A stretch of DNA of 63,265 nt from Nitrospiraceae bacterium. GTDB taxonomy: Bacteria > Nitrospirota > Nitrospiria > Nitrospirales > Nitrospiraceae. Position 1 is the stretch's first letter. Each line of letters begins with the position of its first letter. The translations under genes were made by a program, and so were the position numbers. The stretch spans positions 1 through 63,265 of the forward strand of contig CAKKRK010000035.1 in the NCBI GenBank assembly GCA_919902665.1. The letters run 5' to 3'. Shown one piece after another: positions 1-63,265 of the stretch. Below the pieces are notes generated by a model that was not told the DNA's origin, made no database searches, and saw nothing but the letters and a program-made list of their open reading frames with translations.

Positions 1-61
1 TTTTCAAACTCTTCTTACGGTGCTTCTTTGGTTACGTTTCGCCCTAATTACCTTATCCGGG

Positions 62-478
62 CTAGGGGTACTTTGATTCGATCTTGCTACAGAGCCCACC
101 ACGAGCGGTAAAGGTGCCGGTGACTTTCGCCCATACGGGACGGCAGGATTTGACAATATCGTGGAGGATTCTGTTGACGGCATTTTCGTAGAAGATGCCG
201 AGATTCCGGTAGGCGTGGATGTACATTTTGAGCGCTTTCAGCTCAAGACATGCTTTATCAGGCATGTAGTGTAGTGTAATGGTTCCGAAGTCCGGCAAGT
301 TAGTTTTTGGACAAATCGCTGTGTACTCGGGGATCTCAATCGTAATTTCATATCTCTTGTATTGATTCGGGAAGGTCTCGATATCTGGGAGAGGAGCGTT
401 GATCCCGCTTCGCGCATGACGCTCGTTGTACCCAAGCTTCGTGCTCCGTATGCTCTTTTTCAACTCCTTACCCTTCAC
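62..478 (-). CDS. queF: NADPH-dependent 7-cyano-7-deazaguanine reductase
   Basis: Reduces preQ0 to preQ1 with NADPH in queuosine biosynthesis (cytosolic, tRNA modification). The 138-residue length fits the short, unimodular QueF class. Seen: the CPKTNLPDFGT segment with the catalytic Cys that forms the thioimide adduct and the following Asp, then the ELKALK.Y...YRN..IFYE block and the RGG near the C-terminus, all family hallmarks. The GTG start is supported by an AAGGAG six bases upstream. It lies 12 bp behind the MTHFR-C-like gene and is probably co-transcribed with it. Confidence 0.93.
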   Translation of the reverse strand: MKGKELKKSIRSTKLGYNERHARSGINAPLPDIETFPNQYKRYEITIEIPEYTAICPKTNLPDFGTITLHYMPDKACLELKALKMYIHAYRNLGIFYENAVNRILHDIVKSCRPVWAKVTGTFTARGGLCSKIESKYP

Positions 479-490
479 CCCGTACTCCTT

Positions 491-739
491 TTAGGCTTGC
501 TTCATCCATTCAGTCTGACCAATTTTTTCCAATTCGATATACAGAGAGACCCAGGGGCATTTCATTTCGGGATAGACTTCACAAAGGCCACCTTTACGGA
601 CCCCTCCACAGGGGCCATGCGCCATGAATTTTGGGCATTCAGCCTTGATTGAATCGTCCGGAATCGCCGGGCGTTTATGGACCCCGCCGACATGGACCCC
701 CGCATCATCTTCGCCCGGGATGAGAACGCGCAAGAGCAT
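491..739 (-). CDS. small MTHFR C-terminal-type zinc protein
   Basis: About 82 residues. Four Cys in the arrangement CPKFMAHGPCGG...GLCEVY...KCPW match the C-terminal cysteine domain that accompanies methylenetetrahydrofolate reductase (PF12225-like) in acetogens and Nitrospira-type bacteria, where it binds zinc or an Fe-S cluster. Here it stands alone with no catalytic MTHFR barrel beside it. The first ATG was taken as start; a TTG at 775 is possible and no clear Shine-Dalgarno decides it. Family membership is reasonably clear; its job (partner of an MTHFR encoded elsewhere) is inference. Confidence 0.7.
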   Translation of the reverse strand: MLLRVLIPGEDDAGVHVGGVHKRPAIPDDSIKAECPKFMAHGPCGGVRKGGLCEVYPEMKCPWVSLYIELEKIGQTEWMKQA

Positions 740-1014
740 GGGAAGTAGTGTAAACGGAATGCAACGGATCGGCAATGTCTAAACGTGAATCATTAAGAAC
801 GTTCGGCGGCTCATTCGTGTGATTTTCTTGTCCTGGTCGCTTGGGGCAAATGGCCTACTCGCCGGCTGGATCTAGGTCTTTTCTTTTTGACACCTTGGGC
901 CATCTTTGAAGTTGCTTTGATTTTCATGGCGTTATACTATCACTGTAGTATTCGTCATAAATTCATAACTAAGGTAGATGTCACTACTAGAGCTGAGAAA
1001 AGGTTTATCAAAGA

Positions 1015-1044
1015 TTGACAGTCTTTTTCAGGCTTTGTTAGGAT
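1015..1044 (+). promoter_or_regulatory. putative sigma70-type promoter of the por operon
   Basis: TTGACA at 1015-1020, an 18-nt spacer, and TAGGAT at 1039-1044 (4/6 to consensus). The start codon of porB is about 130 nt downstream behind a strong AGGGAGGT ribosome binding site. The rest of the 776-1176 gap shows no gene. Confidence 0.5.
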
Positions 1045-1176
1045 GCCAAGACTCGATGGCTATTGCGTGGTGGTCTGAATTATCCAAGCCCTCAAGTTTT
1101 CCTCGATGCATGTCGGCAGTGTAAAAATGATGAGCAGCGGTCGGCCGTTGCCAACGATATATAAGGGAGGTGCCTG

Positions 1177-2070
1177 ATGAGTCTTGATTATGTCAAGTTT
1201 TCCAATGGATTTGAGAAGTTTATGCCAAAGGAATATCGAGACATGGTGGAACATGGGCCTTTTGGGAAGAAGGTAACTGTTTCTCAGATGGGGAGTTTCA
1301 AGGAAGCGTTGGAAGAACACCCTATGTGTGCCGGTTGCGCGATGACGCTCTTTATCAGGCTTGCCATCATTGCTTTCCCCAATCCAGAAGATACCATTAC
1401 TGTGGGGACGGCCGGTTGTGGTCGTCTGGCCATCTCTCAGGCTGCGATTCCCTTTGTCTACGGCAATTATGGTGACCAAAATGGAGTCGCGAGCGGATTA
1501 TCTCGTGGCCTTCGTCTTCGCTTCGGAGACAAGCCTAAGGATGTGGTCGTGATGGCTGGAGACGGTGGTACCGCGGACATCGGTTTCCAACAGGTGCTCC
1601 ATTCGTGGTTCCGCAAGGAACGGTTTACAACCATCATGTTGGACAACGAGGTGTATGGGAATACCGGTGGCCAGGAAAGTGGTATGACCAATCGAGGTGC
1701 CGTGCTGAAAATGGCTCCCCTCGGCAAGAAGTTCGAGAAGATGGATATGCTGCAGATGGCCAAGGTCGCGGGTTGTGCGTATGTGGCGACCGTCGTGCCG
1801 AATAATCCGCGCCGTGTCGAAAGCGTCATTAAGAAAGCGGTGTTGATCGCTCGCGAAGTCGGGTCAACGTATATTCAGGCATATACCTCTTGCAATATTG
1901 AATACGCTATTCCGACCGACAAAGTCATGGAAGATGCGAAGACGGTCGAGAACGATCGATACCAGTTCACCGAGTATGTCAGCGAAGAGGCCAAGCAGTA
2001 TCTTGCCGAGCGCTATGGCTATAAGGAGTTTCTCCCCAAGCCAGCTGCCGCGATTCCCAGCAAGGCCTAA
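1177..2070 (+). CDS. porB: 2-oxoacid:ferredoxin oxidoreductase, beta (TPP) subunit
   Basis: Thiamine pyrophosphate-binding subunit of the enzyme that carboxylates acetyl-CoA (or succinyl-CoA) with reduced ferredoxin in the rTCA cycle. Seen: the TPP motif GDGGTAD...NEVYGNTGGQ around residues 128-166, and Cys51/Cys54 (CAGC) with two later Cys that form the cluster site typical of beta subunits. 297 residues, a normal length. First gene of a five-gene operon with 16-46 bp gaps and a strong Shine-Dalgarno. Pyruvate and 2-oxoglutarate enzymes share this fold, so the substrate cannot be fixed from sequence alone. Confidence 0.92.
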   Translation: MSLDYVKFSNGFEKFMPKEYRDMVEHGPFGKKVTVSQMGSFKEALEEHPMCAGCAMTLFIRLAIIAFPNPEDTITVGTAGCGRLAISQAAIPFVYGNYGDQNGVASGLSRGLRLRFGDKPKDVVVMAGDGGTADIGFQQVLHSWFRKERFTTIMLDNEVYGNTGGQESGMTNRGAVLKMAPLGKKFEKMDMLQMAKVAGCAYVATVVPNNPRRVESVIKKAVLIAREVGSTYIQAYTSCNIEYAIPTDKVMEDAKTVENDRYQFTEYVSEEAKQYLAERYGYKEFLPKPAAAIPSKA

Positions 2071-2091
2071 GAGACCGAAGGAGATTGCATA

Positions 2092-2820
2092 ATGGCAAAG
2101 CGCTTCAACATTCGAATGGCAGGTGTCGGCGGACAGGGCGTCGTAACCGGGTCGCACATCCTGAGCACGGCCGTGATCAATGCCGGAGGCGAAAGCACGA
2201 TCGTACCGTTCTATGGGTCTGAGAAACGGATGGCGCCGGTCGAAAGTTATGTCCGTGTATCGGACGAGCCGATTTATGAGATTGGCGAAATCACATTTCC
2301 TCACATCATCATTATTTTTCACCCCCAGGTCATCACGCACGGCAAATCTTACACGATGCCGTTCTATTTTGGTCTGAAAGAAGATGGAGTTGCCCTGATC
2401 AATAATGATGGGCCAATGAATCTTCACCGGGATCAAGCGGCTGAGCTGAAAGAACGGCGAGCGAAGCTCTATTACTTCCCAGCAACGAAGATCTCATTGG
2501 AAGTCGCAGGTATGGACCTCGCTACCAACATGGCGCTGATGGGCTGTATCGGTGCGATTACAGGACTGACGAGTATGGTGGGGTTGGATCAGGCCGTCAA
2601 GGACCGATTTCTCGGTAAGGGCTTTGTGGTATCTGGCGGTACTGCCGCGCTCGACAGTGTCGTTGAACGAAAGTTCAAGAAAAAGCAGGAGCTAATCGAT
2701 AAGAATGTCGCCGTCATGCGGGCTGGATGGAACTATGCTGTCGATCACGGTTGGGCAGCGCCCAATGTCAAGCGCGAGGACGAGCCAGTGGCCACTGAGA
2801 CGGCCACTGCCACTGCGTAG
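2092..2820 (+). CDS. porG: 2-oxoacid:ferredoxin oxidoreductase, gamma subunit
   Basis: Gamma subunit of the 2-oxoacid:ferredoxin oxidoreductase. It opens with the family motif GVGGQGVVTGSHIL and continues with the SEKRMAPVESYVRVSDEPI block. 242 residues; the last ~20 residues are a Thr/Ala/Glu-rich tail beyond the conserved domain. The start is fixed by AAGGAGA upstream. It lies directly between porB and the ferredoxin subunit, as in other five-subunit clusters. Confidence 0.9.
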   Translation: MAKRFNIRMAGVGGQGVVTGSHILSTAVINAGGESTIVPFYGSEKRMAPVESYVRVSDEPIYEIGEITFPHIIIIFHPQVITHGKSYTMPFYFGLKEDGVALINNDGPMNLHRDQAAELKERRAKLYYFPATKISLEVAGMDLATNMALMGCIGAITGLTSMVGLDQAVKDRFLGKGFVVSGGTAALDSVVERKFKKKQELIDKNVAVMRAGWNYAVDHGWAAPNVKREDEPVATETATATA

Positions 2821-2841
2821 TCGAGCCACAAAGGAGTCTTT

Positions 2842-3165
2842 ATGTACCTTGTAGCCAATGTCAATGTTGAAATCTGTGCATCGAAGAGCTGTAAGCTCTG
2901 CACGCAGTACTGTCCGGAAGCCAACACAATTCAATACAGTGAGGAGATGGGCAAAGAGCAAGGGTTTAAGTACGGTTCTGCCTATATCGCGGTAGACCGG
3001 TGTAAAGGCTGTGCCCTGTGCGTATGGGTCTGTGACAGCCTGGCCAAGAACAATGCCATTAAAATGACCATGATCGATCAGTTGCCGAAGGCAGCGTTGA
3101 CGGACAATATTACCTACGGAGACAAGAGCACCACTGCAGTGCTTGCGAGCCCTATGGTTGGGTAA
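2842..3165 (+). CDS. porD: 2-oxoacid:ferredoxin oxidoreductase, delta (2[4Fe-4S]) subunit
   Basis: Ferredoxin-type electron-transfer subunit. Two cysteine sets are visible: Cys12, 17, 20, 24 and Cys54, 57, 60, 64, enough for two [4Fe-4S] clusters. The first set has an unusual four-residue gap between its first two Cys (CASKSC) instead of two. 107 residues, preceded by AAAGGAG. It relays electrons from ferredoxin to the TPP site in the beta subunit. Confidence 0.9.
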   Translation: MYLVANVNVEICASKSCKLCTQYCPEANTIQYSEEMGKEQGFKYGSAYIAVDRCKGCALCVWVCDSLAKNNAIKMTMIDQLPKAALTDNITYGDKSTTAVLASPMVG

Positions 3166-3181
3166 GGAAGGGGAGTCAGGC

Positions 3182-3946
3182 GTGGCAATCACACAAGATA
3201 CCAGAGAGCGAATCATCGTGCCGGGTCCAGCAGGGTTCCATCCGCCGTCTGCGGCCCAGTTAGGTGTAGCCTTGCCGGATCCAGGACAAGGGTTGTACTA
3301 CGGTCTCCTTGAGCCAAACGAGGAGGTTGTCATTGAAGAGATGGCTCGCAAAATGCTGACGAGCCCGAATGCGACAATCTTTCCAGGTCCTCTGCTCTTG
3401 TGGGCGTGGAACGATCACGCGGTAGAAAAGGCGAAGGCTACACTTGAAATTGCGGCCCAGATTCCTGAAGTGATGATCATCCCTATGCCGGATTATCGGC
3501 CGAAATACCCGAAAATTGATCCTGAAGAAGTGATCAACCCCAATCATCCGAATCTGACGATCTGGGGCAATAAGATCGAAGCCTGCATCTTTATCGGTGT
3601 CCATTGTCACTATGCGAATCTCACCCTGAAGATGATCAGGGCGGGAACCAATTGCTGCACCATGGCGGTCTGCGCGGAGCAAGGTCATGAGGATGCGATG
3701 TTGACGATTCGAGACTCCGATACGCTGAAGATCAAGCGTATCGCCCAGATTTTTAAGCGTATCCGTGAGGAGCTAGGAATCAAGCTGCCAGAGAGCGGCG
3801 AAAATGTCCGTTTTACCGGCACACAATCAAAGGTGCATGGCGGTAAGACTCACACTAATCCGATGGCGTTTGCTCCGACTCCTGGTGGGACTGGGAGCGC
3901 AGCGATGTTCGGTCATTCTGCCGAGCAGATGAAACGGGAAGGATAA
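3182..3946 (+). CDS. porE: fifth (epsilon/PorE-like) subunit of the 2-oxoacid:ferredoxin oxidoreductase
   Basis: 254 residues from a GTG start chosen because GGAAGGGGAG lies just upstream and the preceding stop is at 3165. It lacks TPP and classical ferredoxin motifs. Conserved-looking features are an N-terminal GPAGFHPP segment and a central FIGVHCHYANLTLKMIRAG..CC block. Homologs are often labelled 'carbon monoxide dehydrogenase beta subunit family' and match the small extra subunit of the five-subunit enzymes of Hydrogenobacter and Nitrospira. The subunit assignment rests on operon position and remembered family resemblance; its biochemical role is not known from the sequence. Confidence 0.75.
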   Translation: MAITQDTRERIIVPGPAGFHPPSAAQLGVALPDPGQGLYYGLLEPNEEVVIEEMARKMLTSPNATIFPGPLLLWAWNDHAVEKAKATLEIAAQIPEVMIIPMPDYRPKYPKIDPEEVINPNHPNLTIWGNKIEACIFIGVHCHYANLTLKMIRAGTNCCTMAVCAEQGHEDAMLTIRDSDTLKIKRIAQIFKRIREELGIKLPESGENVRFTGTQSKVHGGKTHTNPMAFAPTPGGTGSAAMFGHSAEQMKREG

Positions 3947-3992
3947 GGACAAGGTCGAGTGGCAATGCTCGAACTAGCCAAGAGGTGCAATT

Positions 3993-5324
3993 ATGAGTGA
4001 GACTGAAGTGAAGACAAATCCGCAAGGCGACCCGATTACCAGCGTAGCCCCAGCGCCAAGTGCATCGAAAAAAGATCCGCATGGTGAAGCGAAAAGACAG
4101 CGGGTGGTGACGCCTGAGTATATGTTTCATGAGGCGCCACGGACAAAGGAATTCATCACCGGCAGCGAGGCTGCAAAAGAAGCAATCCGTCGTTCGAATG
4201 TAGATTTGGCTATCGCGTATCCGATCACGCCGCAGAGCGAAACCATGCAGCTTGTCGGTGTACTCTACGGTGAAGGTTATGTGAAAGAGTACTATCGCGG
4301 TGAGGAAGAAGTAGGTGTGATGGCGGCTATCGCTGGCGGCTCACGTGCGGGTGTTCGTTGCTACACTGCGACGGCCGGTCCCGGTACGTTGCGAGGTCTT
4401 GAAGGCATCGCCTCCTGGCCAGGCCACCGTCTTCCGGTTGTTGCCATGTTTACCTGTCGTGTCGTCAATGCCCCATTGGCCATTCAACCGGACAACATTG
4501 AAGTGTCCTATCTGCTCAACTGCGGCATGATCGTGTTTCATGCTGAGAATCAGCAGGACATGTTTGACTTTACGATGACCGGTTTCACGATCAGCGAAAT
4601 GAATGATGTCACGTTGCCCGTCGGGGTCTGCTGCGACGGTTTTTTCGTCACCCATGCTCGTGGGTATGTGCGCATGCAGGATCGTGGCATTAAGCTCCCG
4701 CCGCGCGAAGCCTGGCGCGGGGCCGTTCCTGTGCTGGATGCGGAGAATCCTCCCGCGCGTCTCTCCCGCGACGCCCCGGTCCAGAAGTCAAACTTTATGG
4801 CGTATAACATTCACGCCGTCTGGCAACAAGAAGTCTGGGCAGCCGTTGAACGGTCGCGCAAATACATTGATCGGTATATGGGTGGATTGCTCACTGCAGA
4901 GAACGTCGATGATGCCGAAGTGATCATCATTGCCTCCGGCAGCGCTGCCGCGCAGTCGCGCGAAGCCGTTCGACTCTGTAAAGAAAAGGGCATGAAGGTC
5001 GGATTGATCAAGGTCCGCTCCCTCCGCCCGTTCCCGACCAAGGAACTTCGCCAGTTGTGCAGCAAGGCCAAGCTGATCGTGGTCCCGGAATTTAACTACG
5101 TCGGTTGGCTGGCCAAGGAAGTGGCGACTGCCATCTACGGTTTCTCCAACGCGAAGATCATTGGTGGCCCGCGTGTCTACGGTGGTCAGTCGATGCCGGT
5201 GGAGTTAATCGTGGACGAAGTCGAATCAGGTGTGAGCGGTAAGAAGTCTACTAACGTTGCGATGTCGCAGATTATGGGTGGCGTCAATCCTGACGAAGTC
5301 GCTCACTTCATGCGCAGCATCTAA
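3993..5324 (+). CDS. porA: 2-oxoacid:ferredoxin oxidoreductase, alpha subunit
   Basis: Pyrimidine-domain and transketolase C-domain subunit. Seen: the IAYPITPQSE motif near residue 75, the EEEVGVMAA glutamate region that activates TPP, and the C-terminal KVGLIKVRSLRPFP segment. 443 residues, including a ~50-residue N-terminal extension rich in Pro, Ser and Lys before the conserved core. The start follows AGAGGTG. Last gene of the operon; a perfect hairpin terminator begins 15 bp after its stop. Confidence 0.92.
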   Translation: MSETEVKTNPQGDPITSVAPAPSASKKDPHGEAKRQRVVTPEYMFHEAPRTKEFITGSEAAKEAIRRSNVDLAIAYPITPQSETMQLVGVLYGEGYVKEYYRGEEEVGVMAAIAGGSRAGVRCYTATAGPGTLRGLEGIASWPGHRLPVVAMFTCRVVNAPLAIQPDNIEVSYLLNCGMIVFHAENQQDMFDFTMTGFTISEMNDVTLPVGVCCDGFFVTHARGYVRMQDRGIKLPPREAWRGAVPVLDAENPPARLSRDAPVQKSNFMAYNIHAVWQQEVWAAVERSRKYIDRYMGGLLTAENVDDAEVIIIASGSAAAQSREAVRLCKEKGMKVGLIKVRSLRPFPTKELRQLCSKAKLIVVPEFNYVGWLAKEVATAIYGFSNAKIIGGPRVYGGQSMPVELIVDEVESGVSGKKSTNVAMSQIMGGVNPDEVAHFMRSI

Positions 5325-5339
5325 AGCGAGACGATAGTC

Positions 5340-5387
5340 AAACAGGAAGGGCCTCTCAAGCTGATGCTTGAGAGGCCCTTCCTGTTT
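5340..5387. terminator. long perfect hairpin, likely bidirectional terminator
   Basis: A perfect 22-bp inverted repeat (arms 5340-5361 and 5366-5387) with a 4-nt TGAT loop. The outer pairs are AAA/TTT, giving short T runs on both strands. It sits between porA and the converging gene that ends at 5452, so it can stop transcription from both sides. Confidence 0.9.
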
Positions 5388-5451
5388 CTGTCTATCCGGT
5401 CAATCTAGTCGTTATGATTTCGACGACTGGCTAGGCCAGCCAGACCGTTCG

Positions 5452-5700
5452 TTATCCCTGAATCTCGTCCTCGATCATCTCCTCGCTTTCCGGCATCCCA
5501 TAGGCCACATACTTCGCATAGGACAGATAGATTCCTGCACTATCGGTCATGGCCTTCGAGCCGGAAGTCAGTCGAATGATCTTATCCGAACCGGGTGGCT
5601 CGACGTTTTGTAACATCGTGACATGTTCGTGCAGCAGTCGGATATAGCGCTCCACAGCCGACTCAACCTCTTTATAGGCCTTGAGGATATCATCCGTCAT
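5452..5700 (-). CDS. hypothetical protein, 82 aa
   Basis: Small acidic, helical protein starting MTDDILKAYKEVESAVERY and ending ESEEMIEDEIQG. The ATG at 5700 was chosen over the upstream in-frame start because a GGAGGAC ribosome binding site precedes it. No signal peptide, membrane segment or known motif is seen. It converges on the por operon and is divergent, with a 38-bp gap, from the Rsm22-like gene. Confidence 0.7.
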   Translation of the reverse strand: MTDDILKAYKEVESAVERYIRLLHEHVTMLQNVEPPGSDKIIRLTSGSKAMTDSAGIYLSYAKYVAYGMPESEEMIEDEIQG

Positions 5701-5738
5701 AGTTGTCCTCCGTAATAGAGTGAGCATACACTAGGCCT

Positions 5739-6917
5739 ATGCGCAGCCACAATGTCACCCTTTCGTCCCCGTTGTTGAGTGTGATTGAGAATGTCGTCAA
5801 GAGCGAAGGGGTTTCACGAGACCGCCTCTCAACCGCGGTTGTTGAGCTCTCAAGGCTCTTCACAATAAGGCGAAGTGCATTGAGCCACTCCTATCTTGAA
5901 TCGCCCACCCTTGCTGCGGCGTATCTCAACTATTTCCTGCCGGTGAATCTGTCAAAGATCCAAGTGCTTCTTAATGAAATGCCCGTTGTCCTGGCTGACG
6001 AACCATTCTCAGTGCTAGACCTTGGCTCTGGGCCAGGGACTGGAGCACTCGCGGTTCTCGACTGGTGGCACGGACGAGGAAACGTCTCTGGGCTGTCAGT
6101 CGTGGCCGTGGACCGTTCAATGACGGCACTCCAGCAAGCCGAAAGCCTCTGGCGTAAGTATTGCCGAACAGCCAATCTGACCGGCGCGAGCCTTCAAGCT
6201 TGCAAGGTAGATGTAGGACGGACTGGGTGGGTAAAAGATGTTGAACCGAGGGTTCCATTTGATCTCATCATTCTCGCAAACTGCCTGAACGAGACCCATG
6301 CAGATGCGACAGATCCGATTGCGATGCGAAGTTCTCTCGTGACGGAACTGTTAGCGCGTCTCGCACCTCAGGGCACCTTGATGATCGTGGAACCGGCCTT
6401 ACGCGAGACTTCTCGAGCGCTGCACCAAGTGCGCGACCGATTACTCCAAGAGAAACGCTGCACCGTCTATAGCCCATGTCTTCATGAAAACAACTGCCCG
6501 GCACTGATCAATCCCTACGACTGGTGCCACGAAGAGCGAGCCTGGGAGCCTCCGGCATTCATCCAAGAAATCGATGGCGAGGTCGGCTTCATCAAAGATG
6601 CGCTGAAGTTTTCGTATCTGTTGCTTCGAAAGGACGGGAAGACCATCGTTGATAGGCGGCCAGATGTCTATCGAGTGGTGAGTGAGCTCCGCCACCTCAA
6701 GGGTGAGAAGCGGGCCTGGTTGTGCAACGAGACAGGACGGCCAGAAATCGGCCGGCAAGATCGCCTGGCCTCGTCTCAAAACGCGGCTTTTGATGAGTGG
6801 AATCGCGGCGCAATCGTGAAAATCGAACGGATTGCTCACAAGGAGAAGGCTGGCAAGCTGTCGGCGCTGGGACGGATCGATCAAGACTGCGTGGTGAAAC
6901 TTGTTCAATCGATTTGA
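5739..6917 (+). CDS. Rsm22-like small-subunit methyltransferase family protein
   Basis: Class I SAM-dependent methyltransferase fold: the glycine-rich SAM loop LDLGSGPGTGAL (residues ~95-106), acidic residue in VVAVDRS, and LIILANCLNE at motif IV. The C-terminal half has a CPALINPYDWCHE cysteine/histidine region and ALKFSYLLL, typical of the Rsm22 (PF09243) family linked to the ribosomal small subunit. 392 residues, a usual length. No Shine-Dalgarno is evident before the ATG, so the mRNA may be leaderless. Substrate unknown. Confidence 0.8.
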   Translation: MRSHNVTLSSPLLSVIENVVKSEGVSRDRLSTAVVELSRLFTIRRSALSHSYLESPTLAAAYLNYFLPVNLSKIQVLLNEMPVVLADEPFSVLDLGSGPGTGALAVLDWWHGRGNVSGLSVVAVDRSMTALQQAESLWRKYCRTANLTGASLQACKVDVGRTGWVKDVEPRVPFDLIILANCLNETHADATDPIAMRSSLVTELLARLAPQGTLMIVEPALRETSRALHQVRDRLLQEKRCTVYSPCLHENNCPALINPYDWCHEERAWEPPAFIQEIDGEVGFIKDALKFSYLLLRKDGKTIVDRRPDVYRVVSELRHLKGEKRAWLCNETGRPEIGRQDRLASSQNAAFDEWNRGAIVKIERIAHKEKAGKLSALGRIDQDCVVKLVQSI

Positions 6918-6979
6918 TGGATGGGGTAGAAGGCAGCGAGGCCACACCAATGCTAACTATAGGGTTGAGGAATTGAGAG

Positions 6980-7008
6980 TTGACAGATGGTAATGACAGA
7001 CGCAGAAT
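6980..7008 (+). promoter_or_regulatory. putative promoter upstream of the lipoprotein/PstS-like pair
   Basis: Perfect TTGACA at 6980-6985, 17-nt spacer, CAGAAT at 7003-7008 (4/6). The gene start is ~160 nt further on, leaving a long leader in which nothing else was recognised. Confidence 0.35.
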
Positions 7009-7169
7009 CGTAGCTAGGTTTTGATCCTAGAGAGAAATATGAGGGGGCGCATATCTTCTGGCGCGGTCTGCATGCCAGGCTGACTGTGGCACGCGTGTGG
7101 TGGTGTCAGTCGAAATGGTTTCTGCGACCTCATTGTTGGCGACAGAGTAGTAGCAGCTGAGTAACATCG

Positions 7170-8510
7170 GTGGACAACCACAACGGTCACATTCATGGTG
7201 CAACGGTACGCCATCTCTTGATGGTTGTGACGTTGGTTGTCTCTGTGGCTGGTTGCTCGGCGATGGGCCGCACGGCTGAAGTTGCTGCGTCAAAATCGAA
7301 CCTGTTGCAATCCGACCGGATCTCAATCGAAGAGCTCGATCACCTGACCAAAGGGTTTGCGGATCGTTACTCCATGGTGGTCGGCTCAGCGGTGGACCTC
7401 ATTAAGCGAAACAACAATGACGCCACTGAGCGGAGAATTGCGCATCGAATCAAGCTGGATGGCGTGCTGGCCATCAACGACATCGTCTCTGGCGATGATC
7501 CCTATTCAGAAGTATTGGATTTGACCGTTGCGGTTACCCTCCAAAGCATCGCGTGGATTGACGAAAATCGAGCGAACTCCATATTCGGCGATCGCGCTCC
7601 GGTATTGATCAATGCCCTCCATACCATGCGACGTGAGGCCTGGGCTTTGGTAGGCAGGGTTATGATGCAGGATCAGCTTGAACTGCTGGATTTGCTGATC
7701 CTTGAGTGGCGGCGTGACCATCGTGATGTGGAACAGGTTGCCTTCGTCAAATTTAATGACTTCGCGGGAACACGAGCGTCGTCTTTGTTGGTTGATCTTC
7801 AGTCTGGTGGTGGTATGTTGGCCCCGCTTCGTGAGACGAACGCCGAGTTGCGTGAAACGCGGCGGTTAGCTGAACGCGCATTCTGGTATGGTAAGCGTGG
7901 ACCGAGTATCGCCGGCATTGAAGCGGAAGCGGCGACCAACGAGATTCTCGCCGCACCGGAAATTGGGAAGTTGCTGACCACGATCGAAGAACTCAGCAAG
8001 ACGGCAGCTCGTATGGGGCGGATGGTTGAGTCTTTGCCACAGACCATTGCGCACGAACGTCACGAGATCTTTCAGGAACTCGACCAACGTCAGAAACAAA
8101 TCACGGAGGTGTTAAGCGAGGCCAGCACGCTGACCAAACAGGGATCAACACTGGCCCAGGATGCCACGCGCTTGGCCACAGCTCTCCAACAGGCGCTGCT
8201 TTCGCTCGACCAGACCTTGAAAGGGGCAGACGCCGTGGCATCCAAATACTACGTGCCCGGACAATCGTCTTCGGAACCGTCCGGCGAGCCGTTCGATATC
8301 AAAGATTACCAAGTCGCGTTGGATAAGACGCAGGAAATTATCGCCGGGTTGAACCAGCTGGCTACCAACGTTTCTGCAACCACGGGACTGACTGCTGTGG
8401 CGGACCAGCGGGTCGACCACATCTTTAACAAAGTATACATCACGATCGGACTCGTGCTGTTGGCGGCCCTATTCTATCGGGTGATTGCTCGGTATCTGTT
8501 GCAAGCGTGA
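7170..8510 (+). CDS. predicted lipoprotein with coiled coil and C-terminal membrane segment
   Basis: 446 residues from a GTG start. The N-terminus RHLLMVVTLVVSVAGC is a lipoprotein signal with lipobox VAGC; the GTG start leaves a basic n-region. The middle and C-terminal half is helical and charged (QELDQRQKQITEVLSEASTLTKQGSTLAQDATRLATALQ; coiled-coil character), and a hydrophobic segment near residues 424-441 precedes the C-terminus. Not recognised as a named family. Its stop directly abuts the PstS-like gene, so the two probably act together at the membrane. Confidence 0.75.
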   Translation: MDNHNGHIHGATVRHLLMVVTLVVSVAGCSAMGRTAEVAASKSNLLQSDRISIEELDHLTKGFADRYSMVVGSAVDLIKRNNNDATERRIAHRIKLDGVLAINDIVSGDDPYSEVLDLTVAVTLQSIAWIDENRANSIFGDRAPVLINALHTMRREAWALVGRVMMQDQLELLDLLILEWRRDHRDVEQVAFVKFNDFAGTRASSLLVDLQSGGGMLAPLRETNAELRETRRLAERAFWYGKRGPSIAGIEAEAATNEILAAPEIGKLLTTIEELSKTAARMGRMVESLPQTIAHERHEIFQELDQRQKQITEVLSEASTLTKQGSTLAQDATRLATALQQALLSLDQTLKGADAVASKYYVPGQSSSEPSGEPFDIKDYQVALDKTQEIIAGLNQLATNVSATTGLTAVADQRVDHIFNKVYITIGLVLLAALFYRVIARYLLQA

Positions 8511-8528
8511 GTGGAGAGGGTGCTGGCC

Positions 8529-9554
8529 GTGCGTTATATGTCGGGTTCTATCTTCATCATCATGCTCCTAGCCTCGACCCTCGTCGTGCAGGCTCAAGAC
8601 CTGTCGACGAGCCGACCAGCGTCGGCCAGATCGATGGTACTGGACGAAAAAACCATATTCGAAGTCACGGCACCGCTGAGTCAGTATGAAGAGCAGTCCG
8701 AACTCTCCGGCACGCTGCGCAGCCGAGGCAGTGCCAGCACCACGATTCTGGTGAATCGATGGGCCGAAGAGTTTATGAAGCTCTATCCGGAAATTCGCAC
8801 ACAGATCACCGGCGGCGGGATAGCAGACGGGCTGGTCGAGCTCTTGGAAGGTAAGGTTGACATCGTCCCCCTGTCGCGTCCCATCTCGGACGCCGAGCGT
8901 GCCACCTTTAAAGGGCGCTTCGGATATCTACCGGTTGAAGTACCGGTCGCCCATGACGCGGTTGCCGTTTATGTCAATCTCGGCAATCCGCTGCCCGACA
9001 TCTCGATGAGCAGTCTCCAGGCCATTTTTTCCCGACATGTCACAACGGCATCCAGGGTTCCGGAAACTTGGATGGATCTTGGCGTACGAGGTCAGCTTGG
9101 CAAAAAGCTGATTGCACGCTACGCTCTCAGCCAGAACCACGGTACCCACGCCTTGTTTCGTGAGCAAGTCCTCGAGAGGGAAGACTATCGCTTTGATGTT
9201 ACGTTCGAACGTGTGCCCGGTGGGTTGATGAATAGCCTCGCCGCTGATCCAGCCTCCATTGGCTTTGCAAGCGTGATGTTTACGAATGATGCCGTGCGGT
9301 TTCTTCCAATTCGCATCGATGAGAAAACAGTGTCCTATCCAACTTATGAGCAAGTCCTGAACCGACGCTATCCTCTCGCCCGTCAGCTGACCATTGTGGT
9401 GAATAAGCCACCAGGCAAGCCCTTACCTGCCCTCACGCGTGAATTCATCCGCTTTGCCCTGAGCCGAAGGGGCCAACGCATCATCTCCATCGGGGGCAAC
9501 TATCCGATCACTCCCCAGATGCGAACCAGCGCGCTCGAACTCATCAAGGACTGA
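8529..9554 (+). CDS. PstS-like phosphate/anion-binding periplasmic protein
   Basis: 341 residues. Signal peptide up to LVVQAQ; then features of the PBP-like (PstS) family: RSRGSASTTILVNRWAEEF, the TGGGIADGL ligand loop, the DIVPLSRPIS segment and LQAIFSR. A GTG at 8529 was chosen because GGAGAGGG lies eight bases upstream; a GTG at 8511 would extend it by six residues. No PstA, PstB or PstC gene lies beside it, so it may be a sensor or binding protein rather than a transporter component; this is inference. Confidence 0.78.
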   Translation: MRYMSGSIFIIMLLASTLVVQAQDLSTSRPASARSMVLDEKTIFEVTAPLSQYEEQSELSGTLRSRGSASTTILVNRWAEEFMKLYPEIRTQITGGGIADGLVELLEGKVDIVPLSRPISDAERATFKGRFGYLPVEVPVAHDAVAVYVNLGNPLPDISMSSLQAIFSRHVTTASRVPETWMDLGVRGQLGKKLIARYALSQNHGTHALFREQVLEREDYRFDVTFERVPGGLMNSLAADPASIGFASVMFTNDAVRFLPIRIDEKTVSYPTYEQVLNRRYPLARQLTIVVNKPPGKPLPALTREFIRFALSRRGQRIISIGGNYPITPQMRTSALELIKD

Positions 9555-9639
9555 TGGAAGGTTCAACGGGTGAGAGATTCAGGTAGCTCAATAAACTGGA
9601 TTTGCGATGGCGGTGCCGCTGATTTCTGAGCTTGGCAGA

Positions 9640-9822
9640 CTAATCTGCTTCCGGCTCCGCGCTGCCGTGCTGGTGGGACACCTTGTCTTCCTCAAACAGC
9701 TCGGCCATTTCTTCGGCGATCATATCGCCATCATCCTGAATAGCGATGAGGGGGATTTCTTTTCTCACCTTCGGCTTTTCTTCCGGCAAAGATTGGTCTG
9801 GCTGTTTTGGATTGTCACTCAT
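9640..9822 (-). CDS. hypothetical acidic protein, ~60 aa
   Basis: Small Glu/Lys/Pro-rich protein beginning MSDNPKQPDQSLPEEKPK, with a central IPLIAIQDDGDMIAEEMAELFEED helix. No Shine-Dalgarno is seen, but TATACT lies six bases before the ATG, which would suit a leaderless or near-leaderless transcript. An in-frame ATG five codons upstream is the alternative. Function unknown. Confidence 0.5.
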   Translation of the reverse strand: MSDNPKQPDQSLPEEKPKVRKEIPLIAIQDDGDMIAEEMAELFEEDKVSHQHGSAEPEAD

Positions 9823-9860
9823 ACAAGCAGTATACACCAGCGGAGAGCACTGTGGCGCAC

Positions 9861-10220
9861 TTATTCAAACGCTTCCAGTGACGATTTCTCTGGGAACTGT
9901 CGCTTGCAGCCCTTGCAGGTCACGAAGTAGATGGATTCTCGCACGGATAACGTAGCTCGGAAGTCGAGGTCGACTCCGCGATGGTTGCAGGTCGTGCAGG
10001 AAATCTCCTTCAAGTGAAACGGCACGTCCGGCTGTGTCCGGAGATAAAACTCCATATCGGTATAGAGGGGGAAGGTGTAGAAGCATTTCTTGCAGATGCC
10101 CCGCCAGTCACCGTCGGTTCCCATGGACCGTTCGTCAATGGCAAAACTGGACTGTTTGCAGATGGCGCATTGGACCGTGTTCAGACGCCGTTCTACTTCC
10201 TGTTGAGTGATAGTGACCAT
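9861..10220 (-). CDS. zinc-ribbon hypothetical protein, 119 aa
   Basis: Four CxxC-type pairs are spread through the chain (CAIC, CKKC, CTTC, CKGC), suggesting two zinc ribbons. Start taken at MVTITQQ (10220) rather than the longer upstream ATG, since the extra N-terminus shows no conserved character. It is divergent from the phosphatase gene. A binding or adaptor role is only inferred. Confidence 0.7.
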   Translation of the reverse strand: MVTITQQEVERRLNTVQCAICKQSSFAIDERSMGTDGDWRGICKKCFYTFPLYTDMEFYLRTQPDVPFHLKEISCTTCNHRGVDLDFRATLSVRESIYFVTCKGCKRQFPEKSSLEAFE

Positions 10221-10312
10221 AGGACGAAGAAAACCGTTCCCCAATTGACGAGGTCGAGTATAACGGGCAAGGAAATGGAATCGCAACCACACCGCAAACC
10301 CGACAAGAACGC

Positions 10313-10340
10313 TTGACGTCCATTAGACTCGCGTTATACT
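10313..10340 (+). promoter_or_regulatory. promoter giving a near-leaderless transcript
   Basis: TTGACG at 10313-10318, 16-nt spacer, TATACT at 10335-10340. The expected start of transcription (~10347) falls about three bases before the ATG at 10350, and there is no Shine-Dalgarno, so the phosphatase mRNA is probably leaderless. Confidence 0.6.
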
Positions 10341-10349
10341 GACAACGCA

Positions 10350-10760
10350 ATGCATATGATTACGGATAATCTGTTGGTGGGAAGCATCGACGATGCACAA
10401 GGGCCACCTGAGGTAATCGGTACACTCCTACTCGTGGCTGAAGAGTTTACGATCACACCGGCTGCCTGGGTGGACTATCATCGGATTCCCTTTCGAGAAT
10501 TTGCCAAGGTTGATCCTGCCAAGTTGGCGGAAGCGATGCGATGGCTGGAGCCTCGTGCATCAAAAGGGATGACGTTGGTCTGTTGTCGGGCTGGCATGGG
10601 TCGCTCTGTGTCCGTAGTCATGGCCTATCTCTGTTGCGTGGAAGGCCGGACCTACGATGAGGTCTTGAAGCTGGTCATGGCCCGGCGGCCTGGCGCCATG
10701 CCGCTGCCAAATCTACAGGTCGCCATTGAACAGGTGCGCCAACTCCGCCGCGCCGCGTAG
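10350..10760 (+). CDS. dual-specificity/protein tyrosine phosphatase-like protein
   Basis: 136 residues with the CX5R signature at Cys79-Arg85 followed by Ser (CRAGMGRS), the P-loop of cysteine phosphatases. The residue before the nucleophile is Cys78 instead of the usual His. A general-acid Asp candidate is Asp42 in VDYHRIPF. The remainder (VVMAYLCCVEGRTYDEVLKLVMARRP) matches the small DSPc fold. ATGs at 10350 and 10356 are both possible starts. Substrate unknown. Confidence 0.83.
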   Translation: MHMITDNLLVGSIDDAQGPPEVIGTLLLVAEEFTITPAAWVDYHRIPFREFAKVDPAKLAEAMRWLEPRASKGMTLVCCRAGMGRSVSVVMAYLCCVEGRTYDEVLKLVMARRPGAMPLPNLQVAIEQVRQLRRAA

Positions 10761-10762
10761 TC

Positions 10763-10880
10763 GGATGCTCAAAAAGTCCGCCAGCGGCGTTCTCGCATCG
10801 CTCAGAGGCTCAACCTACCAAAGCGTACGCCTCGCCTCTTCGTTCGCTGTGGCCTGGCTGGACAGCCTTTTTGAGCATCC
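10763..10880. repeat. dispersed hairpin repeat, copy A
   Basis: Starts two bases after the phosphatase stop. Ends are a perfect 14-nt inverted repeat, GGATGCTCAAAAAG at 10763-10776 and CTTTTTGAGCATCC at 10867-10880. The interior TCGCATCGCTCAG module recurs in copies B and C. Likely acts as a 3' hairpin or terminator, or is a miniature mobile element. Confidence 0.8.
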
Positions 10881-11035
10881 TCAAGGTATTCTCGCATCAG
10901 CACCGTTCAGAACATTCCAACCATATTGATTGTCAGCAACCAGGTTTTCTGCCACCGTCTTCAAGCTCGTCTTGCCTTTCCTCCAAACCTCATGGCGTAA
11001 TAGCAGTTCTCTTCATCTCGTAACCTGGATGAGTG

Positions 11036-11875
11036 ATGCCGGAGCTCCCAGAAGCAGAAGTCGTGGCTGGACAAATCCGTTCCCGTCTCCTCGGTGCGCC
11101 ACTAGGCGATGTGTGGGTCGGACGGGCGGATATCGTGCGGGAGGGATTTTCGACCTTATCGTGGTATCCCGGCGCCAGCCTGCAGTCTGTCGAGCGATTC
11201 GGCAAGAGTGTGGCCCTTGGATTTGTGAAGGACAAGGTCTGTCGCTATGTCGTGGCCGAACTTGGGATGACCGGACTCCTCCTGTTCCAGTCCACGCCGA
11301 CGAAACATCCACAGCACGTCCATGTGAAGATGTTGTTCGAAGATGCTCGTGAACCGGAATTACGGTACTGGAATCCCCGTCGGTTTGGGCGACTCTCGCT
11401 GTTGGATAGGGCGGGACTTGATCGATATCGCACCCGCCGATTTGGCCTGGATCCGCTCGTCGCGTCGCAGCAGGATTTTGTGGAACTGTTGCAATCGAGA
11501 CGTGGCCGACTCAAATCCATCCTGATGCATCAACAAGTTATCGCCGGGATTGGGAATATCTACGCGAATGAGATTCTCTTTCGAGCGGGTCTGCACCCGC
11601 ATGTTCAGGTCAGCAGACTATCGGTAGCCAGGATTGAAAGGCTTTACCAGATCATGTGTGAGGTTCTCCATGAGGCGATTGCCTGTGGAGGATCGAGCGT
11701 CCGAGACTTTTTTGCTCCCGATGGAACCGAAGGGCAATATAAGCGGCGGCATCTGGTCTATGGCAAAGCGGGACAACCCTGTCCCAATCACTGCGGTGGA
11801 GTCATTCGACGCTTTCAGGGGGAGCGGAGCGCATATTTTTGCCTCAGCTGCCAGTCTCTTCGGTCTACAAAGTAA
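11036..11875 (+). CDS. mutM: formamidopyrimidine-DNA glycosylase
   Basis: Base-excision repair glycosylase/lyase for oxidised purines. The mature N-terminus PELPE supplies the catalytic Pro2 and Glu3, so the ATG at 11036, not the GTG one codon earlier, must be the start. Also seen: the AGIGNIYANEILF helix-two-turn-helix region and the C-terminal zinc finger with CPNHC and CLSC Cys pairs. 279 residues, normal. It stands alone. Confidence 0.94.
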   Translation: MPELPEAEVVAGQIRSRLLGAPLGDVWVGRADIVREGFSTLSWYPGASLQSVERFGKSVALGFVKDKVCRYVVAELGMTGLLLFQSTPTKHPQHVHVKMLFEDAREPELRYWNPRRFGRLSLLDRAGLDRYRTRRFGLDPLVASQQDFVELLQSRRGRLKSILMHQQVIAGIGNIYANEILFRAGLHPHVQVSRLSVARIERLYQIMCEVLHEAIACGGSSVRDFFAPDGTEGQYKRRHLVYGKAGQPCPNHCGGVIRRFQGERSAYFCLSCQSLRSTK

Positions 11876-11981
11876 TGACCAGAGACAGTAAATCTTTATA
11901 TTTTGAGTGCTTAGTGGAAAATGGGTCGAGAAACTCCACACTAGGCCTTTTGATCCATTTTATTTTAGTTCCTCTGGTGTC

Positions 11982-12011
11982 TTGAGTCATCCTGTTGATT
12001 TCCGTTACAAT
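11982..12011 (+). promoter_or_regulatory. putative promoter of the acl-suc rTCA block
   Basis: TTGAGT at 11982-11987, 18-nt spacer, TACAAT at 12006-12011 (5/6), with the aclB ATG 43 bp further downstream behind AAGGAGA. The spacing fits a normal 5' leader. Confidence 0.55.
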
Positions 12012-12054
12012 CCGGCTCCCTGATCGGCTGAGTTGAATACGAAGGAGAACTCTC

Positions 12055-13251
12055 ATGGCAAAGGTGTTGGAAGGTCCCGGGATGGGACTGATGAAGAAGT
12101 GGGGAATTCATGTCCCCCAGTATGCGGTTGTGACCTCTGCGGACGAACTCTCCAAGCTTGGTCACGTCAACGACTGGATGAAGCAGAGTCAATTGGTCGC
12201 CAAAGCGCATGAAGCGCTCGGTTCCAGGTTTAAGCTCGGGTTGGTGAAGGTGGGCCTCGATCTGACCGGTGCTGTGGCGGCGACCAAAGACATGATTGGC
12301 CGCCAGGTCGGCAGCATTATGGTTTCGCAAGTCATCGTCTCTGAAATGATTGCCCACAAAGAGGAATACTATTGTGCGGTGAAATCGACTCGCGAAGGTA
12401 GCGAGATTCTCGTGGCCAACTGCGGTGGGATCGAAGTTGAATCGAATTGGGACCGCGTGAAGCGGTTGTGTCTTGATGTGGGACAGGCTCCCTCCCATGA
12501 AGCGCTTGAAAAGCTTGCCAAGGAGGCAGGTTTTACCGGCGCGTTGGTTAAGAAGATGGCGGATTTCGCCGGCAAGATGTTTAGCTGTTTCGATAGCGAA
12601 GATGCGCAGTATCTCGAGGTGAATCCCGTCGTGACTCGCGCGAGCGATGGCGAGTTAGTCGCGCTTGACGCGGTGACGTTGCTAGACGGCGATGCCAAGT
12701 TCCGTCATCCGGATTGGAATTTTGCGTTTGCGGCAGAATTTGGCCGGGCCTATTCCAAGCAGGAAGAGGAGGTCATGGCGGTCGACAGCAAGATTAAGGG
12801 CTCCGTCAAGTTCATTGAAATTCCCGGTGGCGATACGGCGATGCTCCCCGCAGGTGGTGGCGCCAGTGTTTACTACTCCGATGCCGTCGTGGCGCGTGGC
12901 GGCAAGCTGGCGAACTATGCTGAATATTCAGGCGATCCGCCTGATTGGGCGGTTGAAGTGCTGACGGAGAAGGTCTGCTCCTTGCCCGGAATTAAGAACA
13001 TCATTGTTGGTGGCGCGATCGCTAATTTCACCGACGTGGTGAAAACATTCGGCGGCATCATCAACGGATTCCGCAAGGCCAAGGCGGAAGGGAAGCTGAA
13101 GGGCGTGAAGATCTGGGTGCGTCGCGGAGGCCCGCGAGAGAAGGAAGGGCTCGATGCGATGCGCGCACTCAAGGACGAAGGATTCGACATCAACGTCTTC
13201 GATCGCAACACCCCGCTGACGGACATCGTCGACAAAGCACTTCAGAAATAG
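12055..13251 (+). CDS. aclB: ATP-citrate lyase, small (AclB) subunit
   Basis: 398 residues, the same size class as AclB of green sulfur bacteria. It has an ATP-grasp-like N-terminal half (SQLVAKAHEALGSRFKLGLVKV) and a C-terminal flavodoxin-like half with LPAGGGASVYYSDAV and NIIVGGAIANFTDVVKTF, corresponding to a succinyl-CoA synthetase beta-like module. With AclA it splits citrate to acetyl-CoA and oxaloacetate with ATP and CoA, the defining step of the rTCA cycle. Preceded by AAGGAGA and a promoter candidate. Confidence 0.93.
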   Translation: MAKVLEGPGMGLMKKWGIHVPQYAVVTSADELSKLGHVNDWMKQSQLVAKAHEALGSRFKLGLVKVGLDLTGAVAATKDMIGRQVGSIMVSQVIVSEMIAHKEEYYCAVKSTREGSEILVANCGGIEVESNWDRVKRLCLDVGQAPSHEALEKLAKEAGFTGALVKKMADFAGKMFSCFDSEDAQYLEVNPVVTRASDGELVALDAVTLLDGDAKFRHPDWNFAFAAEFGRAYSKQEEEVMAVDSKIKGSVKFIEIPGGDTAMLPAGGGASVYYSDAVVARGGKLANYAEYSGDPPDWAVEVLTEKVCSLPGIKNIIVGGAIANFTDVVKTFGGIINGFRKAKAEGKLKGVKIWVRRGGPREKEGLDAMRALKDEGFDINVFDRNTPLTDIVDKALQK

Positions 13252-13256
13252 TAACG

Positions 13257-13334
13257 AGGACTCAGGACTGTGGACTGAGCTAGTCGGAGGGCGTTCACTC
13301 GGCCCTCAGTTCTCAGTTCTCAGCGCTCAGTCCT
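13257..13334. repeat. 7-bp-periodic hairpin repeat between aclB and aclA
   Basis: Left part 13257-13279 reads AGGACTC-AGGACTG-TGGACTG; right part 13304-13334 reads CTCAGTT-CTCAGTT-CTCAGCG-CTCAGTC. The halves are partly complementary (AGGACT/AGTCCT, CTGAG/CTCAG), so the unit can fold into a hairpin in the aclB-aclA mRNA. Confidence 0.7.
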
Positions 13335-13355
13335 AAAGGAAAGAGGGAGATTCCG

Positions 13356-15176
13356 ATGAGCATTCTGGCCAATAAAGACACCCGGGTTGTGATTCAGGGG
13401 GGCGCCGCTGGTGTCAACGCAGCCCGCCGTATGGCGGAGTTCTGCTACTTGATCAAACGCCCGCTCAATGTTGAAGCGTTTGTCTATCCGCCTGACGCCG
13501 GCAAGTCCAATGAAGTGCCTTATGGCAGCGGCCTCATCGCCATCCCGGTCTATAAGACTATCGCCGAAGCGACGAAGAACCATCCGACCATCAACACCAG
13601 TCTTGTGTACATCGGAGCGGACCGCGCGATGAAGGGCGGGATGGAAGCCCTCGACGATACACACATCAAGGTTGTGACGATGATCACGGAGGGTGTGCCG
13701 GAGAAGGACGCCAAGATTCTTGGGGCCCATGCCAGAAAGCTTGGCAAGGTGTTTAACGGCCCTTCGTCGATCGGTATTGTGTCGGCCGGTTCCTGTCGGC
13801 TCGGTGTGATCGGTGGTGCGTTCGACAACCTCGTCTTATCAAAGCTCTATCGTGAAGGTTCCTTCGGGGTTATCACCAAGTCGGGCGGTCTCTCGAACGA
13901 AATTATCTGGATTTGCTCGCAGTTCGCCGATGGGATCACGACGGCCATCGGCATCGGCGGCGATGCCTATCCGGGCACTGACTACGTGAGCTATCTTGAA
14001 ATGTTTGAGAACGATCCGCAAACGAAAGCGGTCGTCATCGTCGGCGAAATGGGCGGCGATCTCGAAGAGCGGGCCGCTGAGTGGTACGGCGCCAAGAAGC
14101 GGCGCGTGAAGTTGATGGCCGTCGTCTCCGGCTTCTGCCAGGAAAGTTTGCCGAAGGGGATGAAGTTCGGTCACGCGGGCGCGAAAGAAGGATTGAAGGG
14201 CGAAGGGTCGGCCCGTTCCAAGTCCGATGCCCTCAAAAAGTCCGGCGCGATTGTGCCGGCGACTTTCGGGGCACTCGGCCCGGCGATCAAGGAAGCCTAT
14301 CAGGACATGTTGAAGTCCGGCCAAGTGAAGGAACCGGTCGAGCCGGCGTCACTGCCGAAGTTGCCCAAGAGTATTGAAGCGGCCATGAAGGCCGACGAAG
14401 TCATGGTCACCCCACTGATTCGTACCACGATCAGCGACGATCGCGGAGACGAACCCTGCTATGACGGGTATCCCGCCTCCGAGCTCATCAATAAGGGCTA
14501 CGAAATTCCCCATGTCGTCGGACTCTTGTGGGATAAGCGGTTGATCTCTAAGCAGGAAGCCGAAATTATCAAGCGCATCATGATGCTCTCTGCCGACCAT
14601 GGTCCCTGCGTCAGCGGAGCGTTGGGGACGATCATCGCGGCATGCGCCGGGATCGGCCTGTCCCAGTCGGTGGCCGCCGGACTCATCATGATCGGCCCGC
14701 GTTTCGGCGGTGCCGTCACCGATGCCGGACGGTTCTTTAAACATGCCGTCGACAATAAGATGACGGTCGACGAATTCCTGACCTACATGAAGAAGAACCA
14801 TGGTCCGGTGCCCGGTATCGGCCATCGTGTGAAGAGCTTGCGCAATCCGGACAAGCGGGTGAAGGAGTTGGTCGGCTATGTGAAGAGCTTGCCCATCAAG
14901 ACCCCGTGCCTCGATTTTGCACTACAAGTAGAGCAGGTCACGGCGGCAAAGAAGGATAACCTCATTTTGAACGTAGATGGGACGATGGCGGCCGTGTTGG
15001 TCGATATCGGATTCCCGGTCGATAGTTTGAACGGCTTCTTCATCCTCTCGCGGACGATTGGCTTGATCGGCCATTGGGTCGATCAGAAACGTCAGGGCAG
15101 CCGCTTGATCCGGCTGTTCGATTATCTGGTGAACTACGCAGCACCCAAACGGCGGGAAGTTCCGCCGTTGAAATAA
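13356..15176 (+). CDS. aclA: ATP-citrate lyase, large (AclA) subunit
   Basis: 606 residues, matching the large AclA subunit. The N-terminal part is succinyl-CoA synthetase alpha-like, with the phosphohistidine His273 in FGHAGAKEG. The C-terminal ~260 residues are a citrate synthase-like lyase domain (SADHGPCVSGALGTIIAACAG; PVPGIGHRVKS). It forms the active enzyme with AclB encoded just upstream. GGAAAGAGGGAG provides the ribosome binding site. Commits the organism to rTCA carbon fixation. Confidence 0.95.
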   Translation: MSILANKDTRVVIQGGAAGVNAARRMAEFCYLIKRPLNVEAFVYPPDAGKSNEVPYGSGLIAIPVYKTIAEATKNHPTINTSLVYIGADRAMKGGMEALDDTHIKVVTMITEGVPEKDAKILGAHARKLGKVFNGPSSIGIVSAGSCRLGVIGGAFDNLVLSKLYREGSFGVITKSGGLSNEIIWICSQFADGITTAIGIGGDAYPGTDYVSYLEMFENDPQTKAVVIVGEMGGDLEERAAEWYGAKKRRVKLMAVVSGFCQESLPKGMKFGHAGAKEGLKGEGSARSKSDALKKSGAIVPATFGALGPAIKEAYQDMLKSGQVKEPVEPASLPKLPKSIEAAMKADEVMVTPLIRTTISDDRGDEPCYDGYPASELINKGYEIPHVVGLLWDKRLISKQEAEIIKRIMMLSADHGPCVSGALGTIIAACAGIGLSQSVAAGLIMIGPRFGGAVTDAGRFFKHAVDNKMTVDEFLTYMKKNHGPVPGIGHRVKSLRNPDKRVKELVGYVKSLPIKTPCLDFALQVEQVTAAKKDNLILNVDGTMAAVLVDIGFPVDSLNGFFILSRTIGLIGHWVDQKRQGSRLIRLFDYLVNYAAPKRREVPPLK

Positions 15177-15180
15177 CAGG

Positions 15181-15232
15181 TCACTAGTCACTGTCCATTC
15201 GAGAATAAACGATGGTCTGTGAGTGGCTAGTG
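15181..15232. repeat. 7-bp-periodic hairpin repeat between aclA and aconitase
   Basis: TCACTAG-TCACTGT on the left and GTGAGTG-GCTAGTG on the right, each two heptamers. CACTAG at the left pairs with CTAGTG at the right around an AT-richer centre. Same style as the element before aclA. Confidence 0.55.
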
Positions 15233-15261
15233 CCCGATGACGATTATTAAAGGAGAACGTT

Positions 15262-17505
15262 ATGTCGATGGATCTCGCCAAAAACCTCTATGCCAAAATG
15301 CCGGGCGTCTTTGAGAAGGCTCGAAAGAAATTTGGCCGTGGCTTGACGCTGGCGGAGAAGATTCTTGTCGCGCATGCCGACAACTTCGACACTCAGAATT
15401 GGGAACGGGGCAAAGCCATGTTGGCCTTGCGGCCTGACCGGGTCGCCATGCAAGACGCGACAGCGCAGATGGCCGTCTTGCAGTTCATGCAGGCGAATAA
15501 GAAGAAAGCGGCGGTGCCCAGCACGATTCACTGCGACCATTTGATCCGTGCCGAAATGGGCTCGCAGAAGGACCTGATGCATGCATTGGACGAGAACAAG
15601 GAAGTCTATAACTTTCTCGCGTCCGCTGCCAAGAAGTACGGCATCGGTTTCTGGAAGCCGGGAGCCGGAATCATCCATCAAGTCGTGCTTGAAAACTATG
15701 CATTCCCTGGCTCTCTGATCATCGGAACCGACTCGCATACGCCGAACGGGGGTGGGTTGGGCGGATTGGCGATCGGTGTCGGCGGTGCAGATGCCGGCGA
15801 AGTCATGGCCGGCCTGCCTTGGGAAGTTCTCCATCCTAAATTGATCGGTGTGAAGCTGACCGGCAAGCTGAGTGGGTGGGCATCAGCGAAGGACGTGATC
15901 CTGTATCTCTGTGGTCTGCTCACCGTGAAAGGTGGGACGAACAAGATCGTCGAGTACTTTGGTCCTGGTGCCGAAACGATTAGTGCCACCGGTAAGGGCA
16001 CCATCTGCAACATGGGTGCTGAACTCGGGGCGACGACCTCCGTGTTTCCCTTCGACCAGAAGATGGTCGCCTACATGAATATTACGGATCGCGCGGATCT
16101 CTCGAGCTTGGCGACGGCGCAGAAGAATCTACTCGTGGCCGACCCTGAAGTCTATCAGTCGCCGGAGAAGTACTACGATCAGATCGTGGAAGTCGATCTC
16201 TCAACGCTCGAGCCGCATGTGGTTGGACCGCATACACCGGACTTGGCGAGGCCGATTTCAAAGTTGAAAGCGGAAGCGCAAGAGAAGGGCTATCCGGTTG
16301 AGTTGAAGGCGGCGCTCATTGGTAGTTGTACCAATTCATCCTATGAAGACATCAGTCGGTCGGCTCATATTGCGCAACAGGCGTTGAAGGCTGGCTTGAA
16401 GGCAAAGGCCTCGTTTCTAGTCTCTCCTGGATCCGAGCGTATTTATCACACCATGAAGCGTGATGGGTTTTTGGACACGTTCGAGCAGCTGGGGGGCACC
16501 GTGCTGTCCAATTCTTGCGGCCCCTGCATCGGACAGTGGAAACGGGCTGATGGCGTGAAGGGTAAGGCGGATTCGATCGTCAGTTCTTTCAATCGGAATT
16601 TCCCAGGCCGCAACGATGGGATCAGTGAAACACTGTCGTTTCTCGCCAGTCCAGAGGTCGTGACCGCCTATGCCATCACCGGCGATTTGGGCTTCGATCC
16701 GATCAATCAGACAGTCAAGGGCGCGGACGGCAAAGAATTCAAGTTGCAGCCGCCGGTGGGTGAAGAATTGCCGGCCAAGGGTTTTGCGAAGGGCGAAGAG
16801 GGGTATGTTGAGCCTGCTGCAGACGGGTCGAGCTTGACCGTCGACATTCCGCCGACCAGCGAGCGATTGCAGCTGTTGCAGCCGTTCCCTAAGTGGGACG
16901 GTAAGGATTTCGATAAGCTGCCACTCCTGCTCAAGACCAAGGGGAAGACCACGACCGATCACATCTCCCCGGCCGGTCCCTGGCTCAAGTTCCGCGGACA
17001 TCTCGACAAGATCAGCGACAATATGTTTCTTGGAGCGAATAACACGTTTTCGTCAGAGCCAGGTAAGGGGACGAACATCCTGACTGGCGAAGCCAATCTC
17101 ACGATGGCACAAATTGCCAGAGCGTACAAAGCTCAAGGTATTGGGTCGATTGTCGTCGGCGATGAAAATTACGGTGAAGGCAGCAGCCGTGAGCATGCGG
17201 CCATGTCTCCACGGTTCTTGAACGTGCGAGCCGTCATCACCAAGAGTTTTGCACGCATCCATGAAACCAATCTCAAGAAGCAGGGCATCCTAGCGCTGAC
17301 ATTCGTGGACCCGAAGGACTATGACAAGATTGAGATGAACGATCGACTAAGCGTACTCGATCTGAACAGTCTGGCTCCAGGCAAGCCAGTTACAGTGGTC
17401 GTGCATAAGACCAGCGGCGATGTGAAGGTTCAAGCCAATCACAGCATGACAGCACCACAGATCACTTGGTTTAAGGCTGGTTCGGCGCTCAACGCGCTGA
17501 ACTAA
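15262..17505 (+). CDS. acn: aconitate hydratase
   Basis: Interconverts citrate and isocitrate. 747 residues, mitochondrial-type aconitase length. The [4Fe-4S] ligands are Cys356 (GSCTNSS), Cys419 and Cys422 (NSCGPCIGQW). IIGTDSHTPNGGGLGGLAIGVGG supplies active-site residues, and the C-terminal swivel domain carries NYGEGSSREHAA. The ATG follows AAGGAGA. Lies between ATP-citrate lyase and isocitrate dehydrogenase, in the order the pathway uses them. Confidence 0.95.
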   Translation: MSMDLAKNLYAKMPGVFEKARKKFGRGLTLAEKILVAHADNFDTQNWERGKAMLALRPDRVAMQDATAQMAVLQFMQANKKKAAVPSTIHCDHLIRAEMGSQKDLMHALDENKEVYNFLASAAKKYGIGFWKPGAGIIHQVVLENYAFPGSLIIGTDSHTPNGGGLGGLAIGVGGADAGEVMAGLPWEVLHPKLIGVKLTGKLSGWASAKDVILYLCGLLTVKGGTNKIVEYFGPGAETISATGKGTICNMGAELGATTSVFPFDQKMVAYMNITDRADLSSLATAQKNLLVADPEVYQSPEKYYDQIVEVDLSTLEPHVVGPHTPDLARPISKLKAEAQEKGYPVELKAALIGSCTNSSYEDISRSAHIAQQALKAGLKAKASFLVSPGSERIYHTMKRDGFLDTFEQLGGTVLSNSCGPCIGQWKRADGVKGKADSIVSSFNRNFPGRNDGISETLSFLASPEVVTAYAITGDLGFDPINQTVKGADGKEFKLQPPVGEELPAKGFAKGEEGYVEPAADGSSLTVDIPPTSERLQLLQPFPKWDGKDFDKLPLLLKTKGKTTTDHISPAGPWLKFRGHLDKISDNMFLGANNTFSSEPGKGTNILTGEANLTMAQIARAYKAQGIGSIVVGDENYGEGSSREHAAMSPRFLNVRAVITKSFARIHETNLKKQGILALTFVDPKDYDKIEMNDRLSVLDLNSLAPGKPVTVVVHKTSGDVKVQANHSMTAPQITWFKAGSALNALN

Positions 17506-19764
<2,259 letters not shown>

Positions 19765-19776
19765 TTTCGACTGACC

Positions 19777-19813
19777 GTGAGGCGTGAGGGGCTATCGCTC
19801 CTTACGCCTCGTG
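19777..19813. repeat. 7-bp-periodic hairpin repeat between icd and frdB
   Basis: GTGAGGC-GTGAGGG followed, after a 6-nt loop, by CTCCTTACGCCTC. Arms 19779-19791 and 19798-19810 pair over 13 positions with only two non-Watson-Crick pairs. Third heptamer-type hairpin in the rTCA block. Confidence 0.65.
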
Positions 19814-19829
19814 TGTTACGAAGGAACCC

Positions 19830-20540
19830 ATGGCGCAAGACGATATCAATGTGATCGATCAGCCAGAGGTGACGACACCTCGAATGGTCACGATCGAGAT
19901 CGCCGGCAAGAAAGTGGACGTGCCGGAAGGGATCACGGTTGTGAAAGCCATGTGGTATGCGGGTATGGACGTCGTGCGTGGCGTCGGCTGTCTCGGCGGT
20001 TTCTGCGGTGCCTGTTCCACCTACTATCGCACAAAGGATGATCCAAAGGTCAGAACCTGCCTGGCTTGCCAGATGGCTGTTCAAGACGGCATGTCGTTTA
20101 CGATGATGCCGCCGTTCCCTGCCCGCAAGGCGACCTACGAAATTCAGAAGCTCAAAGATCCCAAGCAGGACCTCTTTAATTTGTACCCGGAGGCGCCGCT
20201 TTGCAGAAACTGTAATGCCTGCACGGAGGCGTGCCCGCAGAAGATCGATGTGCGTGAAGGAGTCTGGAAAGCCGTCTTCGGCGACTTCAAGAGCGTCTCT
20301 GAGATGTTCATGGACTGTGTGATGTGCGGCATGTGTACGCCGGTGTGCATTGCCGACATTGCCCCAAATCTCGTGGCGTTGTACGTCAGTCGCGCGCAGG
20401 GTGCCCATTTTTCAGAAAAGCCGGTTGACCTCGATGTGCGCATTAAGGAAATTCAAGACGGCCAGTACAACGAGGAGTGGGACAAAGTCCTGAAGATGAG
20501 CGAGAAGGAACTGGCCGAACACTGTGCGACGGTGAAATGA
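19830..20540 (+). CDS. frdB: fumarate reductase/succinate dehydrogenase-like iron-sulfur subunit
   Basis: 236 residues. The N-terminal plant-type [2Fe-2S] domain has Cys54, 59, 62 and 77. The C-terminal part carries two complete CxxCxxCxxxC sets (Cys125/128/131/135 and Cys163/166/169/173). Classical SdhB/FrdB proteins have a different, 3Fe-4S-type spacing in the second set, so this subunit should hold two [4Fe-4S] clusters. It feeds electrons to the flavoprotein encoded 88 bp downstream. The frdB label is by analogy; a thiol- or ferredoxin-linked variant is possible. Confidence 0.8.
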   Translation: MAQDDINVIDQPEVTTPRMVTIEIAGKKVDVPEGITVVKAMWYAGMDVVRGVGCLGGFCGACSTYYRTKDDPKVRTCLACQMAVQDGMSFTMMPPFPARKATYEIQKLKDPKQDLFNLYPEAPLCRNCNACTEACPQKIDVREGVWKAVFGDFKSVSEMFMDCVMCGMCTPVCIADIAPNLVALYVSRAQGAHFSEKPVDLDVRIKEIQDGQYNEEWDKVLKMSEKELAEHCATVK

Positions 20541-20628
20541 ATCAGTCGAAAAGTCTCAAGGTCGTATCGTCTGCGGTACACCGAACGACTTGATGACGCT
20601 CTGACTTTAGATCTGTGACTAAGGACCC

Positions 20629-22212
20629 ATGGACATCCACGCACTACAACAAATCGTCCACAAGAGTCGGGATGCCCGCCGTCAGCAGACCATCTCCAAG
20701 TTTTCTCCAGCTGAACGCGATCAACTGATTCACAAATATCATCCTGATTTCAGAGCCAGCGCATACCGGCCAATCCGCTTCGGTCCCAATGAGGGGGACA
20801 AGACGGTCATGGAGTTGGCAACACTGCTTGAAGGTGACAGCTCCATACAAGATCATGCCGATCTCACGGCGCACTACACCTGCGATGTGCTCGTGATCGG
20901 CGGTGGCGGGGCCGGTTGCGCAGCGGCACTGCATGCGCATGGCGCAGGCGCCAAGACCATCCTGGCGACAAAGCTTCGATTAGGTGACTCCAATAGCGTG
21001 ATGGCGCAGGGCGGGATGCAGATTTCCGTCGCGCCTGAAGATTCACCGGTCACGCATTTCATCGATACGCTCAAGGGCGGCCACATGGAGAATGACCACG
21101 CCCTTCTGAAGACTATGGTCGAGGACGGACCGTCGATTGCGAAGTGGCTGCTGGAGTTGGGCGTGCTGTTCGATCGCCAGGCCGATGGCAACCTCCATGT
21201 GAAGAAGGGCGGTGGCAGCTCTAAGCCACGTCTCTTGACCTGCTCAGACTATACTGGCCTCGAGATCATGCGCGTGCTCAAGGACGAGGTCATCAACCAA
21301 AAGATTCAGTTACTCGAGTTTGTGGCTGCCATCGAATTACTGAGTGACGAGGCAGGGAACTGTACCGGGGCCATCTTCAAGGATCTGGATAATCAGCGGC
21401 ATGTGATCGTGGCGGCCAAGTGCGTGATCCTGGCGACCGGTGGCATCGGACGGCTGCACATCCAGGGGTTCCCGACGAGCAATCACTATGGCGCGACCGG
21501 CGACGGATTGTGCCTGTCATATCGCATGGGCGCCAAGCTGGCACATATTGATACCTTCCAATATCACCCGTCAGGGGCGGTGTATCCGGAGCAGCTGATC
21601 GGCGCCTTGGTGACGGAAGGTATTCGTTCGGAAGGCGGCCATCTCGTCAATGCCAAAGGCGAGCGGTTTGTGAACGAACTTGATACCCGCGATGTCGTCT
21701 CCTCCTCAATCATCCGTGAGTGCGAAGAAGGCCGTGGAATCAGAACCATGTCTGGTCGTGTTGGTGTTTGGCTGGATACGCCGCTCTTGGATGCGGAGCA
21801 TGGGCCTGGCACGGTGGAAAAACATTTCCCGGCGATGATGTTGCAATTCGAGCGGTTCGGGATCGATATCAGCAAAGATCCGGTGTTGATCTATCCAACG
21901 TTGCACTATCAAAATGGCGGAGTGAAGATCGATACCAATTCGGAAACGAATGTGAAGAATTTATTTGTCGCCGGTGAAGCTTCGGGCGGCTTGCATGGGC
22001 GCAATCGATTGATGGGAAATTCGTTGTTGGACCTGATGGTGTACGGCAAACGATCCGGGTTGACGGCGGCAGGCCGTGTTGGATCGATGAAGCAGGGTCA
22101 GCTCACGTTGAAGCATCTGCAACGATTCCGGGCCGACGCCAAGAAGCACGGCAACGTCAGTGGCGTGATTTCGCCAATGATTCTTCCTGCCTATACCAGA
22201 AAAGTGAGTTAG
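20629..22212 (+). CDS. frdA: fumarate reductase/succinate dehydrogenase-like flavoprotein
   Basis: 527 residues. FAD-binding GGGGAGCAA near residue 91; fumarate-site residues in FQYHPSGAV, LDTRDVV (catalytic Arg), LHYQNGG and HGRNRLMGNSL. The segment that normally holds the FAD-linking His (SHTVAAEGG in E. coli FrdA) reads SNSVMAQGG, so FAD should be non-covalent, as in NadB and soluble fumarate reductases. No FrdC/FrdD membrane anchors are adjacent. An L-aspartate oxidase role is less likely given the Fe-S partner and rTCA context. Confidence 0.82.
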   Translation: MDIHALQQIVHKSRDARRQQTISKFSPAERDQLIHKYHPDFRASAYRPIRFGPNEGDKTVMELATLLEGDSSIQDHADLTAHYTCDVLVIGGGGAGCAAALHAHGAGAKTILATKLRLGDSNSVMAQGGMQISVAPEDSPVTHFIDTLKGGHMENDHALLKTMVEDGPSIAKWLLELGVLFDRQADGNLHVKKGGGSSKPRLLTCSDYTGLEIMRVLKDEVINQKIQLLEFVAAIELLSDEAGNCTGAIFKDLDNQRHVIVAAKCVILATGGIGRLHIQGFPTSNHYGATGDGLCLSYRMGAKLAHIDTFQYHPSGAVYPEQLIGALVTEGIRSEGGHLVNAKGERFVNELDTRDVVSSSIIRECEEGRGIRTMSGRVGVWLDTPLLDAEHGPGTVEKHFPAMMLQFERFGIDISKDPVLIYPTLHYQNGGVKIDTNSETNVKNLFVAGEASGGLHGRNRLMGNSLLDLMVYGKRSGLTAAGRVGSMKQGQLTLKHLQRFRADAKKHGNVSGVISPMILPAYTRKVS

Positions 22213-22213
22213 C

Positions 22214-22281
22214 AATGAGGAGTGAGTGTTGAGGACTGAGTAGAAAATCAACTCAGTCCACAATCCTCATGACTCAGTCCT
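22214..22281. repeat. 7-bp-periodic hairpin repeat between frdA and sucC
   Basis: Heptamers TGAGGAG-TGAGTGT-TGAGGAC-TGAGTAG on the left and ACTCAGTCC with a second ACTCAGTCCT on the right. A perfect 9-bp stem forms between GGACTGAGT (22233-22241) and ACTCAGTCC (22251-22259). Fourth member of the rTCA-block series. Confidence 0.7.
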
Positions 22282-22301
22282 GAAGTGATTGAAGGAGCGC
22301 T

Positions 22302-23480
22302 ATGAACGTTCACGAATTCCAAGCCAAGTCCTTGTTTGCTCAGTTCGGCGTCCCAGTGCCGCGGGGGAAGGAAATTACCTCTCCCGAAGATGCGACTGCC
22401 TGGGCAAATGAACTCAATACCCCGGTCTTCGTCGTGAAGGCGCAGATCCATGCTGGTGGGCGAGGCAAGGCCGGAGGGGTCAAGATCACGAAAGACAAAG
22501 GCGCGGTGGCCGGATTTGTCAAGGAGCTGATCGGCAAGACGTTGGTCACGCATCAGACCGGCCCGAAAGGGCGCCAGGTTCACCGCCTCTTGATGGAAGA
22601 AGGCGCCAATATCGCCAAGGAGCTCTATCTGTCGATCCTTGTGGACCGCGATTCCGGGTGGCCCGTCTTCATTGCCAGCACCGAAGGCGGGATGGAAATC
22701 GAAGAGGTGGCGGAGAAGACACCCGAGAAGATCATCAAGGAATTGATTGACCCGGCCGTGGGATTTCAAGGCTATAACGGGCGCAACGTAGCGTTTGCCC
22801 TCGGCCTCAATACGATCGAGCCGGCCGTGATGAATCCCTTTATCCAGATGATGGGGAATCTCTATCGTTTGTTCATGGAAAAGCACGCCGCAATGGTGGA
22901 GATCAACCCGCTTATCATCACAAAAGAAAAGACGATCGTTGCGCTCGACGGCAAGGTCTCCTTCGATGACAACGCGTTGTTCAAGCATGCTGACGTTCAG
23001 CAGATGCGCGATCTCAACGAAGAAGAGCCGCTGGAAATCGAAGCCGGTGCGAACAATCTGAATTACGTGAAGCTCGACGGCAACATCGGTTGTATGGTGA
23101 ACGGCGCGGGCCTTGCCATGGCGACGATGGACGTCATCAAACTGGCCGGCAGTGAGCCTGCAAACTTTTTAGATGTCGGCGGCGGCGCGACGAAAGAGAC
23201 TGTTGCGGCCGGCTTTCGGATTCTCCTGAAAGACCCGAACGTCAAGGGCATCTTTATCAATATTTTCGGGGGCATCGTACGCTGCGAGCGGATTGCCCAT
23301 GGCGTCATCGAAGCGGCCAAGGAAGTGAAGATCACCGTGCCGCTCGTTGTCCGGTTGCAGGGCACAAACGCGGAAGAAGGCCGCAAACTATTAGCCGAAT
23401 CGGGATTGAAGCTTGACGTGGCTGATGATCTCTGGGAAGCAGCACAAAAAATTGTGAAACTGACTGGCAAGGCAGCGTGA
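22302..23480 (+). CDS. sucC: succinyl-CoA synthetase, beta subunit
   Basis: 392 residues. ATP-grasp start MNVHEFQAKSLFAQFGVPVPRG, KAQIHAGGRGKAGGVK, the MVEINPL site, and the CoA-ligase half with DVGGGATKE and NIFGGIVRC. Forms the alpha-beta enzyme with SucD; in rTCA operation it activates succinate to succinyl-CoA. The ATG follows TGAAGGAG. A dispersed repeat separates it from sucD. Confidence 0.95.
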   Translation: MNVHEFQAKSLFAQFGVPVPRGKEITSPEDATAWANELNTPVFVVKAQIHAGGRGKAGGVKITKDKGAVAGFVKELIGKTLVTHQTGPKGRQVHRLLMEEGANIAKELYLSILVDRDSGWPVFIASTEGGMEIEEVAEKTPEKIIKELIDPAVGFQGYNGRNVAFALGLNTIEPAVMNPFIQMMGNLYRLFMEKHAAMVEINPLIITKEKTIVALDGKVSFDDNALFKHADVQQMRDLNEEEPLEIEAGANNLNYVKLDGNIGCMVNGAGLAMATMDVIKLAGSEPANFLDVGGGATKETVAAGFRILLKDPNVKGIFINIFGGIVRCERIAHGVIEAAKEVKITVPLVVRLQGTNAEEGRKLLAESGLKLDVADDLWEAAQKIVKLTGKAA

Positions 23481-23640
23481 GCGAAAGGTGCGCCGGGCCG
23501 GTCTTCAGTGCTCGCCCACCGCGCACATATGAGTCAACTAGATTGTCAGACATTGGTCGGTGCTCGTAGGGTGAAAGTCGCGTCTCGGCGCGACCAGGGT
23601 TGGGTGGGTGAAAAAGTTGCGCGCAGTGTAAAGCTCAGCC
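23481..23640. repeat. dispersed hairpin repeat, partial copy D
   Basis: The gap between sucC and sucD. 23577-23611 (GTCGCG-tctcgg-CGCGAC followed by CAGGGTTGGGTGGGTGA) aligns with 51286-51319 in copy C. The two palindromes differ by a compensating pair change (G-C in C, T-A in D), evidence that the stem is selected. GTGAAAAAG at the end resembles the family's terminal sequence. Confidence 0.6.
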
Positions 23641-23683
23641 AGGCACCCTTCCAAGAGATAGACCGAAAAGAAAAGAGGAAACC

Positions 23684-24556
23684 GTGAGTATTCTCGTCAA
23701 TAAAAATACGCGAGTGGTGGTGCAGGGGATTACGGGCAAGGAAGGGTCGTTCCATGCGACCCAATGCAAGGCCTATGGCACGAAAGTGGTGGCTGGTGTG
23801 ACGCCAGGGAAGGCCGGGCAGGAAGTCGAAGGCATACCCGTGTTCAACACCGTGGCCGATGCGGTGAAAAAGACTGAGGCCGACACCTCGCTCATCTTCG
23901 TGCCGCCGCCGTTCTGTGCAGATGCCATCCTCGAAGCCGCCGATGCCGGAATCAAGTTGATCATCTGCATCACCGAAGGCATTCCCGTCAACGATATGGT
24001 GAAGGTCAAGCGGGCGCTCCGCGGCAGGGATGTGAGGCTGATCGGACCGAATTGCCCAGGAGTCATCACGGTGGATGAAGCGAAGATCGGGATTATGCCG
24101 GGCTTCATTCACAAGAAGGGCGTGGTTGGAGTCGTTTCTCGCAGCGGCACCCTCACGTATGAAGCCGTTCATCAACTCTCGACCTTGGGGTTGGGCGAGA
24201 CGACCTGCGTCGGGATCGGCGGTGACCCGGTCAATGGTACTGGTTTTGTCGATGTGCTGCCGTTATTTGAGAAAGATCCAGAAACACAGGCCATCGTCAT
24301 GATCGGAGAGATCGGCGGCGATGCCGAGGAAAAAGCGGCCGAGTTCATCAAGAAGAACGTCAAGAAACCGGTCATCAGCTTCATCGCCGGCATCACGGCG
24401 CCTCCCGGACGCCGCATGGGCCATGCCGGCGCCATTATCTCCGGCGGCAAGGGGACGGCAGCCGAAAAGATGAAAACTCTGGAAGCGGCCGGGGTCAAAG
24501 TCGTCAAGAATCCAGCTGAGATCGGTGCGGCGGTCAAGCAAGCGTTGGGACGGTAG
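23684..24556 (+). CDS. sucD: succinyl-CoA synthetase, alpha subunit
   Basis: 290 residues from a GTG start behind AAAGAGGAAA. CoA-binding N-terminus ([15 protein letters not shown]), GPNCPGV and phosphohistidine His247 in [12 protein letters not shown]. Its N-terminus ([16 protein letters not shown]) closely resembles that of AclA at 13356 (MSILANKDTRVVIQGG), reflecting their common origin. Last gene of the rTCA block. Confidence 0.95.
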
Positions 24557-25098
24557 TTCCCTAGGTCCATTCTTCCGTTGGCATCCTCCTCCGCTCCCAC
24601 TTCGTAGGCCTGATCTCTACGGCCTGTCCGTCGCCTCCGCTCAGTGATGCGGGGGAGTGACCGTTATCATATCTTTCAACGAGTTGTTTGCCGGTATATT
24701 GCTGTGCCCTATGTACGAGCGGCGTGTAATGACTGCTCATGAAGGCCGAGCAAGAGTCGATTCATCCCTCGCCGTGGCCATGTCAGATGGGGGTATTGGA
24801 TTTACCGATAACTCCAATCCGTTTTATCTATTTTTAAAAATGAATGTGGGATTGCTACTGTTGGCGCCGTCCATCCTGCGACGCGAGAAGATCATCCATT
24901 CATGATCGCTCTGGAGGCGGATAGTTGGACTCTCATGCCGATAACCGCAACAGCGAAACCGTGGGCCGATTTGAGTATCACGAAAACGCAATTGTTTCGT
25001 GTCGCCTCAGTGTCCACCGGCGATCTACCGACTGATATTAAATTTGGCGACCAAAATTCGTCGATGAATATGTTTTCTTTACCTTTGGAGGGCAATGA
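24557..25098. other. 542-bp intergenic region
   Basis: No convincing gene. Short open frames at 24657-24905 and 24902-25102 lack a ribosome binding site, conserved motifs and codon bias like the neighbours. The part 24780-25080 is noticeably more AT-rich than the flanks and probably holds the promoter of the outer-membrane protein gene; no clear -35/-10 pair was found. No obvious terminator for sucD either. Confidence 0.5.
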
Positions 25099-25944
25099 AT
25101 GAAAACGAGAATTTCGGCGATCGTTTGCCTTCTCTGTGTCATCGGCTACGCTGAGGTCACACGGGCGGAAGATCCATACAATCAACGGGTGGCTGATCCC
25201 TATGCGATCTCGCCTGATCCCCCAACCATGTCCTCTGGGACGATCGAGCCCTATCTGTCCTTTATGGCCGGCGTGGCAATCCCATTCAGTCAGGATGCCA
25301 CGTTTCGTAATGGCGATGTGGACAGGGATGTCGACTATCAGATGAAACAGTCGATCGGTGGTAACGCGGGGCTCTGGTTTCCAACCAGAAACAAGTTGTT
25401 AGGATTCGATCTCGGTGGTGAAATCGAGGGCTATATCTGGTATCCGGACGTGGCCTGCTGTCGGGAAAATTTCAATGGGGTCACTGATGCAGATGGAAAT
25501 TTTCAGGGCACCACGACTGAGATGCAGGGTATCTACGTCGGCTTCAATATCATGATGCGAAGACCCATGGCGATTTCCGAGGCCTACCCCAACGGGCGAT
25601 GGTATCCGTACGTCGGGGTCGGGGGAGGAGCACATCAGATGGCGTTCAAGCCAGGCGGAGTCCGCGGGGCTTCATTCGCAGCGCCCATCAGCGACCAGCG
25701 GGATACGACTGTGGCGTTTCAGGCAAAGGGCGGGTTCAAAGTATTTCTCTTCAAGTACCTGGCTGCGTTTGTTGAGGCGAAGTATCTCCATGCCCAACAC
25801 AGCGGCCTGGGGACGGATCGGTTTGGGGTGAACATTCCACTATTCTCTAATGGAAGTCCTCTACATCTAGATGACTATTCGTCCACGATCAACACGATCA
25901 GTGTGCATGGGGGCTTGTCATTGCACTTTGACATGAAGCCTTAA
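25099..25944 (+). CDS. predicted outer-membrane beta-barrel protein
   Basis: 281 residues with signal peptide cleaved after TRA (VIGYAEVTRA-EDPY). Alternating hydrophobic/polar strands such as IEPYLSFMAGVAIPFS, RWYPYVGVGGGAH and AAFVEAKYLHAQ, and a final ISVHGGLSLHFDMKP strand, indicate an OmpA/OMP_b-brl-type barrel. The start is fixed by TTGGAGGGC. Function unknown; a similar smaller barrel is encoded at 37439. Confidence 0.75.
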   Translation: MKTRISAIVCLLCVIGYAEVTRAEDPYNQRVADPYAISPDPPTMSSGTIEPYLSFMAGVAIPFSQDATFRNGDVDRDVDYQMKQSIGGNAGLWFPTRNKLLGFDLGGEIEGYIWYPDVACCRENFNGVTDADGNFQGTTTEMQGIYVGFNIMMRRPMAISEAYPNGRWYPYVGVGGGAHQMAFKPGGVRGASFAAPISDQRDTTVAFQAKGGFKVFLFKYLAAFVEAKYLHAQHSGLGTDRFGVNIPLFSNGSPLHLDDYSSTINTISVHGGLSLHFDMKP

Positions 25945-26123
25945 GTTTGTTCACAATTTCAGCTGCACACCCTGCCACACAAAGGTAGAGTGTGTAGCTG
26001 ATTTTAAAGTACCGACTTTTCCATCCACCATTCTTTCCCTCTCGTATAACCAGAGCATGAGATCGGCTGATCTCCAGGCCGAACTCGTCGTATTGGTATG
26101 AGCAGCAATGAGTGCCAGTGGAG

Positions 26124-26477
26124 CTAGGCGACTATTGGAGAAAGGTGTATGTCGAGGGCCAGCTCTTGGGAGACCACTCGATCCAATCGGTGGCGGGTCA
26201 TCATCGGGACGCGAATAAACTCGACGCCGAACGTATGTTCCCTAACCCAACGGACTTTCCCCAGTTCGATGAACAGGGATGCGGTCGGATCCGGCAGGAG
26301 AACACTCAGCTTGATATAGCTTCCCATGAGAACAGTTCGCTCACAGGCGACGGAACAGCCTGCCACGGACAGGTCAGATACCACCCCTTCTCCCACAAAT
26401 GGAGCACCTCCGAATATCGCAGGATAAGCCACAGGTAGCCGAGGATGGATTCGCCAGTTAATGGTCGTACCAGCCAT
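26124..26477 (-). CDS. PilZ domain protein
   Basis: 117 residues, essentially a single PilZ domain. The c-di-GMP contact motifs are both visible: RxxxR as RIHPR near the N-terminus and (D/N)xSxxG as DLSVAGCSV. Likely a c-di-GMP receptor in the cytosol. A CTCC-complement ribosome binding site (GAGGAC) precedes the ATG. No obvious partner; the nearest gene is the secretin, whose system PilZ proteins sometimes control. Confidence 0.85.
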   Translation of the reverse strand: MAGTTINWRIHPRLPVAYPAIFGGAPFVGEGVVSDLSVAGCSVACERTVLMGSYIKLSVLLPDPTASLFIELGKVRWVREHTFGVEFIRVPMMTRHRLDRVVSQELALDIHLSPIVA

Positions 26478-26626
26478 GGTTGTGTCCTCCGTAGGCCGCA
26501 GTCTATCCCGGTAGCCGGCCGTGGGCCATTCCTCGGAGGAGGGGTGCAGGACCTCATTCGGTTCAAAAATACTCTGTGATGGGTATCAGAGGCTTGTTGA
26601 GCTGGTGCTTATGCCAGAAGAACTTC

Positions 26627-26846
26627 GGGATACTCAAAAGGCCAGACTTCTTACCCGACAAACCCCGGCACGCCCGCTAAGCCGACTCAGCGAGGCGAGC
26701 CAAGGCGCACCCTTCCGTGAACAAGGTCGCAGTGAGCGAAGAGACAGAGCGTTCGTTTTTGTACGTTTAGCCTTGTGAGCGATGCGACCTGCCTGCGCGA
26801 AATGTTTCGGCGAGGCAGGGAACGAAGCTGCCTGACTTTTTCAGCG
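26627..26846. repeat. dispersed hairpin repeat, copy B (reverse orientation)
   Basis: Ends six bases from the secretin stop codon. Read on the - strand it begins GCTGAAAAAG and then shares with copy C long runs such as CGTTCCCTGCC and CGCGCAGGCAGGTCGCATCGCTCA in pieces, and with copy A the TCGCATCGCTCA...CTCTTCG module. The far end GGATACTCAAAAG is an imperfect inverted match. The rest of the 26478-26851 gap holds nothing recognisable. Confidence 0.75.
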
Positions 26847-26851
26847 CTCTG

Positions 26852-28435
26852 TTAAGGCTTGCTGGGCTTATCCGTTAAAGAGGGAGGGGGGACGGTTGAG
26901 GGGAGTTCGAGCCGTTCCAGCACATCTTGCTTGAGTTTCGTCGGTTCTTCAATGCGGTTATCTCGTTGCAAAATATTAATATCTCTAGCCTTTCTGGCGT
27001 TCAATTCCACCACATCTGCGTCGTCCCTGACTAAGTGCGGTGTGAGAAAGACGAGGAGATTCAACTTTTCGACCTGACGACTCTGCGATTTAAACAGCCA
27101 GCCGATCCACGGAATGTCTCCTAACACGGGAATCTTTTTTTCACTGAGCGTGATGTTGTCACGCACCAATCCTCCGATGACGAGCGTCTGTTGATCCTGG
27201 GCGACGGTCGTGGTTTCCATGGATCGCTTCGTCGTGGTGGGGCCAACTGGGATACTTGCCGACCCAGCGCCGATGGTCTGCGCCACGTTTTCCGCGATCG
27301 CCGTAATCTCTTGCTTGATTTCCAGGCGAATCAAATCCCCTTCGAGGACCTGCGGGGTCAACTCTAACGTGACGCCGACGTCTTTTCGTTCAATGGTGAC
27401 AAGCGTTCCTCCTGTGATGCCTTGGGCCTGGCCGGTTGGGAATGGGCGATTTTCACCGACGACGATCTTCGCCTTCTGGTTATCGGCGGCCAGCACCTGT
27501 GGTGTGGAGAGGACATTCGTATCAGTTAGGTTCATCAGGAGGTTCATGAATGCACGCACGTTCAGCGTATTCAGGAGCGGTGCTGCACCGCCGGTTGCCC
27601 CTCCGGCCGCTGCGCCAGTGATCGCCTGGGCGAAGGTTGCCAGGTCTTCCGGCGCTCTGTTGAACCCACCGATCCCCTGTACAAAGCCAGTTTTTCCCGC
27701 GCCGAGCACCTGAGTCGGATCTGTGCCGATTTGGCGAAGGCGATCCACTTGGACCTCTAGGATGACCGCTTCCACAAAGACCTGCTTCCGTCGGATATCG
27801 AGGTCACGAATGACGGCTTGGAGATGACTCCAGGCGAGTTTGGTTGCACTGATCACGATGGAGTTGGTCGCCTTATCGGCAAACACTTGGACCGGAGCCT
27901 CGAATTCCGTCAGCGGTCTGACCGGTGGCCTGACGCCGGGTGAGATCTGCGCCACGGTTTGTGACCGCGCCACCAAATTGGTAAGGACCGCAGCAAGATC
28001 AGTCGCGTTTGCGTGTTTCAGCTTATACACAAACACACCGCGTTCCGGCGGAAGGTCACCCATGGGGACAATCTGATAGAGGTTTCCTCCCTTCGGCACC
28101 ACCCCGATACGGGCCGCTTCTAACGCCGCGACGAACATGGTGAAGGCTTGGTCCGGTGAGACTTTGGTCGGAGAGAACACGGAGACTTTCCCACCCAGCT
28201 TTTTAATGGTCTCATCCAAAACAAAGTTTTTTCCGGTGAGCTCACTGACAAACCGGGCGAAGACGGGGATCTCGACTTCATTGAAATCCAACGCGACTTT
28301 TGTTGGTTGGCTTCCTCCGCCTTGAGAAAATAGAGGGGGAGGGAAGGCCAAGAAGAGCAGAAGCACCAAGATCAGGCAGGTGCTAAGTTCCCTGGTCGTG
28401 TTCAATGGGCGATGAGATATTGGACGGGCTTGCAC
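26852..28435 (-). CDS. type II secretion/GspD-family secretin
   Basis: 527 residues, shorter than E. coli GspD (~650). Signal peptide (STCLILVLLLFLAFPPPLFS), then N0-like domain (VALDFNEVEIPVFARFVSELTGKNFV), an N1-type ring domain (GVFVYKLKHANATDLAAVL), and the secretin barrel with NVLSTPQVLAADNQKAKI, VGVTLELTPQV and VPVLGDIPWIGWLFKS. Pro/Ser-rich C-terminus. Starts with GTG and no clear Shine-Dalgarno. Other type II or IV pilus genes are not in the window. Forms a multimeric outer-membrane pore. Confidence 0.88.
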   Translation of the reverse strand: MQARPISHRPLNTTRELSTCLILVLLLFLAFPPPLFSQGGGSQPTKVALDFNEVEIPVFARFVSELTGKNFVLDETIKKLGGKVSVFSPTKVSPDQAFTMFVAALEAARIGVVPKGGNLYQIVPMGDLPPERGVFVYKLKHANATDLAAVLTNLVARSQTVAQISPGVRPPVRPLTEFEAPVQVFADKATNSIVISATKLAWSHLQAVIRDLDIRRKQVFVEAVILEVQVDRLRQIGTDPTQVLGAGKTGFVQGIGGFNRAPEDLATFAQAITGAAAGGATGGAAPLLNTLNVRAFMNLLMNLTDTNVLSTPQVLAADNQKAKIVVGENRPFPTGQAQGITGGTLVTIERKDVGVTLELTPQVLEGDLIRLEIKQEITAIAENVAQTIGAGSASIPVGPTTTKRSMETTTVAQDQQTLVIGGLVRDNITLSEKKIPVLGDIPWIGWLFKSQSRQVEKLNLLVFLTPHLVRDDADVVELNARKARDINILQRDNRIEEPTKLKQDVLERLELPSTVPPPSLTDKPSKP

Positions 28436-28896
28436 GATGGACTATTGATTCCGTGGCATCAGCTGATGCGATGTACGTGAGACTGACCGTACCATAGGCG
28501 TGTCGAAAGACACAACCAAGCTGATGTTTCTCAAAAGCCTATCATCCGCGCATATCCAGAGGAGGGGCGCTCGCTGCCGGCCATCCAATCCAAGCTTGGA
28601 GGCACAATCCTGAGCCCATCGTTAAGTGCGTTCGCTAATACGCCGATACAGAGAGGCTATGTGTGTGGGCCAGACGACCCCTGGTCCAAAATGCCTGAGT
28701 GGAGTGAATCGCAAGTTAAACCATTACTTTTCAATGGCTTGGCATGATGATCCAGAGGATGAGTGAGCCATTGAGATTGCTAACCTCTTTAAGGGTTTCG
28801 CGCCTATGTCATGGCCCAACTTCACGAACGTCGGCAAGAGCAGAATGGGCCGCTAGGGCAGGCTTATATGGGGTCGGGATCTGCTAAGGTTGTATC
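28436..28896. other. 461-bp intergenic region between divergent genes
   Basis: Separates the secretin (-) and the large TPR protein (+). No supported gene or structural RNA. It should contain both promoters; no consensus pair stands out. Confidence 0.5.
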
Positions 28897-31800
28897 GTGC
28901 GTGTGAATAAGAAATCCCCTTTAAAATCAGATAAAACCCCGACCTCCCGCGCTCACAAGCGTGGTGTGGTTGGCTATAGCAGGAAGAGCGCTCTTCTTGA
29001 GGACGCCATCACCCAAATGAATGCCGGGAAATATGGGCGTTCTTCTACCGCACTGAAGGAATTACTCGCACTTGATCCGCAGAACATGGAGGCACGACGG
29101 CTGTTCGCCACTCTCCACCTTCGTCTCGGGAGCTTGATCCCGGCGAGACAAGCCTTTGACTCTCTCATTGATGAAGCGTTTGAGCGTCAGGACTACTGGC
29201 TTGCGGAATCGTTGCTTCGCGAATACTTGGCGGCTGGTCCGCGCTGTGTACCGTTCTTGGAGAAGCTTGGGGGGCTCTATCAGGAAAAAGGAGATACCCT
29301 CGAGGCCGTGGCTGAGTTCGGCAAGGCGATCGACATCTTAATCGAAGACCCCGACCCTGACCATCCACAGCATGCCTCCCAGCTTTACGACAAAGTACGG
29401 GCACTTGCACCCGCGAGCCCCGTGGCATTTCGGTTGGCATCCTTCTTTGACGCGCAAACCGGTGAGCTGCTGGCCCGTCAGTCTAGTGAGCCTGGACCAT
29501 CGACCGACGCCCCATCTCCCGACATGCCTGAGGCAAGTCAGGGTGTCACGGCAGGTCCTGAACCGATGGATGGGGTGATGCCATGGGAGATCCAGGATTC
29601 TCTGGCGACGTCGCCGGATTCTCCCCACGCAGCCATTGTATCTGATTCACTGGGATCGCTTACCCCACCAACGGTCACGGACCTTCCGACTCCTCAAGCG
29701 CTCATGCACGGTGGAGCATTGCCGCCCTCTGATTCACCCTCACAAGAACAAGCGCAGACCATGAGCAGCACGAGTGAAGTGGGAAGTGCTGCATCGGACG
29801 AACCTCGCACTGATGAAGGTGGGCGTGTTCCCTCTGGATCGCAGATAGATGATCTTCCCAGACAGATTGAGCTTGGAGGTTCTTCCTCGCTTTTGCCCTC
29901 ATCGGTGTCGGGAGATGGTTCTGCTGCGGCTCAGGAACAAGACCGAGGGTTGGTCGAGGCCAAACCCGAGGCCTCCTTTGAGGCAAGCGTCCCATTTACG
30001 GGTGTCGCACCCCAGGACTCGACCACTGCTCCGGAAGCGCTAATGAGTTCGATTCAGCCTGCAGAAGATATTAGCGACATGTCGTCATACCAGGTTGAGG
30101 AGAGATCAATACTCGCGGTTGAGAGTACCGAGACGCAACTGGCACCTGATTCGATGGTGTCATTAGGAAATCCTATCGAGAGTCAGGAACAAGACGGATG
30201 GGTGGCCGAGGGCGAACCACGTGCGCCCTATGATGCAAGTGACCCATTCACAGTTGTTGTACCGACGGAACTTACCACTGCTCCGGAAGCGCTGGCGAGC
30301 ACAATCCAGTTCTCCGAAGATACCAGTGTCATGGCGTCATCCCAGGTTGAAGAGATCGCAGCGCCTGAATCCTTGGGAACAGAACAATCGAGCGTTCCAC
30401 CAATAGAGGTGGAGGATAGACAGCCCTCTCTACTCCACCTTGTCGAGACCGAACCGAAGGAGGTCGTGACGGAACAGCCTCCAGGCACGCCTAACCCATC
30501 GAGTCCAGAGTCGGTTTCAGGCAATGAGGTTTCAGAACCATGGAAGCAACCAGGCTTCTCCTGGGAATCTGTATTCGATAGTGCATGGAAGTTGGGAAGT
30601 GATCGTTCGGCACATGGTTCCCCGTCGGAACTCACCGAGACGAATGTCGGTGAAGCACCGACCCCAGCCTCAGCAGTGGGATCTCACCAGGAACAGGTAT
30701 TAGAAGACCACGCGGTCAAAATATCAGAGCGCAAAGAATCAACGTCGTTCGGAGACCACACCTCTGCTGGATCCCCAATTGCGCCGATGCCCTGGGATCA
30801 CGTTCAGGAGTCGGTCATTTCGATTCCGCTCGCGCAGGTCGATCCTCCAATGACAGAGAGTCTGAAGCTGGCGGTAGATCCATCGCCTCATCCAGCTGAA
30901 CCAGAACTGTCCTCAACAGTGAGTGAAAGCCAGGTTCAACCTCCGTCGTCACCGGATACGTCCGTTGAAGAAATGGATTCATTCTCGATTGTGCCAACTC
31001 GACAGACGTCGGCTTCGCACGATCTGGAGATTCCTGCTGCTGAGTTGGAACACACCACACTCGAATCCGAACAGACCTCCGCTCAGGAAGAGTCTGAACC
31101 GCAGTTTCGGGTGATGAGCGTTCCGACAATCGATGCCCCGCCGCCGGAAACTCCTACGGCAGCACTAGCGACGCCGGTTTTTGCGGATGAACCAGTTGCA
31201 GACGCTGTGACATCTCCCTCAGAAGTTCTGTCGAAGGATAATGACTTCCCCTTGAACACGGAAGATGAGCATGCGATCGCAGCCGCTCAGAGCCTCGTTC
31301 AGGAGTCTATGCCGGAGTCTTCCGTCGCATTACCACAATCTAGCAGCGAGACACTGAGCAAGGAAACCGATGAGATTCCACCTCCCTCCCCTCTGCGAAC
31401 GCAACAGAAGATTTGGGAATCGCCACCTGAAATAGAAGAAACTCCTCAACCTACAAGAGAACCGGCTGCGGTGCAGGTTCATGAACCGCAACCGCAGGCA
31501 ATGGCGTTTGTCGAGGCGCAAGCTCCTATTCCTGAACCGGTTCCTGAAGCAGTGCCCGAACAGGAAGAATGGATCAAAGCAGGAGAATCGATCCGATTCA
31601 TCGAACAACCTCATGCCGTTTCAGTTGCACAGGTATTGCCGGAGAGCGCAGAACGGCAGGACGTCGGCCGGTCTATGTCCGTGGCTGCTGCTGTTGATGT
31701 GCTCTTTGAGTCGTCTCAAGATGTCAGGGCGATTGAGCCGCGAGAAGATGTCGCAGCGCCCAAGCCAAGGCGAAAATCTAGTTCGACACTGATTCGAGCC

Positions 31801-33237
31801 CGCTCGGCGATTGCCGGTTTTGTCAGCTCATGTTTTTCGACTACGCGTGCCCTTGTGGTGACGTGCATAGGGCTGGTGATGCTCTCAGGAATCCTCATCG
31901 CGTTAGGGATCGGTGCCATCGGACTGACCTGGCTCATCATGGAAGAATCACCCGCTCCAGTATTCCAAAGTCTTACGACTACTCCTCAACGGACACTGTC
32001 GGATTTCAAGAAGAACGGCTACTTGTTTCTTCTCGGGTTTGACGTGTCGGTTGGTCACGATCCGATACAGGCGGGATACGATCGGAAGCCTGAGACCCAC
32101 GATGGCAAGTTGGCGCTCGCGTGCTTGGGGAGTTCAGGCTCGGGGACGGTCGAGGGATTGAATGCCTCAGCCAATGTCATTCGAGGGTGGGTTCGCAGTT
32201 CAGATCCTGTTGGGGCCTTTAAGTCTCATCAGCAGACCATTAAGGAATGGGGTAACCAGCATGAGTCGGCGCTCAATCGGTATAGCCAGTGGCAAAAACT
32301 TCCCTTTGAAGATTGGGGGTATGGCCAAACGGTGAGTCCGCCCTGTACTGCGATGGTCTTCGCCCACCAGCTCCATGTGGCGGATGGATTCCTGCAGAGT
32401 GCCGATCTCGGCATCGATCGACTTGAGACGGATATGGAAGCGTGGCGCATCGTCCTGAGTCAGGCGAAGACGCTGGCGGTGAAAATGCTGGCACTACAGG
32501 CGATCACCGATGACATTGCCGTCGCCTCGGGGTTACTCGTAGGCTCCGACTTTGACGGAAAATACCTGGGGCGGGTCACCAAAGTTCTTCGCCCGCTTGA
32601 TCAGGGCGAACTCTCGATGCGTTGGCCCATGCAAAGCGAACTGGTCGCTGCCTCGAAGACATACGAGACTCAGTTGAAAGCAGCGAGAGCCGAAGAACAG
32701 CCGGTGTACACCATGGTGGCATCGGCGCTTCCCTTGCCGATGCAACGTCGTCTCAATGACTATGCGGAATATTATGATGCGTCTTACAAAGCTGCCGGCG
32801 AAGGGCGGTATGGCTCGTTGCCAAAGTGGAAAGACTATATCCGTTTCCCAGCGTCTGGCGTGATGGATTATCTCACCAACCCAATCGAGAACATCGTGGG
32901 GCTTGAACCGCTTGCTCCATGGGACATGTACAACGGATTCGTGGTCGACACAGATGCCCACCTCCGGCTTGCCAGTTTACAAGCCTGGCTTAGGCGTGGC
33001 CCCGCCGACGGTGATCTCGCCACTCGGATTGCGAAGGCCGGGCAAAGTTTCTATGACCCGTATACAGGACTGCCGATGTTGCTGAACATGAAAAAAGGCG
33101 TCATCTACAGTGTTGGACACGACGGGAAAGATCAAGATGCCGATTCTCAGTCCGATGTCGTGGTACAGATTCCTGTCGGACACACGTCTGCTGCTGCGGC
33201 GGTGAAACCCTCAGCCTCGTCATCCAAGTCCAGATAA
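28897..33237 (+). CDS. giant TPR/low-complexity/membrane protein, 1446 aa
   Basis: Not a named family. Residues ~30-190 form TPR-like helical repeats (AITQMNAGKYGRSSTALKELLALDPQN; PARQAFDSLIDEAFERQ). Residues ~195-970 are a long Pro/Glu/Ser/Thr-rich disordered region with an internal duplication (FTGVAPQDSTTAPEALMSSI versus FTVVVPTELTTAPEALASTI, ~80 residues apart). A transmembrane helix follows near 984-1012, then a ~420-residue folded C-terminal domain ending DPYTGLPMLL..KKGVIYSVGHDGKDQD, a motif that resembles pseudopilin-like ends. GTG start. Probably a cytosolic TPR scaffold tied to a periplasmic domain, perhaps with the divergent secretin. Confidence 0.8.
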   Translation: MRVNKKSPLKSDKTPTSRAHKRGVVGYSRKSALLEDAITQMNAGKYGRSSTALKELLALDPQNMEARRLFATLHLRLGSLIPARQAFDSLIDEAFERQDYWLAESLLREYLAAGPRCVPFLEKLGGLYQEKGDTLEAVAEFGKAIDILIEDPDPDHPQHASQLYDKVRALAPASPVAFRLASFFDAQTGELLARQSSEPGPSTDAPSPDMPEASQGVTAGPEPMDGVMPWEIQDSLATSPDSPHAAIVSDSLGSLTPPTVTDLPTPQALMHGGALPPSDSPSQEQAQTMSSTSEVGSAASDEPRTDEGGRVPSGSQIDDLPRQIELGGSSSLLPSSVSGDGSAAAQEQDRGLVEAKPEASFEASVPFTGVAPQDSTTAPEALMSSIQPAEDISDMSSYQVEERSILAVESTETQLAPDSMVSLGNPIESQEQDGWVAEGEPRAPYDASDPFTVVVPTELTTAPEALASTIQFSEDTSVMASSQVEEIAAPESLGTEQSSVPPIEVEDRQPSLLHLVETEPKEVVTEQPPGTPNPSSPESVSGNEVSEPWKQPGFSWESVFDSAWKLGSDRSAHGSPSELTETNVGEAPTPASAVGSHQEQVLEDHAVKISERKESTSFGDHTSAGSPIAPMPWDHVQESVISIPLAQVDPPMTESLKLAVDPSPHPAEPELSSTVSESQVQPPSSPDTSVEEMDSFSIVPTRQTSASHDLEIPAAELEHTTLESEQTSAQEESEPQFRVMSVPTIDAPPPETPTAALATPVFADEPVADAVTSPSEVLSKDNDFPLNTEDEHAIAAAQSLVQESMPESSVALPQSSSETLSKETDEIPPPSPLRTQQKIWESPPEIEETPQPTREPAAVQVHEPQPQAMAFVEAQAPIPEPVPEAVPEQEEWIKAGESIRFIEQPHAVSVAQVLPESAERQDVGRSMSVAAAVDVLFESSQDVRAIEPREDVAAPKPRRKSSSTLIRARSAIAGFVSSCFSTTRALVVTCIGLVMLSGILIALGIGAIGLTWLIMEESPAPVFQSLTTTPQRTLSDFKKNGYLFLLGFDVSVGHDPIQAGYDRKPETHDGKLALACLGSSGSGTVEGLNASANVIRGWVRSSDPVGAFKSHQQTIKEWGNQHESALNRYSQWQKLPFEDWGYGQTVSPPCTAMVFAHQLHVADGFLQSADLGIDRLETDMEAWRIVLSQAKTLAVKMLALQAITDDIAVASGLLVGSDFDGKYLGRVTKVLRPLDQGELSMRWPMQSELVAASKTYETQLKAARAEEQPVYTMVASALPLPMQRRLNDYAEYYDASYKAAGEGRYGSLPKWKDYIRFPASGVMDYLTNPIENIVGLEPLAPWDMYNGFVVDTDAHLRLASLQAWLRRGPADGDLATRIAKAGQSFYDPYTGLPMLLNMKKGVIYSVGHDGKDQDADSQSDVVVQIPVGHTSAAAAVKPSASSSKSR

Positions 33238-33278
33238 GCCTTTTTCCGCTACTCTCGGTCTGCCCCGGCATCACTTGC

Positions 33279-33307
33279 TTGACAGCGGGTCGAGTATTCC
33301 ACACAAT
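33279..33307 (+). promoter_or_regulatory. promoter upstream of the broken amidohydrolase gene
   Basis: Perfect TTGACA at 33279-33284, 17-nt spacer, CACAAT at 33302-33307. A GAAGGTG ribosome binding site and ATG follow at 33338. So the expression signals are intact although the reading frame is not. Confidence 0.5.
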
Positions 33308-33337
33308 CATCGGGCTTTTCGGAGATGAAGGTGCGTC

Positions 33338-34820
33338 ATGGGGCATCCACCAAAACGATTGTGCGGCGGTTTCTCTGTGAAGAAGGGCACGACGTTTCCG
33401 ACGCCTCTTCCGACGCAGATCGTATCCAATGAGGAGTTTTTCCCGATTGGCCAAACAGCCGAGCAGGCTCGTGTCGAGCAAATAACGGGAGAGCTGGTGG
33501 AAAAGGCGGCAGCACGACTGCGAGTCCACGCCGGGAGTTTTTGAAAACAACAGGCGGTATGGCGGCCGCGCTGCTGGCCATGAACGATACATTTGGCCGC
33601 TTTTTTAATATCGGGGAAATCGAGCTGTTCGAAACGGCGGCGTTCGCCGAGCAGCAGGGAAATCCGTATTTTATTTTTGATGTGCAGACCCACTATGTTA
33701 GTTCTCATTACGATCCCTCCGATGCCGAAGCCAATCGGAAGGGGGCCGTGTCCAAACAGGCTCTACTGTCGTTGAGAAAGTACATTCGCGAGATGGGGCT
33801 CAATCCGAAACTGGCTGGTGATCGAGGCACGCTCGATGATCTGTCATGGAAGAATTTTGTGAAGGAAGTGTTTTTCGACAGCGAGACGACCGTCGGCTTG
33901 ATCAGCACCCCGCCAGGACCCTATCCGCAGGAAGCCGTCGTTCCGCCAAGAGAAATGGCCCACATTCGTGACGAGATCAATCGGTTGGCCGGGTCGCAAC
34001 GGATGTTGGCCCATGGTCTGGCCACCCCCCAGCTCGGTGCGGCGGATTTGGAATTCATGGCCATGCAGGCTGAAACCCTCAAGGTCGATGCCTGGAAATG
34101 CTACACCGGTTCCTGTCCGAAGGGATTTGACCGAGGCTGGCGCATGGACGATGAACACATCGCCTATCCGATGTTGGAGCAGGCGCGGAAGCTCAACGTG
34201 AAGCGGGTCTGCGTCCACAAGGGACTGCCCCTGGGGCCGTGCCGGGCTACAACCATCCACGAGATCTGATCAAGGTGGCCAAAGACTTCCCAGATCTCAA
34301 CTTTGTGGTGTATCACGCTGGGTTTCGGGGCGTGACTTCGATCGAACAAATATTTGCGAAGACGGGTGAAATTCCGTGGACCACGGAGTTCTGCCGGATG
34401 AAGGAGCAGGAACCTGGTCTCTCCAATATCTACATGGAGTTGGGTTCTACCTTTGCGCAACTGGTGACGACATACCCATTGATCTGCGCGCATCTACTGG
34501 GGCAGATTATCCGTTCGTTCGGCATGGATCATGTGCTGTGGGGAACCGACTCGATCTGGTATGGAACGCCGCAATGGCAGGTTGAAGCCTTTCGGCGATT
34601 CCAGATCCCTGACCAATTGATCGAGAAGGATCAGTATCAGCCGTTGACGAGGCGGGCGAAGGAACAGGTGTTTGGATTCAACTCGGCCAGGGTGTTTGGG
34701 GTCGATGTCGAAGCTAAACGACGGGAGGTTCCGAATGACGCCTTGGGCCGGCTGAGAATGAGCTATCTGGAGGAAGGGCCGGAGCCGAGCCGAAGAGCGT
34801 ACGGATGGGTGGCGGGATGA
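33338..34820 (+). pseudogene. Tat-exported amidohydrolase (PF04909-like) broken by two frameshifts
   Basis: Three consecutive frames encode one protein. Frame 1 (33338-33544) gives the N-terminus. A shift near 33515-33530 leads into 33541-34269, and just before it the second frame reads SPRREFLKTTGGMAAALLAM, a twin-arginine signal. A second shift near 34230-34240 (..GLPLGP / VPGYNHPRDLI..) leads into the frame ending at 34820. The metal-dependent hydrolase signatures survive: DVQTHYV, RVCVHKG, VVYHAGF and LWGTDSIWYG. Each shift is a single base, so sequencing error is as possible as real decay. Confidence 0.8.
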
Positions 34821-34910
34821 ATGGGTGGTGCTCGGTGCATGCGCGCAATGAGCCAGCGACCTGCTTTGCCCATACATTGGTAATGGAACAATGAAGAGAG
34901 GAGAGGCCGA

Positions 34911-35594
34911 ATGAAAAGCGAGATTTTGTACCCTGGTGCGTTTCCGATGGTACGAGTGGAGCTGGCGGAGGGAGAGCACATCAAGGCCGAGTCCGGCGCG
35001 ATGGTGGCCTGCTCGCCGACCATCGATATTGAAAGCAAGATGGAGGGAGGGTTTTTAGGAGCGCTGTCGCGAAAGTTCCTGACAGGAGAAAAATTCTTCT
35101 TCCAGACGTTGCGGGCCAGTCGAGGCGCCGGCGAAGTGTTGCTCGCGCCGACCGTGCCCGGCGAAATTGTCCTACTGGAACTCGATGGCGTCAATGAGTA
35201 TATGGTGCAGAAGGATGGGTTCCTCGCCGGTGCGGCCGGGGTTGTCATCGACAGTCAAATGCAGAGCATGAGCCGGGGATTGCTGGGCGGGGAGGGGTTC
35301 TTCATCTTGAAAATGAGCGGGAAGGGGATGCTTACCCTGAACAGCTTCGGAGCCATTCACAAGATCGAGTTGAAGCCAGGTCAGGAATATATCGTGGATA
35401 ATAGCCATCTGGTGGCGTGGTCTACCACGACCACGTATAACATCGAAAAGGCCACGTCCGGATGGGTGGCCAGCTTCACGTCGGGTGAAGGATTTGTCTG
35501 CCGATTTCGTGGGCCGGGCGTCGTGTATATCCAGAGCCGCAATCCGGGAAGTTTCGGCGCATGGGTACGACAGTTCATTCCAGTCAGTCAGTAG
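34911..35594 (+). CDS. AIM24/TIGR00266 family protein
   Basis: 227 residues of the conserved beta-rich TIGR00266 fold: FPMVRVELAEGEHIKAESGAMVAC, the MEGGFLGALSRKFLTGEKFFFQ loop, ILEL..GEYMVQKDGFLA, and LVAWSTTTTYNIEKATSG. Members occur widely in bacteria and, as AIM24, in mitochondria; the biochemical role is poorly known. AGAGGAGAGG provides the ribosome binding site. Confidence 0.88.
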   Translation: MKSEILYPGAFPMVRVELAEGEHIKAESGAMVACSPTIDIESKMEGGFLGALSRKFLTGEKFFFQTLRASRGAGEVLLAPTVPGEIVLLELDGVNEYMVQKDGFLAGAAGVVIDSQMQSMSRGLLGGEGFFILKMSGKGMLTLNSFGAIHKIELKPGQEYIVDNSHLVAWSTTTTYNIEKATSGWVASFTSGEGFVCRFRGPGVVYIQSRNPGSFGAWVRQFIPVSQ

Positions 35595-35728
35595 CGGTAG
35601 CTGAAAATGGCCACCAACTTCATTCTCGCCTCGCAGGAAATCCTCACGGTACCTCCGAGGGTACGGTTCCAGGTGTCACTCACCTACGACCTCGTCGGCA
35701 GCTATTTTAAGCCGCCGCATGGCATGCC

Positions 35729-36877
35729 ATGGTAGAAAGCACTCCCAACGCGCTCTGTTTCGGCGACGAATTCCCCGCCAGCGGTGCCCCTTGCCTGGTT
35801 CATGTCGAAGACCATGGACTGACGATCACGTTTATCCCTGATCGTGATGGAGCCGAGCCCCGATCGGAATCCTTGAGGTTTTCCGAACTGACCGTCTCCG
35901 CAGGTGGGCTGGATCATGATCAGCTCGTGGCCACATGGGTGGGGTTGAAAGGGCAGCGGACACTCTATCTCAAAAGTCCCGATGTGATTCGTGCCTTCCG
36001 GCAAGCGGCTCCTGATCATCTGAGCCAACCGCTTGAACGAGCCGCCGAACAAGTCCGTCAGGTGCGGCAACGGCATCGAATGGTGTGGGGTATTGTCGGA
36101 GGCGCCCTCTTGGTTGTCATGCTCGGACTGTGGTTTGGGAGTGACGTGTTGGTTGAACTCGCCGTCGAGCGAATTCCTGTCGAGTGGGAACGGAAGCTGG
36201 GCGAGTCAACCTATCGTGACTTTCTGGCTCATCAGGATGTCATGAAAGAAGGCCCAGCCGTGGACGCGGTCAACGAGATGATCCATCGCCTGACCAGCCA
36301 GATTCCGGAGAACCCCTACACCTTCGAGGTTACCGTCGTGAGGAGTGATGTGGTGAATGCGTTTGCCCTGCCCGGTGGCTACATTGTCGTCTTCACCGGA
36401 CTGATGAAAAAAGCGGAGAGTGGCGAGGAGGTCGCTGGGGTCCTCGCGCACGAGCTGAACCATGTGCTGCAGCGGCATGGACTCGAACGCATTATCAAGC
36501 AACTGGGCTTTGTGGCCGTGGTGTCGATTGTGCTGGGGAATCCTCCTGGATTGGGGGGGATGATGAAGCAGCTTGGGGTTGAGCTGATGACGCTGAAGTT
36601 CGGTCGCGCACAGGAGACGGAAGCGGATCTCACCGGCCTTGAGTTACTCTATCGCGCGAAGATCGATCCATCCGGCATGATCACGTTCTTTCAACGGCTG
36701 GCTGAAAAAGACGAGGGACGAGTCGAATGGCTCTCCACCCACCCGATGAGCAATGCCAGAGCCGAGCGCCTCAAGACTCAGCTGGCAGAGATGCCGAAAC
36801 AGAACCCTGAACCCTTCACATTCGAGTGGACCAAAGTCCAAGCCTCGCAGGGCGCACAGCCTAGTACCCCTCCATGA
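35729..36877 (+). CDS. M48-family metalloprotease
   Basis: 382 residues. Zinc motif HELNH at 241-245 with the third ligand in QETEADLTG; preceding FALPGGYIVVFTGLM block is typical of M48. One transmembrane segment at ~118-138 (MVWGIVGGALLVVMLGLWFGS) puts the ~115-residue N-terminal domain and the protease on opposite sides of the membrane. Its last codon overlaps the ATG of the phosphoesterase (ATGA), suggesting co-translation. Likely envelope protein quality control. Confidence 0.88.
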   Translation: MVESTPNALCFGDEFPASGAPCLVHVEDHGLTITFIPDRDGAEPRSESLRFSELTVSAGGLDHDQLVATWVGLKGQRTLYLKSPDVIRAFRQAAPDHLSQPLERAAEQVRQVRQRHRMVWGIVGGALLVVMLGLWFGSDVLVELAVERIPVEWERKLGESTYRDFLAHQDVMKEGPAVDAVNEMIHRLTSQIPENPYTFEVTVVRSDVVNAFALPGGYIVVFTGLMKKAESGEEVAGVLAHELNHVLQRHGLERIIKQLGFVAVVSIVLGNPPGLGGMMKQLGVELMTLKFGRAQETEADLTGLELLYRAKIDPSGMITFFQRLAEKDEGRVEWLSTHPMSNARAERLKTQLAEMPKQNPEPFTFEWTKVQASQGAQPSTPP

Positions 36878-37413
36878 ACCCTGTGCGGACGATCCGTCTC
36901 GGTGTCATCGCCGATACGCATGGGCCGTTCGATCCAGCGATCCGGCGACACTTTTCTGGCGTGGATCATATTATTCATGCCGGCGATATTGGCAATCGAT
37001 CGGTCATCGAACAACTTGAGATGATTGCTCCCGTGACGGCCGTGTCCGGCAATGTGGATGGGTACGAAGAGAGCGGCTTTCCGACAGAAGCAATCATCAA
37101 GCTGAATGGTTTCCGCATCGCGATCCGGCATGTCGTGTTTGAAGCGGGAAAGCTGACCGAAGATGGAAGAGCGTTTCTCGACCGTACGAGACCAGACCTT
37201 TGTATTTTCGGTCACACCCATCAACCCAGGAGTGAATGGTTGGGTGATACGCTGTTGTTCAATCCGGGATCAGCAGGGCCAAAGCGCTTCACATTGCCCA
37301 GAATGGTCGGGCGGATCACGATGGGAATTCGCCTGTCGGCGAAACACATCACGTTGGAGGATCGGGTTCCTCCGCCAAAACGGTTGGACGCGATAAGACA
37401 CTGTGCTAGATGA
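36874..37413 (+). CDS. YfcE/MJ0936-type metallophosphoesterase
   Basis: 179 residues. The calcineurin-like metal motifs appear in order: VIADTHG (DxH), HAGDIGN (GDxxN-like), SGNVDG (GNxD), IRHVVF (the usual GH.H position reads RH), and FGHTHQP (GHTH). Stop-start ATGA overlap with the M48 gene. Substrate unknown; family members cleave phosphodiesters. Confidence 0.87.
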   Translation: MNPVRTIRLGVIADTHGPFDPAIRRHFSGVDHIIHAGDIGNRSVIEQLEMIAPVTAVSGNVDGYEESGFPTEAIIKLNGFRIAIRHVVFEAGKLTEDGRAFLDRTRPDLCIFGHTHQPRSEWLGDTLLFNPGSAGPKRFTLPRMVGRITMGIRLSAKHITLEDRVPPPKRLDAIRHCAR

Positions 37414-37438
37414 GCCGACATGAGACTTCACCGGGGGA

Positions 37439-38089
37439 TTAAAAGCGCAAGCCTACGCCTACCAACCCATAGTGGGTGCGAAAATCGATGGACAGTCCTT
37501 CCCAATGATAGTCGGACAAGAAATAGCGGTACTCGCCAAACAGAAAGACCTTGGGGTTGAGGAGAATTTGGGCACCTCCGAGGAACTGGTGGGCTAAGGC
37601 GTGAGCCGTGTCAAAATCGTTGTCATCGCGCCCAGCGATGTTTGGATTGAGAAGTGTCCCACGAGACCATCCTAGCCCTATCCCAATGTATGGACGAACC
37701 GTCCCGCTTGGATAGCGGAGAACGAGGTTGAACGTCGTGTTGCTCACGAGCAAGTCGGAGCGACCGGTTTCGTTGACGTGCCCATTGGTGACGTTGGGAA
37801 AGGAAATCGCTCCACCGTGTATGTTGGAATCGATCTCGAGGCCCACCATTCGACGGAGCGCAGCTGGGAAGAGTCCCACTTTTAGGCCAGCACCGAAGCC
37901 GTCTTGAATCGAGGCGGGTACCGTCGTCTCTTGGTTGAAAATCGCCAGATCACGAGGCCAGCTGCCCAGCGCATAGGCGCTCAGTTCCACGTCTCCGAAC
38001 TCGGCTGCAACTGCCACGTCAGTGACACATAGGGAGCAGAGCAACGCACTAGAGAAAGTGATCAATCGGATGAGGGAAGCGAATCCCAC
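37439..38089 (-). CDS. predicted outer-membrane beta-barrel protein
   Basis: 216 residues. Signal peptide cleaved after VAVAA; barrel-like strands VELSAYALGSWP, FNLVLRYPSGTVRPYIGIGLGWSRG, VFLFGEYRYFLSDY, ending HYGLVGVGLRF with the terminal aromatic residue expected for BAM recognition. Resembles opacity-type porins. Function unknown. Confidence 0.75.
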   Translation of the reverse strand: MGFASLIRLITFSSALLCSLCVTDVAVAAEFGDVELSAYALGSWPRDLAIFNQETTVPASIQDGFGAGLKVGLFPAALRRMVGLEIDSNIHGGAISFPNVTNGHVNETGRSDLLVSNTTFNLVLRYPSGTVRPYIGIGLGWSRGTLLNPNIAGRDDNDFDTAHALAHQFLGGAQILLNPKVFLFGEYRYFLSDYHWEGLSIDFRTHYGLVGVGLRF

Positions 38090-38123
38090 AGTTTCACGAA
38101 GGTTAGGGGGCGAAAAAAGAAAA

Positions 38124-38150
38124 GGCCTTCCGGAGATTCTCCGGAAGGCC
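38124..38150 (-). terminator. rho-independent terminator
   Basis: 12-bp stem GGCCTTCCGGAG/CTCCGGAAGGCC with a 3-nt loop; on the - strand it is followed by TTTTCTTTTTTCG. It lies 26 bp past the TRL lipoprotein stop and terminates that gene. Confidence 0.9.
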
Positions 38151-38175
38151 CTTCCAAAGCGTACTTTATGCTGGT

Positions 38176-38499
38176 CTAGTTACCACGAACGATGGTGCAC
38201 CATTCACCGAGGATACCCAAGATATTCTTGGCAGAGTGGTCAACGGATGCAACCTTGGTGATGCCTCCGGCCACTTTTGCAGCCTGGACGCTCGCGTCAC
38301 CGGTGGCAACCCATCCAAGAATTGACTGGCCGCAGGCCTTACCCTCTTTGCTGGCTCCTGCCTCATCGGTCGCGACATCCCCGTACTTCGTTTCGTTGTA
38401 GATGACGCCAGCCATTGGCGAGGCGACGATCTGACAACCACTCAAGCTGAGGCCGACAAGGGCAATAACCGCAAGGGATAAACGAGACGCGTGCTTCAT
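38176..38499 (-). CDS. TRL-like lipoprotein
   Basis: 107 residues. Lipoprotein signal MKHASRLSLAVIALVGLSLSGC with lipobox LSGC, followed by the TRL family pattern (GVIYNETKYGDVATDEAGASKEGKACGQSILGWVATGDASVQAA..GI..VASVDH). Start chosen at 38499 because AAGGAGGAT precedes it; the upstream in-frame ATG has no such site. Role unknown; TRL-like genes are often found as small abundant envelope lipoproteins. Confidence 0.87.
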   Translation of the reverse strand: MKHASRLSLAVIALVGLSLSGCQIVASPMAGVIYNETKYGDVATDEAGASKEGKACGQSILGWVATGDASVQAAKVAGGITKVASVDHSAKNILGILGEWCTIVRGN

Positions 38500-38784
38500 A
38501 AGATCCTCCTTAATAGAAGTTAGAACGAAAGATTGTTTAGGTGTCATAAACAATCAGCGTGAGTATAGTCATCTACCTGGTGTCCGTCAATCTTGGATTT
38601 GACATGTATTATGGCACGCACGTATGGAATTTGGACTTCGCAGTCAGTTTAAATCACACAGACGCCAGGGTGCGGCTCAATGGACAGCAGATTGGTATCA
38701 CGCTGCTTCAGTATATGGTCTCTCGGCGAAGAGATCCGCTGGTTTAAGTGAGTAGCGATCCAACCTCGGGCCAAGAAAAAATTG

Positions 38785-38812
38785 TTGTGCTTCCCGATGA
38801 TTTGTCTATAAT
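38785..38812 (+). promoter_or_regulatory. promoter of the DUF3015 gene
   Basis: TTGTGC at 38785-38790, 16-nt spacer, perfect TATAAT at 38807-38812. The remainder of the 38500-38881 gap is AT-rich and shows no supported gene (the 62-codon frame at 38559 has no ribosome binding site). Confidence 0.6.
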
Positions 38813-38881
38813 CATCGAACTCATAGTCTGTTGTGTCGTAGTGCGGGTACTTAACCAAATACCTAAATGGAGGAGGACCCT

Positions 38882-39391
38882 ATGTCGAAGAAAGTGCTCT
38901 TATTAGCTGTTGCAGTCCTGTTTGGTAGCCAGGCTGGTCTGGCGATGGCAGCAAATCCAGACACTGGTCCGGGCTGCGGATTAGGCAAGGTGATGTGGCA
39001 GAATTATCCAAATGCCAAAACAAAGGGTTCGCAGATTTTGATGGCGACAACCAATGGCTCATTCGGGTCTCAGACGTTCGGTATGTCCACAGGGACTCTG
39101 GGTTGCACGGATGATGGCCGGATATGGGCCGAACAGAAGGCGACCATGTTTGCCGAGCTGAATGCCGATGCGCTGGCGCAGGAAATGGCGCAGGGGCGCG
39201 GTGAGCACCTGGCTTCGATGGCGACGCTTCTGGGAGTTGCGCAGCCGCAGCATGCGGCCTTCTTTGCGATGGCCCAAGAGCGCTATGCAGCCCTCTCCAG
39301 TGCGGGTGAACTTTCCCCGGCGGCGATGGTCCAGGCATTGAATGAAGGGATTTCCGCCGATTCTTCGTTGGTCAAGGTTGCGCTGAACTAA
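38882..39391 (+). CDS. DUF3015 family exported protein
   Basis: 169 residues. Signal peptide to AMAA; then the DUF3015 pattern GPGCGLGKVMW....KGSQILMATTNGSFGSQTFGMSTGTLGC. The ATG at 38882 follows a strong GGAGGAGG site; the ATG at 38867 lies in front of that site and is rejected. A terminator directly follows. Function unknown. Confidence 0.87.
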   Translation: MSKKVLLLAVAVLFGSQAGLAMAANPDTGPGCGLGKVMWQNYPNAKTKGSQILMATTNGSFGSQTFGMSTGTLGCTDDGRIWAEQKATMFAELNADALAQEMAQGRGEHLASMATLLGVAQPQHAAFFAMAQERYAALSSAGELSPAAMVQALNEGISADSSLVKVALN

Positions 39392-39404
39392 GCGCATCTG
39401 TTCC

Positions 39405-39434
39405 AGGGGCTTCCACCGCAGGGTGGAAGCCCCT
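39405..39434 (+). terminator. rho-independent terminator overlapping the next gene's leader
   Basis: 13-bp perfect stem (39405-39417 / 39422-39434), loop GCAG, then TTGTGTTTCTT. It ends three bases before the GTG at 39437 of the next gene, so the right arm (GGTGGAAG) would also be that gene's only candidate ribosome binding region. Confidence 0.85.
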
Positions 39435-39436
39435 TT

Positions 39437-41359
39437 GTGTTTCTTCATGATGCAGTGATCCACATCTTCCTTGCCATTAGCATTCTTCTCGCCAGCCCAG
39501 GCTGGAGCCAGGCTGAGCCGGTCATCCAAGACTATCAAACGGAGCTGATCGAACGGGCCAGACAGACCCGTTTGGCGGATAAACGGGAATGGCAGTTGCT
39601 GCTCCACTATGGGGTCGATTTATTTGGCAGAGCGGCCAGCGAAGAGGACGACGAGGGGTTCTTTCTTTCGCCTCGTGGAAAGTTCGATCCGCAGGCTGAG
39701 CTTGATGCCACGATCGCACAGTTCTTTGTTGCTGACCTGGTTGGACGCTCGAAACAGCCGGCACAATGCGCCTTCATTGCTCGGTATCACTGGTTAAAGG
39801 AGCGGCTGCAATTCGATCCACACCGGCTTGCGCCGCTGGAGTGTGGCCGGTTCGACCGATGGCGGGCGGAGATGAATCCGCAAGGGGTGAGTTTAATTTT
39901 TCCTGCCGCCTTCCTGAATAATCCCGCCTCGATGTTCGGTCATACATTCTTGCGGATCGATCAGCGAGGTCAAACCGAACAGACCAGATTGCTGGCCTAC
40001 ACAATCGATTATGCTGCGGATGTGCCGGATGGCGCCGGGATCGAGTATGCGTACAAAGGAATTTTCGGAGCATACAAAGGCTTCTTTTCTACTCCTCCCT
40101 ATTACCTCAAGGTCCAAGCCTACCGCGACATCGAGAATCGTGATATGTGGGAGTATCAACTGAACTTGACGCCTGATCAGATCGATCGGCTGCTCATGCA
40201 TGCCTGGGAGATGGGAAATGCATACTTCGACTATTTCTTTTTCAAGGAAAATTGCTCGTATCACATCCTTTCTCTATTGGAGTACGCGAATCCGTCGCTT
40301 CACTTGAGAGACCGGTTTTCGCTGTGGACCATTCCTGCAGACACGGTTCGAGCCATTATTGACTCTCCGGGATTGGTGGGTGACGCGACGTACCGGCCTT
40401 CCCGCAGTACGATCATCAAGCGAAAACGGGCGCTGCTGACCGATGAAGAACGAAGTCTGTCGATAGGGCTCATGCGTGCCCCGGACATTGCGAAGGAGTC
40501 TTTGTTTGCATCGTTGCCGCTATTGCGGCGGGCCTTCGTGCTGGATGTCGCGTCGGACTATCTCCGCTACAAAGGGGAGAGCGATGATCCGGAGGTGACG
40601 GTCTACAAGGAGCGCAACCGGCGCGTGCTGACGGAGCGGAGCAAATTGTTGATTCCATCCGCTGAGATCAACATTCGTCCCTTTACGAAACAGCCGGATG
40701 TGGGGCACCGGACAACCCGTGTGGCGCTGGGAGGTGGCTGGCGCAATGATGACACGTTCGAAGAGGCGTCGTTCCGTGCCGTCTATCACCACCTGCTCGA
40801 CCCTGAGCCAGGCTACACACCGGACGCGCAACTTGAAGCATTCGCAGTAACGGTGCGGCGTTACAATCAGGCGGACCGCGTCAGAGTCGAACGGGCGACA
40901 TTGATCAATATCCTGTCTCTCTCGCCGATCGATGATCTGTTTCGCGCGCCGTCATGGAGGGTGAACGTGGGGATGGACACCCTCCGCCGGCGGGGCTGTC
41001 AACTCTGCGATAACGTGGTGGTCGATGGAGGAGTGGGGGCAGCGATGGAATCCCATGTGCTCAATCGGGAAGTCTATTTTGCGTTCGCTGAGGCCGAGGC
41101 CAACTACAGCAAGGCCTATGAGGAGCGGCATCGTGTCGGCGGCGGCGCCACGGTGGGGATGTTGGCGGATGTGACTGATCGTTGGAAACTGATGCTGTCG
41201 TGGTCGTATCGCCGGTATCCGTTCGGCGATAAATCGGACGACATCCGCTGGTATGCCGGCTCGCGTCTGACTCTTGCTCAGAACTGGGCGGTACGGATGG
41301 ATTACAACCATCGCGACCGCGACAATGATGTGGTGGTTTCCATTCAAGCATTTTTCTGA
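39437..41359 (+). CDS. Lnb/DUF4105 family periplasmic-outer membrane protein
   Basis: 640 residues. Signal peptide (HIFLAISILLASPGWSQA). The central Lnb/DUF4105 hallmark FPAAFLNNPASMFGHTFLRID is followed by AYTIDYAAD, YKGIFGAYKGFFSTPPYY and FFFKENCSYHILSLLE, which hold conserved His/Cys of this NlpC/P60-like fold. The last ~200 residues look like a beta-barrel or beta-rich domain (NWAVRMDYNHRDRDNDVVVSIQAFF). GTG start at 39437, or GTG at 39455. Role unproven; likely acts on envelope lipid or peptide bonds. Confidence 0.82.
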   Translation: MFLHDAVIHIFLAISILLASPGWSQAEPVIQDYQTELIERARQTRLADKREWQLLLHYGVDLFGRAASEEDDEGFFLSPRGKFDPQAELDATIAQFFVADLVGRSKQPAQCAFIARYHWLKERLQFDPHRLAPLECGRFDRWRAEMNPQGVSLIFPAAFLNNPASMFGHTFLRIDQRGQTEQTRLLAYTIDYAADVPDGAGIEYAYKGIFGAYKGFFSTPPYYLKVQAYRDIENRDMWEYQLNLTPDQIDRLLMHAWEMGNAYFDYFFFKENCSYHILSLLEYANPSLHLRDRFSLWTIPADTVRAIIDSPGLVGDATYRPSRSTIIKRKRALLTDEERSLSIGLMRAPDIAKESLFASLPLLRRAFVLDVASDYLRYKGESDDPEVTVYKERNRRVLTERSKLLIPSAEINIRPFTKQPDVGHRTTRVALGGGWRNDDTFEEASFRAVYHHLLDPEPGYTPDAQLEAFAVTVRRYNQADRVRVERATLINILSLSPIDDLFRAPSWRVNVGMDTLRRRGCQLCDNVVVDGGVGAAMESHVLNREVYFAFAEAEANYSKAYEERHRVGGGATVGMLADVTDRWKLMLSWSYRRYPFGDKSDDIRWYAGSRLTLAQNWAVRMDYNHRDRDNDVVVSIQAFF

Positions 41360-41378
41360 TCGCCTGGCTGACTTTCTC

Positions 41379-41407
41379 TTGCCGTGTATAGAGTGTCCTG
41401 CTACAAG
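41379..41407 (+). promoter_or_regulatory. putative promoter of the aryl-polyene operon
   Basis: TTGCCG at 41379-41384, 17-nt spacer, TACAAG at 41402-41407 (4/6 each). It lies 29 bp before the first gene of the operon. Weak consensus, position favourable. Confidence 0.4.
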
Positions 41408-41436
41408 TGTAGGCGTCGGAGGCTCAGGATTCTCCC

Positions 41437-42231
41437 ATGAACCGATCCACTGAACAGCCCAGCCCACAGCGCCCAAATCAAGCCGTTGAGCCGATCGCTC
41501 CCCATCCGCCGTTACACCAGTACTATGATGAGCTGGATGCCAGGCAGGGATTCCTCAACGAGCTGTTCAACCGAACAGCGTATCAGTATCGCAATATCGA
41601 CAAGGCCACCGGGTTCGGGTCCGGCTTATGGTATCGGAAGAAAGCGCTTGAGTCGGCGGGATTGAAGCCAGGCATGCGGGTGCTCGACGTCGCATGCGGA
41701 CCGGGACTGGTGACGCAATGCGCGCTGAGTCTGGTCGGTCCATCCGGCTCGGTCGTCGGGCTCGATCCCAGTATCGGCATGCTGCGCGAAGCGCAGAAGG
41801 GCCCGTGCCGGAATTTGGTGCGCGGTGTCGGCGAGCGGTTGCCGTTTCCAGACGGACATTTCGATTTTCTCAGCATGGGTTATGCGCTGCGGCATGTGCC
41901 GGATCTTCGGGGCGCGTTTGCCGAGTATCGGCGTGTGCTCAAGCCGGGAGGGATCGTCATGTTACTGGAGATCTCACGACCCCGATCGGCGTTCGTACTC
42001 CTCCTATCGCGGTTTTATATCAAGACCCTGTTAGGGGCCGCGTTCGCCACCGGGACCGGCAATCAGGACATGAAGAAACTGATGGCCTATTGGTGGGAAA
42101 CGACGGAACAGTGTGTTCCCCCCGAAACGATCATTGATGCATTGAAGGGATCGGGTTTTGGAGCCTGTACGGTGAAGGAATGGTTCAGCGGGCTCTTGAG
42201 AGACTATCGGGCGGTGAAGGACTCGGTATAG
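41437..42231 (+). CDS. UbiE-like class I SAM methyltransferase of the pigment locus
   Basis: 264 residues. SAM loop VLDVACGPGLV (residues ~78-88), then VVGLDPS, the motif RLPFPDGHFDFLSMGYALRHV characteristic of UbiE/MenG-type enzymes, and KPGGIVMLLEIS. First gene of the operon, two bases upstream of the ACP. By analogy with APE/xanthomonadin loci it could methylate the aryl head group; substrate not shown by sequence. Confidence 0.85.
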   Translation: MNRSTEQPSPQRPNQAVEPIAPHPPLHQYYDELDARQGFLNELFNRTAYQYRNIDKATGFGSGLWYRKKALESAGLKPGMRVLDVACGPGLVTQCALSLVGPSGSVVGLDPSIGMLREAQKGPCRNLVRGVGERLPFPDGHFDFLSMGYALRHVPDLRGAFAEYRRVLKPGGIVMLLEISRPRSAFVLLLSRFYIKTLLGAAFATGTGNQDMKKLMAYWWETTEQCVPPETIIDALKGSGFGACTVKEWFSGLLRDYRAVKDSV

Positions 42232-42233
42232 AG

Positions 42234-42506
42234 ATGGAACAGTCTGGCGCATCGTTGCTTGAACGAGATCTTGCCAAGCTCATTGTGCAGACGCTCAAGC
42301 TGAAGATCGATCCGGCTGCCATTGAACCGGAGGCCGCGTTGTTCGGCGAAGGGTTGGGGCTCGACTCGATCGATGCGTTGGAACTCTCGCTGGCCATTTC
42401 ACAAACCTACGGGTATCAACTCAAGTCGAGTGATCCGCAGATCAAAACGATCTTTTCATCCTTGCGGGCGTTGGCGGCAGCTATTGAGAAGAACCGCACG
42501 AAGTGA
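42234..42506 (+). CDS. acyl carrier protein of the aryl-polyene synthase
   Basis: 90 residues. Phosphopantetheine attachment Ser45 in GLGLDSIDALEL. The ATG at 42234 follows the methyltransferase stop by two bases. It is the only ACP gene in the locus, whereas the E. coli/Xenorhabdus APE loci carry two (ApeE, ApeF), so it probably serves both starter loading and extension. Its end overlaps the AMP-ligase start (GTGA). Confidence 0.9.
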   Translation: MEQSGASLLERDLAKLIVQTLKLKIDPAAIEPEAALFGEGLGLDSIDALELSLAISQTYGYQLKSSDPQIKTIFSSLRALAAAIEKNRTK

Positions 42507-43867
42507 CGGTCGATAGGGCCATGCGTGAGACCCCCTTGATCGGCCCCTACGATGTCGACGATGTGCTGGCCTGGGATCAGGAAGGGCCGCGCACCGTCCG
42601 CCAGTTTTTGACCGACGCGGCTTCCCTGGCGGAGTCGTTGCCCGATCGATCTACGGCGCTGAATCTTGCCGCCAACCGCTATGACTTTCTGGTGGGATTC
42701 GCTGCCGCCATCATGCGGCGGCAGGTAACGTTACTTCCACAAAGCCGGGCGTCTCAAACGCTGCTTCGGATTGCCAGAGAGTTTCCCGGAAGCTATGCCC
42801 TGACGGATCGAGGCGATGCCATTGAGGGAATCGATTCCGTCTCGATCCAGCTGAGGGGGGACCAGGCTCCGTGGCCGATGGATATTCCACGGATTCCGCC
42901 TGATCGGGTTGTGGCTGTTGCATTCACTTCCGGGAGTACGGGACGGCCCGTGCCGAATAAGAAGACGTGGGGAGCCTTGACAGCTGTGGCCCAGGCGACC
43001 GGAGTGAGACTCGGGATCAAGGCAGGGGATCGTCTTTCGGTGGTGGCGACCGTTCCGCATCAGCATATGTTCGGGCTGGAAGCGTCTGTGATGTTACCGA
43101 TCATGCATGGTTTGGCGATGCATGCCGGGCGTCCGCTGTTTCCGGCCGATATCAGGAGTGTGCTGGCTGATGCGGCGAACGGATGGATGCTCGTGACGAC
43201 GCCTCTCCATCTTCGCGCCTGCGTGTCAGAAAGTATCAGCATGCCGCCGGGTGGACTCATTCTTTCTGCGACAGCCCCGTTGCCCCGCAATTTGGCGCAG
43301 CAGGCTGAGGAGCACTTTCAAGCCGAAGTCCATGAAATTTTCGGGTTTGCCGAAGCCGGTAGCATCGCCGAACGGCGCACAATCGACGGCGACCGGTGGC
43401 ATCCCCTGGAAGGGGTGCATGTGGCGCAGGACGCATCCTCATGTCTGGTGCAGGCATGGTATCTTCCGACGCCTGTGCCTGTGCCGGATCGCATCACAGT
43501 CGATACGGATGGAACATTCGTCGTGCATGGCCGCGAAGCGGATCAGGTGAATGTCGCCGGCCATCGGATATCCCTCGGCGACTTGAACCAGCTCTTGCTG
43601 AAAATCGATGGCGTGCAAGATGGAGTCTTTTTCTTGCCGGAGGAGGGGGCCGGCCTCGTCACGAGGCTCATGGCATTTGTCGTGGCTCCCGGCAAAACCA
43701 GCGAAGAGATTCAACAGAAGCTGCGCGCGTATGTTGACCCGGTATTCATGCCCCGTCCGTTGGTGTGCGTGCCGAGTCTGCCACGGAATGCAACCGGCAA
43801 GCTTCCACGAGAATCCGTGAACGAGTTGGCCCGGCAATGGCTGGAGAGGGAAGGCGATGGCGCATGA
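42503..43867 (+). CDS. AMP-dependent aryl/acyl ligase
   Basis: 454 residues, ANL superfamily. P-loop AFTSGSTGRPVPNKK (~136-150), PHQHMFGLE, FGFAEAGSIAERR in the A5 region, DTDGTFVVHGREADQVNVAGHRIS and the catalytic Lys in ATGKLPRE near the C-terminus. ApeH/XanA2-like: it should adenylate a hydroxybenzoate and load it on the adjacent ACP. Overlaps both neighbours, so translation is coupled. Confidence 0.87.
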   Translation: MTVDRAMRETPLIGPYDVDDVLAWDQEGPRTVRQFLTDAASLAESLPDRSTALNLAANRYDFLVGFAAAIMRRQVTLLPQSRASQTLLRIAREFPGSYALTDRGDAIEGIDSVSIQLRGDQAPWPMDIPRIPPDRVVAVAFTSGSTGRPVPNKKTWGALTAVAQATGVRLGIKAGDRLSVVATVPHQHMFGLEASVMLPIMHGLAMHAGRPLFPADIRSVLADAANGWMLVTTPLHLRACVSESISMPPGGLILSATAPLPRNLAQQAEEHFQAEVHEIFGFAEAGSIAERRTIDGDRWHPLEGVHVAQDASSCLVQAWYLPTPVPVPDRITVDTDGTFVVHGREADQVNVAGHRISLGDLNQLLLKIDGVQDGVFFLPEEGAGLVTRLMAFVVAPGKTSEEIQQKLRAYVDPVFMPRPLVCVPSLPRNATGKLPRESVNELARQWLEREGDGA

Positions 43868-44180
43868 ACGAACGGTCTTGATCGGCCACGATCATCCGTC
43901 GCTCGCGGGACATTTCCCCGGACACCCGGTTGTGCCTGGCGTGGTGTTGCTTGGTGAAGTGATCGAGACGTTGCGTCACAGTGCGGCGGCTCGGTCGGTG
44001 AGGGGATTGCCCATGGTGAAATTCTCCTCTCCGTTGAAGCCTGGTGAGGTCGTTACCATTTGTGTGAATCAGGATGAGGTTGCGCTGGCCTCGTTTTCTT
44101 GCCGGGTCGGGACCAGGCTTATTGCGTCCGGCGTGATTGAACTGGCATCCGGGACGGCGGCGCAGATGGAAGGGGTGTGA
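43857..44180 (+). CDS. FabZ/ApeI-like hotdog dehydratase
   Basis: 107 residues. DHPSLAGHFPGHPVVPGVVLLGEV carries the HFPGxPxxPG signature with catalytic His of FabZ-type 3-hydroxyacyl-ACP dehydratases; central helix with the acidic residue follows. Corresponds to ApeI. Overlaps the ligase by 11 bp and the next gene by 4 bp. Probably one partner of the ApeI/ApeP dehydratase pair with the product at 49987. Confidence 0.85.
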   Translation: MAHERTVLIGHDHPSLAGHFPGHPVVPGVVLLGEVIETLRHSAAARSVRGLPMVKFSSPLKPGEVVTICVNQDEVALASFSCRVGTRLIASGVIELASGTAAQMEGV

Positions 44181-45073
44181 GCCTCGCGTGGCGACAACAA
44201 TCGGAGCGCGGCAGCCGCGCCGGTATTCGGATCATGGCCTGGGTAGCGCAATTCCTCGGCCGTCCGGCCGCCCGCGCGCTGCTCTATCCGATTTGTGTGT
44301 ATTACTTGCTAGGATCGGGGTCTGCCCGACGGGCCATTGCGCGATTCCGTGAGCGGGCCCTTGGCCGGCCTGCCGGATGGGGCGAACTGTTCCGCCATTA
44401 TCACGCATTCGCCTCCACAATTCTTGACCGAGTCTATTTTCTCCGCGGACAGTTCGACCTTTTCGATATCCGGTTCCATGGCCTGGATGTGCTGGATCGG
44501 GAGCTGGCCAAGGGACGGGGCTGTGTGCTATTAGGCGCGCATCTCGGAAGTTTCGAAGCGGTCCGGGCGATGGGTCTCCTCGGGCGACAGCTCGACATTC
44601 GAATCCTCATGGATGAGCAGAATGCGCCGTTGATTCGCGGACTGACCCAGACATTGAACCCCATGATGGCTGACACGGTGATTCAGACGGGCGGGATTCA
44701 CGCACTCCTGCAAGTGAAGGAATGTCTCGAACGGGGTGGGATCGTCGGTGCGATGGGTGATCGTGTGACGCCGCAAGATCAGGCCATCGGATGTTCGTTT
44801 TTCGGCAGTGAGGCCAGATTCCCGACCGGGCCGATCCGTATGGCTCATGTGGTTCAGGCGCCGGTGGTGCTGTTTTTCGGGCTCTATCGGGGAGGAAACC
44901 GCTATGACGTGCGTCTTGAGTCATTTAGCGGCGAGACTTGTGTGCCGCATGACCGCCGGGATATCGATTTGACGCAGGAGGTGCAGCGATTTGCCGGCCG
45001 CCTCGAGGAGGTCTGCCGCCTTGCGCCGGACAATTGGTTCAACTTCTATGATGTGTGGAATCGTTCGAATTAG
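44177..45073 (+). CDS. LpxL/HtrB-like lysophospholipid acyltransferase
   Basis: 298 residues. Acyltransferase block GAHLGSFEAVRAMG with the His and Glu of the HX4(D/E) site, and GDRVTP..GCSFFGSEARFPTGP typical of the LpxL family. An N-terminal amphipathic/hydrophobic stretch (ALLYPICVYYLLG) suggests membrane association. In aryl-polyene loci this enzyme attaches the polyene to a lipid or carrier acceptor. GTG start overlapping the dehydratase stop. Confidence 0.85.
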   Translation: MSLAWRQQSERGSRAGIRIMAWVAQFLGRPAARALLYPICVYYLLGSGSARRAIARFRERALGRPAGWGELFRHYHAFASTILDRVYFLRGQFDLFDIRFHGLDVLDRELAKGRGCVLLGAHLGSFEAVRAMGLLGRQLDIRILMDEQNAPLIRGLTQTLNPMMADTVIQTGGIHALLQVKECLERGGIVGAMGDRVTPQDQAIGCSFFGSEARFPTGPIRMAHVVQAPVVLFFGLYRGGNRYDVRLESFSGETCVPHDRRDIDLTQEVQRFAGRLEEVCRLAPDNWFNFYDVWNRSN

Positions 45074-45677
45074 CCTGTTCTTTTTGTTTAGCGGTCTGCT
45101 GCTGGTGGGAACTGTAGCCGCTCCAGAGAACGCCTCTGCTCTCGGCGATGACGTGACCGGCGCCTGGACGGTCGAGCAGGTCGTGGCGTCGCTGAAGGAA
45201 GAGCGGGAACCTGCGGTGCCCTTCGAAGAGGCGACGCATTCGTCGTTGCTGAGTGCGCCGCTCATTGTGCGCGGCATATTGCGCTTCACGCCTCCGTCTC
45301 GACTGGAAAAAGAAGTGCTGGAACCCTACCACGAACGCTATGTCGTCGAAGGAGACCTCGTGACTTTCGAGAGCGAACGAAAGCGTCTAAAAAAAAGTAT
45401 TTCTCTGGGAGACTATCCGGGCTTGCACGGGTTCGTCGAGGCATTTCGGGCAGGTTTTACCGGAGACGCAGGCCGGCTCATGCAATCATATGACACGGTC
45501 ATAGAGGGGACCAGGCTTAAGTGGACGTTGGTGTTGCGCCCTCGTGATCCGGCAGGACGATCGATGGTTGAAGACCTCGTATTCTCAGGCTCCGAGGGGA
45601 GGATCAGCTCCATCGTCATCCATGCAGCGGACGGCGACCGGTCGGTGATGACGCTTCGTCGAGGGGCGGCCAAGTGA
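45048..45677 (+). CDS. LolA-like outer-membrane lipoprotein carrier of the locus
   Basis: About 209 residues from the ATG-ATG pair at 45048/45051, which overlaps the acyltransferase end. Signal peptide ISLFFLFSGLLLVGTVAAPENASA. The mature part (APLIVRGILRFTPPSRLEKEVLEPYHERYVVEGDLVTFESE) resembles LolA-type lipid carriers that accompany APE exporters. It likely ferries the aryl-polyene lipid across the periplasm. Assignment is by fold-like pattern and position. Confidence 0.75.
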   Translation: MMCGIVRISLFFLFSGLLLVGTVAAPENASALGDDVTGAWTVEQVVASLKEEREPAVPFEEATHSSLLSAPLIVRGILRFTPPSRLEKEVLEPYHERYVVEGDLVTFESERKRLKKSISLGDYPGLHGFVEAFRAGFTGDAGRLMQSYDTVIEGTRLKWTLVLRPRDPAGRSMVEDLVFSGSEGRISSIVIHAADGDRSVMTLRRGAAK

Positions 45678-47992
45678 GAGCCTCTCGGTGGCCGGTTCTT
45701 ATCTGGAGCATCTGCTTCGCCGGCGCGCTGTGGCTCGCGGCAACAGAATTATCGATCCATAGCGATCTGAGCGATCTCCTTCCGGAAGGGACTACCAATA
45801 CCCAACGGTTGTTGCTGACTCAAGTGCGGTCTGGCCTGGCGGGCCGGTTGATTCTTGTGGCGATTGAGGGTGCAGAACCGGATGAGTTAGCCAGGCTGAG
45901 CCGGGACCTGAGCAAGAGGCTGCAAGGAGATGCGCAGATTGATTTTGTGGGGAATGGGGCGCAGGGGCTCTCTTCCGATGAGCAGCAGCTCTTGTTTCGC
46001 TTGCGGTATTTTCTGAGTTCTACGTTACAGGCGGATACATTTTCGGTGGACTCCCTGCGCGGGGCTCTTGAAAAACGGCTGGATGATCTACGGTCTCCAC
46101 TCGGTCTCCTCATCAAGGAATATATTCCATCCGACCCCACCGGAGAGTTCCTGGGGATTCTCCAGTCCTGGTCCGAGTGGGAGGCGCCGACGAAGCATCG
46201 AGAAGTTTGGATGTCGGCGGATCTCCAGCGGGCTCTGCTCGTGGTGCAAACCAAAGCCGCCGGGTTCGATGCCGAGCCGCAGGCAGCCATTCAGCAGCAT
46301 ATTCAGGCGGTCTTTCAACAGTTACGCAAGGACTCGTCGTCGGCCCGATTGCTTCTGAGCGGACCCGGAGTATTTGCGGTGGAAATCCAGCAAACGATCG
46401 AACAGGAGATTTGGTGGCTTTCAGTCACGGCGTCCCTGCTGGTCGTTGTGTTTCTCTGCGTCACCTATCGATCGGTGACTCTGATGGTCTTGAGTCTGAT
46501 TCCGCTGACCAGCGGAATCCTGGCCGGCCTGGTTGCAGTGAATAGTTGGTTCGGATTCGTTCATGGCATCACGTTGGGGTTCGGCATCACGCTGTTGGGC
46601 GTCGTGGACGATTACCCTATCCATTTGTTCAGCCATCTGACCAGGAAGGAGTCTGCCCAGACGACGATGCGCGCGATCTGGCCGACGATGCGGCTGGGGG
46701 TTGTGACGACGGCCATCGGATTTTCATCGTTGTTGCTTGCCGGCTTTCCTGCCTTGGCGCAACTGGGGCTCTTTGCGGTAGTCGGGCTGGGAACGGCGGC
46801 GGTGGTGACTCGGTGGGTGCTCCCTGTCTGTGTCCCTGCCGGATTTGTTCCTCGGGAAATCCGACCGGATTTGGGGCGCTTGGTGGATGATCTGCCGAAA
46901 GCGAAGATTGTGGTGCCGGTGGCGGTCATTCTTGCGACAATTGTACTGATATGGTCAGATACACCGTTCTGGCAGGAAGATCTGGAGAGTCTGAGCCCCC
47001 TGTCGGCGGACAAGAAAGAGCTGGATCAGCATCTGCGACAGGAACTGGGTGCGCCGGATGTGCGGGATCTATTGGTCGTCGAAGGGACGAGCGTCGAGGC
47101 TCTCTTGATGAAGGCTGAAGCCATGATGCCGAGGCTGGAGCAGCTGCGAGAAGGTCGTGTGTTGTCCGGCTACGACATGGTCTCGCGCTATCTGCCGAGC
47201 CATCATGTGCAGCAGGATCGGCTGAAGGTTTTGCCTGAGCGGGAGGTGCTTGAAAGAAATCTCGCTGTCGCGCAGAAGGGGCTGCCGTTTATGCCCGGGT
47301 TGTTCGCTCCATTCGTGACGGCGGTTGCTGAGGCACGGAGTCTGCCGTTTATCGATCGGGATACATTCAGGGGGACGACGTTGGGAATGAAATTGGAGTC
47401 GTTGCTGTTCTCCCATCAGGATGAATGGCTAGCGATTGTTCCGCTCCGTGGAGTTTTTGATCGGACCCAGCTTGCGACGGCAGCGGCAAGCTGGGGAGAT
47501 ACCTCGGTGAGTTATGTGGACCTGAAGGAAGAGTCGAACCGGCTGATGCGGGCCTATCGCAATCGGATGATGCAATTAGTGGGGTGGGGGACAATTGCTA
47601 TTACGGTTTCGCTGGCAGTCGGATTGGGATCGATCACTCGGCTCGGACCGGTACTTGCTCCGATCGGCTGCGCCTTGATTGTTGTGGTTGCTGTTTTAAA
47701 AGGATCGGGCGAGTCGCTCTCGTTATTTCATGTGGCAACCTTTCTGCTTGTGATCGGGTTGGGGCTCGATTATTCTCTGTTCTTTAATCGACGGGAGGGG
47801 ACTGAAATCGAGCGAGCTAAGACCGTTTTTGGTCTACTGGTCTGTAGCACGACAACGATTCTCGTGTTCGGCCTGTTGGCCTTCTCGAAGATCCCTGTGC
47901 TCCATGCAATTGGATTGACCGCAGCCTGCGGATCGTTGTGTTGTCTGCTCTTTTCAGGGTTGATGGCGCAGCGGGAGGCGACTGATGCCTGA
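45674..47992 (+). CDS. MMPL/RND-type exporter
   Basis: 772 residues. Two halves, each with one N-terminal helix, a large periplasmic domain and a five-helix bundle (e.g. LSVTASLLVVVFLCVTYRSVTLMVLSLIPL; GWGTIAITVSLAVGLGSITRL). Short GVVDDYPIHLFSHLTR and GLGLDYSLFFNRRE stretches carry the conserved Asp-Tyr pair of the proton relay. Corresponds to ApeM/XanF-type exporters. GTG start overlapping the carrier gene; C-terminus overlaps the ketosynthase. Confidence 0.88.
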   Translation: MRASRWPVLIWSICFAGALWLAATELSIHSDLSDLLPEGTTNTQRLLLTQVRSGLAGRLILVAIEGAEPDELARLSRDLSKRLQGDAQIDFVGNGAQGLSSDEQQLLFRLRYFLSSTLQADTFSVDSLRGALEKRLDDLRSPLGLLIKEYIPSDPTGEFLGILQSWSEWEAPTKHREVWMSADLQRALLVVQTKAAGFDAEPQAAIQQHIQAVFQQLRKDSSSARLLLSGPGVFAVEIQQTIEQEIWWLSVTASLLVVVFLCVTYRSVTLMVLSLIPLTSGILAGLVAVNSWFGFVHGITLGFGITLLGVVDDYPIHLFSHLTRKESAQTTMRAIWPTMRLGVVTTAIGFSSLLLAGFPALAQLGLFAVVGLGTAAVVTRWVLPVCVPAGFVPREIRPDLGRLVDDLPKAKIVVPVAVILATIVLIWSDTPFWQEDLESLSPLSADKKELDQHLRQELGAPDVRDLLVVEGTSVEALLMKAEAMMPRLEQLREGRVLSGYDMVSRYLPSHHVQQDRLKVLPEREVLERNLAVAQKGLPFMPGLFAPFVTAVAEARSLPFIDRDTFRGTTLGMKLESLLFSHQDEWLAIVPLRGVFDRTQLATAAASWGDTSVSYVDLKEESNRLMRAYRNRMMQLVGWGTIAITVSLAVGLGSITRLGPVLAPIGCALIVVVAVLKGSGESLSLFHVATFLLVIGLGLDYSLFFNRREGTEIERAKTVFGLLVCSTTTILVFGLLAFSKIPVLHAIGLTAACGSLCCLLFSGLMAQREATDA

Positions 47993-49202
47993 TCCAAAAC
48001 CGATGACTCCCCTGACATTGTCCGCCTATACCCTCGTGACGGCGAATGGCCGAGGGGTTGGCCCCGTTCTTCAGGCTCTCCAGGAGCGGCGATCCGGCTT
48101 AAAGCCGTGCGACTTCGAAGATGTGGCGTTGAAAACATCGATCGGACGAGTAACCGGCCTCGAGGATTTCTCACTCGATGACGAACTACGGGCCTTCGAC
48201 TGTCGCAACAACCGGCTGGCTTGGCTTGGCCTTCAGCAGGACGGTTTCATGGTGGCGGCGGCGGAGGCGAAACAGCGATACGGTGCCCATCGGATCGCTG
48301 TCGTGATGGGCACGAGCACGTCCGGGATTCTGGAGACCGAACATGCCTACCGCGAGCGCGATCCTTCCACCGATCGGCTTCCGGACTGGTACAGGCCGCG
48401 GTATCGATATACGCATAACATGTTTTCTCTTGGGCATTTCGTGAGGACCTGTCTCGGATTGCAGGGGCCGGCCATGGTGATTTCGACCGCCTGTTCTTCG
48501 AGCGCGAAAGTCTTTGCGACCGCCGCCCGGTTGATGCAAGCCGGCCTGTGTGATGCCGCCGTGGTTGGTGGAGTGGATAGCCTCTGTCTTACGACGTTGT
48601 ATGGATTTTCCGCGCTACAACTGTTGTCGGCGGATCCGTGCAGGCCCTGCGACGAAGATCGGGACGGATTGTCGCTGGGTGAGGCGGCCGGCTATGCATT
48701 ACTGGAGTTCGGCGAACGGGTGGGCGGACGAGGAACTGTCGCCCTTCTCGGCTATGGTGAGAGCACGGACGGCTATCATATGTCGCATCCGCACCCCGAA
48801 GGGGCAGGGGCGGTCCGCGCAATTCGAGACTCCTTGGCTCGGGCCTCGCTTCGTGCTGAGGACATTGAATATATCAATCTGCACGGGACAGCGACGAGGG
48901 CGAACGACTCAGTCGAGGACAAGGCTGTCTATAGTATTTTTGGGGCTCGGCCTGCATGCAGTTCAACCAAAGGCTGGACCGGGCATACGTTGGGTGCTGC
49001 CGGTATCACGGAAGCGGTCATTTCCGCCCTCTGTCTTGCCCAGGGGCTGATGCCCGGGACGCTCAATTGCCAGCGAGTGGATTCTTCGTTGAAAAGCCGG
49101 ATTCTTCGCGAGAACCAGACCGGCTCCATTTCTTTCGCGGTGAGTAACATCTTCGGGTTCGGCGGAAATAACTGCAGCTTGGTCTTAGGGAAATTGCCAT
49201 GA
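47985..49202 (+). CDS. beta-ketoacyl-ACP synthase (FabF/ApeR-like)
   Basis: 405 residues with the full catalytic triad: Cys170 (STACSSSA), His300 (NLHGTATRAND) and His334 (GWTGHTLGAAG). FabF-type elongating ketosynthase, corresponding to ApeR/ApeO. It is the only complete ketosynthase in the locus; the next gene encodes a half-length partner. Overlaps the exporter by 8 bp. Confidence 0.92.
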   Translation: MPDPKPMTPLTLSAYTLVTANGRGVGPVLQALQERRSGLKPCDFEDVALKTSIGRVTGLEDFSLDDELRAFDCRNNRLAWLGLQQDGFMVAAAEAKQRYGAHRIAVVMGTSTSGILETEHAYRERDPSTDRLPDWYRPRYRYTHNMFSLGHFVRTCLGLQGPAMVISTACSSSAKVFATAARLMQAGLCDAAVVGGVDSLCLTTLYGFSALQLLSADPCRPCDEDRDGLSLGEAAGYALLEFGERVGGRGTVALLGYGESTDGYHMSHPHPEGAGAVRAIRDSLARASLRAEDIEYINLHGTATRANDSVEDKAVYSIFGARPACSSTKGWTGHTLGAAGITEAVISALCLAQGLMPGTLNCQRVDSSLKSRILRENQTGSISFAVSNIFGFGGNNCSLVLGKLP

Positions 49203-49999
49203 AGGTCTCGATCGGCGGCATTGGTCTCTTGGCTTCAGGCCTTGTCGGTTGGGATGTCGGTCGAGAAGTGCTCGCCGGGATTCGCCCCTATCGACCGGGA
49301 GCCGTGCCCGATCCGGAAGCAAAACTGCTGCCTCCGAATGAACGGCGGCGGAGTAGTGACTGCGTCCGGTGGGCCATGCAGGTTGCGCAAGAAGCTATCG
49401 GCCGATCGGGCTTGGACCCTCGCGAGGTGCCGACTGTGTTTGCCTCCTCGGGTGGTGAAATGGGCGTGTTCGACAAACTCTGTCGTGCCCTCTGTTTGCC
49501 GGATCGGATGATTTCCCCGACGCTGTTTCATCAATCGGTACATAACACAGCCGCCGGCTATTGGGGCATTGCGACGGCCGGGCAACAGTCCTCGACGGCG
49601 CTGTCTTGCTACGACGATTCGTTTGCAGCCGGTTTGCTGGAAGCGGCGACAGTGGTGTGTGTGGAACAACGGCCGGTGTTGCTGGTGGCCTACGATCTGG
49701 TCGTGCCGGAGCCGCTCAGCCAGGCTCGCCCCATTACAGAGGGATTTGCCGTGGCGCTCGTGCTGACACCTCCCTCGGACGACTCCTCTCCCGTCATGCG
49801 GGTGCATCTTGAAACAGCGCATACAGGCAAAACAGCCGGTCTTGACGATCCCGAATTGGAACGGGTTCGGCAAGACAATCCCGCTGCCCGCGCGTTGCTT
49901 CTATTGAGCGCTGCCGCTGCTGGCGGCGGGCGAACCGTCGGGTTCAGCTTGTCGGATAGCCAGCAGCTCATTGTGGATCTTGAGCTATGCCGTATTTGA
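49199..49999 (+). CDS. ketosynthase N-terminal-like chain-length factor (ApeC-like)
   Basis: 266 residues, PF13723 type: TVFASSGGEMGVFDKLCRALC, HQSVHNTAAGYWGIATAGQQSSTALSCYDDSFAAGLLEA. It lacks the C-terminal half and so both catalytic His of a true ketosynthase, which fits a chain-length factor pairing with the upstream enzyme as ApeC does. Overlaps neighbours on both sides. Confidence 0.86.
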   Translation: MKVSIGGIGLLASGLVGWDVGREVLAGIRPYRPGAVPDPEAKLLPPNERRRSSDCVRWAMQVAQEAIGRSGLDPREVPTVFASSGGEMGVFDKLCRALCLPDRMISPTLFHQSVHNTAAGYWGIATAGQQSSTALSCYDDSFAAGLLEAATVVCVEQRPVLLVAYDLVVPEPLSQARPITEGFAVALVLTPPSDDSSPVMRVHLETAHTGKTAGLDDPELERVRQDNPAARALLLLSAAAAGGGRTVGFSLSDSQQLIVDLELCRI

Positions 50000-50430
50000 C
50001 CAAAGACGACCTGGCAGCCTTTCTTCCCCATGCGGGGTCCATGCGGCTGCTCGACCGGGCGGCATCATGGGACGAGTCATCGATTCGCTGCCATACAAAG
50101 ACCCATCACGATCCGGAAAATCCGCTTCGCCGTGGCGCATGCTTGGATGCCGTCGCGGGGATCGAATATGCCGCTCAAGCGATGGGAGTCCATGTCGGGT
50201 TGCTCAATGGAGGGATGTCGTCGGACGGGTCGATCGGCTATGTCGGAGGTGTACGTGATGTGGTGTTCGGAATCGACCGGCTTGATGACTGTCCGGATGA
50301 ACTGACGATCGAGGCGACGCGCCTGTTCATGGGAGACGACAGTTTTCTGTATCGATTTGCTATTTCATCCGGAGGCCGTGAAGTGATAAGCGGGCGGGCC
50401 TCGATGTTTTTGAAACGGGCACCGGTATGA
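49987..50430 (+). CDS. ApeP-like 3-hydroxyacyl-ACP dehydratase
   Basis: 147 residues. FLPHAGSMRLLDRAASWDESSIRC at the start (catalytic His in PHAG) and LRRGACLDAVAGIEYAAQAMGVHVGLL in the middle are hallmarks of the ApeP dehydratase family. With the FabZ-like protein at 43857 it should form the polyene double bonds. Overlaps the chain-length factor by 13 bp and the reductase by 4 bp. Confidence 0.88.
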   Translation: MPYLTKDDLAAFLPHAGSMRLLDRAASWDESSIRCHTKTHHDPENPLRRGACLDAVAGIEYAAQAMGVHVGLLNGGMSSDGSIGYVGGVRDVVFGIDRLDDCPDELTIEATRLFMGDDSFLYRFAISSGGREVISGRASMFLKRAPV

Positions 50431-51152
50431 CGCAGAGACGCGCGCTGGTTACGGGTGGGAGCGGTGTCATCGGCTCAGTGATTGCCGAACGGCTGGCCGC
50501 CGACGGACATGCCGTGATCCTGCATGCGTACCGGCATGTCGAGTCGGCTCAACGGACGGTCGAGAAGATCACGGCTCATGGCGGGACTGCGGCGAGCGTG
50601 TCCTTCGACATCACGGACGCGGGTGCGACACGCCGGACGCTTGACACACTGTTGAAAGATGGGCCGATTCAAATCGTGGTCAACAACGCTGGCTTGCATG
50701 AGGATGCGCCGATGGCCGGAATGTCCGGCGAGCAGTGGAGCAGGGTGATCGATCTCTCGCTCAACGGGTTTTTCAACGTCACGCAGCCGCTGTTGCTGCC
50801 GATGATCGGCACGCGCTGGGGGCGGATCGTTTCCATCTCATCGTTAGCCGGCGTGATCGGCAACCGCGGCCAGACGAACTATGCCGCGGCCAAGGCCGGC
50901 CTGCATGGGGCGAGCAAGTCGCTGGCGATCGAATTGGCGTCACGAGGCATCACGGTTAATGTGGTAGCGCCCGGCTTAATCGAATCACCCTCCACCAGGA
51001 ATGCCTTCAAGCCGGAGCAGATTGAAGCGATGGTGCCGATGAAACGTGCCGGCACTCCGGAAGAAGTGGCGGCGCTGGTCTCGTTTTTGCTGTCAGAGCA
51101 GGCCGGATATATTACGGGACAGGTTATCGGGGTGAATGGAGGCATGGCGTAG
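50427..51152 (+). CDS. FabG/ApeQ-like 3-oxoacyl-ACP reductase
   Basis: 241 residues, classical SDR. NADPH loop GGSGVIG (11-17), NNAG (87-90), catalytic Ser138/139, Tyr152 and Lys156 (YAAAK), and a C-terminal GQVIGVNGG typical of FabG. Reduces the growing beta-keto chain. A dispersed hairpin repeat starts three bases after the stop, marking the end of the core operon. Confidence 0.92.
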   Translation: MTQRRALVTGGSGVIGSVIAERLAADGHAVILHAYRHVESAQRTVEKITAHGGTAASVSFDITDAGATRRTLDTLLKDGPIQIVVNNAGLHEDAPMAGMSGEQWSRVIDLSLNGFFNVTQPLLLPMIGTRWGRIVSISSLAGVIGNRGQTNYAAAKAGLHGASKSLAIELASRGITVNVVAPGLIESPSTRNAFKPEQIEAMVPMKRAGTPEEVAALVSFLLSEQAGYITGQVIGVNGGMA

Positions 51153-51154
51153 CA

Positions 51155-51344
51155 GGATGGTGAAAAAGGCCGTCAGCTGCGTTCCCTGCCTTCGCCGAAG
51201 CGCTTCGCGCAGGCAGGTCGCATCGCTCAGACCAGAAATCGAAGGCAAAGTACATATCCGCTCGCTGCTGCCGCGCCTGTGGAAAGGCGCGTCTTGGCGC
51301 GCCGGGGTTGGGTGGATGAGAGCAGCGACATTTTTGACCACCCT
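51155..51344. repeat. dispersed hairpin repeat, copy C
   Basis: Begins three bases after the ketoreductase stop. Ends GGATGGTGAAAAAGG (51155-51169) and CATTTTTGACCACCC (51329-51344 region) are inverted. Contains GCGCAGGCAGGTCGCATCGC shared with copy B and a GGCGCG-tcttgg-CGCGCC palindrome shared with copy D. Confidence 0.75.
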
Positions 51345-51380
51345 GCATTGTTATCCAGAGATGTGCCTCAAGAGTGCCTG

Positions 51381-52214
51381 ATGATGAGCAGCATGTTGCG
51401 AGATACGCTTCAAGAGGAACGAGCGACGGGATCGTATTGGGTCGTCATCCCGTCCTATAACGAGGCTACGACTGTCCGTGAGGTGGCTACGCGCGCGCGC
51501 CGACACTGTTCAAACGTGATCGTCGTGGACGATGGGTCCATCGATGGGACGATACAGACATTGGCAGGCCTGGATGTGACGGTCTTACGCAACGATGAGA
51601 ACCGTGGCAAGGCCGGTAGCCTCATGCGCGGATTCGATCATGCCTTGGCTCATGGTGCAGTCGGCGTTATGACACTGGATGCTGATGGTCAGCATGCGCC
51701 GGAAGAGATTCCTTCATTTCTGGAGCAAACAACCCAATATGCCGCTGCATTCATCATCGGCGTCCGACGCCGAGACCAACGACAGACGTCGTTCTGGCGC
51801 TACGCCGCTAACCGGATCGCCGACTTCTGGATCGGATGGGCGGCCGGAATGCCGATCGAGGATAGCCAATCCGGATTCAGGCTGTATCCTGCTCAGCTCT
51901 TACGAACAGTGACGATTCCCCATGGCCTACGTGCGAGTTTCGTCTATGAGAGCGAGATTCTGATCGAAGCAGCCAGGCAAGGGTTTGAACTCAAACACGT
52001 CATTGTCACGGTCACATCGCGATCAGGGCCGACTCCGAGTCATTTCCGTCCGTTGGCGGATATCGCCGGGATCGTAAGGATGGTGGCGTGGAAGCTTATC
52101 AGTCGAGGACTCTATCTCAGAGGGTTATATCGGATCTGTTTCAAGCGGACGGAATCTGCGAGCCCAGCCCACCACTATCACCGCCAAGAAGTGCCGGGGC
52201 ACATACACAAATAA
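51381..52214 (+). CDS. DPM1-like family 2 glycosyltransferase
   Basis: 277 residues. GT-A fold: VIPSYNEATTV, VIVVDDGSIDGT, LDADGQH (the DxD-type site) and DSQSGFRLY. Similar to dolichyl/polyprenyl-phosphate sugar transferases but without C-terminal membrane helices. The ATG at 51381 was chosen; the frame is open back through the repeat, which looks non-coding. It is the last + strand gene before a convergent terminator and may glycosylate the pigment or its carrier lipid (inference). Confidence 0.85.
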   Translation: MMSSMLRDTLQEERATGSYWVVIPSYNEATTVREVATRARRHCSNVIVVDDGSIDGTIQTLAGLDVTVLRNDENRGKAGSLMRGFDHALAHGAVGVMTLDADGQHAPEEIPSFLEQTTQYAAAFIIGVRRRDQRQTSFWRYAANRIADFWIGWAAGMPIEDSQSGFRLYPAQLLRTVTIPHGLRASFVYESEILIEAARQGFELKHVIVTVTSRSGPTPSHFRPLADIAGIVRMVAWKLISRGLYLRGLYRICFKRTESASPAHHYHRQEVPGHIHK

Positions 52215-52251
52215 TCGATGGATGTCTGAATGAGCAGGGGATCGGCCCGCA

Positions 52252-52288
52252 CGCTCTTCCCTGCCGAATCGCGCGGCAGGGAAGAGCG
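52252..52288. terminator. bidirectional hairpin between convergent operons
   Basis: Perfect 15-bp stem (52252-52266 / 52274-52288) with a 7-nt loop, but no T-run on either side. Placed exactly between the converging glycosyltransferase and lipoprotein stops, so it probably separates the two transcripts. Confidence 0.7.
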
Positions 52289-52294
52289 CTAAAG

Positions 52295-52705
52295 CTACAT
52301 CCCTGCTGCGGTTAACCGTGCGCGAATGGCCCCGTCCAACCGTTGGATCCAGCCTGAGTAGTTTTCATGAATGGTCTGTTTCTCAGCATTGTATTTCAGA
52401 TTGGTGCTATTTTTGTAAATGATGCTGTAGTTCGTTGTTGTGTATGGAATCAAGACGACAGCCTGGTGGCTCCGGACGTTCAAGGTCCCGATGATTTCAC
52501 CGGGTTTGGCCACTGCCATTTGCCAGTTTAGCCCTACGCCTGCGGTGATGATGGCTTTCTGGACATCTTCTAAACTTGGCTGTTTGCCTGTCGCAGTTTG
52601 AACAGGCGCGTCCTTGACCTGGAAGATCTGTGCGCCGCCTCGGCAGCCCATTATGGCGACGAAGAGAACGCAGAGGACCAATGCAGCTGGGCGTAAGCTA
52701 TTCAT
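52295..52705 (-). CDS. hypothetical lipoprotein, 136 aa
   Basis: Lipobox AIMGC after a hydrophobic signal (ALVLCVLFVAIMGC). The mature part QPSLEDVQKAIITAGVGLNWQMAVAKPGEIIGTL..RSHQAVVLIPYTTTNYSIIYKNSTNLKY...IHENYSGWIQRL is a pattern found in small conserved proteobacterial-type lipoproteins of unknown function. Start fixed by AAGGAGGTG. Last gene of the - strand pigment operon. Confidence 0.8.
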   Translation of the reverse strand: MNSLRPAALVLCVLFVAIMGCRGGAQIFQVKDAPVQTATGKQPSLEDVQKAIITAGVGLNWQMAVAKPGEIIGTLNVRSHQAVVLIPYTTTNYSIIYKNSTNLKYNAEKQTIHENYSGWIQRLDGAIRARLTAAGM

Positions 52706-52722
52706 CAACACACCTCCTTGTC

Positions 52723-53667
52723 TTAAGCCTGATCGGAATGATAGCCGGCTATCTCCGGTATGACCGGTTGTCGTATAGGAATATATCGGGGTGAACTCTC
52801 CCACATCGGAACCGGAGCATACCCCAAATCAAAAACTGAGTCGATTAGGGATTCCAGCAGAGCGAGGTTCGCCGGTCGCATGCCCCATCGATTCCACCTG
52901 GACATCGTCCGAGGGAAAATCTGATCTTTGGCATGAATGAATTCGGACGGGTGGCAGTAGAACACGAGATGTCGTGAGCGACGACCGATCCACTCGATCA
53001 TGCGCTGTAAGGCTGGTAAACCCAGTACCCGCAGCGTGGCGAGGTTGATGGGAAAGAGGCAGGCCGAGGGGGGGATCTCAAGAATGCTGCTCTTGCCAGG
53101 CCGATGCAGCCCTTGCCAGGAGGGGTTGTAGGGTTCCAGTGGAGCCCAGAAATATTTCGTATAGTGCACGCGCCCAAATCCCATGTCGAAGCGCCTGGCT
53201 GGAACCGATGAGTCGTAGCGATAGCCTTCATCCTCGAGGGCCCGCAAGGTCGCTTCTCCGATACGGAGATTCGGGGCTCTGAAAATAACGGGCCGTATCC
53301 CTGAGGCCTGTTCGACGGCATCGGTCGCCCTGCTGATCCATTCCCGTTGTTGCTCGTAGCTGGCCACGCGAAAGTCCTCGTCGTGCTCAAGTCCTCCATG
53401 GGCCCACCCGTGCGTCCCTAACTGGTGTCCACGGCGGTGGCATTCACGGACCAAATCCGGATAGTTTTCTGCGAATCGTCCAGCGAAGAAGATCGTTCCC
53501 TTGATCTGGTATTGGTCGCACAGGTGCAGCAGGCGCTCGAGTCCTGCCTGCGAGCCGGGAACCCAGTCGCAGTCGACCGTGAAATAAAACCGTGCCGTAG
53601 AGGCTTGGTTCTGTCCCGTTCCGTTGAACGGGCGGGGTTTAGAGCTGTGTAGTCTAGCAGGGAGCAT
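52723..53667 (-). CDS. polysaccharide deacetylase (NodB-type) family protein
   Basis: 314 residues. FTVDCDW supplies the catalytic/metal Asp pair, GTHGWAHGG the H-x3-H metal site, and FRAPNLRIGE the Arg-Pro motif; HPSEF near the C-terminus is the usual final His. Start at 53667 preferred because AAGGAG lies nine bases upstream, over the in-frame ATGs at 53685 and 53700. No signal peptide. Lies between the chorismatase and the lipoprotein; a deacetylation step in glycan or pigment decoration is inference. Confidence 0.83.
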   Translation of the reverse strand: MLPARLHSSKPRPFNGTGQNQASTARFYFTVDCDWVPGSQAGLERLLHLCDQYQIKGTIFFAGRFAENYPDLVRECHRRGHQLGTHGWAHGGLEHDEDFRVASYEQQREWISRATDAVEQASGIRPVIFRAPNLRIGEATLRALEDEGYRYDSSVPARRFDMGFGRVHYTKYFWAPLEPYNPSWQGLHRPGKSSILEIPPSACLFPINLATLRVLGLPALQRMIEWIGRRSRHLVFYCHPSEFIHAKDQIFPRTMSRWNRWGMRPANLALLESLIDSVFDLGYAPVPMWESSPRYIPIRQPVIPEIAGYHSDQA

Positions 53668-53721
53668 TACCGGCGGCTCCTTCATGTTGTGTCTAAACAC
53701 AGAGGGATTGTGTGAGCATGA

Positions 53722-54768
53722 TCAACCAGAGATGATCAGTCCCTCGATTTCAACCAATAATTCTTTTCTGCAGAGATCGCTCTGGAGGAATAGGACCTGT
53801 TCGCCAGAGAGGGGCGAATGCATGATAGCGTCCTGTATCTCAGCGTGCGAGGCGGAGTCGCGCACATAGACTTTGTAGAGCGCCTGGCGCTGTGTGCCGA
53901 TGAGGTTGAAGCCTGCGGCATGCTGTGCCTGCTCGAAGACGGCCTGGATGTTCCGAATCGTTTCTTCCGTTTGCGCGCGCGGCAGCCCGGCATGGCGGCT
54001 TGCGTGTCCGACGACGCTCGCAGTGCCGGAAAGATAGAGCCGGCATTCCTCCTCCGACCGAGTGAGCGTGGCCCGGGCGAATGATGGGCTGCGAGGCCCA
54101 TAGTCCTGAGGGTAGTCGTAGGCGTTCAGTTGGCGCGGATTGCTGAGATGTGTCGCAGGCTGCGTCCCGGCGAGAAACATGATTTGCAGCGGGCCGGATT
54201 TCGTTCCGACGGCTGTCGCCGCCGGCAGGGAAGAGGGAAAATCAGCCAGTGTCTTGGTCAGCGCGTGATGGCGCCCCAGGCAGAATCGCCGATACCGCTC
54301 GAGCCCGTTCTGATCGTCGTTGATGCGGGGAAAGTAATTCCAGATCCGCCACAAATAGGGGTATCCCAAGGTATGGAGCCGATGGAGAATGGCTTTATAG
54401 GCCTCATAGGCTGCGGCGTCCATGGACCGGTCCGCGCCCTCCTCGAGACTCATTGAACCGATAAGAACGTTGCCGTTCATGGCGATTGAGCAGGCAGGGT
54501 CTGTGTGGAGTGTTATGAGCCTGTCGGATGTCCAGACCTCGGCCATCGGCGGTCCATCGATCTGAGGGAGATCGAGTGCGATGACCGGGCATGGGAATGT
54601 GCTGGACAGCGTTTGCCCAAACGTGACGATGGCCATAGGATACGCGGTGGATTCGGCTAGCGTGAGCGGCAGCTGTGCGCACTCGACATATGACACGTCC
54701 GGTCGGGCGGTTGTTTCTGAAACTCGTCGGGCTGCCATGGTGGATGGTGGAATGGTCGTCAATTTCAC
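53722..54768 (-). CDS. FkbO/Hyg5/XanB2-family chorismatase
   Basis: 348 residues. Family hallmarks: YPYLWRIWNYFPRIN, GLERYRRFCLGRHHAL, LPAATAVGTKSGPLQI, LNAYDYPQDYGPRSPSFARA and FNLIGTQRQALYKVYVRD. The family hydrolyses chorismate to a dihydroxy-cyclohexadienoate or to 3- (and, for XanB2, 4-) hydroxybenzoate. XanB2 supplies the aryl starter of xanthomonadin, so next to an APE operon the same role is expected. It follows the halogenase-like gene by 21 bp. Which subtype it is needs an active-site alignment. Confidence 0.87.
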   Translation of the reverse strand: MKLTTIPPSTMAARRVSETTARPDVSYVECAQLPLTLAESTAYPMAIVTFGQTLSSTFPCPVIALDLPQIDGPPMAEVWTSDRLITLHTDPACSIAMNGNVLIGSMSLEEGADRSMDAAAYEAYKAILHRLHTLGYPYLWRIWNYFPRINDDQNGLERYRRFCLGRHHALTKTLADFPSSLPAATAVGTKSGPLQIMFLAGTQPATHLSNPRQLNAYDYPQDYGPRSPSFARATLTRSEEECRLYLSGTASVVGHASRHAGLPRAQTEETIRNIQAVFEQAQHAAGFNLIGTQRQALYKVYVRDSASHAEIQDAIMHSPLSGEQVLFLQSDLCRKELLVEIEGLIISG

Positions 54769-54789
54769 AGTCGCGCGGCCTCGCTGTCG

Positions 54790-56142
54790 TTATCGGCGAT
54801 CGTGAATGGCATAATCTTTGAGCGTCGTCACGGTTTCCGGCACGCCGCGGATGCGGCGCTGGAATGCCGTCCAATTCTCCCTGAAGTTGAAGAGATAGAC
54901 GAGATAATAGGCGATTTTGAACAGGAAAATTGGGAGTCTCGTCGGAGATTTGCCGAAGGCGTCGCCGGCTAGAATGGAGAGAATCGCCTCCTCCATTTTG
55001 AATTTGGATCCTTCGGACATGAACAGATTGCGGAAGGCCGGCTGGGTGAAGTGATAGATAAACCAGGAATAGGTTTTTACGCCCAAGCGGACGCTCCGTT
55101 CAAACTCCTGGAGGTGTCGCTGGTATTCTGGTGACTTCCGCAAATAGGCATCGACGACGTCGGCGCCCAGTGTGGCGCTATTGAGCGCCAGATGCACGCC
55201 GCTGGAGAACACCGGGTCGATGAAAGCGAAGGCGTCGCCCACCATCAAGTATCCGTCGCCACGCATGGTCGATCGGCGATAGGAGTAGTTGGCGGCGGCA
55301 TAGGCTTGGCCGATGAGTGTTGCCTTGGCCATACGTTCTGCCACGGGAGCGCAGAGGGCGATCGTATCCCACAGAAATTGCTCCAGCGGAACCTTTCGGG
55401 TGCTGATATATGAGGGCCAGCAGACCGCTCCCACACTGGTCGTGCCGTCCTTGAACGGAATGATCCACCACCAGCCGTGATCGAACCAGACGATGCTGAT
55501 ATTGCCCTCATCCTTTCCGGGCAGCCGTCGCACGCCTTCGAAATGTCCAAACACAGCCGCGCTGTTGTGGCTGGGATTGCGATACTTGCCGCCAAATTGT
55601 CCGGAAAGAAATGTGTCGCGCCCGCTGGCATCGACTACGAACTTGGCTTCGTAGCCGACCGCGTTTCCCGTCCGGTCTTCAGCCTGAACCAGATGGGTAG
55701 AGTTGTGCCGGAACTCAACGCGTTTCGCCCGGATGCCCTCATGTACGCGGACTCCCTTGCTGACGGCGTTGTCGATCAGGATCTTATCGAATTCGGCCCG
55801 TTTAACTTCATAGGAATACGGTTGTGAGCCGTCCAGCGCCTTCGAAAAGTACAGGGTGCGGGATCGTCCGTGATACGGCGAGACAATTTCCGCACCGTAT
55901 TTGGTGATGCCGATCTTTTCGACTTCCGGGAGCACACCCAATCGTTGCAATATCGGGAGTGAATGAGGGAGCAGCGATTCGCCGATGTGGAAGCGCGGGT
56001 GGCGGTCTTTCTCCAGCACATGCACGTCCCATCCCTTTTCTGCCAGCAGCGCAGAAATGGCCGAGCCGGCCGGGCCGCCTCCGACCACGAGGACGTCGCA
56101 TGTTGTGAGTGGGCTCGTTATGCCGGGGGCTGAAGTCTGCAT
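54790..56142 (-). CDS. flavin-dependent halogenase-like enzyme
   Basis: 450 residues from MQTSAPGITS; longer starts lack support. FAD loop GGGPAGS (21-27), GESLLPHSL, a Lys at 81 in TKYGAE aligned with the catalytic Lys region of phenol/pyrrole halogenases, and Trp224-x-Trp226-x-Ile228-Pro229, the WxWxIP halogenase signature. DAFAFIDPVFSSGVHLAL completes the FAD domain. It lies in one operon with the chorismatase. Related geranylgeranyl reductase-like oxidoreductases lack WxWxIP, so halogenation of the aryl or polyene part is favoured but not proven. Confidence 0.8.
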   Translation of the reverse strand: MQTSAPGITSPLTTCDVLVVGGGPAGSAISALLAEKGWDVHVLEKDRHPRFHIGESLLPHSLPILQRLGVLPEVEKIGITKYGAEIVSPYHGRSRTLYFSKALDGSQPYSYEVKRAEFDKILIDNAVSKGVRVHEGIRAKRVEFRHNSTHLVQAEDRTGNAVGYEAKFVVDASGRDTFLSGQFGGKYRNPSHNSAAVFGHFEGVRRLPGKDEGNISIVWFDHGWWWIIPFKDGTTSVGAVCWPSYISTRKVPLEQFLWDTIALCAPVAERMAKATLIGQAYAAANYSYRRSTMRGDGYLMVGDAFAFIDPVFSSGVHLALNSATLGADVVDAYLRKSPEYQRHLQEFERSVRLGVKTYSWFIYHFTQPAFRNLFMSEGSKFKMEEAILSILAGDAFGKSPTRLPIFLFKIAYYLVYLFNFRENWTAFQRRIRGVPETVTTLKDYAIHDRR

Positions 56143-56331
56143 GACAATAAGTGTGTTTGAACAGCGGTAGTGCAGCGACGGAGTATACCTCAGAGATGAC
56201 ATGATGGCCAGCGCGCGGGCTGCGGTTTCCATGTGTCCGGTGCAACCTGATTTTCTTGACATCCCTATGCAATCGTCCTAGCTTTCATCTTGTTCGTGGA
56301 GGGCGCAAAAACCGGATATAAGCGGCACGCT

Positions 56332-58083
56332 ATGGGCGCAGCCAAAGACTTTCTCCTCGTTCTCATCAAGCCGTCCCATTACGATGACGATGGCTACGTG
56401 ATTCAGTGGATCCGTTCGGCCATTCCCTCAAACACACTCGCCGTTTTGAACGGTCTCGCGCTTGACTGCGAGGAACGCAAGGTGTTGGGCGAGGACGTCG
56501 CCATTGATATTGACCTCTACGACGAAACGAACACAGTCATCCCCATCCGTTCCATCATTCGAAAGATCAAGGGCTATACGTCCGGCATGGTGGGCTTCGT
56601 CGGCGTGCAAACCAATCAGTTCCCGCGCGCGGTCGATCTGGCTGACCACTTTCTCAAGGCAAATATTCCGGTCGCCATCGGCGGGTTCCATGTCAGCGGC
56701 TGTGTCGCCATGCTCCCTACGTTGCCACGCGATCTTCAAGCCGCCGAAGTGAAGGGCATCAGTCTGTTTGCCGGAGAAGCGGAAGGCCATCTGGATGAGG
56801 TCTTGCGCGATGCCTACGCGGGGAAGCTCAAGCCTCTGTACAATTTCTTGAACGAGGGCCGAAGTCTCGAGTCCTCACCGTCGCCTTTTTTACCCGTTCA
56901 GATCGTGAAAAATACATTTCGCCGTCTCTCCAGTTTCGACGCGGGGCGAGGATGTCCGTTTCAATGCAGTTTCTGCACGATCATCAATGTGCAGGGACGC
57001 AAGTCTCGCTACCGCTCAGCGGATGATATCGAGCAGATCATCCGGGTCAATCTGCAACAGGGGGTCGGACGATTTTTTATCACGGACGACGATTTCGCCA
57101 GGAACAGCAACTGGGAGGCGATCCTCGACCGATGCATTCAGATGCGGGAGGGGGAAGGTCTGGCGATCTCATTTACCGCCCAGGTCGACGTCGGCGCCTA
57201 TAAGATTCCACGGTTCATTGAAAAGTGCGCCAGAGCCGGCTGCAATAACATTTTTATCGGGCTTGAAAACCTCAACCCCGATTCGCTCGCCGGGGCGAAG
57301 AAGCTGCAAAACAAGATCTGGCAATACCGGAAGATGCTGCAAGCGTGGAAAGACCACGGCTGCACGACGGTGGCCGGGTATATTTTGGGCTTTCCTACCG
57401 ACACGCCGGAATCCATCGCGCGCGATATCGAGATCATCAAGAACGAGCTTCCTCTGGACGGCCTCGAATTCTTCTGTCTCACGCCGTTGCCTGGCTCAGA
57501 AGACCATCGGAAACATTGTGAACGCGGCGCGTGGATCGAGCCGGACATGAATAAATACGATTTAGAGCATGTCACGATGGGCCATCCCCTCATGTCCAAA
57601 GAAGAATGGCAACGGACCTATCGTAATGCCTGGAAGCAATACTATACGGAGGAGCATATCGAACGGGTGCTGTATCGGGCCGCGGCGAAAGACCAGGACA
57701 TTTACAAGGTGATGTTCCTGTTGTTGTGCTTGGGGGGCAGCATCGCCCTGGAAGGGATTCACCCGTTGGAGGCCGGCATGTTCCGGCTCAAAGTGCGGAC
57801 GATGCGTAGGCCCGGCATGCCGCTTGAAAACCCGCTGATTTTTTATCCCCGCCGAGCATGGGAGATTATGTCGCTCAGTGTCCGTTGGCTGAATCTGGTG
57901 CGGAGATTCTTCAAGATCCTCCGACGCGTGCAAGCGCGTCCGCAGCAGCCGGGCGAGGTGGATCTGGCCATGGTTCCGGTGGAGGATCAAAAGGACGAGG
58001 ACCTTACCTTGCTGCAAGTCTATCGCGACCATATTCCCGTGAGTCACATTGGCAAACAGAGGGTGACTACAGTTCATCGATGA
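56332..58083 (+). CDS. B12-binding domain radical SAM protein
   Basis: About 583 residues. N-terminal cobalamin-binding-like domain (MVGFVGVQTNQFPRAVDLADHFLKANIPVAIGGFHVSG), then the radical SAM CxxxCxxC at Cys208, Cys212, Cys215 (CPFQCSFC), and GLENLNPDSL, FPTDTPESI. The C-terminal ~120 residues include hydrophobic helices (VMFLLLCLGGSIAL). No Shine-Dalgarno fits well; the ATG at 56332 was chosen over TTG 56290 and GTG 56296. Divergent from the halogenase-like gene. Such enzymes methylate or rearrange unactivated carbons; the substrate is unknown. Confidence 0.82.
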   Translation: MGAAKDFLLVLIKPSHYDDDGYVIQWIRSAIPSNTLAVLNGLALDCEERKVLGEDVAIDIDLYDETNTVIPIRSIIRKIKGYTSGMVGFVGVQTNQFPRAVDLADHFLKANIPVAIGGFHVSGCVAMLPTLPRDLQAAEVKGISLFAGEAEGHLDEVLRDAYAGKLKPLYNFLNEGRSLESSPSPFLPVQIVKNTFRRLSSFDAGRGCPFQCSFCTIINVQGRKSRYRSADDIEQIIRVNLQQGVGRFFITDDDFARNSNWEAILDRCIQMREGEGLAISFTAQVDVGAYKIPRFIEKCARAGCNNIFIGLENLNPDSLAGAKKLQNKIWQYRKMLQAWKDHGCTTVAGYILGFPTDTPESIARDIEIIKNELPLDGLEFFCLTPLPGSEDHRKHCERGAWIEPDMNKYDLEHVTMGHPLMSKEEWQRTYRNAWKQYYTEEHIERVLYRAAAKDQDIYKVMFLLLCLGGSIALEGIHPLEAGMFRLKVRTMRRPGMPLENPLIFYPRRAWEIMSLSVRWLNLVRRFFKILRRVQARPQQPGEVDLAMVPVEDQKDEDLTLLQVYRDHIPVSHIGKQRVTTVHR

Positions 58084-58356
58084 GCTGTGGCTGAAAAGCG
58101 CTCTTCTCCGGCCGGTTGTCGGCTCGTGACTCTGTGCCTCGGCTGGTTCCCTTCGATTCGCACGCCTCACCGACGTGATGATTTCAGAACAGTGGTTTAG
58201 GGTTTACGTGCTGAAGGATTTTATCTTCAAGGTTAAGAGCATGGCGGCCAGGTAGGCGTAAGGGCCATCAGGCAGCCACTAAGCAACCGGGCCTTGGCAT
58301 GCGAGTTATGGCAACATGCCAGGGTTCGGTGGTTTCAGATTGAGGCTTGTGACACG

Positions 58357-58788
58357 CTACTGTGTTGGCGGAACTGGAGCAGTTTGCGGAGTCAGTACAG
58401 TGTTCTGAGCTGGAGCATACCTTTGCGCAGTTGGGTCATTATTTAAATCGTAGATCATGTCCGTTCGTAATCCAATCGGCCAATAAATGATTGCGAATGG
58501 CGGCCAAAATATGGATGCAACCCGAAACCTGGAAGGAAGCTTACCCGTCTGAATCACTGCCCCATCCTTCTCAATGCGATAGGGTATCCCGCCGGCTGCT
58601 GACCAGAAAAACGGGCGAGTCTTGATTTTGCCGGTAGGGCCAACAATAAATGGTCGGTCATTGATATAGAGTGCGCTCTTTTCTGGAGTGAAAAATTGGC
58701 CGGATGTCGAACAGCCCATGGAAAATGTGATGCTACAGGCAATAAGAAATAGCAGCACACTTTTCAGCCTTCCGCCGTTGTTCATCAT
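58357..58788 (-). CDS. hypothetical lipoprotein, 143 aa
   Basis: Signal with lipobox FSMGC. The mature part has FFTPEKSALYINDRPFIVGPTGKIKTRPFFWSAAGGIPYRIEKDG and two aromatic-rich stretches (IFWPPFAIIYWPIGLRTDMIY), ending in a Pro/Gln-rich tail. Preceded by AGAGAGG. Not recognised. The 58084-58356 gap upstream of its stop holds only a short TGGCATG/CATGCCA hairpin (near 58294-58322). Confidence 0.7.
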   Translation of the reverse strand: MMNNGGRLKSVLLFLIACSITFSMGCSTSGQFFTPEKSALYINDRPFIVGPTGKIKTRPFFWSAAGGIPYRIEKDGAVIQTGKLPSRFRVASIFWPPFAIIYWPIGLRTDMIYDLNNDPTAQRYAPAQNTVLTPQTAPVPPTQ

Positions 58789-59006
58789 TCATCCATCCTC
58801 TCTTTGACAATGAACATAGATAACGAGCCTCAGATGCCGATTGGGCACCGTAGCATGGTATGTCATTCATGCAAAGAAAATGTCAGGAACTTATGTGAAT
58901 GCGAACGGCGAAGACGGTTTTGAGGTGCGACAGCATGTCGGCTAGTATAGTGGCTGTGAGCTAGTGAGTTTCAACATGTTATACTTTTACTGAAGTTGAA
59001 GAGTCG

Positions 59007-59309
59007 ATGATGCAATTGGCACGGCGCATAGGATTGGTAGCGGGACTGCTTCTGCCCTTGTGGGCGGGTTCAGGAGCGCTCGTGTTTGCCGAGGGAGAAT
59101 CGGCGAACAATGCCGGCGTGTTCGAACGAATCGGGAACACGGCCAAGAAGGTGGGCCACAAGATCGAACAGGGCGTTGGAAAGGTGGTCAAGAAGGTCGA
59201 GGAAAAGCACATTGGAGAGAAAGTCGAGCGCAAGTTGAAGAAGGCCGCGGACAAGACCGCGGAAGGTTTTAAAAAAGCCGGGAACAAGATCGATCAAAAA
59301 CTTCGTTAA
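59007..59309 (+). CDS. small exported Lys-rich helical protein, 100 aa
   Basis: Signal peptide ending LVFA-EGE. The mature chain is a highly charged amphipathic helix with quasi-repeats (KKVGHKIEQGVGKVVKKVEEKHIGEKVERKLKKAADKT). No known motif. Resembles small secreted helical proteins of unknown role. The two N-terminal Met codons are both possible. Confidence 0.68.
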   Translation: MMQLARRIGLVAGLLLPLWAGSGALVFAEGESANNAGVFERIGNTAKKVGHKIEQGVGKVVKKVEEKHIGEKVERKLKKAADKTAEGFKKAGNKIDQKLR

Positions 59310-59371
59310 CAGGCTTCGCCTCAGCCTACCGCTCCTGTCATACTTCGCAGAAGCTTCATTGAACATGCGAT

Positions 59372-60154
59372 GTGTTCGAAAAACGTATCATGGGCGTGCT
59401 TGACCAATTCTTCGTCTATCATCCTGAACCTTGGCAAGACCGAGATTGGGCAAGGCTGAGTGGATTGCCGCTTGAAGATGTGTGGTTTCAAGCCACCGAT
59501 GGTGTGAGACTCTTCGGTTGGTACGTTGAGGCGGCTGCCGATCGTCCGGTGATGCTGTGGTGCCATGGCAATGCCGGCAATATCATCGACCGCCTTGAAA
59601 ACTTGAAGCTGCTGTACCAACTGGGGCTGTCCGTCTTCTTGTTCGACTATCGAGGCTATGGAAAGAGTCAGCGTATTTCCCCCACGGAGCAGGGACTCTA
59701 TCAGGATGCATATGGTGCATATGATTACCTCACCCAAAGCAGAAAGATCCGCCCTGAACGAATCGTCCTGTTCGGCCGATCGCTTGGAGCGTCCGTGGCA
59801 GGTGAACTTGCGGTACAACGACCCGCCTCAGCTCTCATTCTTGAATCATCATTTCCTTCCATCGAAGCCGTGGCGAAATTCTATTATGGTGGGTTACCCG
59901 TGCATTGGCTCCTCGGAGCCGCACATCGATTAATCGACAGGCTCCCGCAGCTGTCACTTCCGAAGCAGATCATCCATGGAGACAGAGACGACATTATTCC
60001 CATTGAGTTTGGTCGCCAGGTCTTCGGCGCGGCCAAACCGCCGAAGGACTGGTATGTGGTCGAAGGTGCCGGACATAACGACACATATCTGATGGGTGGG
60101 CGATCCTACTTTCGCCGGCTGGCTGAATTCATCAAGAAGGCTCTTGCGGTCTAG
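59372..60154 (+). CDS. alpha/beta hydrolase (serine esterase/BEM46-like)
   Basis: 260 residues. Oxyanion HG in LWCHGNAGN, nucleophile elbow GRSLGAS, acid in HGDRDDIIP, and His in GAGHND form the triad. DYRGYGKSQ is typical of the family. GTG start at 59372, or ATG six codons later. No signal peptide. Substrate unknown. Confidence 0.87.
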   Translation: MFEKRIMGVLDQFFVYHPEPWQDRDWARLSGLPLEDVWFQATDGVRLFGWYVEAAADRPVMLWCHGNAGNIIDRLENLKLLYQLGLSVFLFDYRGYGKSQRISPTEQGLYQDAYGAYDYLTQSRKIRPERIVLFGRSLGASVAGELAVQRPASALILESSFPSIEAVAKFYYGGLPVHWLLGAAHRLIDRLPQLSLPKQIIHGDRDDIIPIEFGRQVFGAAKPPKDWYVVEGAGHNDTYLMGGRSYFRRLAEFIKKALAV

Positions 60155-60357
60155 CTCGTCGGATGGTTATCTAGAACGCATGAGTATTCTGTGGTGGATC
60201 GGCCATGCGGTTAGGATGGTGGATGCCCTTCGCAACTCTTGTGAATCCCGATCCTGAAGGTGCCGTGTCGATAATCTGATGACCAGTATCACCAGTATCA
60301 TTGGACCAAAAGAATGCCTATGATCCTCCCATCTTACGGAATGATCTCGCGTTCAGC

Positions 60358-60957
60358 ATGATCTCCGATTTCCATGTGCTTGTGTTCCTGCTCAGCAGCG
60401 CCCTCGTACTGCTCACTCCTGGCCCCACGAATACGTTGCTTGCAGCCGCTGGTTTGGGGCGTGGTTGGAGGGACGCGCGCCCATTGATCCTTTTCGAGCT
60501 TATGGGCTATCTGATCGCGATATCAGGCTGGGGAATCTTGCTTGCGTCGATCGGGAAATATTATCCGTGGGTGAGTGTAGCCGTGCGAGTCGTCTGTAGT
60601 GGCTATCTGCTCTATGTTGCCGTCAAGATGTGGATGTCTACTGAGAAACCGCCGATAGCAAGATCACAGACGATTGGTCCAGGAACTGTCCTCGTCACCA
60701 CGGTGCTTAATCCAAAAGGGCTATTGTTTGCATCTACAATATTTCCGCCCCAGGCCTTTGAGCATCTGCAGGGGTATGCGATTGCGATGGCGTTGTTTGC
60801 TTGTGTGGTCCTACCGATCGGCATGGTCTGGGTGATGCTCGGCGCATTGATTGGCAGTGGTCGCGGGATCACTATGGATCCACTCAGGTTGCAACGGGCG
60901 CTGGCTGTCGTGATCGTGGTGTTTTCCGCGACGCTCGTGTGGTCGACCGTTCAGTGA
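60358..60957 (+). CDS. LysE/RhtB-type exporter
   Basis: 199 residues. Six predicted membrane segments; LLTPGPTNTLLAAAGLGRGWRDARP is the family's N-terminal signature, and VLNPKGLLFA a second conserved element. The ATG at 60358 fits the family N-terminus; a TTG at 60301 would add an unlikely polar extension. Exports amino acids or similar small molecules; substrate unknown. A 9-bp tandem repeat (ACCAGTATC twice, 60282-60299) lies upstream. Confidence 0.85.
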   Translation: MISDFHVLVFLLSSALVLLTPGPTNTLLAAAGLGRGWRDARPLILFELMGYLIAISGWGILLASIGKYYPWVSVAVRVVCSGYLLYVAVKMWMSTEKPPIARSQTIGPGTVLVTTVLNPKGLLFASTIFPPQAFEHLQGYAIAMALFACVVLPIGMVWVMLGALIGSGRGITMDPLRLQRALAVVIVVFSATLVWSTVQ

Positions 60958-61033
60958 TGGTCTTTCACCGGTCCATACTGGTGCTGCGTGTGCGTATCTA
61001 TTGCAAGACCCCGTCTTGGATCTCTCTAGGCCT

Positions 61034-61438
61034 TTACCGCTTCGCTTCCGGCGGCGGCCAGTTCATTTCCGTATGTCGGCCGCAGTAGTAGCACAGGAGG
61101 CGGTATCGGGCTTTACGGCGAGGATTAGGCAGCGAGATGAAGGTAATCGGCGTGTCGTCGTATGGGCATGTCGGCTGTTCGTGGAGAAGATGGATCTCAG
61201 CCATCATTGTGATTGAAGCGATGTCCCAGGGAGGTGCGTGCTCTTCTTTGCCCGTGATCTGTTCCACTGCATGGCATTGTTCACATTCGGCTTCGTACTT
61301 CTTGACCTTTCCGTTATGCGGGGTGTGATCCGTCACCTGCATCGGCCCGCCGCAACCGGCCTTGGTGCAGATAACATGTTCGTGTTGAAGCGCCTGAACA
61401 AAACGACTGTGAGCTTCGCGTTCCCGTTCCGATTTCAT
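61034..61438 (-). CDS. zinc-ribbon hypothetical protein, 134 aa
   Basis: Cys pairs CTKAGC, CEQC and CYYC, with a further single Cys in PTCPYDD, suggest zinc binding. The N-terminus is charged (MKSEREREAHSRFVQALQHEH). The start is fixed by GGAGGGG. It lacks a signal peptide. Some similarity in style to the CxxC protein at 9861; otherwise unrecognised. Confidence 0.75.
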   Translation of the reverse strand: MKSEREREAHSRFVQALQHEHVICTKAGCGGPMQVTDHTPHNGKVKKYEAECEQCHAVEQITGKEEHAPPWDIASITMMAEIHLLHEQPTCPYDDTPITFISLPNPRRKARYRLLCYYCGRHTEMNWPPPEAKR

Positions 61439-61461
61439 CTGTACCCCTCCATTTCCTGAAC

Positions 61462-61661
61462 TCCCTTCTCCTCAAAGAACGGTATCCAGGTTAGTTCCCC
61501 TGCGCGCATTGGCCGAGCGCCGCTACTCTCCTGTCCCTTCTCAGGAACGGCATTCAGGTTGGTTCCACTGTGCACGTTGAGCGAGCACAATCCTTGATTT
61601 GAAACTACGATCATTCCGGGTGCGCGCTCTGTGAGCAAGGAAGTAACCTGAATGCCGTTCC
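61462..61661. repeat. direct and inverted repeat cluster
   Basis: A ~55-bp imperfect direct repeat (61462-61520 and 61534-61587, both starting CCCTTCTC and holding GAACGG.AT.CAGGTT.GTTCC) plus a perfect 17-nt inverted copy: 61544-61560 against 61645-61661. The inverted arm ends six bases before the stop of the SDR gene. Confidence 0.75.
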
Positions 61662-61667
61662 ATCTCT

Positions 61668-62399
61668 TCATATTCCCCACGCTCCACTGATCTGAATGTT
61701 TGCCCCGTTGACATAACGGGCCTCTTCGCTGAGTAAATAACGAACAGCTGCAACGGTATCGTCAACCGTTCCGATGTACCCGGCAGGAATACGTTTGGTC
61801 ATGGCGGCGAGTTCTTGCGGCGGCGCGCTTCCCGAATCGATGAAGCCTGGCGAGATGGCGTTGACGGTAATGCCATAGGGGGCCAATAATTTCGCCAAAG
61901 TACGTGTCAGGATCAGCACGCCAGCCTTGGCAATGTAGTGGGCCGTCACATCGGGCTGTGCTTCCATCTGGTCCGCATTGGCCATGCTGAAGCTGATGAT
62001 GCGGCCGGCCTTGCGGGCCTTCATGCCCGGCGCGACAGCTTGAGCCAGATAGAAAATGGGATGCAGGTTGCCGTCGAACATGTCGTTCCAGCCATCGATG
62101 GTTTCGTCGAGCAGGTTGATGCGATGATAGGGGCCAGCGCCATTGATCAGGACATCGATTCGCCCCCATTCCTTTTCAACCTGTGTGACCATGTTCTTGG
62201 CTGCCACTGGGTCGGAAACATCGCATCGGATGACCAGCGCTTGTCCTCCTCGCTGCATGATCTCCTGCGCCGTTGTCTTGGCCTCAGCGTCGCTGGTTCT
62301 ATAGCAGACAGCGATCTTCCACTGCCGAGAAGCGAGATCGAGGGCGATCCCCCGCCCGATGCCTTTCGCCCCTCCGGTGATGAGTGCGACGTGCTGGTT
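61668..62399 (-). CDS. SDR family oxidoreductase
   Basis: 243 residues. Cofactor loop GGAKGIGRG, NGAG, catalytic Ser in ISFSMA, Tyr-x3-Lys as YIAKA, and a C-terminal NGANIQISGAWGI. FabG-like in overall plan. Start at 62399, after AGGG. Gene order SDR after TIGR04282 gene with ~35-bp spacing suggests one transcript. Substrate unknown. Confidence 0.87.
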   Translation of the reverse strand, partial: NQHVALITGGAKGIGRGIALDLASRQWKIAVCYRTSDAEAKTTAQEIMQRGGQALVIRCDVSDPVAAKNMVTQVEKEWGRIDVLINGAGPYHRINLLDETIDGWNDMFDGNLHPIFYLAQAVAPGMKARKAGRIISFSMANADQMEAQPDVTAHYIAKAGVLILTRTLAKLLAPYGITVNAISPGFIDSGSAPPQELAAMTKRIPAGYIGTVDDTVAAVRYLLSEEARYVNGANIQISGAWGI

Positions 62400-62434
62400 C
62401 ATGTGGACCCTTGGGTGAATGGTTGGGAACGCTA

Positions 62435-63190
62435 TTATGTTCTCGAACAAAGTCGTTTGGCGAGCGCCTGAAGTACGCCGGTTGTGCGGCTTGAAAACAC
62501 CCGATCATTCTTCGCCTTTTTAGCCTCAGCGTTGCAAGCCTCAATGAGGGCTTCTAGATCGGCCAGGGTATCGACGTCGCGCCACGGTTGAATCAAGGAA
62601 GCCTTGAGGCCAATCGCCGTTGCTTTTTCCTGTGTGAGTCTGAGTACTTGATCGGTCGACCATGGAATGTCGGCGAAGAGTTCTGGAGCCATTTGCTTGA
62701 GGCCGATCAGATAATAGCCTCCGTCCAATGCTGGCCCAAGCACGAGATCATGGTTCTCCAGTGAGGCGATGGCCTGTTTGACATGCTCGAGCGGAAGCGT
62801 CGGTACATCCGTCCCAATGAGGACGACCTGTCGGTATCCTTGCGCGAACAGTGTGTGAAAGGCCTGATTCATGCGCGCACCGAGGTCGGCGCCGACTTGA
62901 TCGAGCAGTTTCACGCCTTGCCGTTCCTCCAGAATCTTGAAGAAGACATGCGTCGCAGACGGGGCGCAGGCCAGATAGCGATCGATCGGCAACTTGAGCT
63001 TTGTGACTGCGGTTTGTGTTCGCTCCAGGGTATCCAGGACGAAGCTCCCATGGAGTGTAGCGGCTTCATCGGGAGTGAGCGGCGGGGAGAGGCGTGTCTT
63101 GACCTGGCCGGGAATCGGCGCTTTGGCAAAGATCACCAAAGCAGTCTGGGGAGGGGTGAGTGGTAAAGAGTGAGGAGGTATTGGTTTCAT
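62435..63190 (-). CDS. TIGR04282/DUF2064 family nucleotidyl- or glycosyltransferase-like protein
   Basis: 251 residues. VIFAKAPIPGQVKTRLSPPLTPDEA at the N-terminus, LIGTDVPTLP and LGPALDGGYYLIGL are the family signature (GT-A-like fold, related to CofC). Family members are annotated in arsenosugar biosynthesis and often pair with TIGR04283 proteins. The ATG at 63190 overlaps the preceding gene's stop (ATGA), so translation is coupled. Confidence 0.87.
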   Translation of the reverse strand: MKPIPPHSLPLTPPQTALVIFAKAPIPGQVKTRLSPPLTPDEAATLHGSFVLDTLERTQTAVTKLKLPIDRYLACAPSATHVFFKILEERQGVKLLDQVGADLGARMNQAFHTLFAQGYRQVVLIGTDVPTLPLEHVKQAIASLENHDLVLGPALDGGYYLIGLKQMAPELFADIPWSTDQVLRLTQEKATAIGLKASLIQPWRDVDTLADLEALIEACNAEAKKAKNDRVFSSRTTGVLQALAKRLCSRT

Positions 63191-63265
63191 CGGATGGTGG
63201 CGTAAAAGTCCTTGAGCCGGTGAGGGCTGACTCCTGCCCAGTACAGGAAGCGCAGGGCCCACATC
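63187..63265 (-). CDS. 3' end of an upstream gene (partial)
   Basis: The last 26 codons of a gene that enters from beyond the window edge, ending ..VSPHRLKDFYATIR-stop. The reading frame stays open to the edge and its TGA overlaps the ATG of the TIGR04282 gene. Too short to identify. Confidence 0.6.
   Translation of the reverse strand, partial: MWALRFLYWAGVSPHRLKDFYATIR

Follow-up and report, generated by a model that had tools for sequence, protein, structure and literature searches.

A XanB1–XanB2-type halogenase–chorismatase gene pair beside an aryl-polyene cluster in Nitrospira

In the 63,265-nucleotide contig analysed here (hereafter the window, contig C35 of a 3.56-Mb genome that is 99.9% complete and whose closest named relatives are Nitrospira MAGs), a gene for a flavin-dependent halogenase lies directly upstream of one for a chorismatase. 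This arrangement raises the questions of whether the two genes belong together, what the chorismatase would make, and at which stage of pigment assembly a halogen would be introduced. The explanation that we regard as probable, taken as a whole, is that they are the Nitrospira version of the XanB1–XanB2 pair within a xanthomonadin/arcuflavin-type cluster, and that the halogenase acts on an aryl intermediate bound to the acyl carrier protein (ACP).

The operon and the convergent pigment cluster

The preliminary description had placed both genes on one strand, 21 bp apart, and the reading frames and the gap (54769-54789, between the halogenase stop and the chorismatase start) were verified. The halogenase frame opens with an ATG at 56142 and closes with a TAA stop at 54790 (Table 1), and the closest relatives (L018 and L034) share both its 450-aa start and the chorismatase start codon; a 490-aa halogenase beginning at 56262 was rejected as the mechanically longest reading. 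On the same strand, 21 bp beyond the chorismatase, lies a polysaccharide deacetylase gene, followed after ~17 bp by a putative lipoprotein gene, and the four genes probably form one operon, the latter two being a continuation that the preliminary description did not mention. In most Nitrospira loci the chorismatase gene has the deacetylase gene behind it, and in most the short lipoprotein gene ends the operon. Promoter and terminator scans gave a signal no higher than in shuffled sequence. Divergent from the halogenase stands a radical-SAM protein gene (56296-58083) with weak matches to B12-binding radical-SAM families, which occurs at that place solely in the closest relatives (L018, L019, L034, L035, and L036).

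Table 1. Positions of the operon, of the convergent cluster, and of diagnostic residues in the window
Feature	Coordinates	Strand	Basis or comment
UbiE-like methyltransferase	41437..42231	+	PF01209
Acyl carrier protein (ACP)	42180..42506	+	PF00550, E=1e-8
AMP-ligase	42503..43867	+	PF00501; XanA2/ArcT-like starter loading by position
ApeI-like dehydratase	43857..44180	+	PF22818, weak
LpxL-like acyltransferase (AT)	44177..45073	+	PF03279
LolA-like carrier	45048..45677	+	PF19574
MMPL exporter	45674..47992	+	PF03176
Ketosynthase (KS)	47985..49202	+	NF006618, 512 bits, above cut-off
Chain-length-factor-like half ketosynthase (half-KS/CLF)	49199..49999	+	PF13723
Dehydratase (DH)	49987..50430	+	Position and homology to relatives; no Pfam match
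Ketoreductase (KR)	50427..51152	+	PF13561
GT2 glycosyltransferase	51279..52214	+	PF00535
Putative lipoprotein, fourth gene of the probable operon	52295..52705	-	Start is an internal ATG; no Pfam match; position conserved
Polysaccharide deacetylase, third gene of the probable operon	52723..53700	-	PF01522, E=1e-21; arcN-like
Chorismatase, XanB2 type by ancestry	53722..54768	-	348 aa; GTG start at 54768
Chorismatase catalytic Glu340 codon	53749..53751	-	Hyg5 Glu334; 95/95 relatives
Chorismatase Cys333 codon	53770..53772	-	Hyg5 Cys327, FkbO Ala; 95/95 relatives
Chorismatase Gly248 codon	54025..54027	-	Hyg5 Gly240, FkbO Ala; 95/95 relatives
Chorismatase Ala186 codon	54211..54213	-	Gly173 in Hyg5, Gly in FkbO; Ala in 88/95 relatives
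Flavin-dependent halogenase	54790..56142	-	450 aa; XanB1 orthologue by position and homology
Halogenase tunnel motif FxxPxxSxG (FIDPVFSSG, residues 307-315)	55198..55224	-	F, S, and G in 48/48; P in 47/48
Halogenase WxWxIP motif (WWWIIP, residues 224-229)	55456..55473	-	Fixed positions in 48/48
Halogenase catalytic Lys81 codon	55900..55902	-	Aligns with the Lys column of PltA/CndH/ChlB4; K in 48/48 family members

Convergent with this operon is a complete type II aryl-polyene PKS gene set, whose AMP-ligase also matched the 4-coumarate-CoA ligase model at an E-value (4e-35) under the cut-off of that model. With the arcuflavin gene list as the reference for cluster type (PMC3949708), the occurrence of chorismatase, AMP-ligase, ACP, KS, half-KS/CLF, KR, DH, AT, LolA, and MMPL in one locus identifies the cluster as xanthomonadin/arcuflavin-type. 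Since aryl-polyene clusters of some Nitrospira species had already been reported via antiSMASH (PMC9765116), the cluster itself is not new; a chorismatase–halogenase pair in Nitrospira was not described in the literature that we found.

In the pathway proposed here, the chorismatase would convert chorismate into 3-hydroxybenzoate (3-HBA), perhaps also 4-hydroxybenzoate (4-HBA), and pyruvate, the AMP-ligase would load the hydroxybenzoate onto the ACP, and KS/CLF, KR, and the dehydratases would extend the loaded starter into an aryl polyene. The XanB1-type halogenase, supplied with reduced flavin, would use a halide and O2 via Lys81 and would halogenate the phenol ring, or the adjoining chain, of an ACP-bound aryl intermediate. 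The product, the halide used, and the ACP-bound state of the substrate are the parts of this scheme that we infer.

A gene pair conserved across two phyla

The pair is a Nitrospira copy of one already known from Xanthomonas and Azoarcus, a precedent that the preliminary description did not mention. In Xanthomonas, the ACP, XanB1, XanB2, and AMP-ligase genes have successive locus numbers (PMC3838355); as in the window, XanB1 stands directly upstream of XanB2 on one strand beside the ACP and AMP-ligase, and AT, LolA, MMPL, DH, and KR belong to the same cluster. Two 4.8-Mb Xanthomonadales genomes (L171 and L172) show the same order as the Xanthomonas list. In these Xanthomonas-type loci, recognised by taxonomic order and gene order only, the halogenase and chorismatase frames overlap by 4 bp, whereas the window genes are 21 bp apart, and identity of the window proteins to the Xanthomonas-type ones is ~45% for the halogenase and ~40% for the chorismatase. 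A further difference is that a second halogenase gene is listed for Xanthomonas (PMC3838355), whereas the genome of the window gave one match; this second gene (gene H) was not found in the fetched stretches of the flanks L194 and L195.

In Azoarcus sp. BH72, arcA (halogenase) and arcB (XanB2-type chorismatase) are neighbours, ArcB yields both 3-HBA and 4-HBA, and ArcT activates 3-HBA (PMC3949708). The published list of arcA-arcB and arcM-arcX shares with the window the neighbouring halogenase and chorismatase, a polysaccharide deacetylase, LolA, an exporter, an AMP-ligase, and an ACP, along with KS, half-KS, DH, KR, and a glycosyltransferase. The Azoarcus genes differ in occupying two unlinked loci together with a dialkylresorcinol cluster; ArcA was compared by gene list.

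Of 48 loci from Nitrospirota and Pseudomonadota, nearly all have the two genes on one strand with the halogenase immediately preceding the chorismatase. In Nitrospira, 14-27 bp separate the two genes; other Nitrospirales have gaps of up to 127 bp, and in Pseudomonadota the value is often -4 or -1, with stop and start overlapping. Within the genus sample, 13 of 47 genomes carry the halogenase and all 13 of these also carry the chorismatase, which occurs alone in one genome. A sample of 200 genomes from a betaproteobacterial family contained the halogenase in 34, the chorismatase in 43, and both in 31, with the pair directly adjacent on one strand in 27 of these 31. Co-occurrence was strong in the family sample (Fisher p=3e-23) and in the genus (p=1e-10), p-values that overstate independence among related genomes. 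The halogenase and chorismatase trees broadly agree, placing Nitrospira with other Nitrospirales and apart from most proteobacterial groups. Because adjacency recurs in nearly all 48 loci and presence is strongly linked, the pairing is not due to chance; the co-operonic organisation put forward in the preliminary description is supported.

Several additional halogenase-related genes were observed. A solitary XanB1-like halogenase, 62% identical, is encoded at 9196-10554 of locus L191 (G072:C7), with no chorismatase or other pigment gene in the 20 kb covered and with proA-like, queG-like, and groEL genes among its neighbours. A distant second FAD-dependent halogenase-like protein (~24% identity) lies between the KS and MMPL genes in Nitrospirales clusters (L032 15336-16481, L051 15922-17091, and L053 16016-17161). 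In a MAG labelled Bordetella parapertussis, a label that looks doubtful, the halogenase frame is broken early (L094 8538-8804).

The halogenase, its substrate, and the timing of its reaction

The halogenase belongs to the Trp_halogenase family (PF04820, E=1.4e-26) and carries all the features expected of flavin-dependent halogenases, namely GxGxxG, WxWxI(P), FxxPxxSxG, and the catalytic Lys; these motifs are the ones by which halogenases are distinguished from monooxygenases (PMC12871659). All checked positions also hold in 101 more tblastn matches, some of which share genomes. Loss of the catalytic Lys, named beforehand as a ground for abandoning the proposed function, was looked for, and Lys81 is intact here and throughout the family. 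Gene identity, intact catalytic residues in both enzymes, the XanB2 clade of the chorismatase (see below), conserved adjacency, and linked presence are thus all legible in the sequences, and they favour the earlier claim that this is a putative starter-forming and halogenating pair.

Among solved structures, the nearest halogenase sequences are ChlB4 (E=1.2e-56), FasV (8zop), which ranks second, Mpy16, CndH, and PltA. Carrier-bound acyl groups are the substrates of ChlB4, PltA, Mpy16, Bmp2, and CndH, whereas FasV and RadH take free substrates. The window enzyme shares with ChlB4, PltA, Mpy16, and CndH the fold, the catalytic Lys, the WxWxIP motif, and the tunnel motif, and its alignment with ChlB4 and PltA takes in the C-terminal helices as far as about residue 427; it differs from this group in its identity of only ~30%, in having one residue fewer ahead of the Lys, and in falling into a separate XanB1 clade. 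The AlphaFold2 model (pLDDT 84.6) gave fold Z-scores of 46.1 for 3nix, 44.5 for Bmp2, 44.1 for FasV, 42-43 for ChlB4, PltA, and Mpy16 (ChlB4 42.6), 40.0 for CndH, and 39.3 for RadH, against at most 35 for hydroxylases; PltM and CtcP appeared in the Foldseek results and were absent from the best 50 VIA-align matches listed. The comparison with carrier-bound and free-substrate enzymes that the preliminary description had suggested therefore gave a divided answer: the nearest sequences, mostly of carrier-bound enzymes, lean towards a carrier-bound substrate, whereas the modelled fold is not decisive, FasV scoring as high as the carrier-bound enzymes.

Halogenation could in principle take place on free 3-HBA, on 3-hydroxybenzoyl-ACP, or on the ACP-bound or finished polyene. 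The preliminary description had argued from gene order that the starter rather than the finished polyene is halogenated, an argument that we do not retain: since the halogenase–chorismatase order is inherited family-wide, in two phyla and in Xanthomonas too, it is uninformative on timing. A substantial possibility, though one that we hold short of probable, is that the halogenase comes into play only once the chain has been elongated, its substrate being the aryl polyene either on the ACP or in finished form, with the gene neighbourhood reflecting co-expression and not consecutive steps. Xanthomonadin I, reportedly described by Andrewes in 1976, is said to bear a ring Br and a second Br on the adjoining polyene carbon, the latter impossible to set on a benzoate starter; the literature consulted confirms xanthomonadin as 'dibrominated' only, not the Br positions. 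A chain Br would mean that at least one halogenation follows extension, unless the second Xanthomonas halogenase sets it, as that separate gene could (PMC3838355). The existence of halogenase-free chorismatase loci in the same genus likewise makes halogenation an optional decoration, whereas the tight linkage of the pair to starter formation speaks against action after elongation.

A reaction on free 3-HBA ahead of loading appears unlikely to us. Azoarcus incorporates 4-fluoro-3-HBA into its pigment, and a C4 halogen thus passes its ligase and PKS, so a halogen introduced before loading is tolerated, while the ligase uses 3-methoxybenzoate poorly (PMC3949708); the free-substrate enzymes FasV and RadH, moreover, have the same fold. 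Against this, the window sequence is far closer to ChlB4 (195 bits) than to the free-phenol enzyme PltM (62 bits), and because the nearest sequences are those of carrier-bound enzymes, free 3-HBA would be the least likely substrate when weighed with the ACP-bound starter and the ACP-bound polyene.

We similarly give little credence to the notion that the XanB1-type protein does not halogenate, being instead a flavin monooxygenase or serving some other role. It draws on the annotation of Xanthomonas XanB1 as merely a 'putative reductase/halogenase' (PMC3838355), on the hydroxylases having the same fold at lower Z (PHBH 34.8), and on arcuflavin, which, by our reading of the reported m/z 608.4 (PMC3949708), is without halogen despite the halogenase-annotated arcA beside the chorismatase gene, a point that the preliminary description had not raised. 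Conservation of WxWxIP, FxxPxxSxG, and the catalytic Lys throughout the family argues against it, as does the contrast between Lysobacter, which lacks the halogenase gene and makes a non-brominated pigment, and Xanthomonas, which has the gene and makes a brominated one (PMC3691225). A published in vitro halogenation by a XanB1-clade enzyme was not found in our literature search. Arcuflavin serves as a warning that a cluster may carry a halogenase gene and still, in the culture conditions chosen, yield a product without halogen.

Chorismatase type and halogenase-free loci

The chorismatase carries an FkbO_Hyg5-like_N domain (PF21168, E=1.1e-36) and, when compared with the sequences of solved structures, matches Hyg5 (5ag3, E=5e-39) and FkbO (4bps, E=2e-37), at an identity of ~34% to each. 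Its AlphaFold2 model (mean pLDDT 87.9) matched 5ag3 (345 columns) and 4bps (342 columns) best, and 5a3k as well, over nearly the full length, and matched YjgF/RutC proteins in part, consistent with an FkbO/Hyg5-like N-terminal domain and a YjgF-like C-terminal half. The Hyg5-type signature consists of Gly, Gly, and Cys, with Glu334 being catalytic (PMC7170507). With Hyg5 and Nat-hyg5 (CH-II), the window enzyme shares the fold, the catalytic Glu, and the second Gly and the Cys of the signature; it differs in having Ala186 for Gly173, in its separate clade, and in scoring 204.5 bits against NCBIfam TIGR04444 (FkbO/Hyg5), below the curated cut-off of 325. Likewise, the last two positions of the Nat-hyg5 signature (Gly164/Gly231/Cys318) are present, and the first corresponds to Ala186 if Gly164 equals Hyg5 Gly173, an alignment deduced from a constant offset. 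Ala at position 186 also occurs in the Xanthomonadales-type orthologues.

In the chorismatase tree, the window enzyme and these orthologues, which serve as the XanB2 reference rows and were recognised by taxonomic order and gene order only, fall into one 80-row clade apart from Hyg5 and FkbO (SH-aLRT 99), and on this grouping the window chorismatase is assigned to the XanB2 type by ancestry. Its likely product is 3-HBA, perhaps also 4-HBA, a prediction in keeping with the earlier proposal of a hydroxybenzoate-forming, not dihydrodiol-forming, enzyme; because the product of a chorismatase is not fixed by sequence alone (PMC3949708), we infer it here. An FkbO-type enzyme (CH-I) supplying a dihydrodiol, for which the equal identity to FkbO and that same caution might be cited, was rejected as highly improbable on active-site residues and tree, as the FkbO-subtype residues chosen beforehand as refuting evidence were looked for and found absent: FkbO has Ala at the positions of Gly248 and Cys333, and Ala and Val at those of the retained Arg212 and Gln213. 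The enzyme also lies in the XanB2 clade. Elsewhere in the genome, a UbiA-type prenyltransferase (L193, G000:C39:33811-34647) narrowly passes the cut-off for proteobacterial ubiA; since UbiA relatives serve other quinone routes too, this match gives no conclusion on 4-HBA for ubiquinone.

Two genomes, G030 and that of Nitrospira isolate RCB, contain a halogenase-bearing cluster plus a second, halogenase-free chorismatase locus (L023/L024 and L040/L048, respectively), and the halogenase-free Nitrospira loci constitute one clade in the chorismatase tree. The loci of this second clade are L024, L031/L047, L048, L049, and L050; in L047, a class I methyltransferase gene overlaps the chorismatase end in place of the halogenase. 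One genome has, beside its intact locus, a second pigment locus that has decayed (L033, G017:C4:209570-210058), in which a chorismatase fragment contains an in-frame TAG and the ligase match is shortened.

A more specific version of the preferred reading, halogenation of an ACP-bound aryl intermediate, is that the XanB1-type enzyme is the sole halogenase and acts on 3-hydroxybenzoyl-ACP, so that Nitrospira would make a mono-halogenated xanthomonadin-like aryl polyene and the halogenase-less sister clusters of the genus would make plain pigment. We advance this version only tentatively and regard it as somewhat unlikely in full; if true, such a mono-halogenated polyene would be a compound not known from the phylum. 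The genomes with both kinds of locus, G030 and isolate RCB, represent natural controls for the role of the halogenase. The XanB1–XanB2 pair known from Xanthomonas and Azoarcus is now extended to Nitrospirota, and its two genes have remained immediate neighbours in two phyla, whereas the remaining cluster was rearranged.
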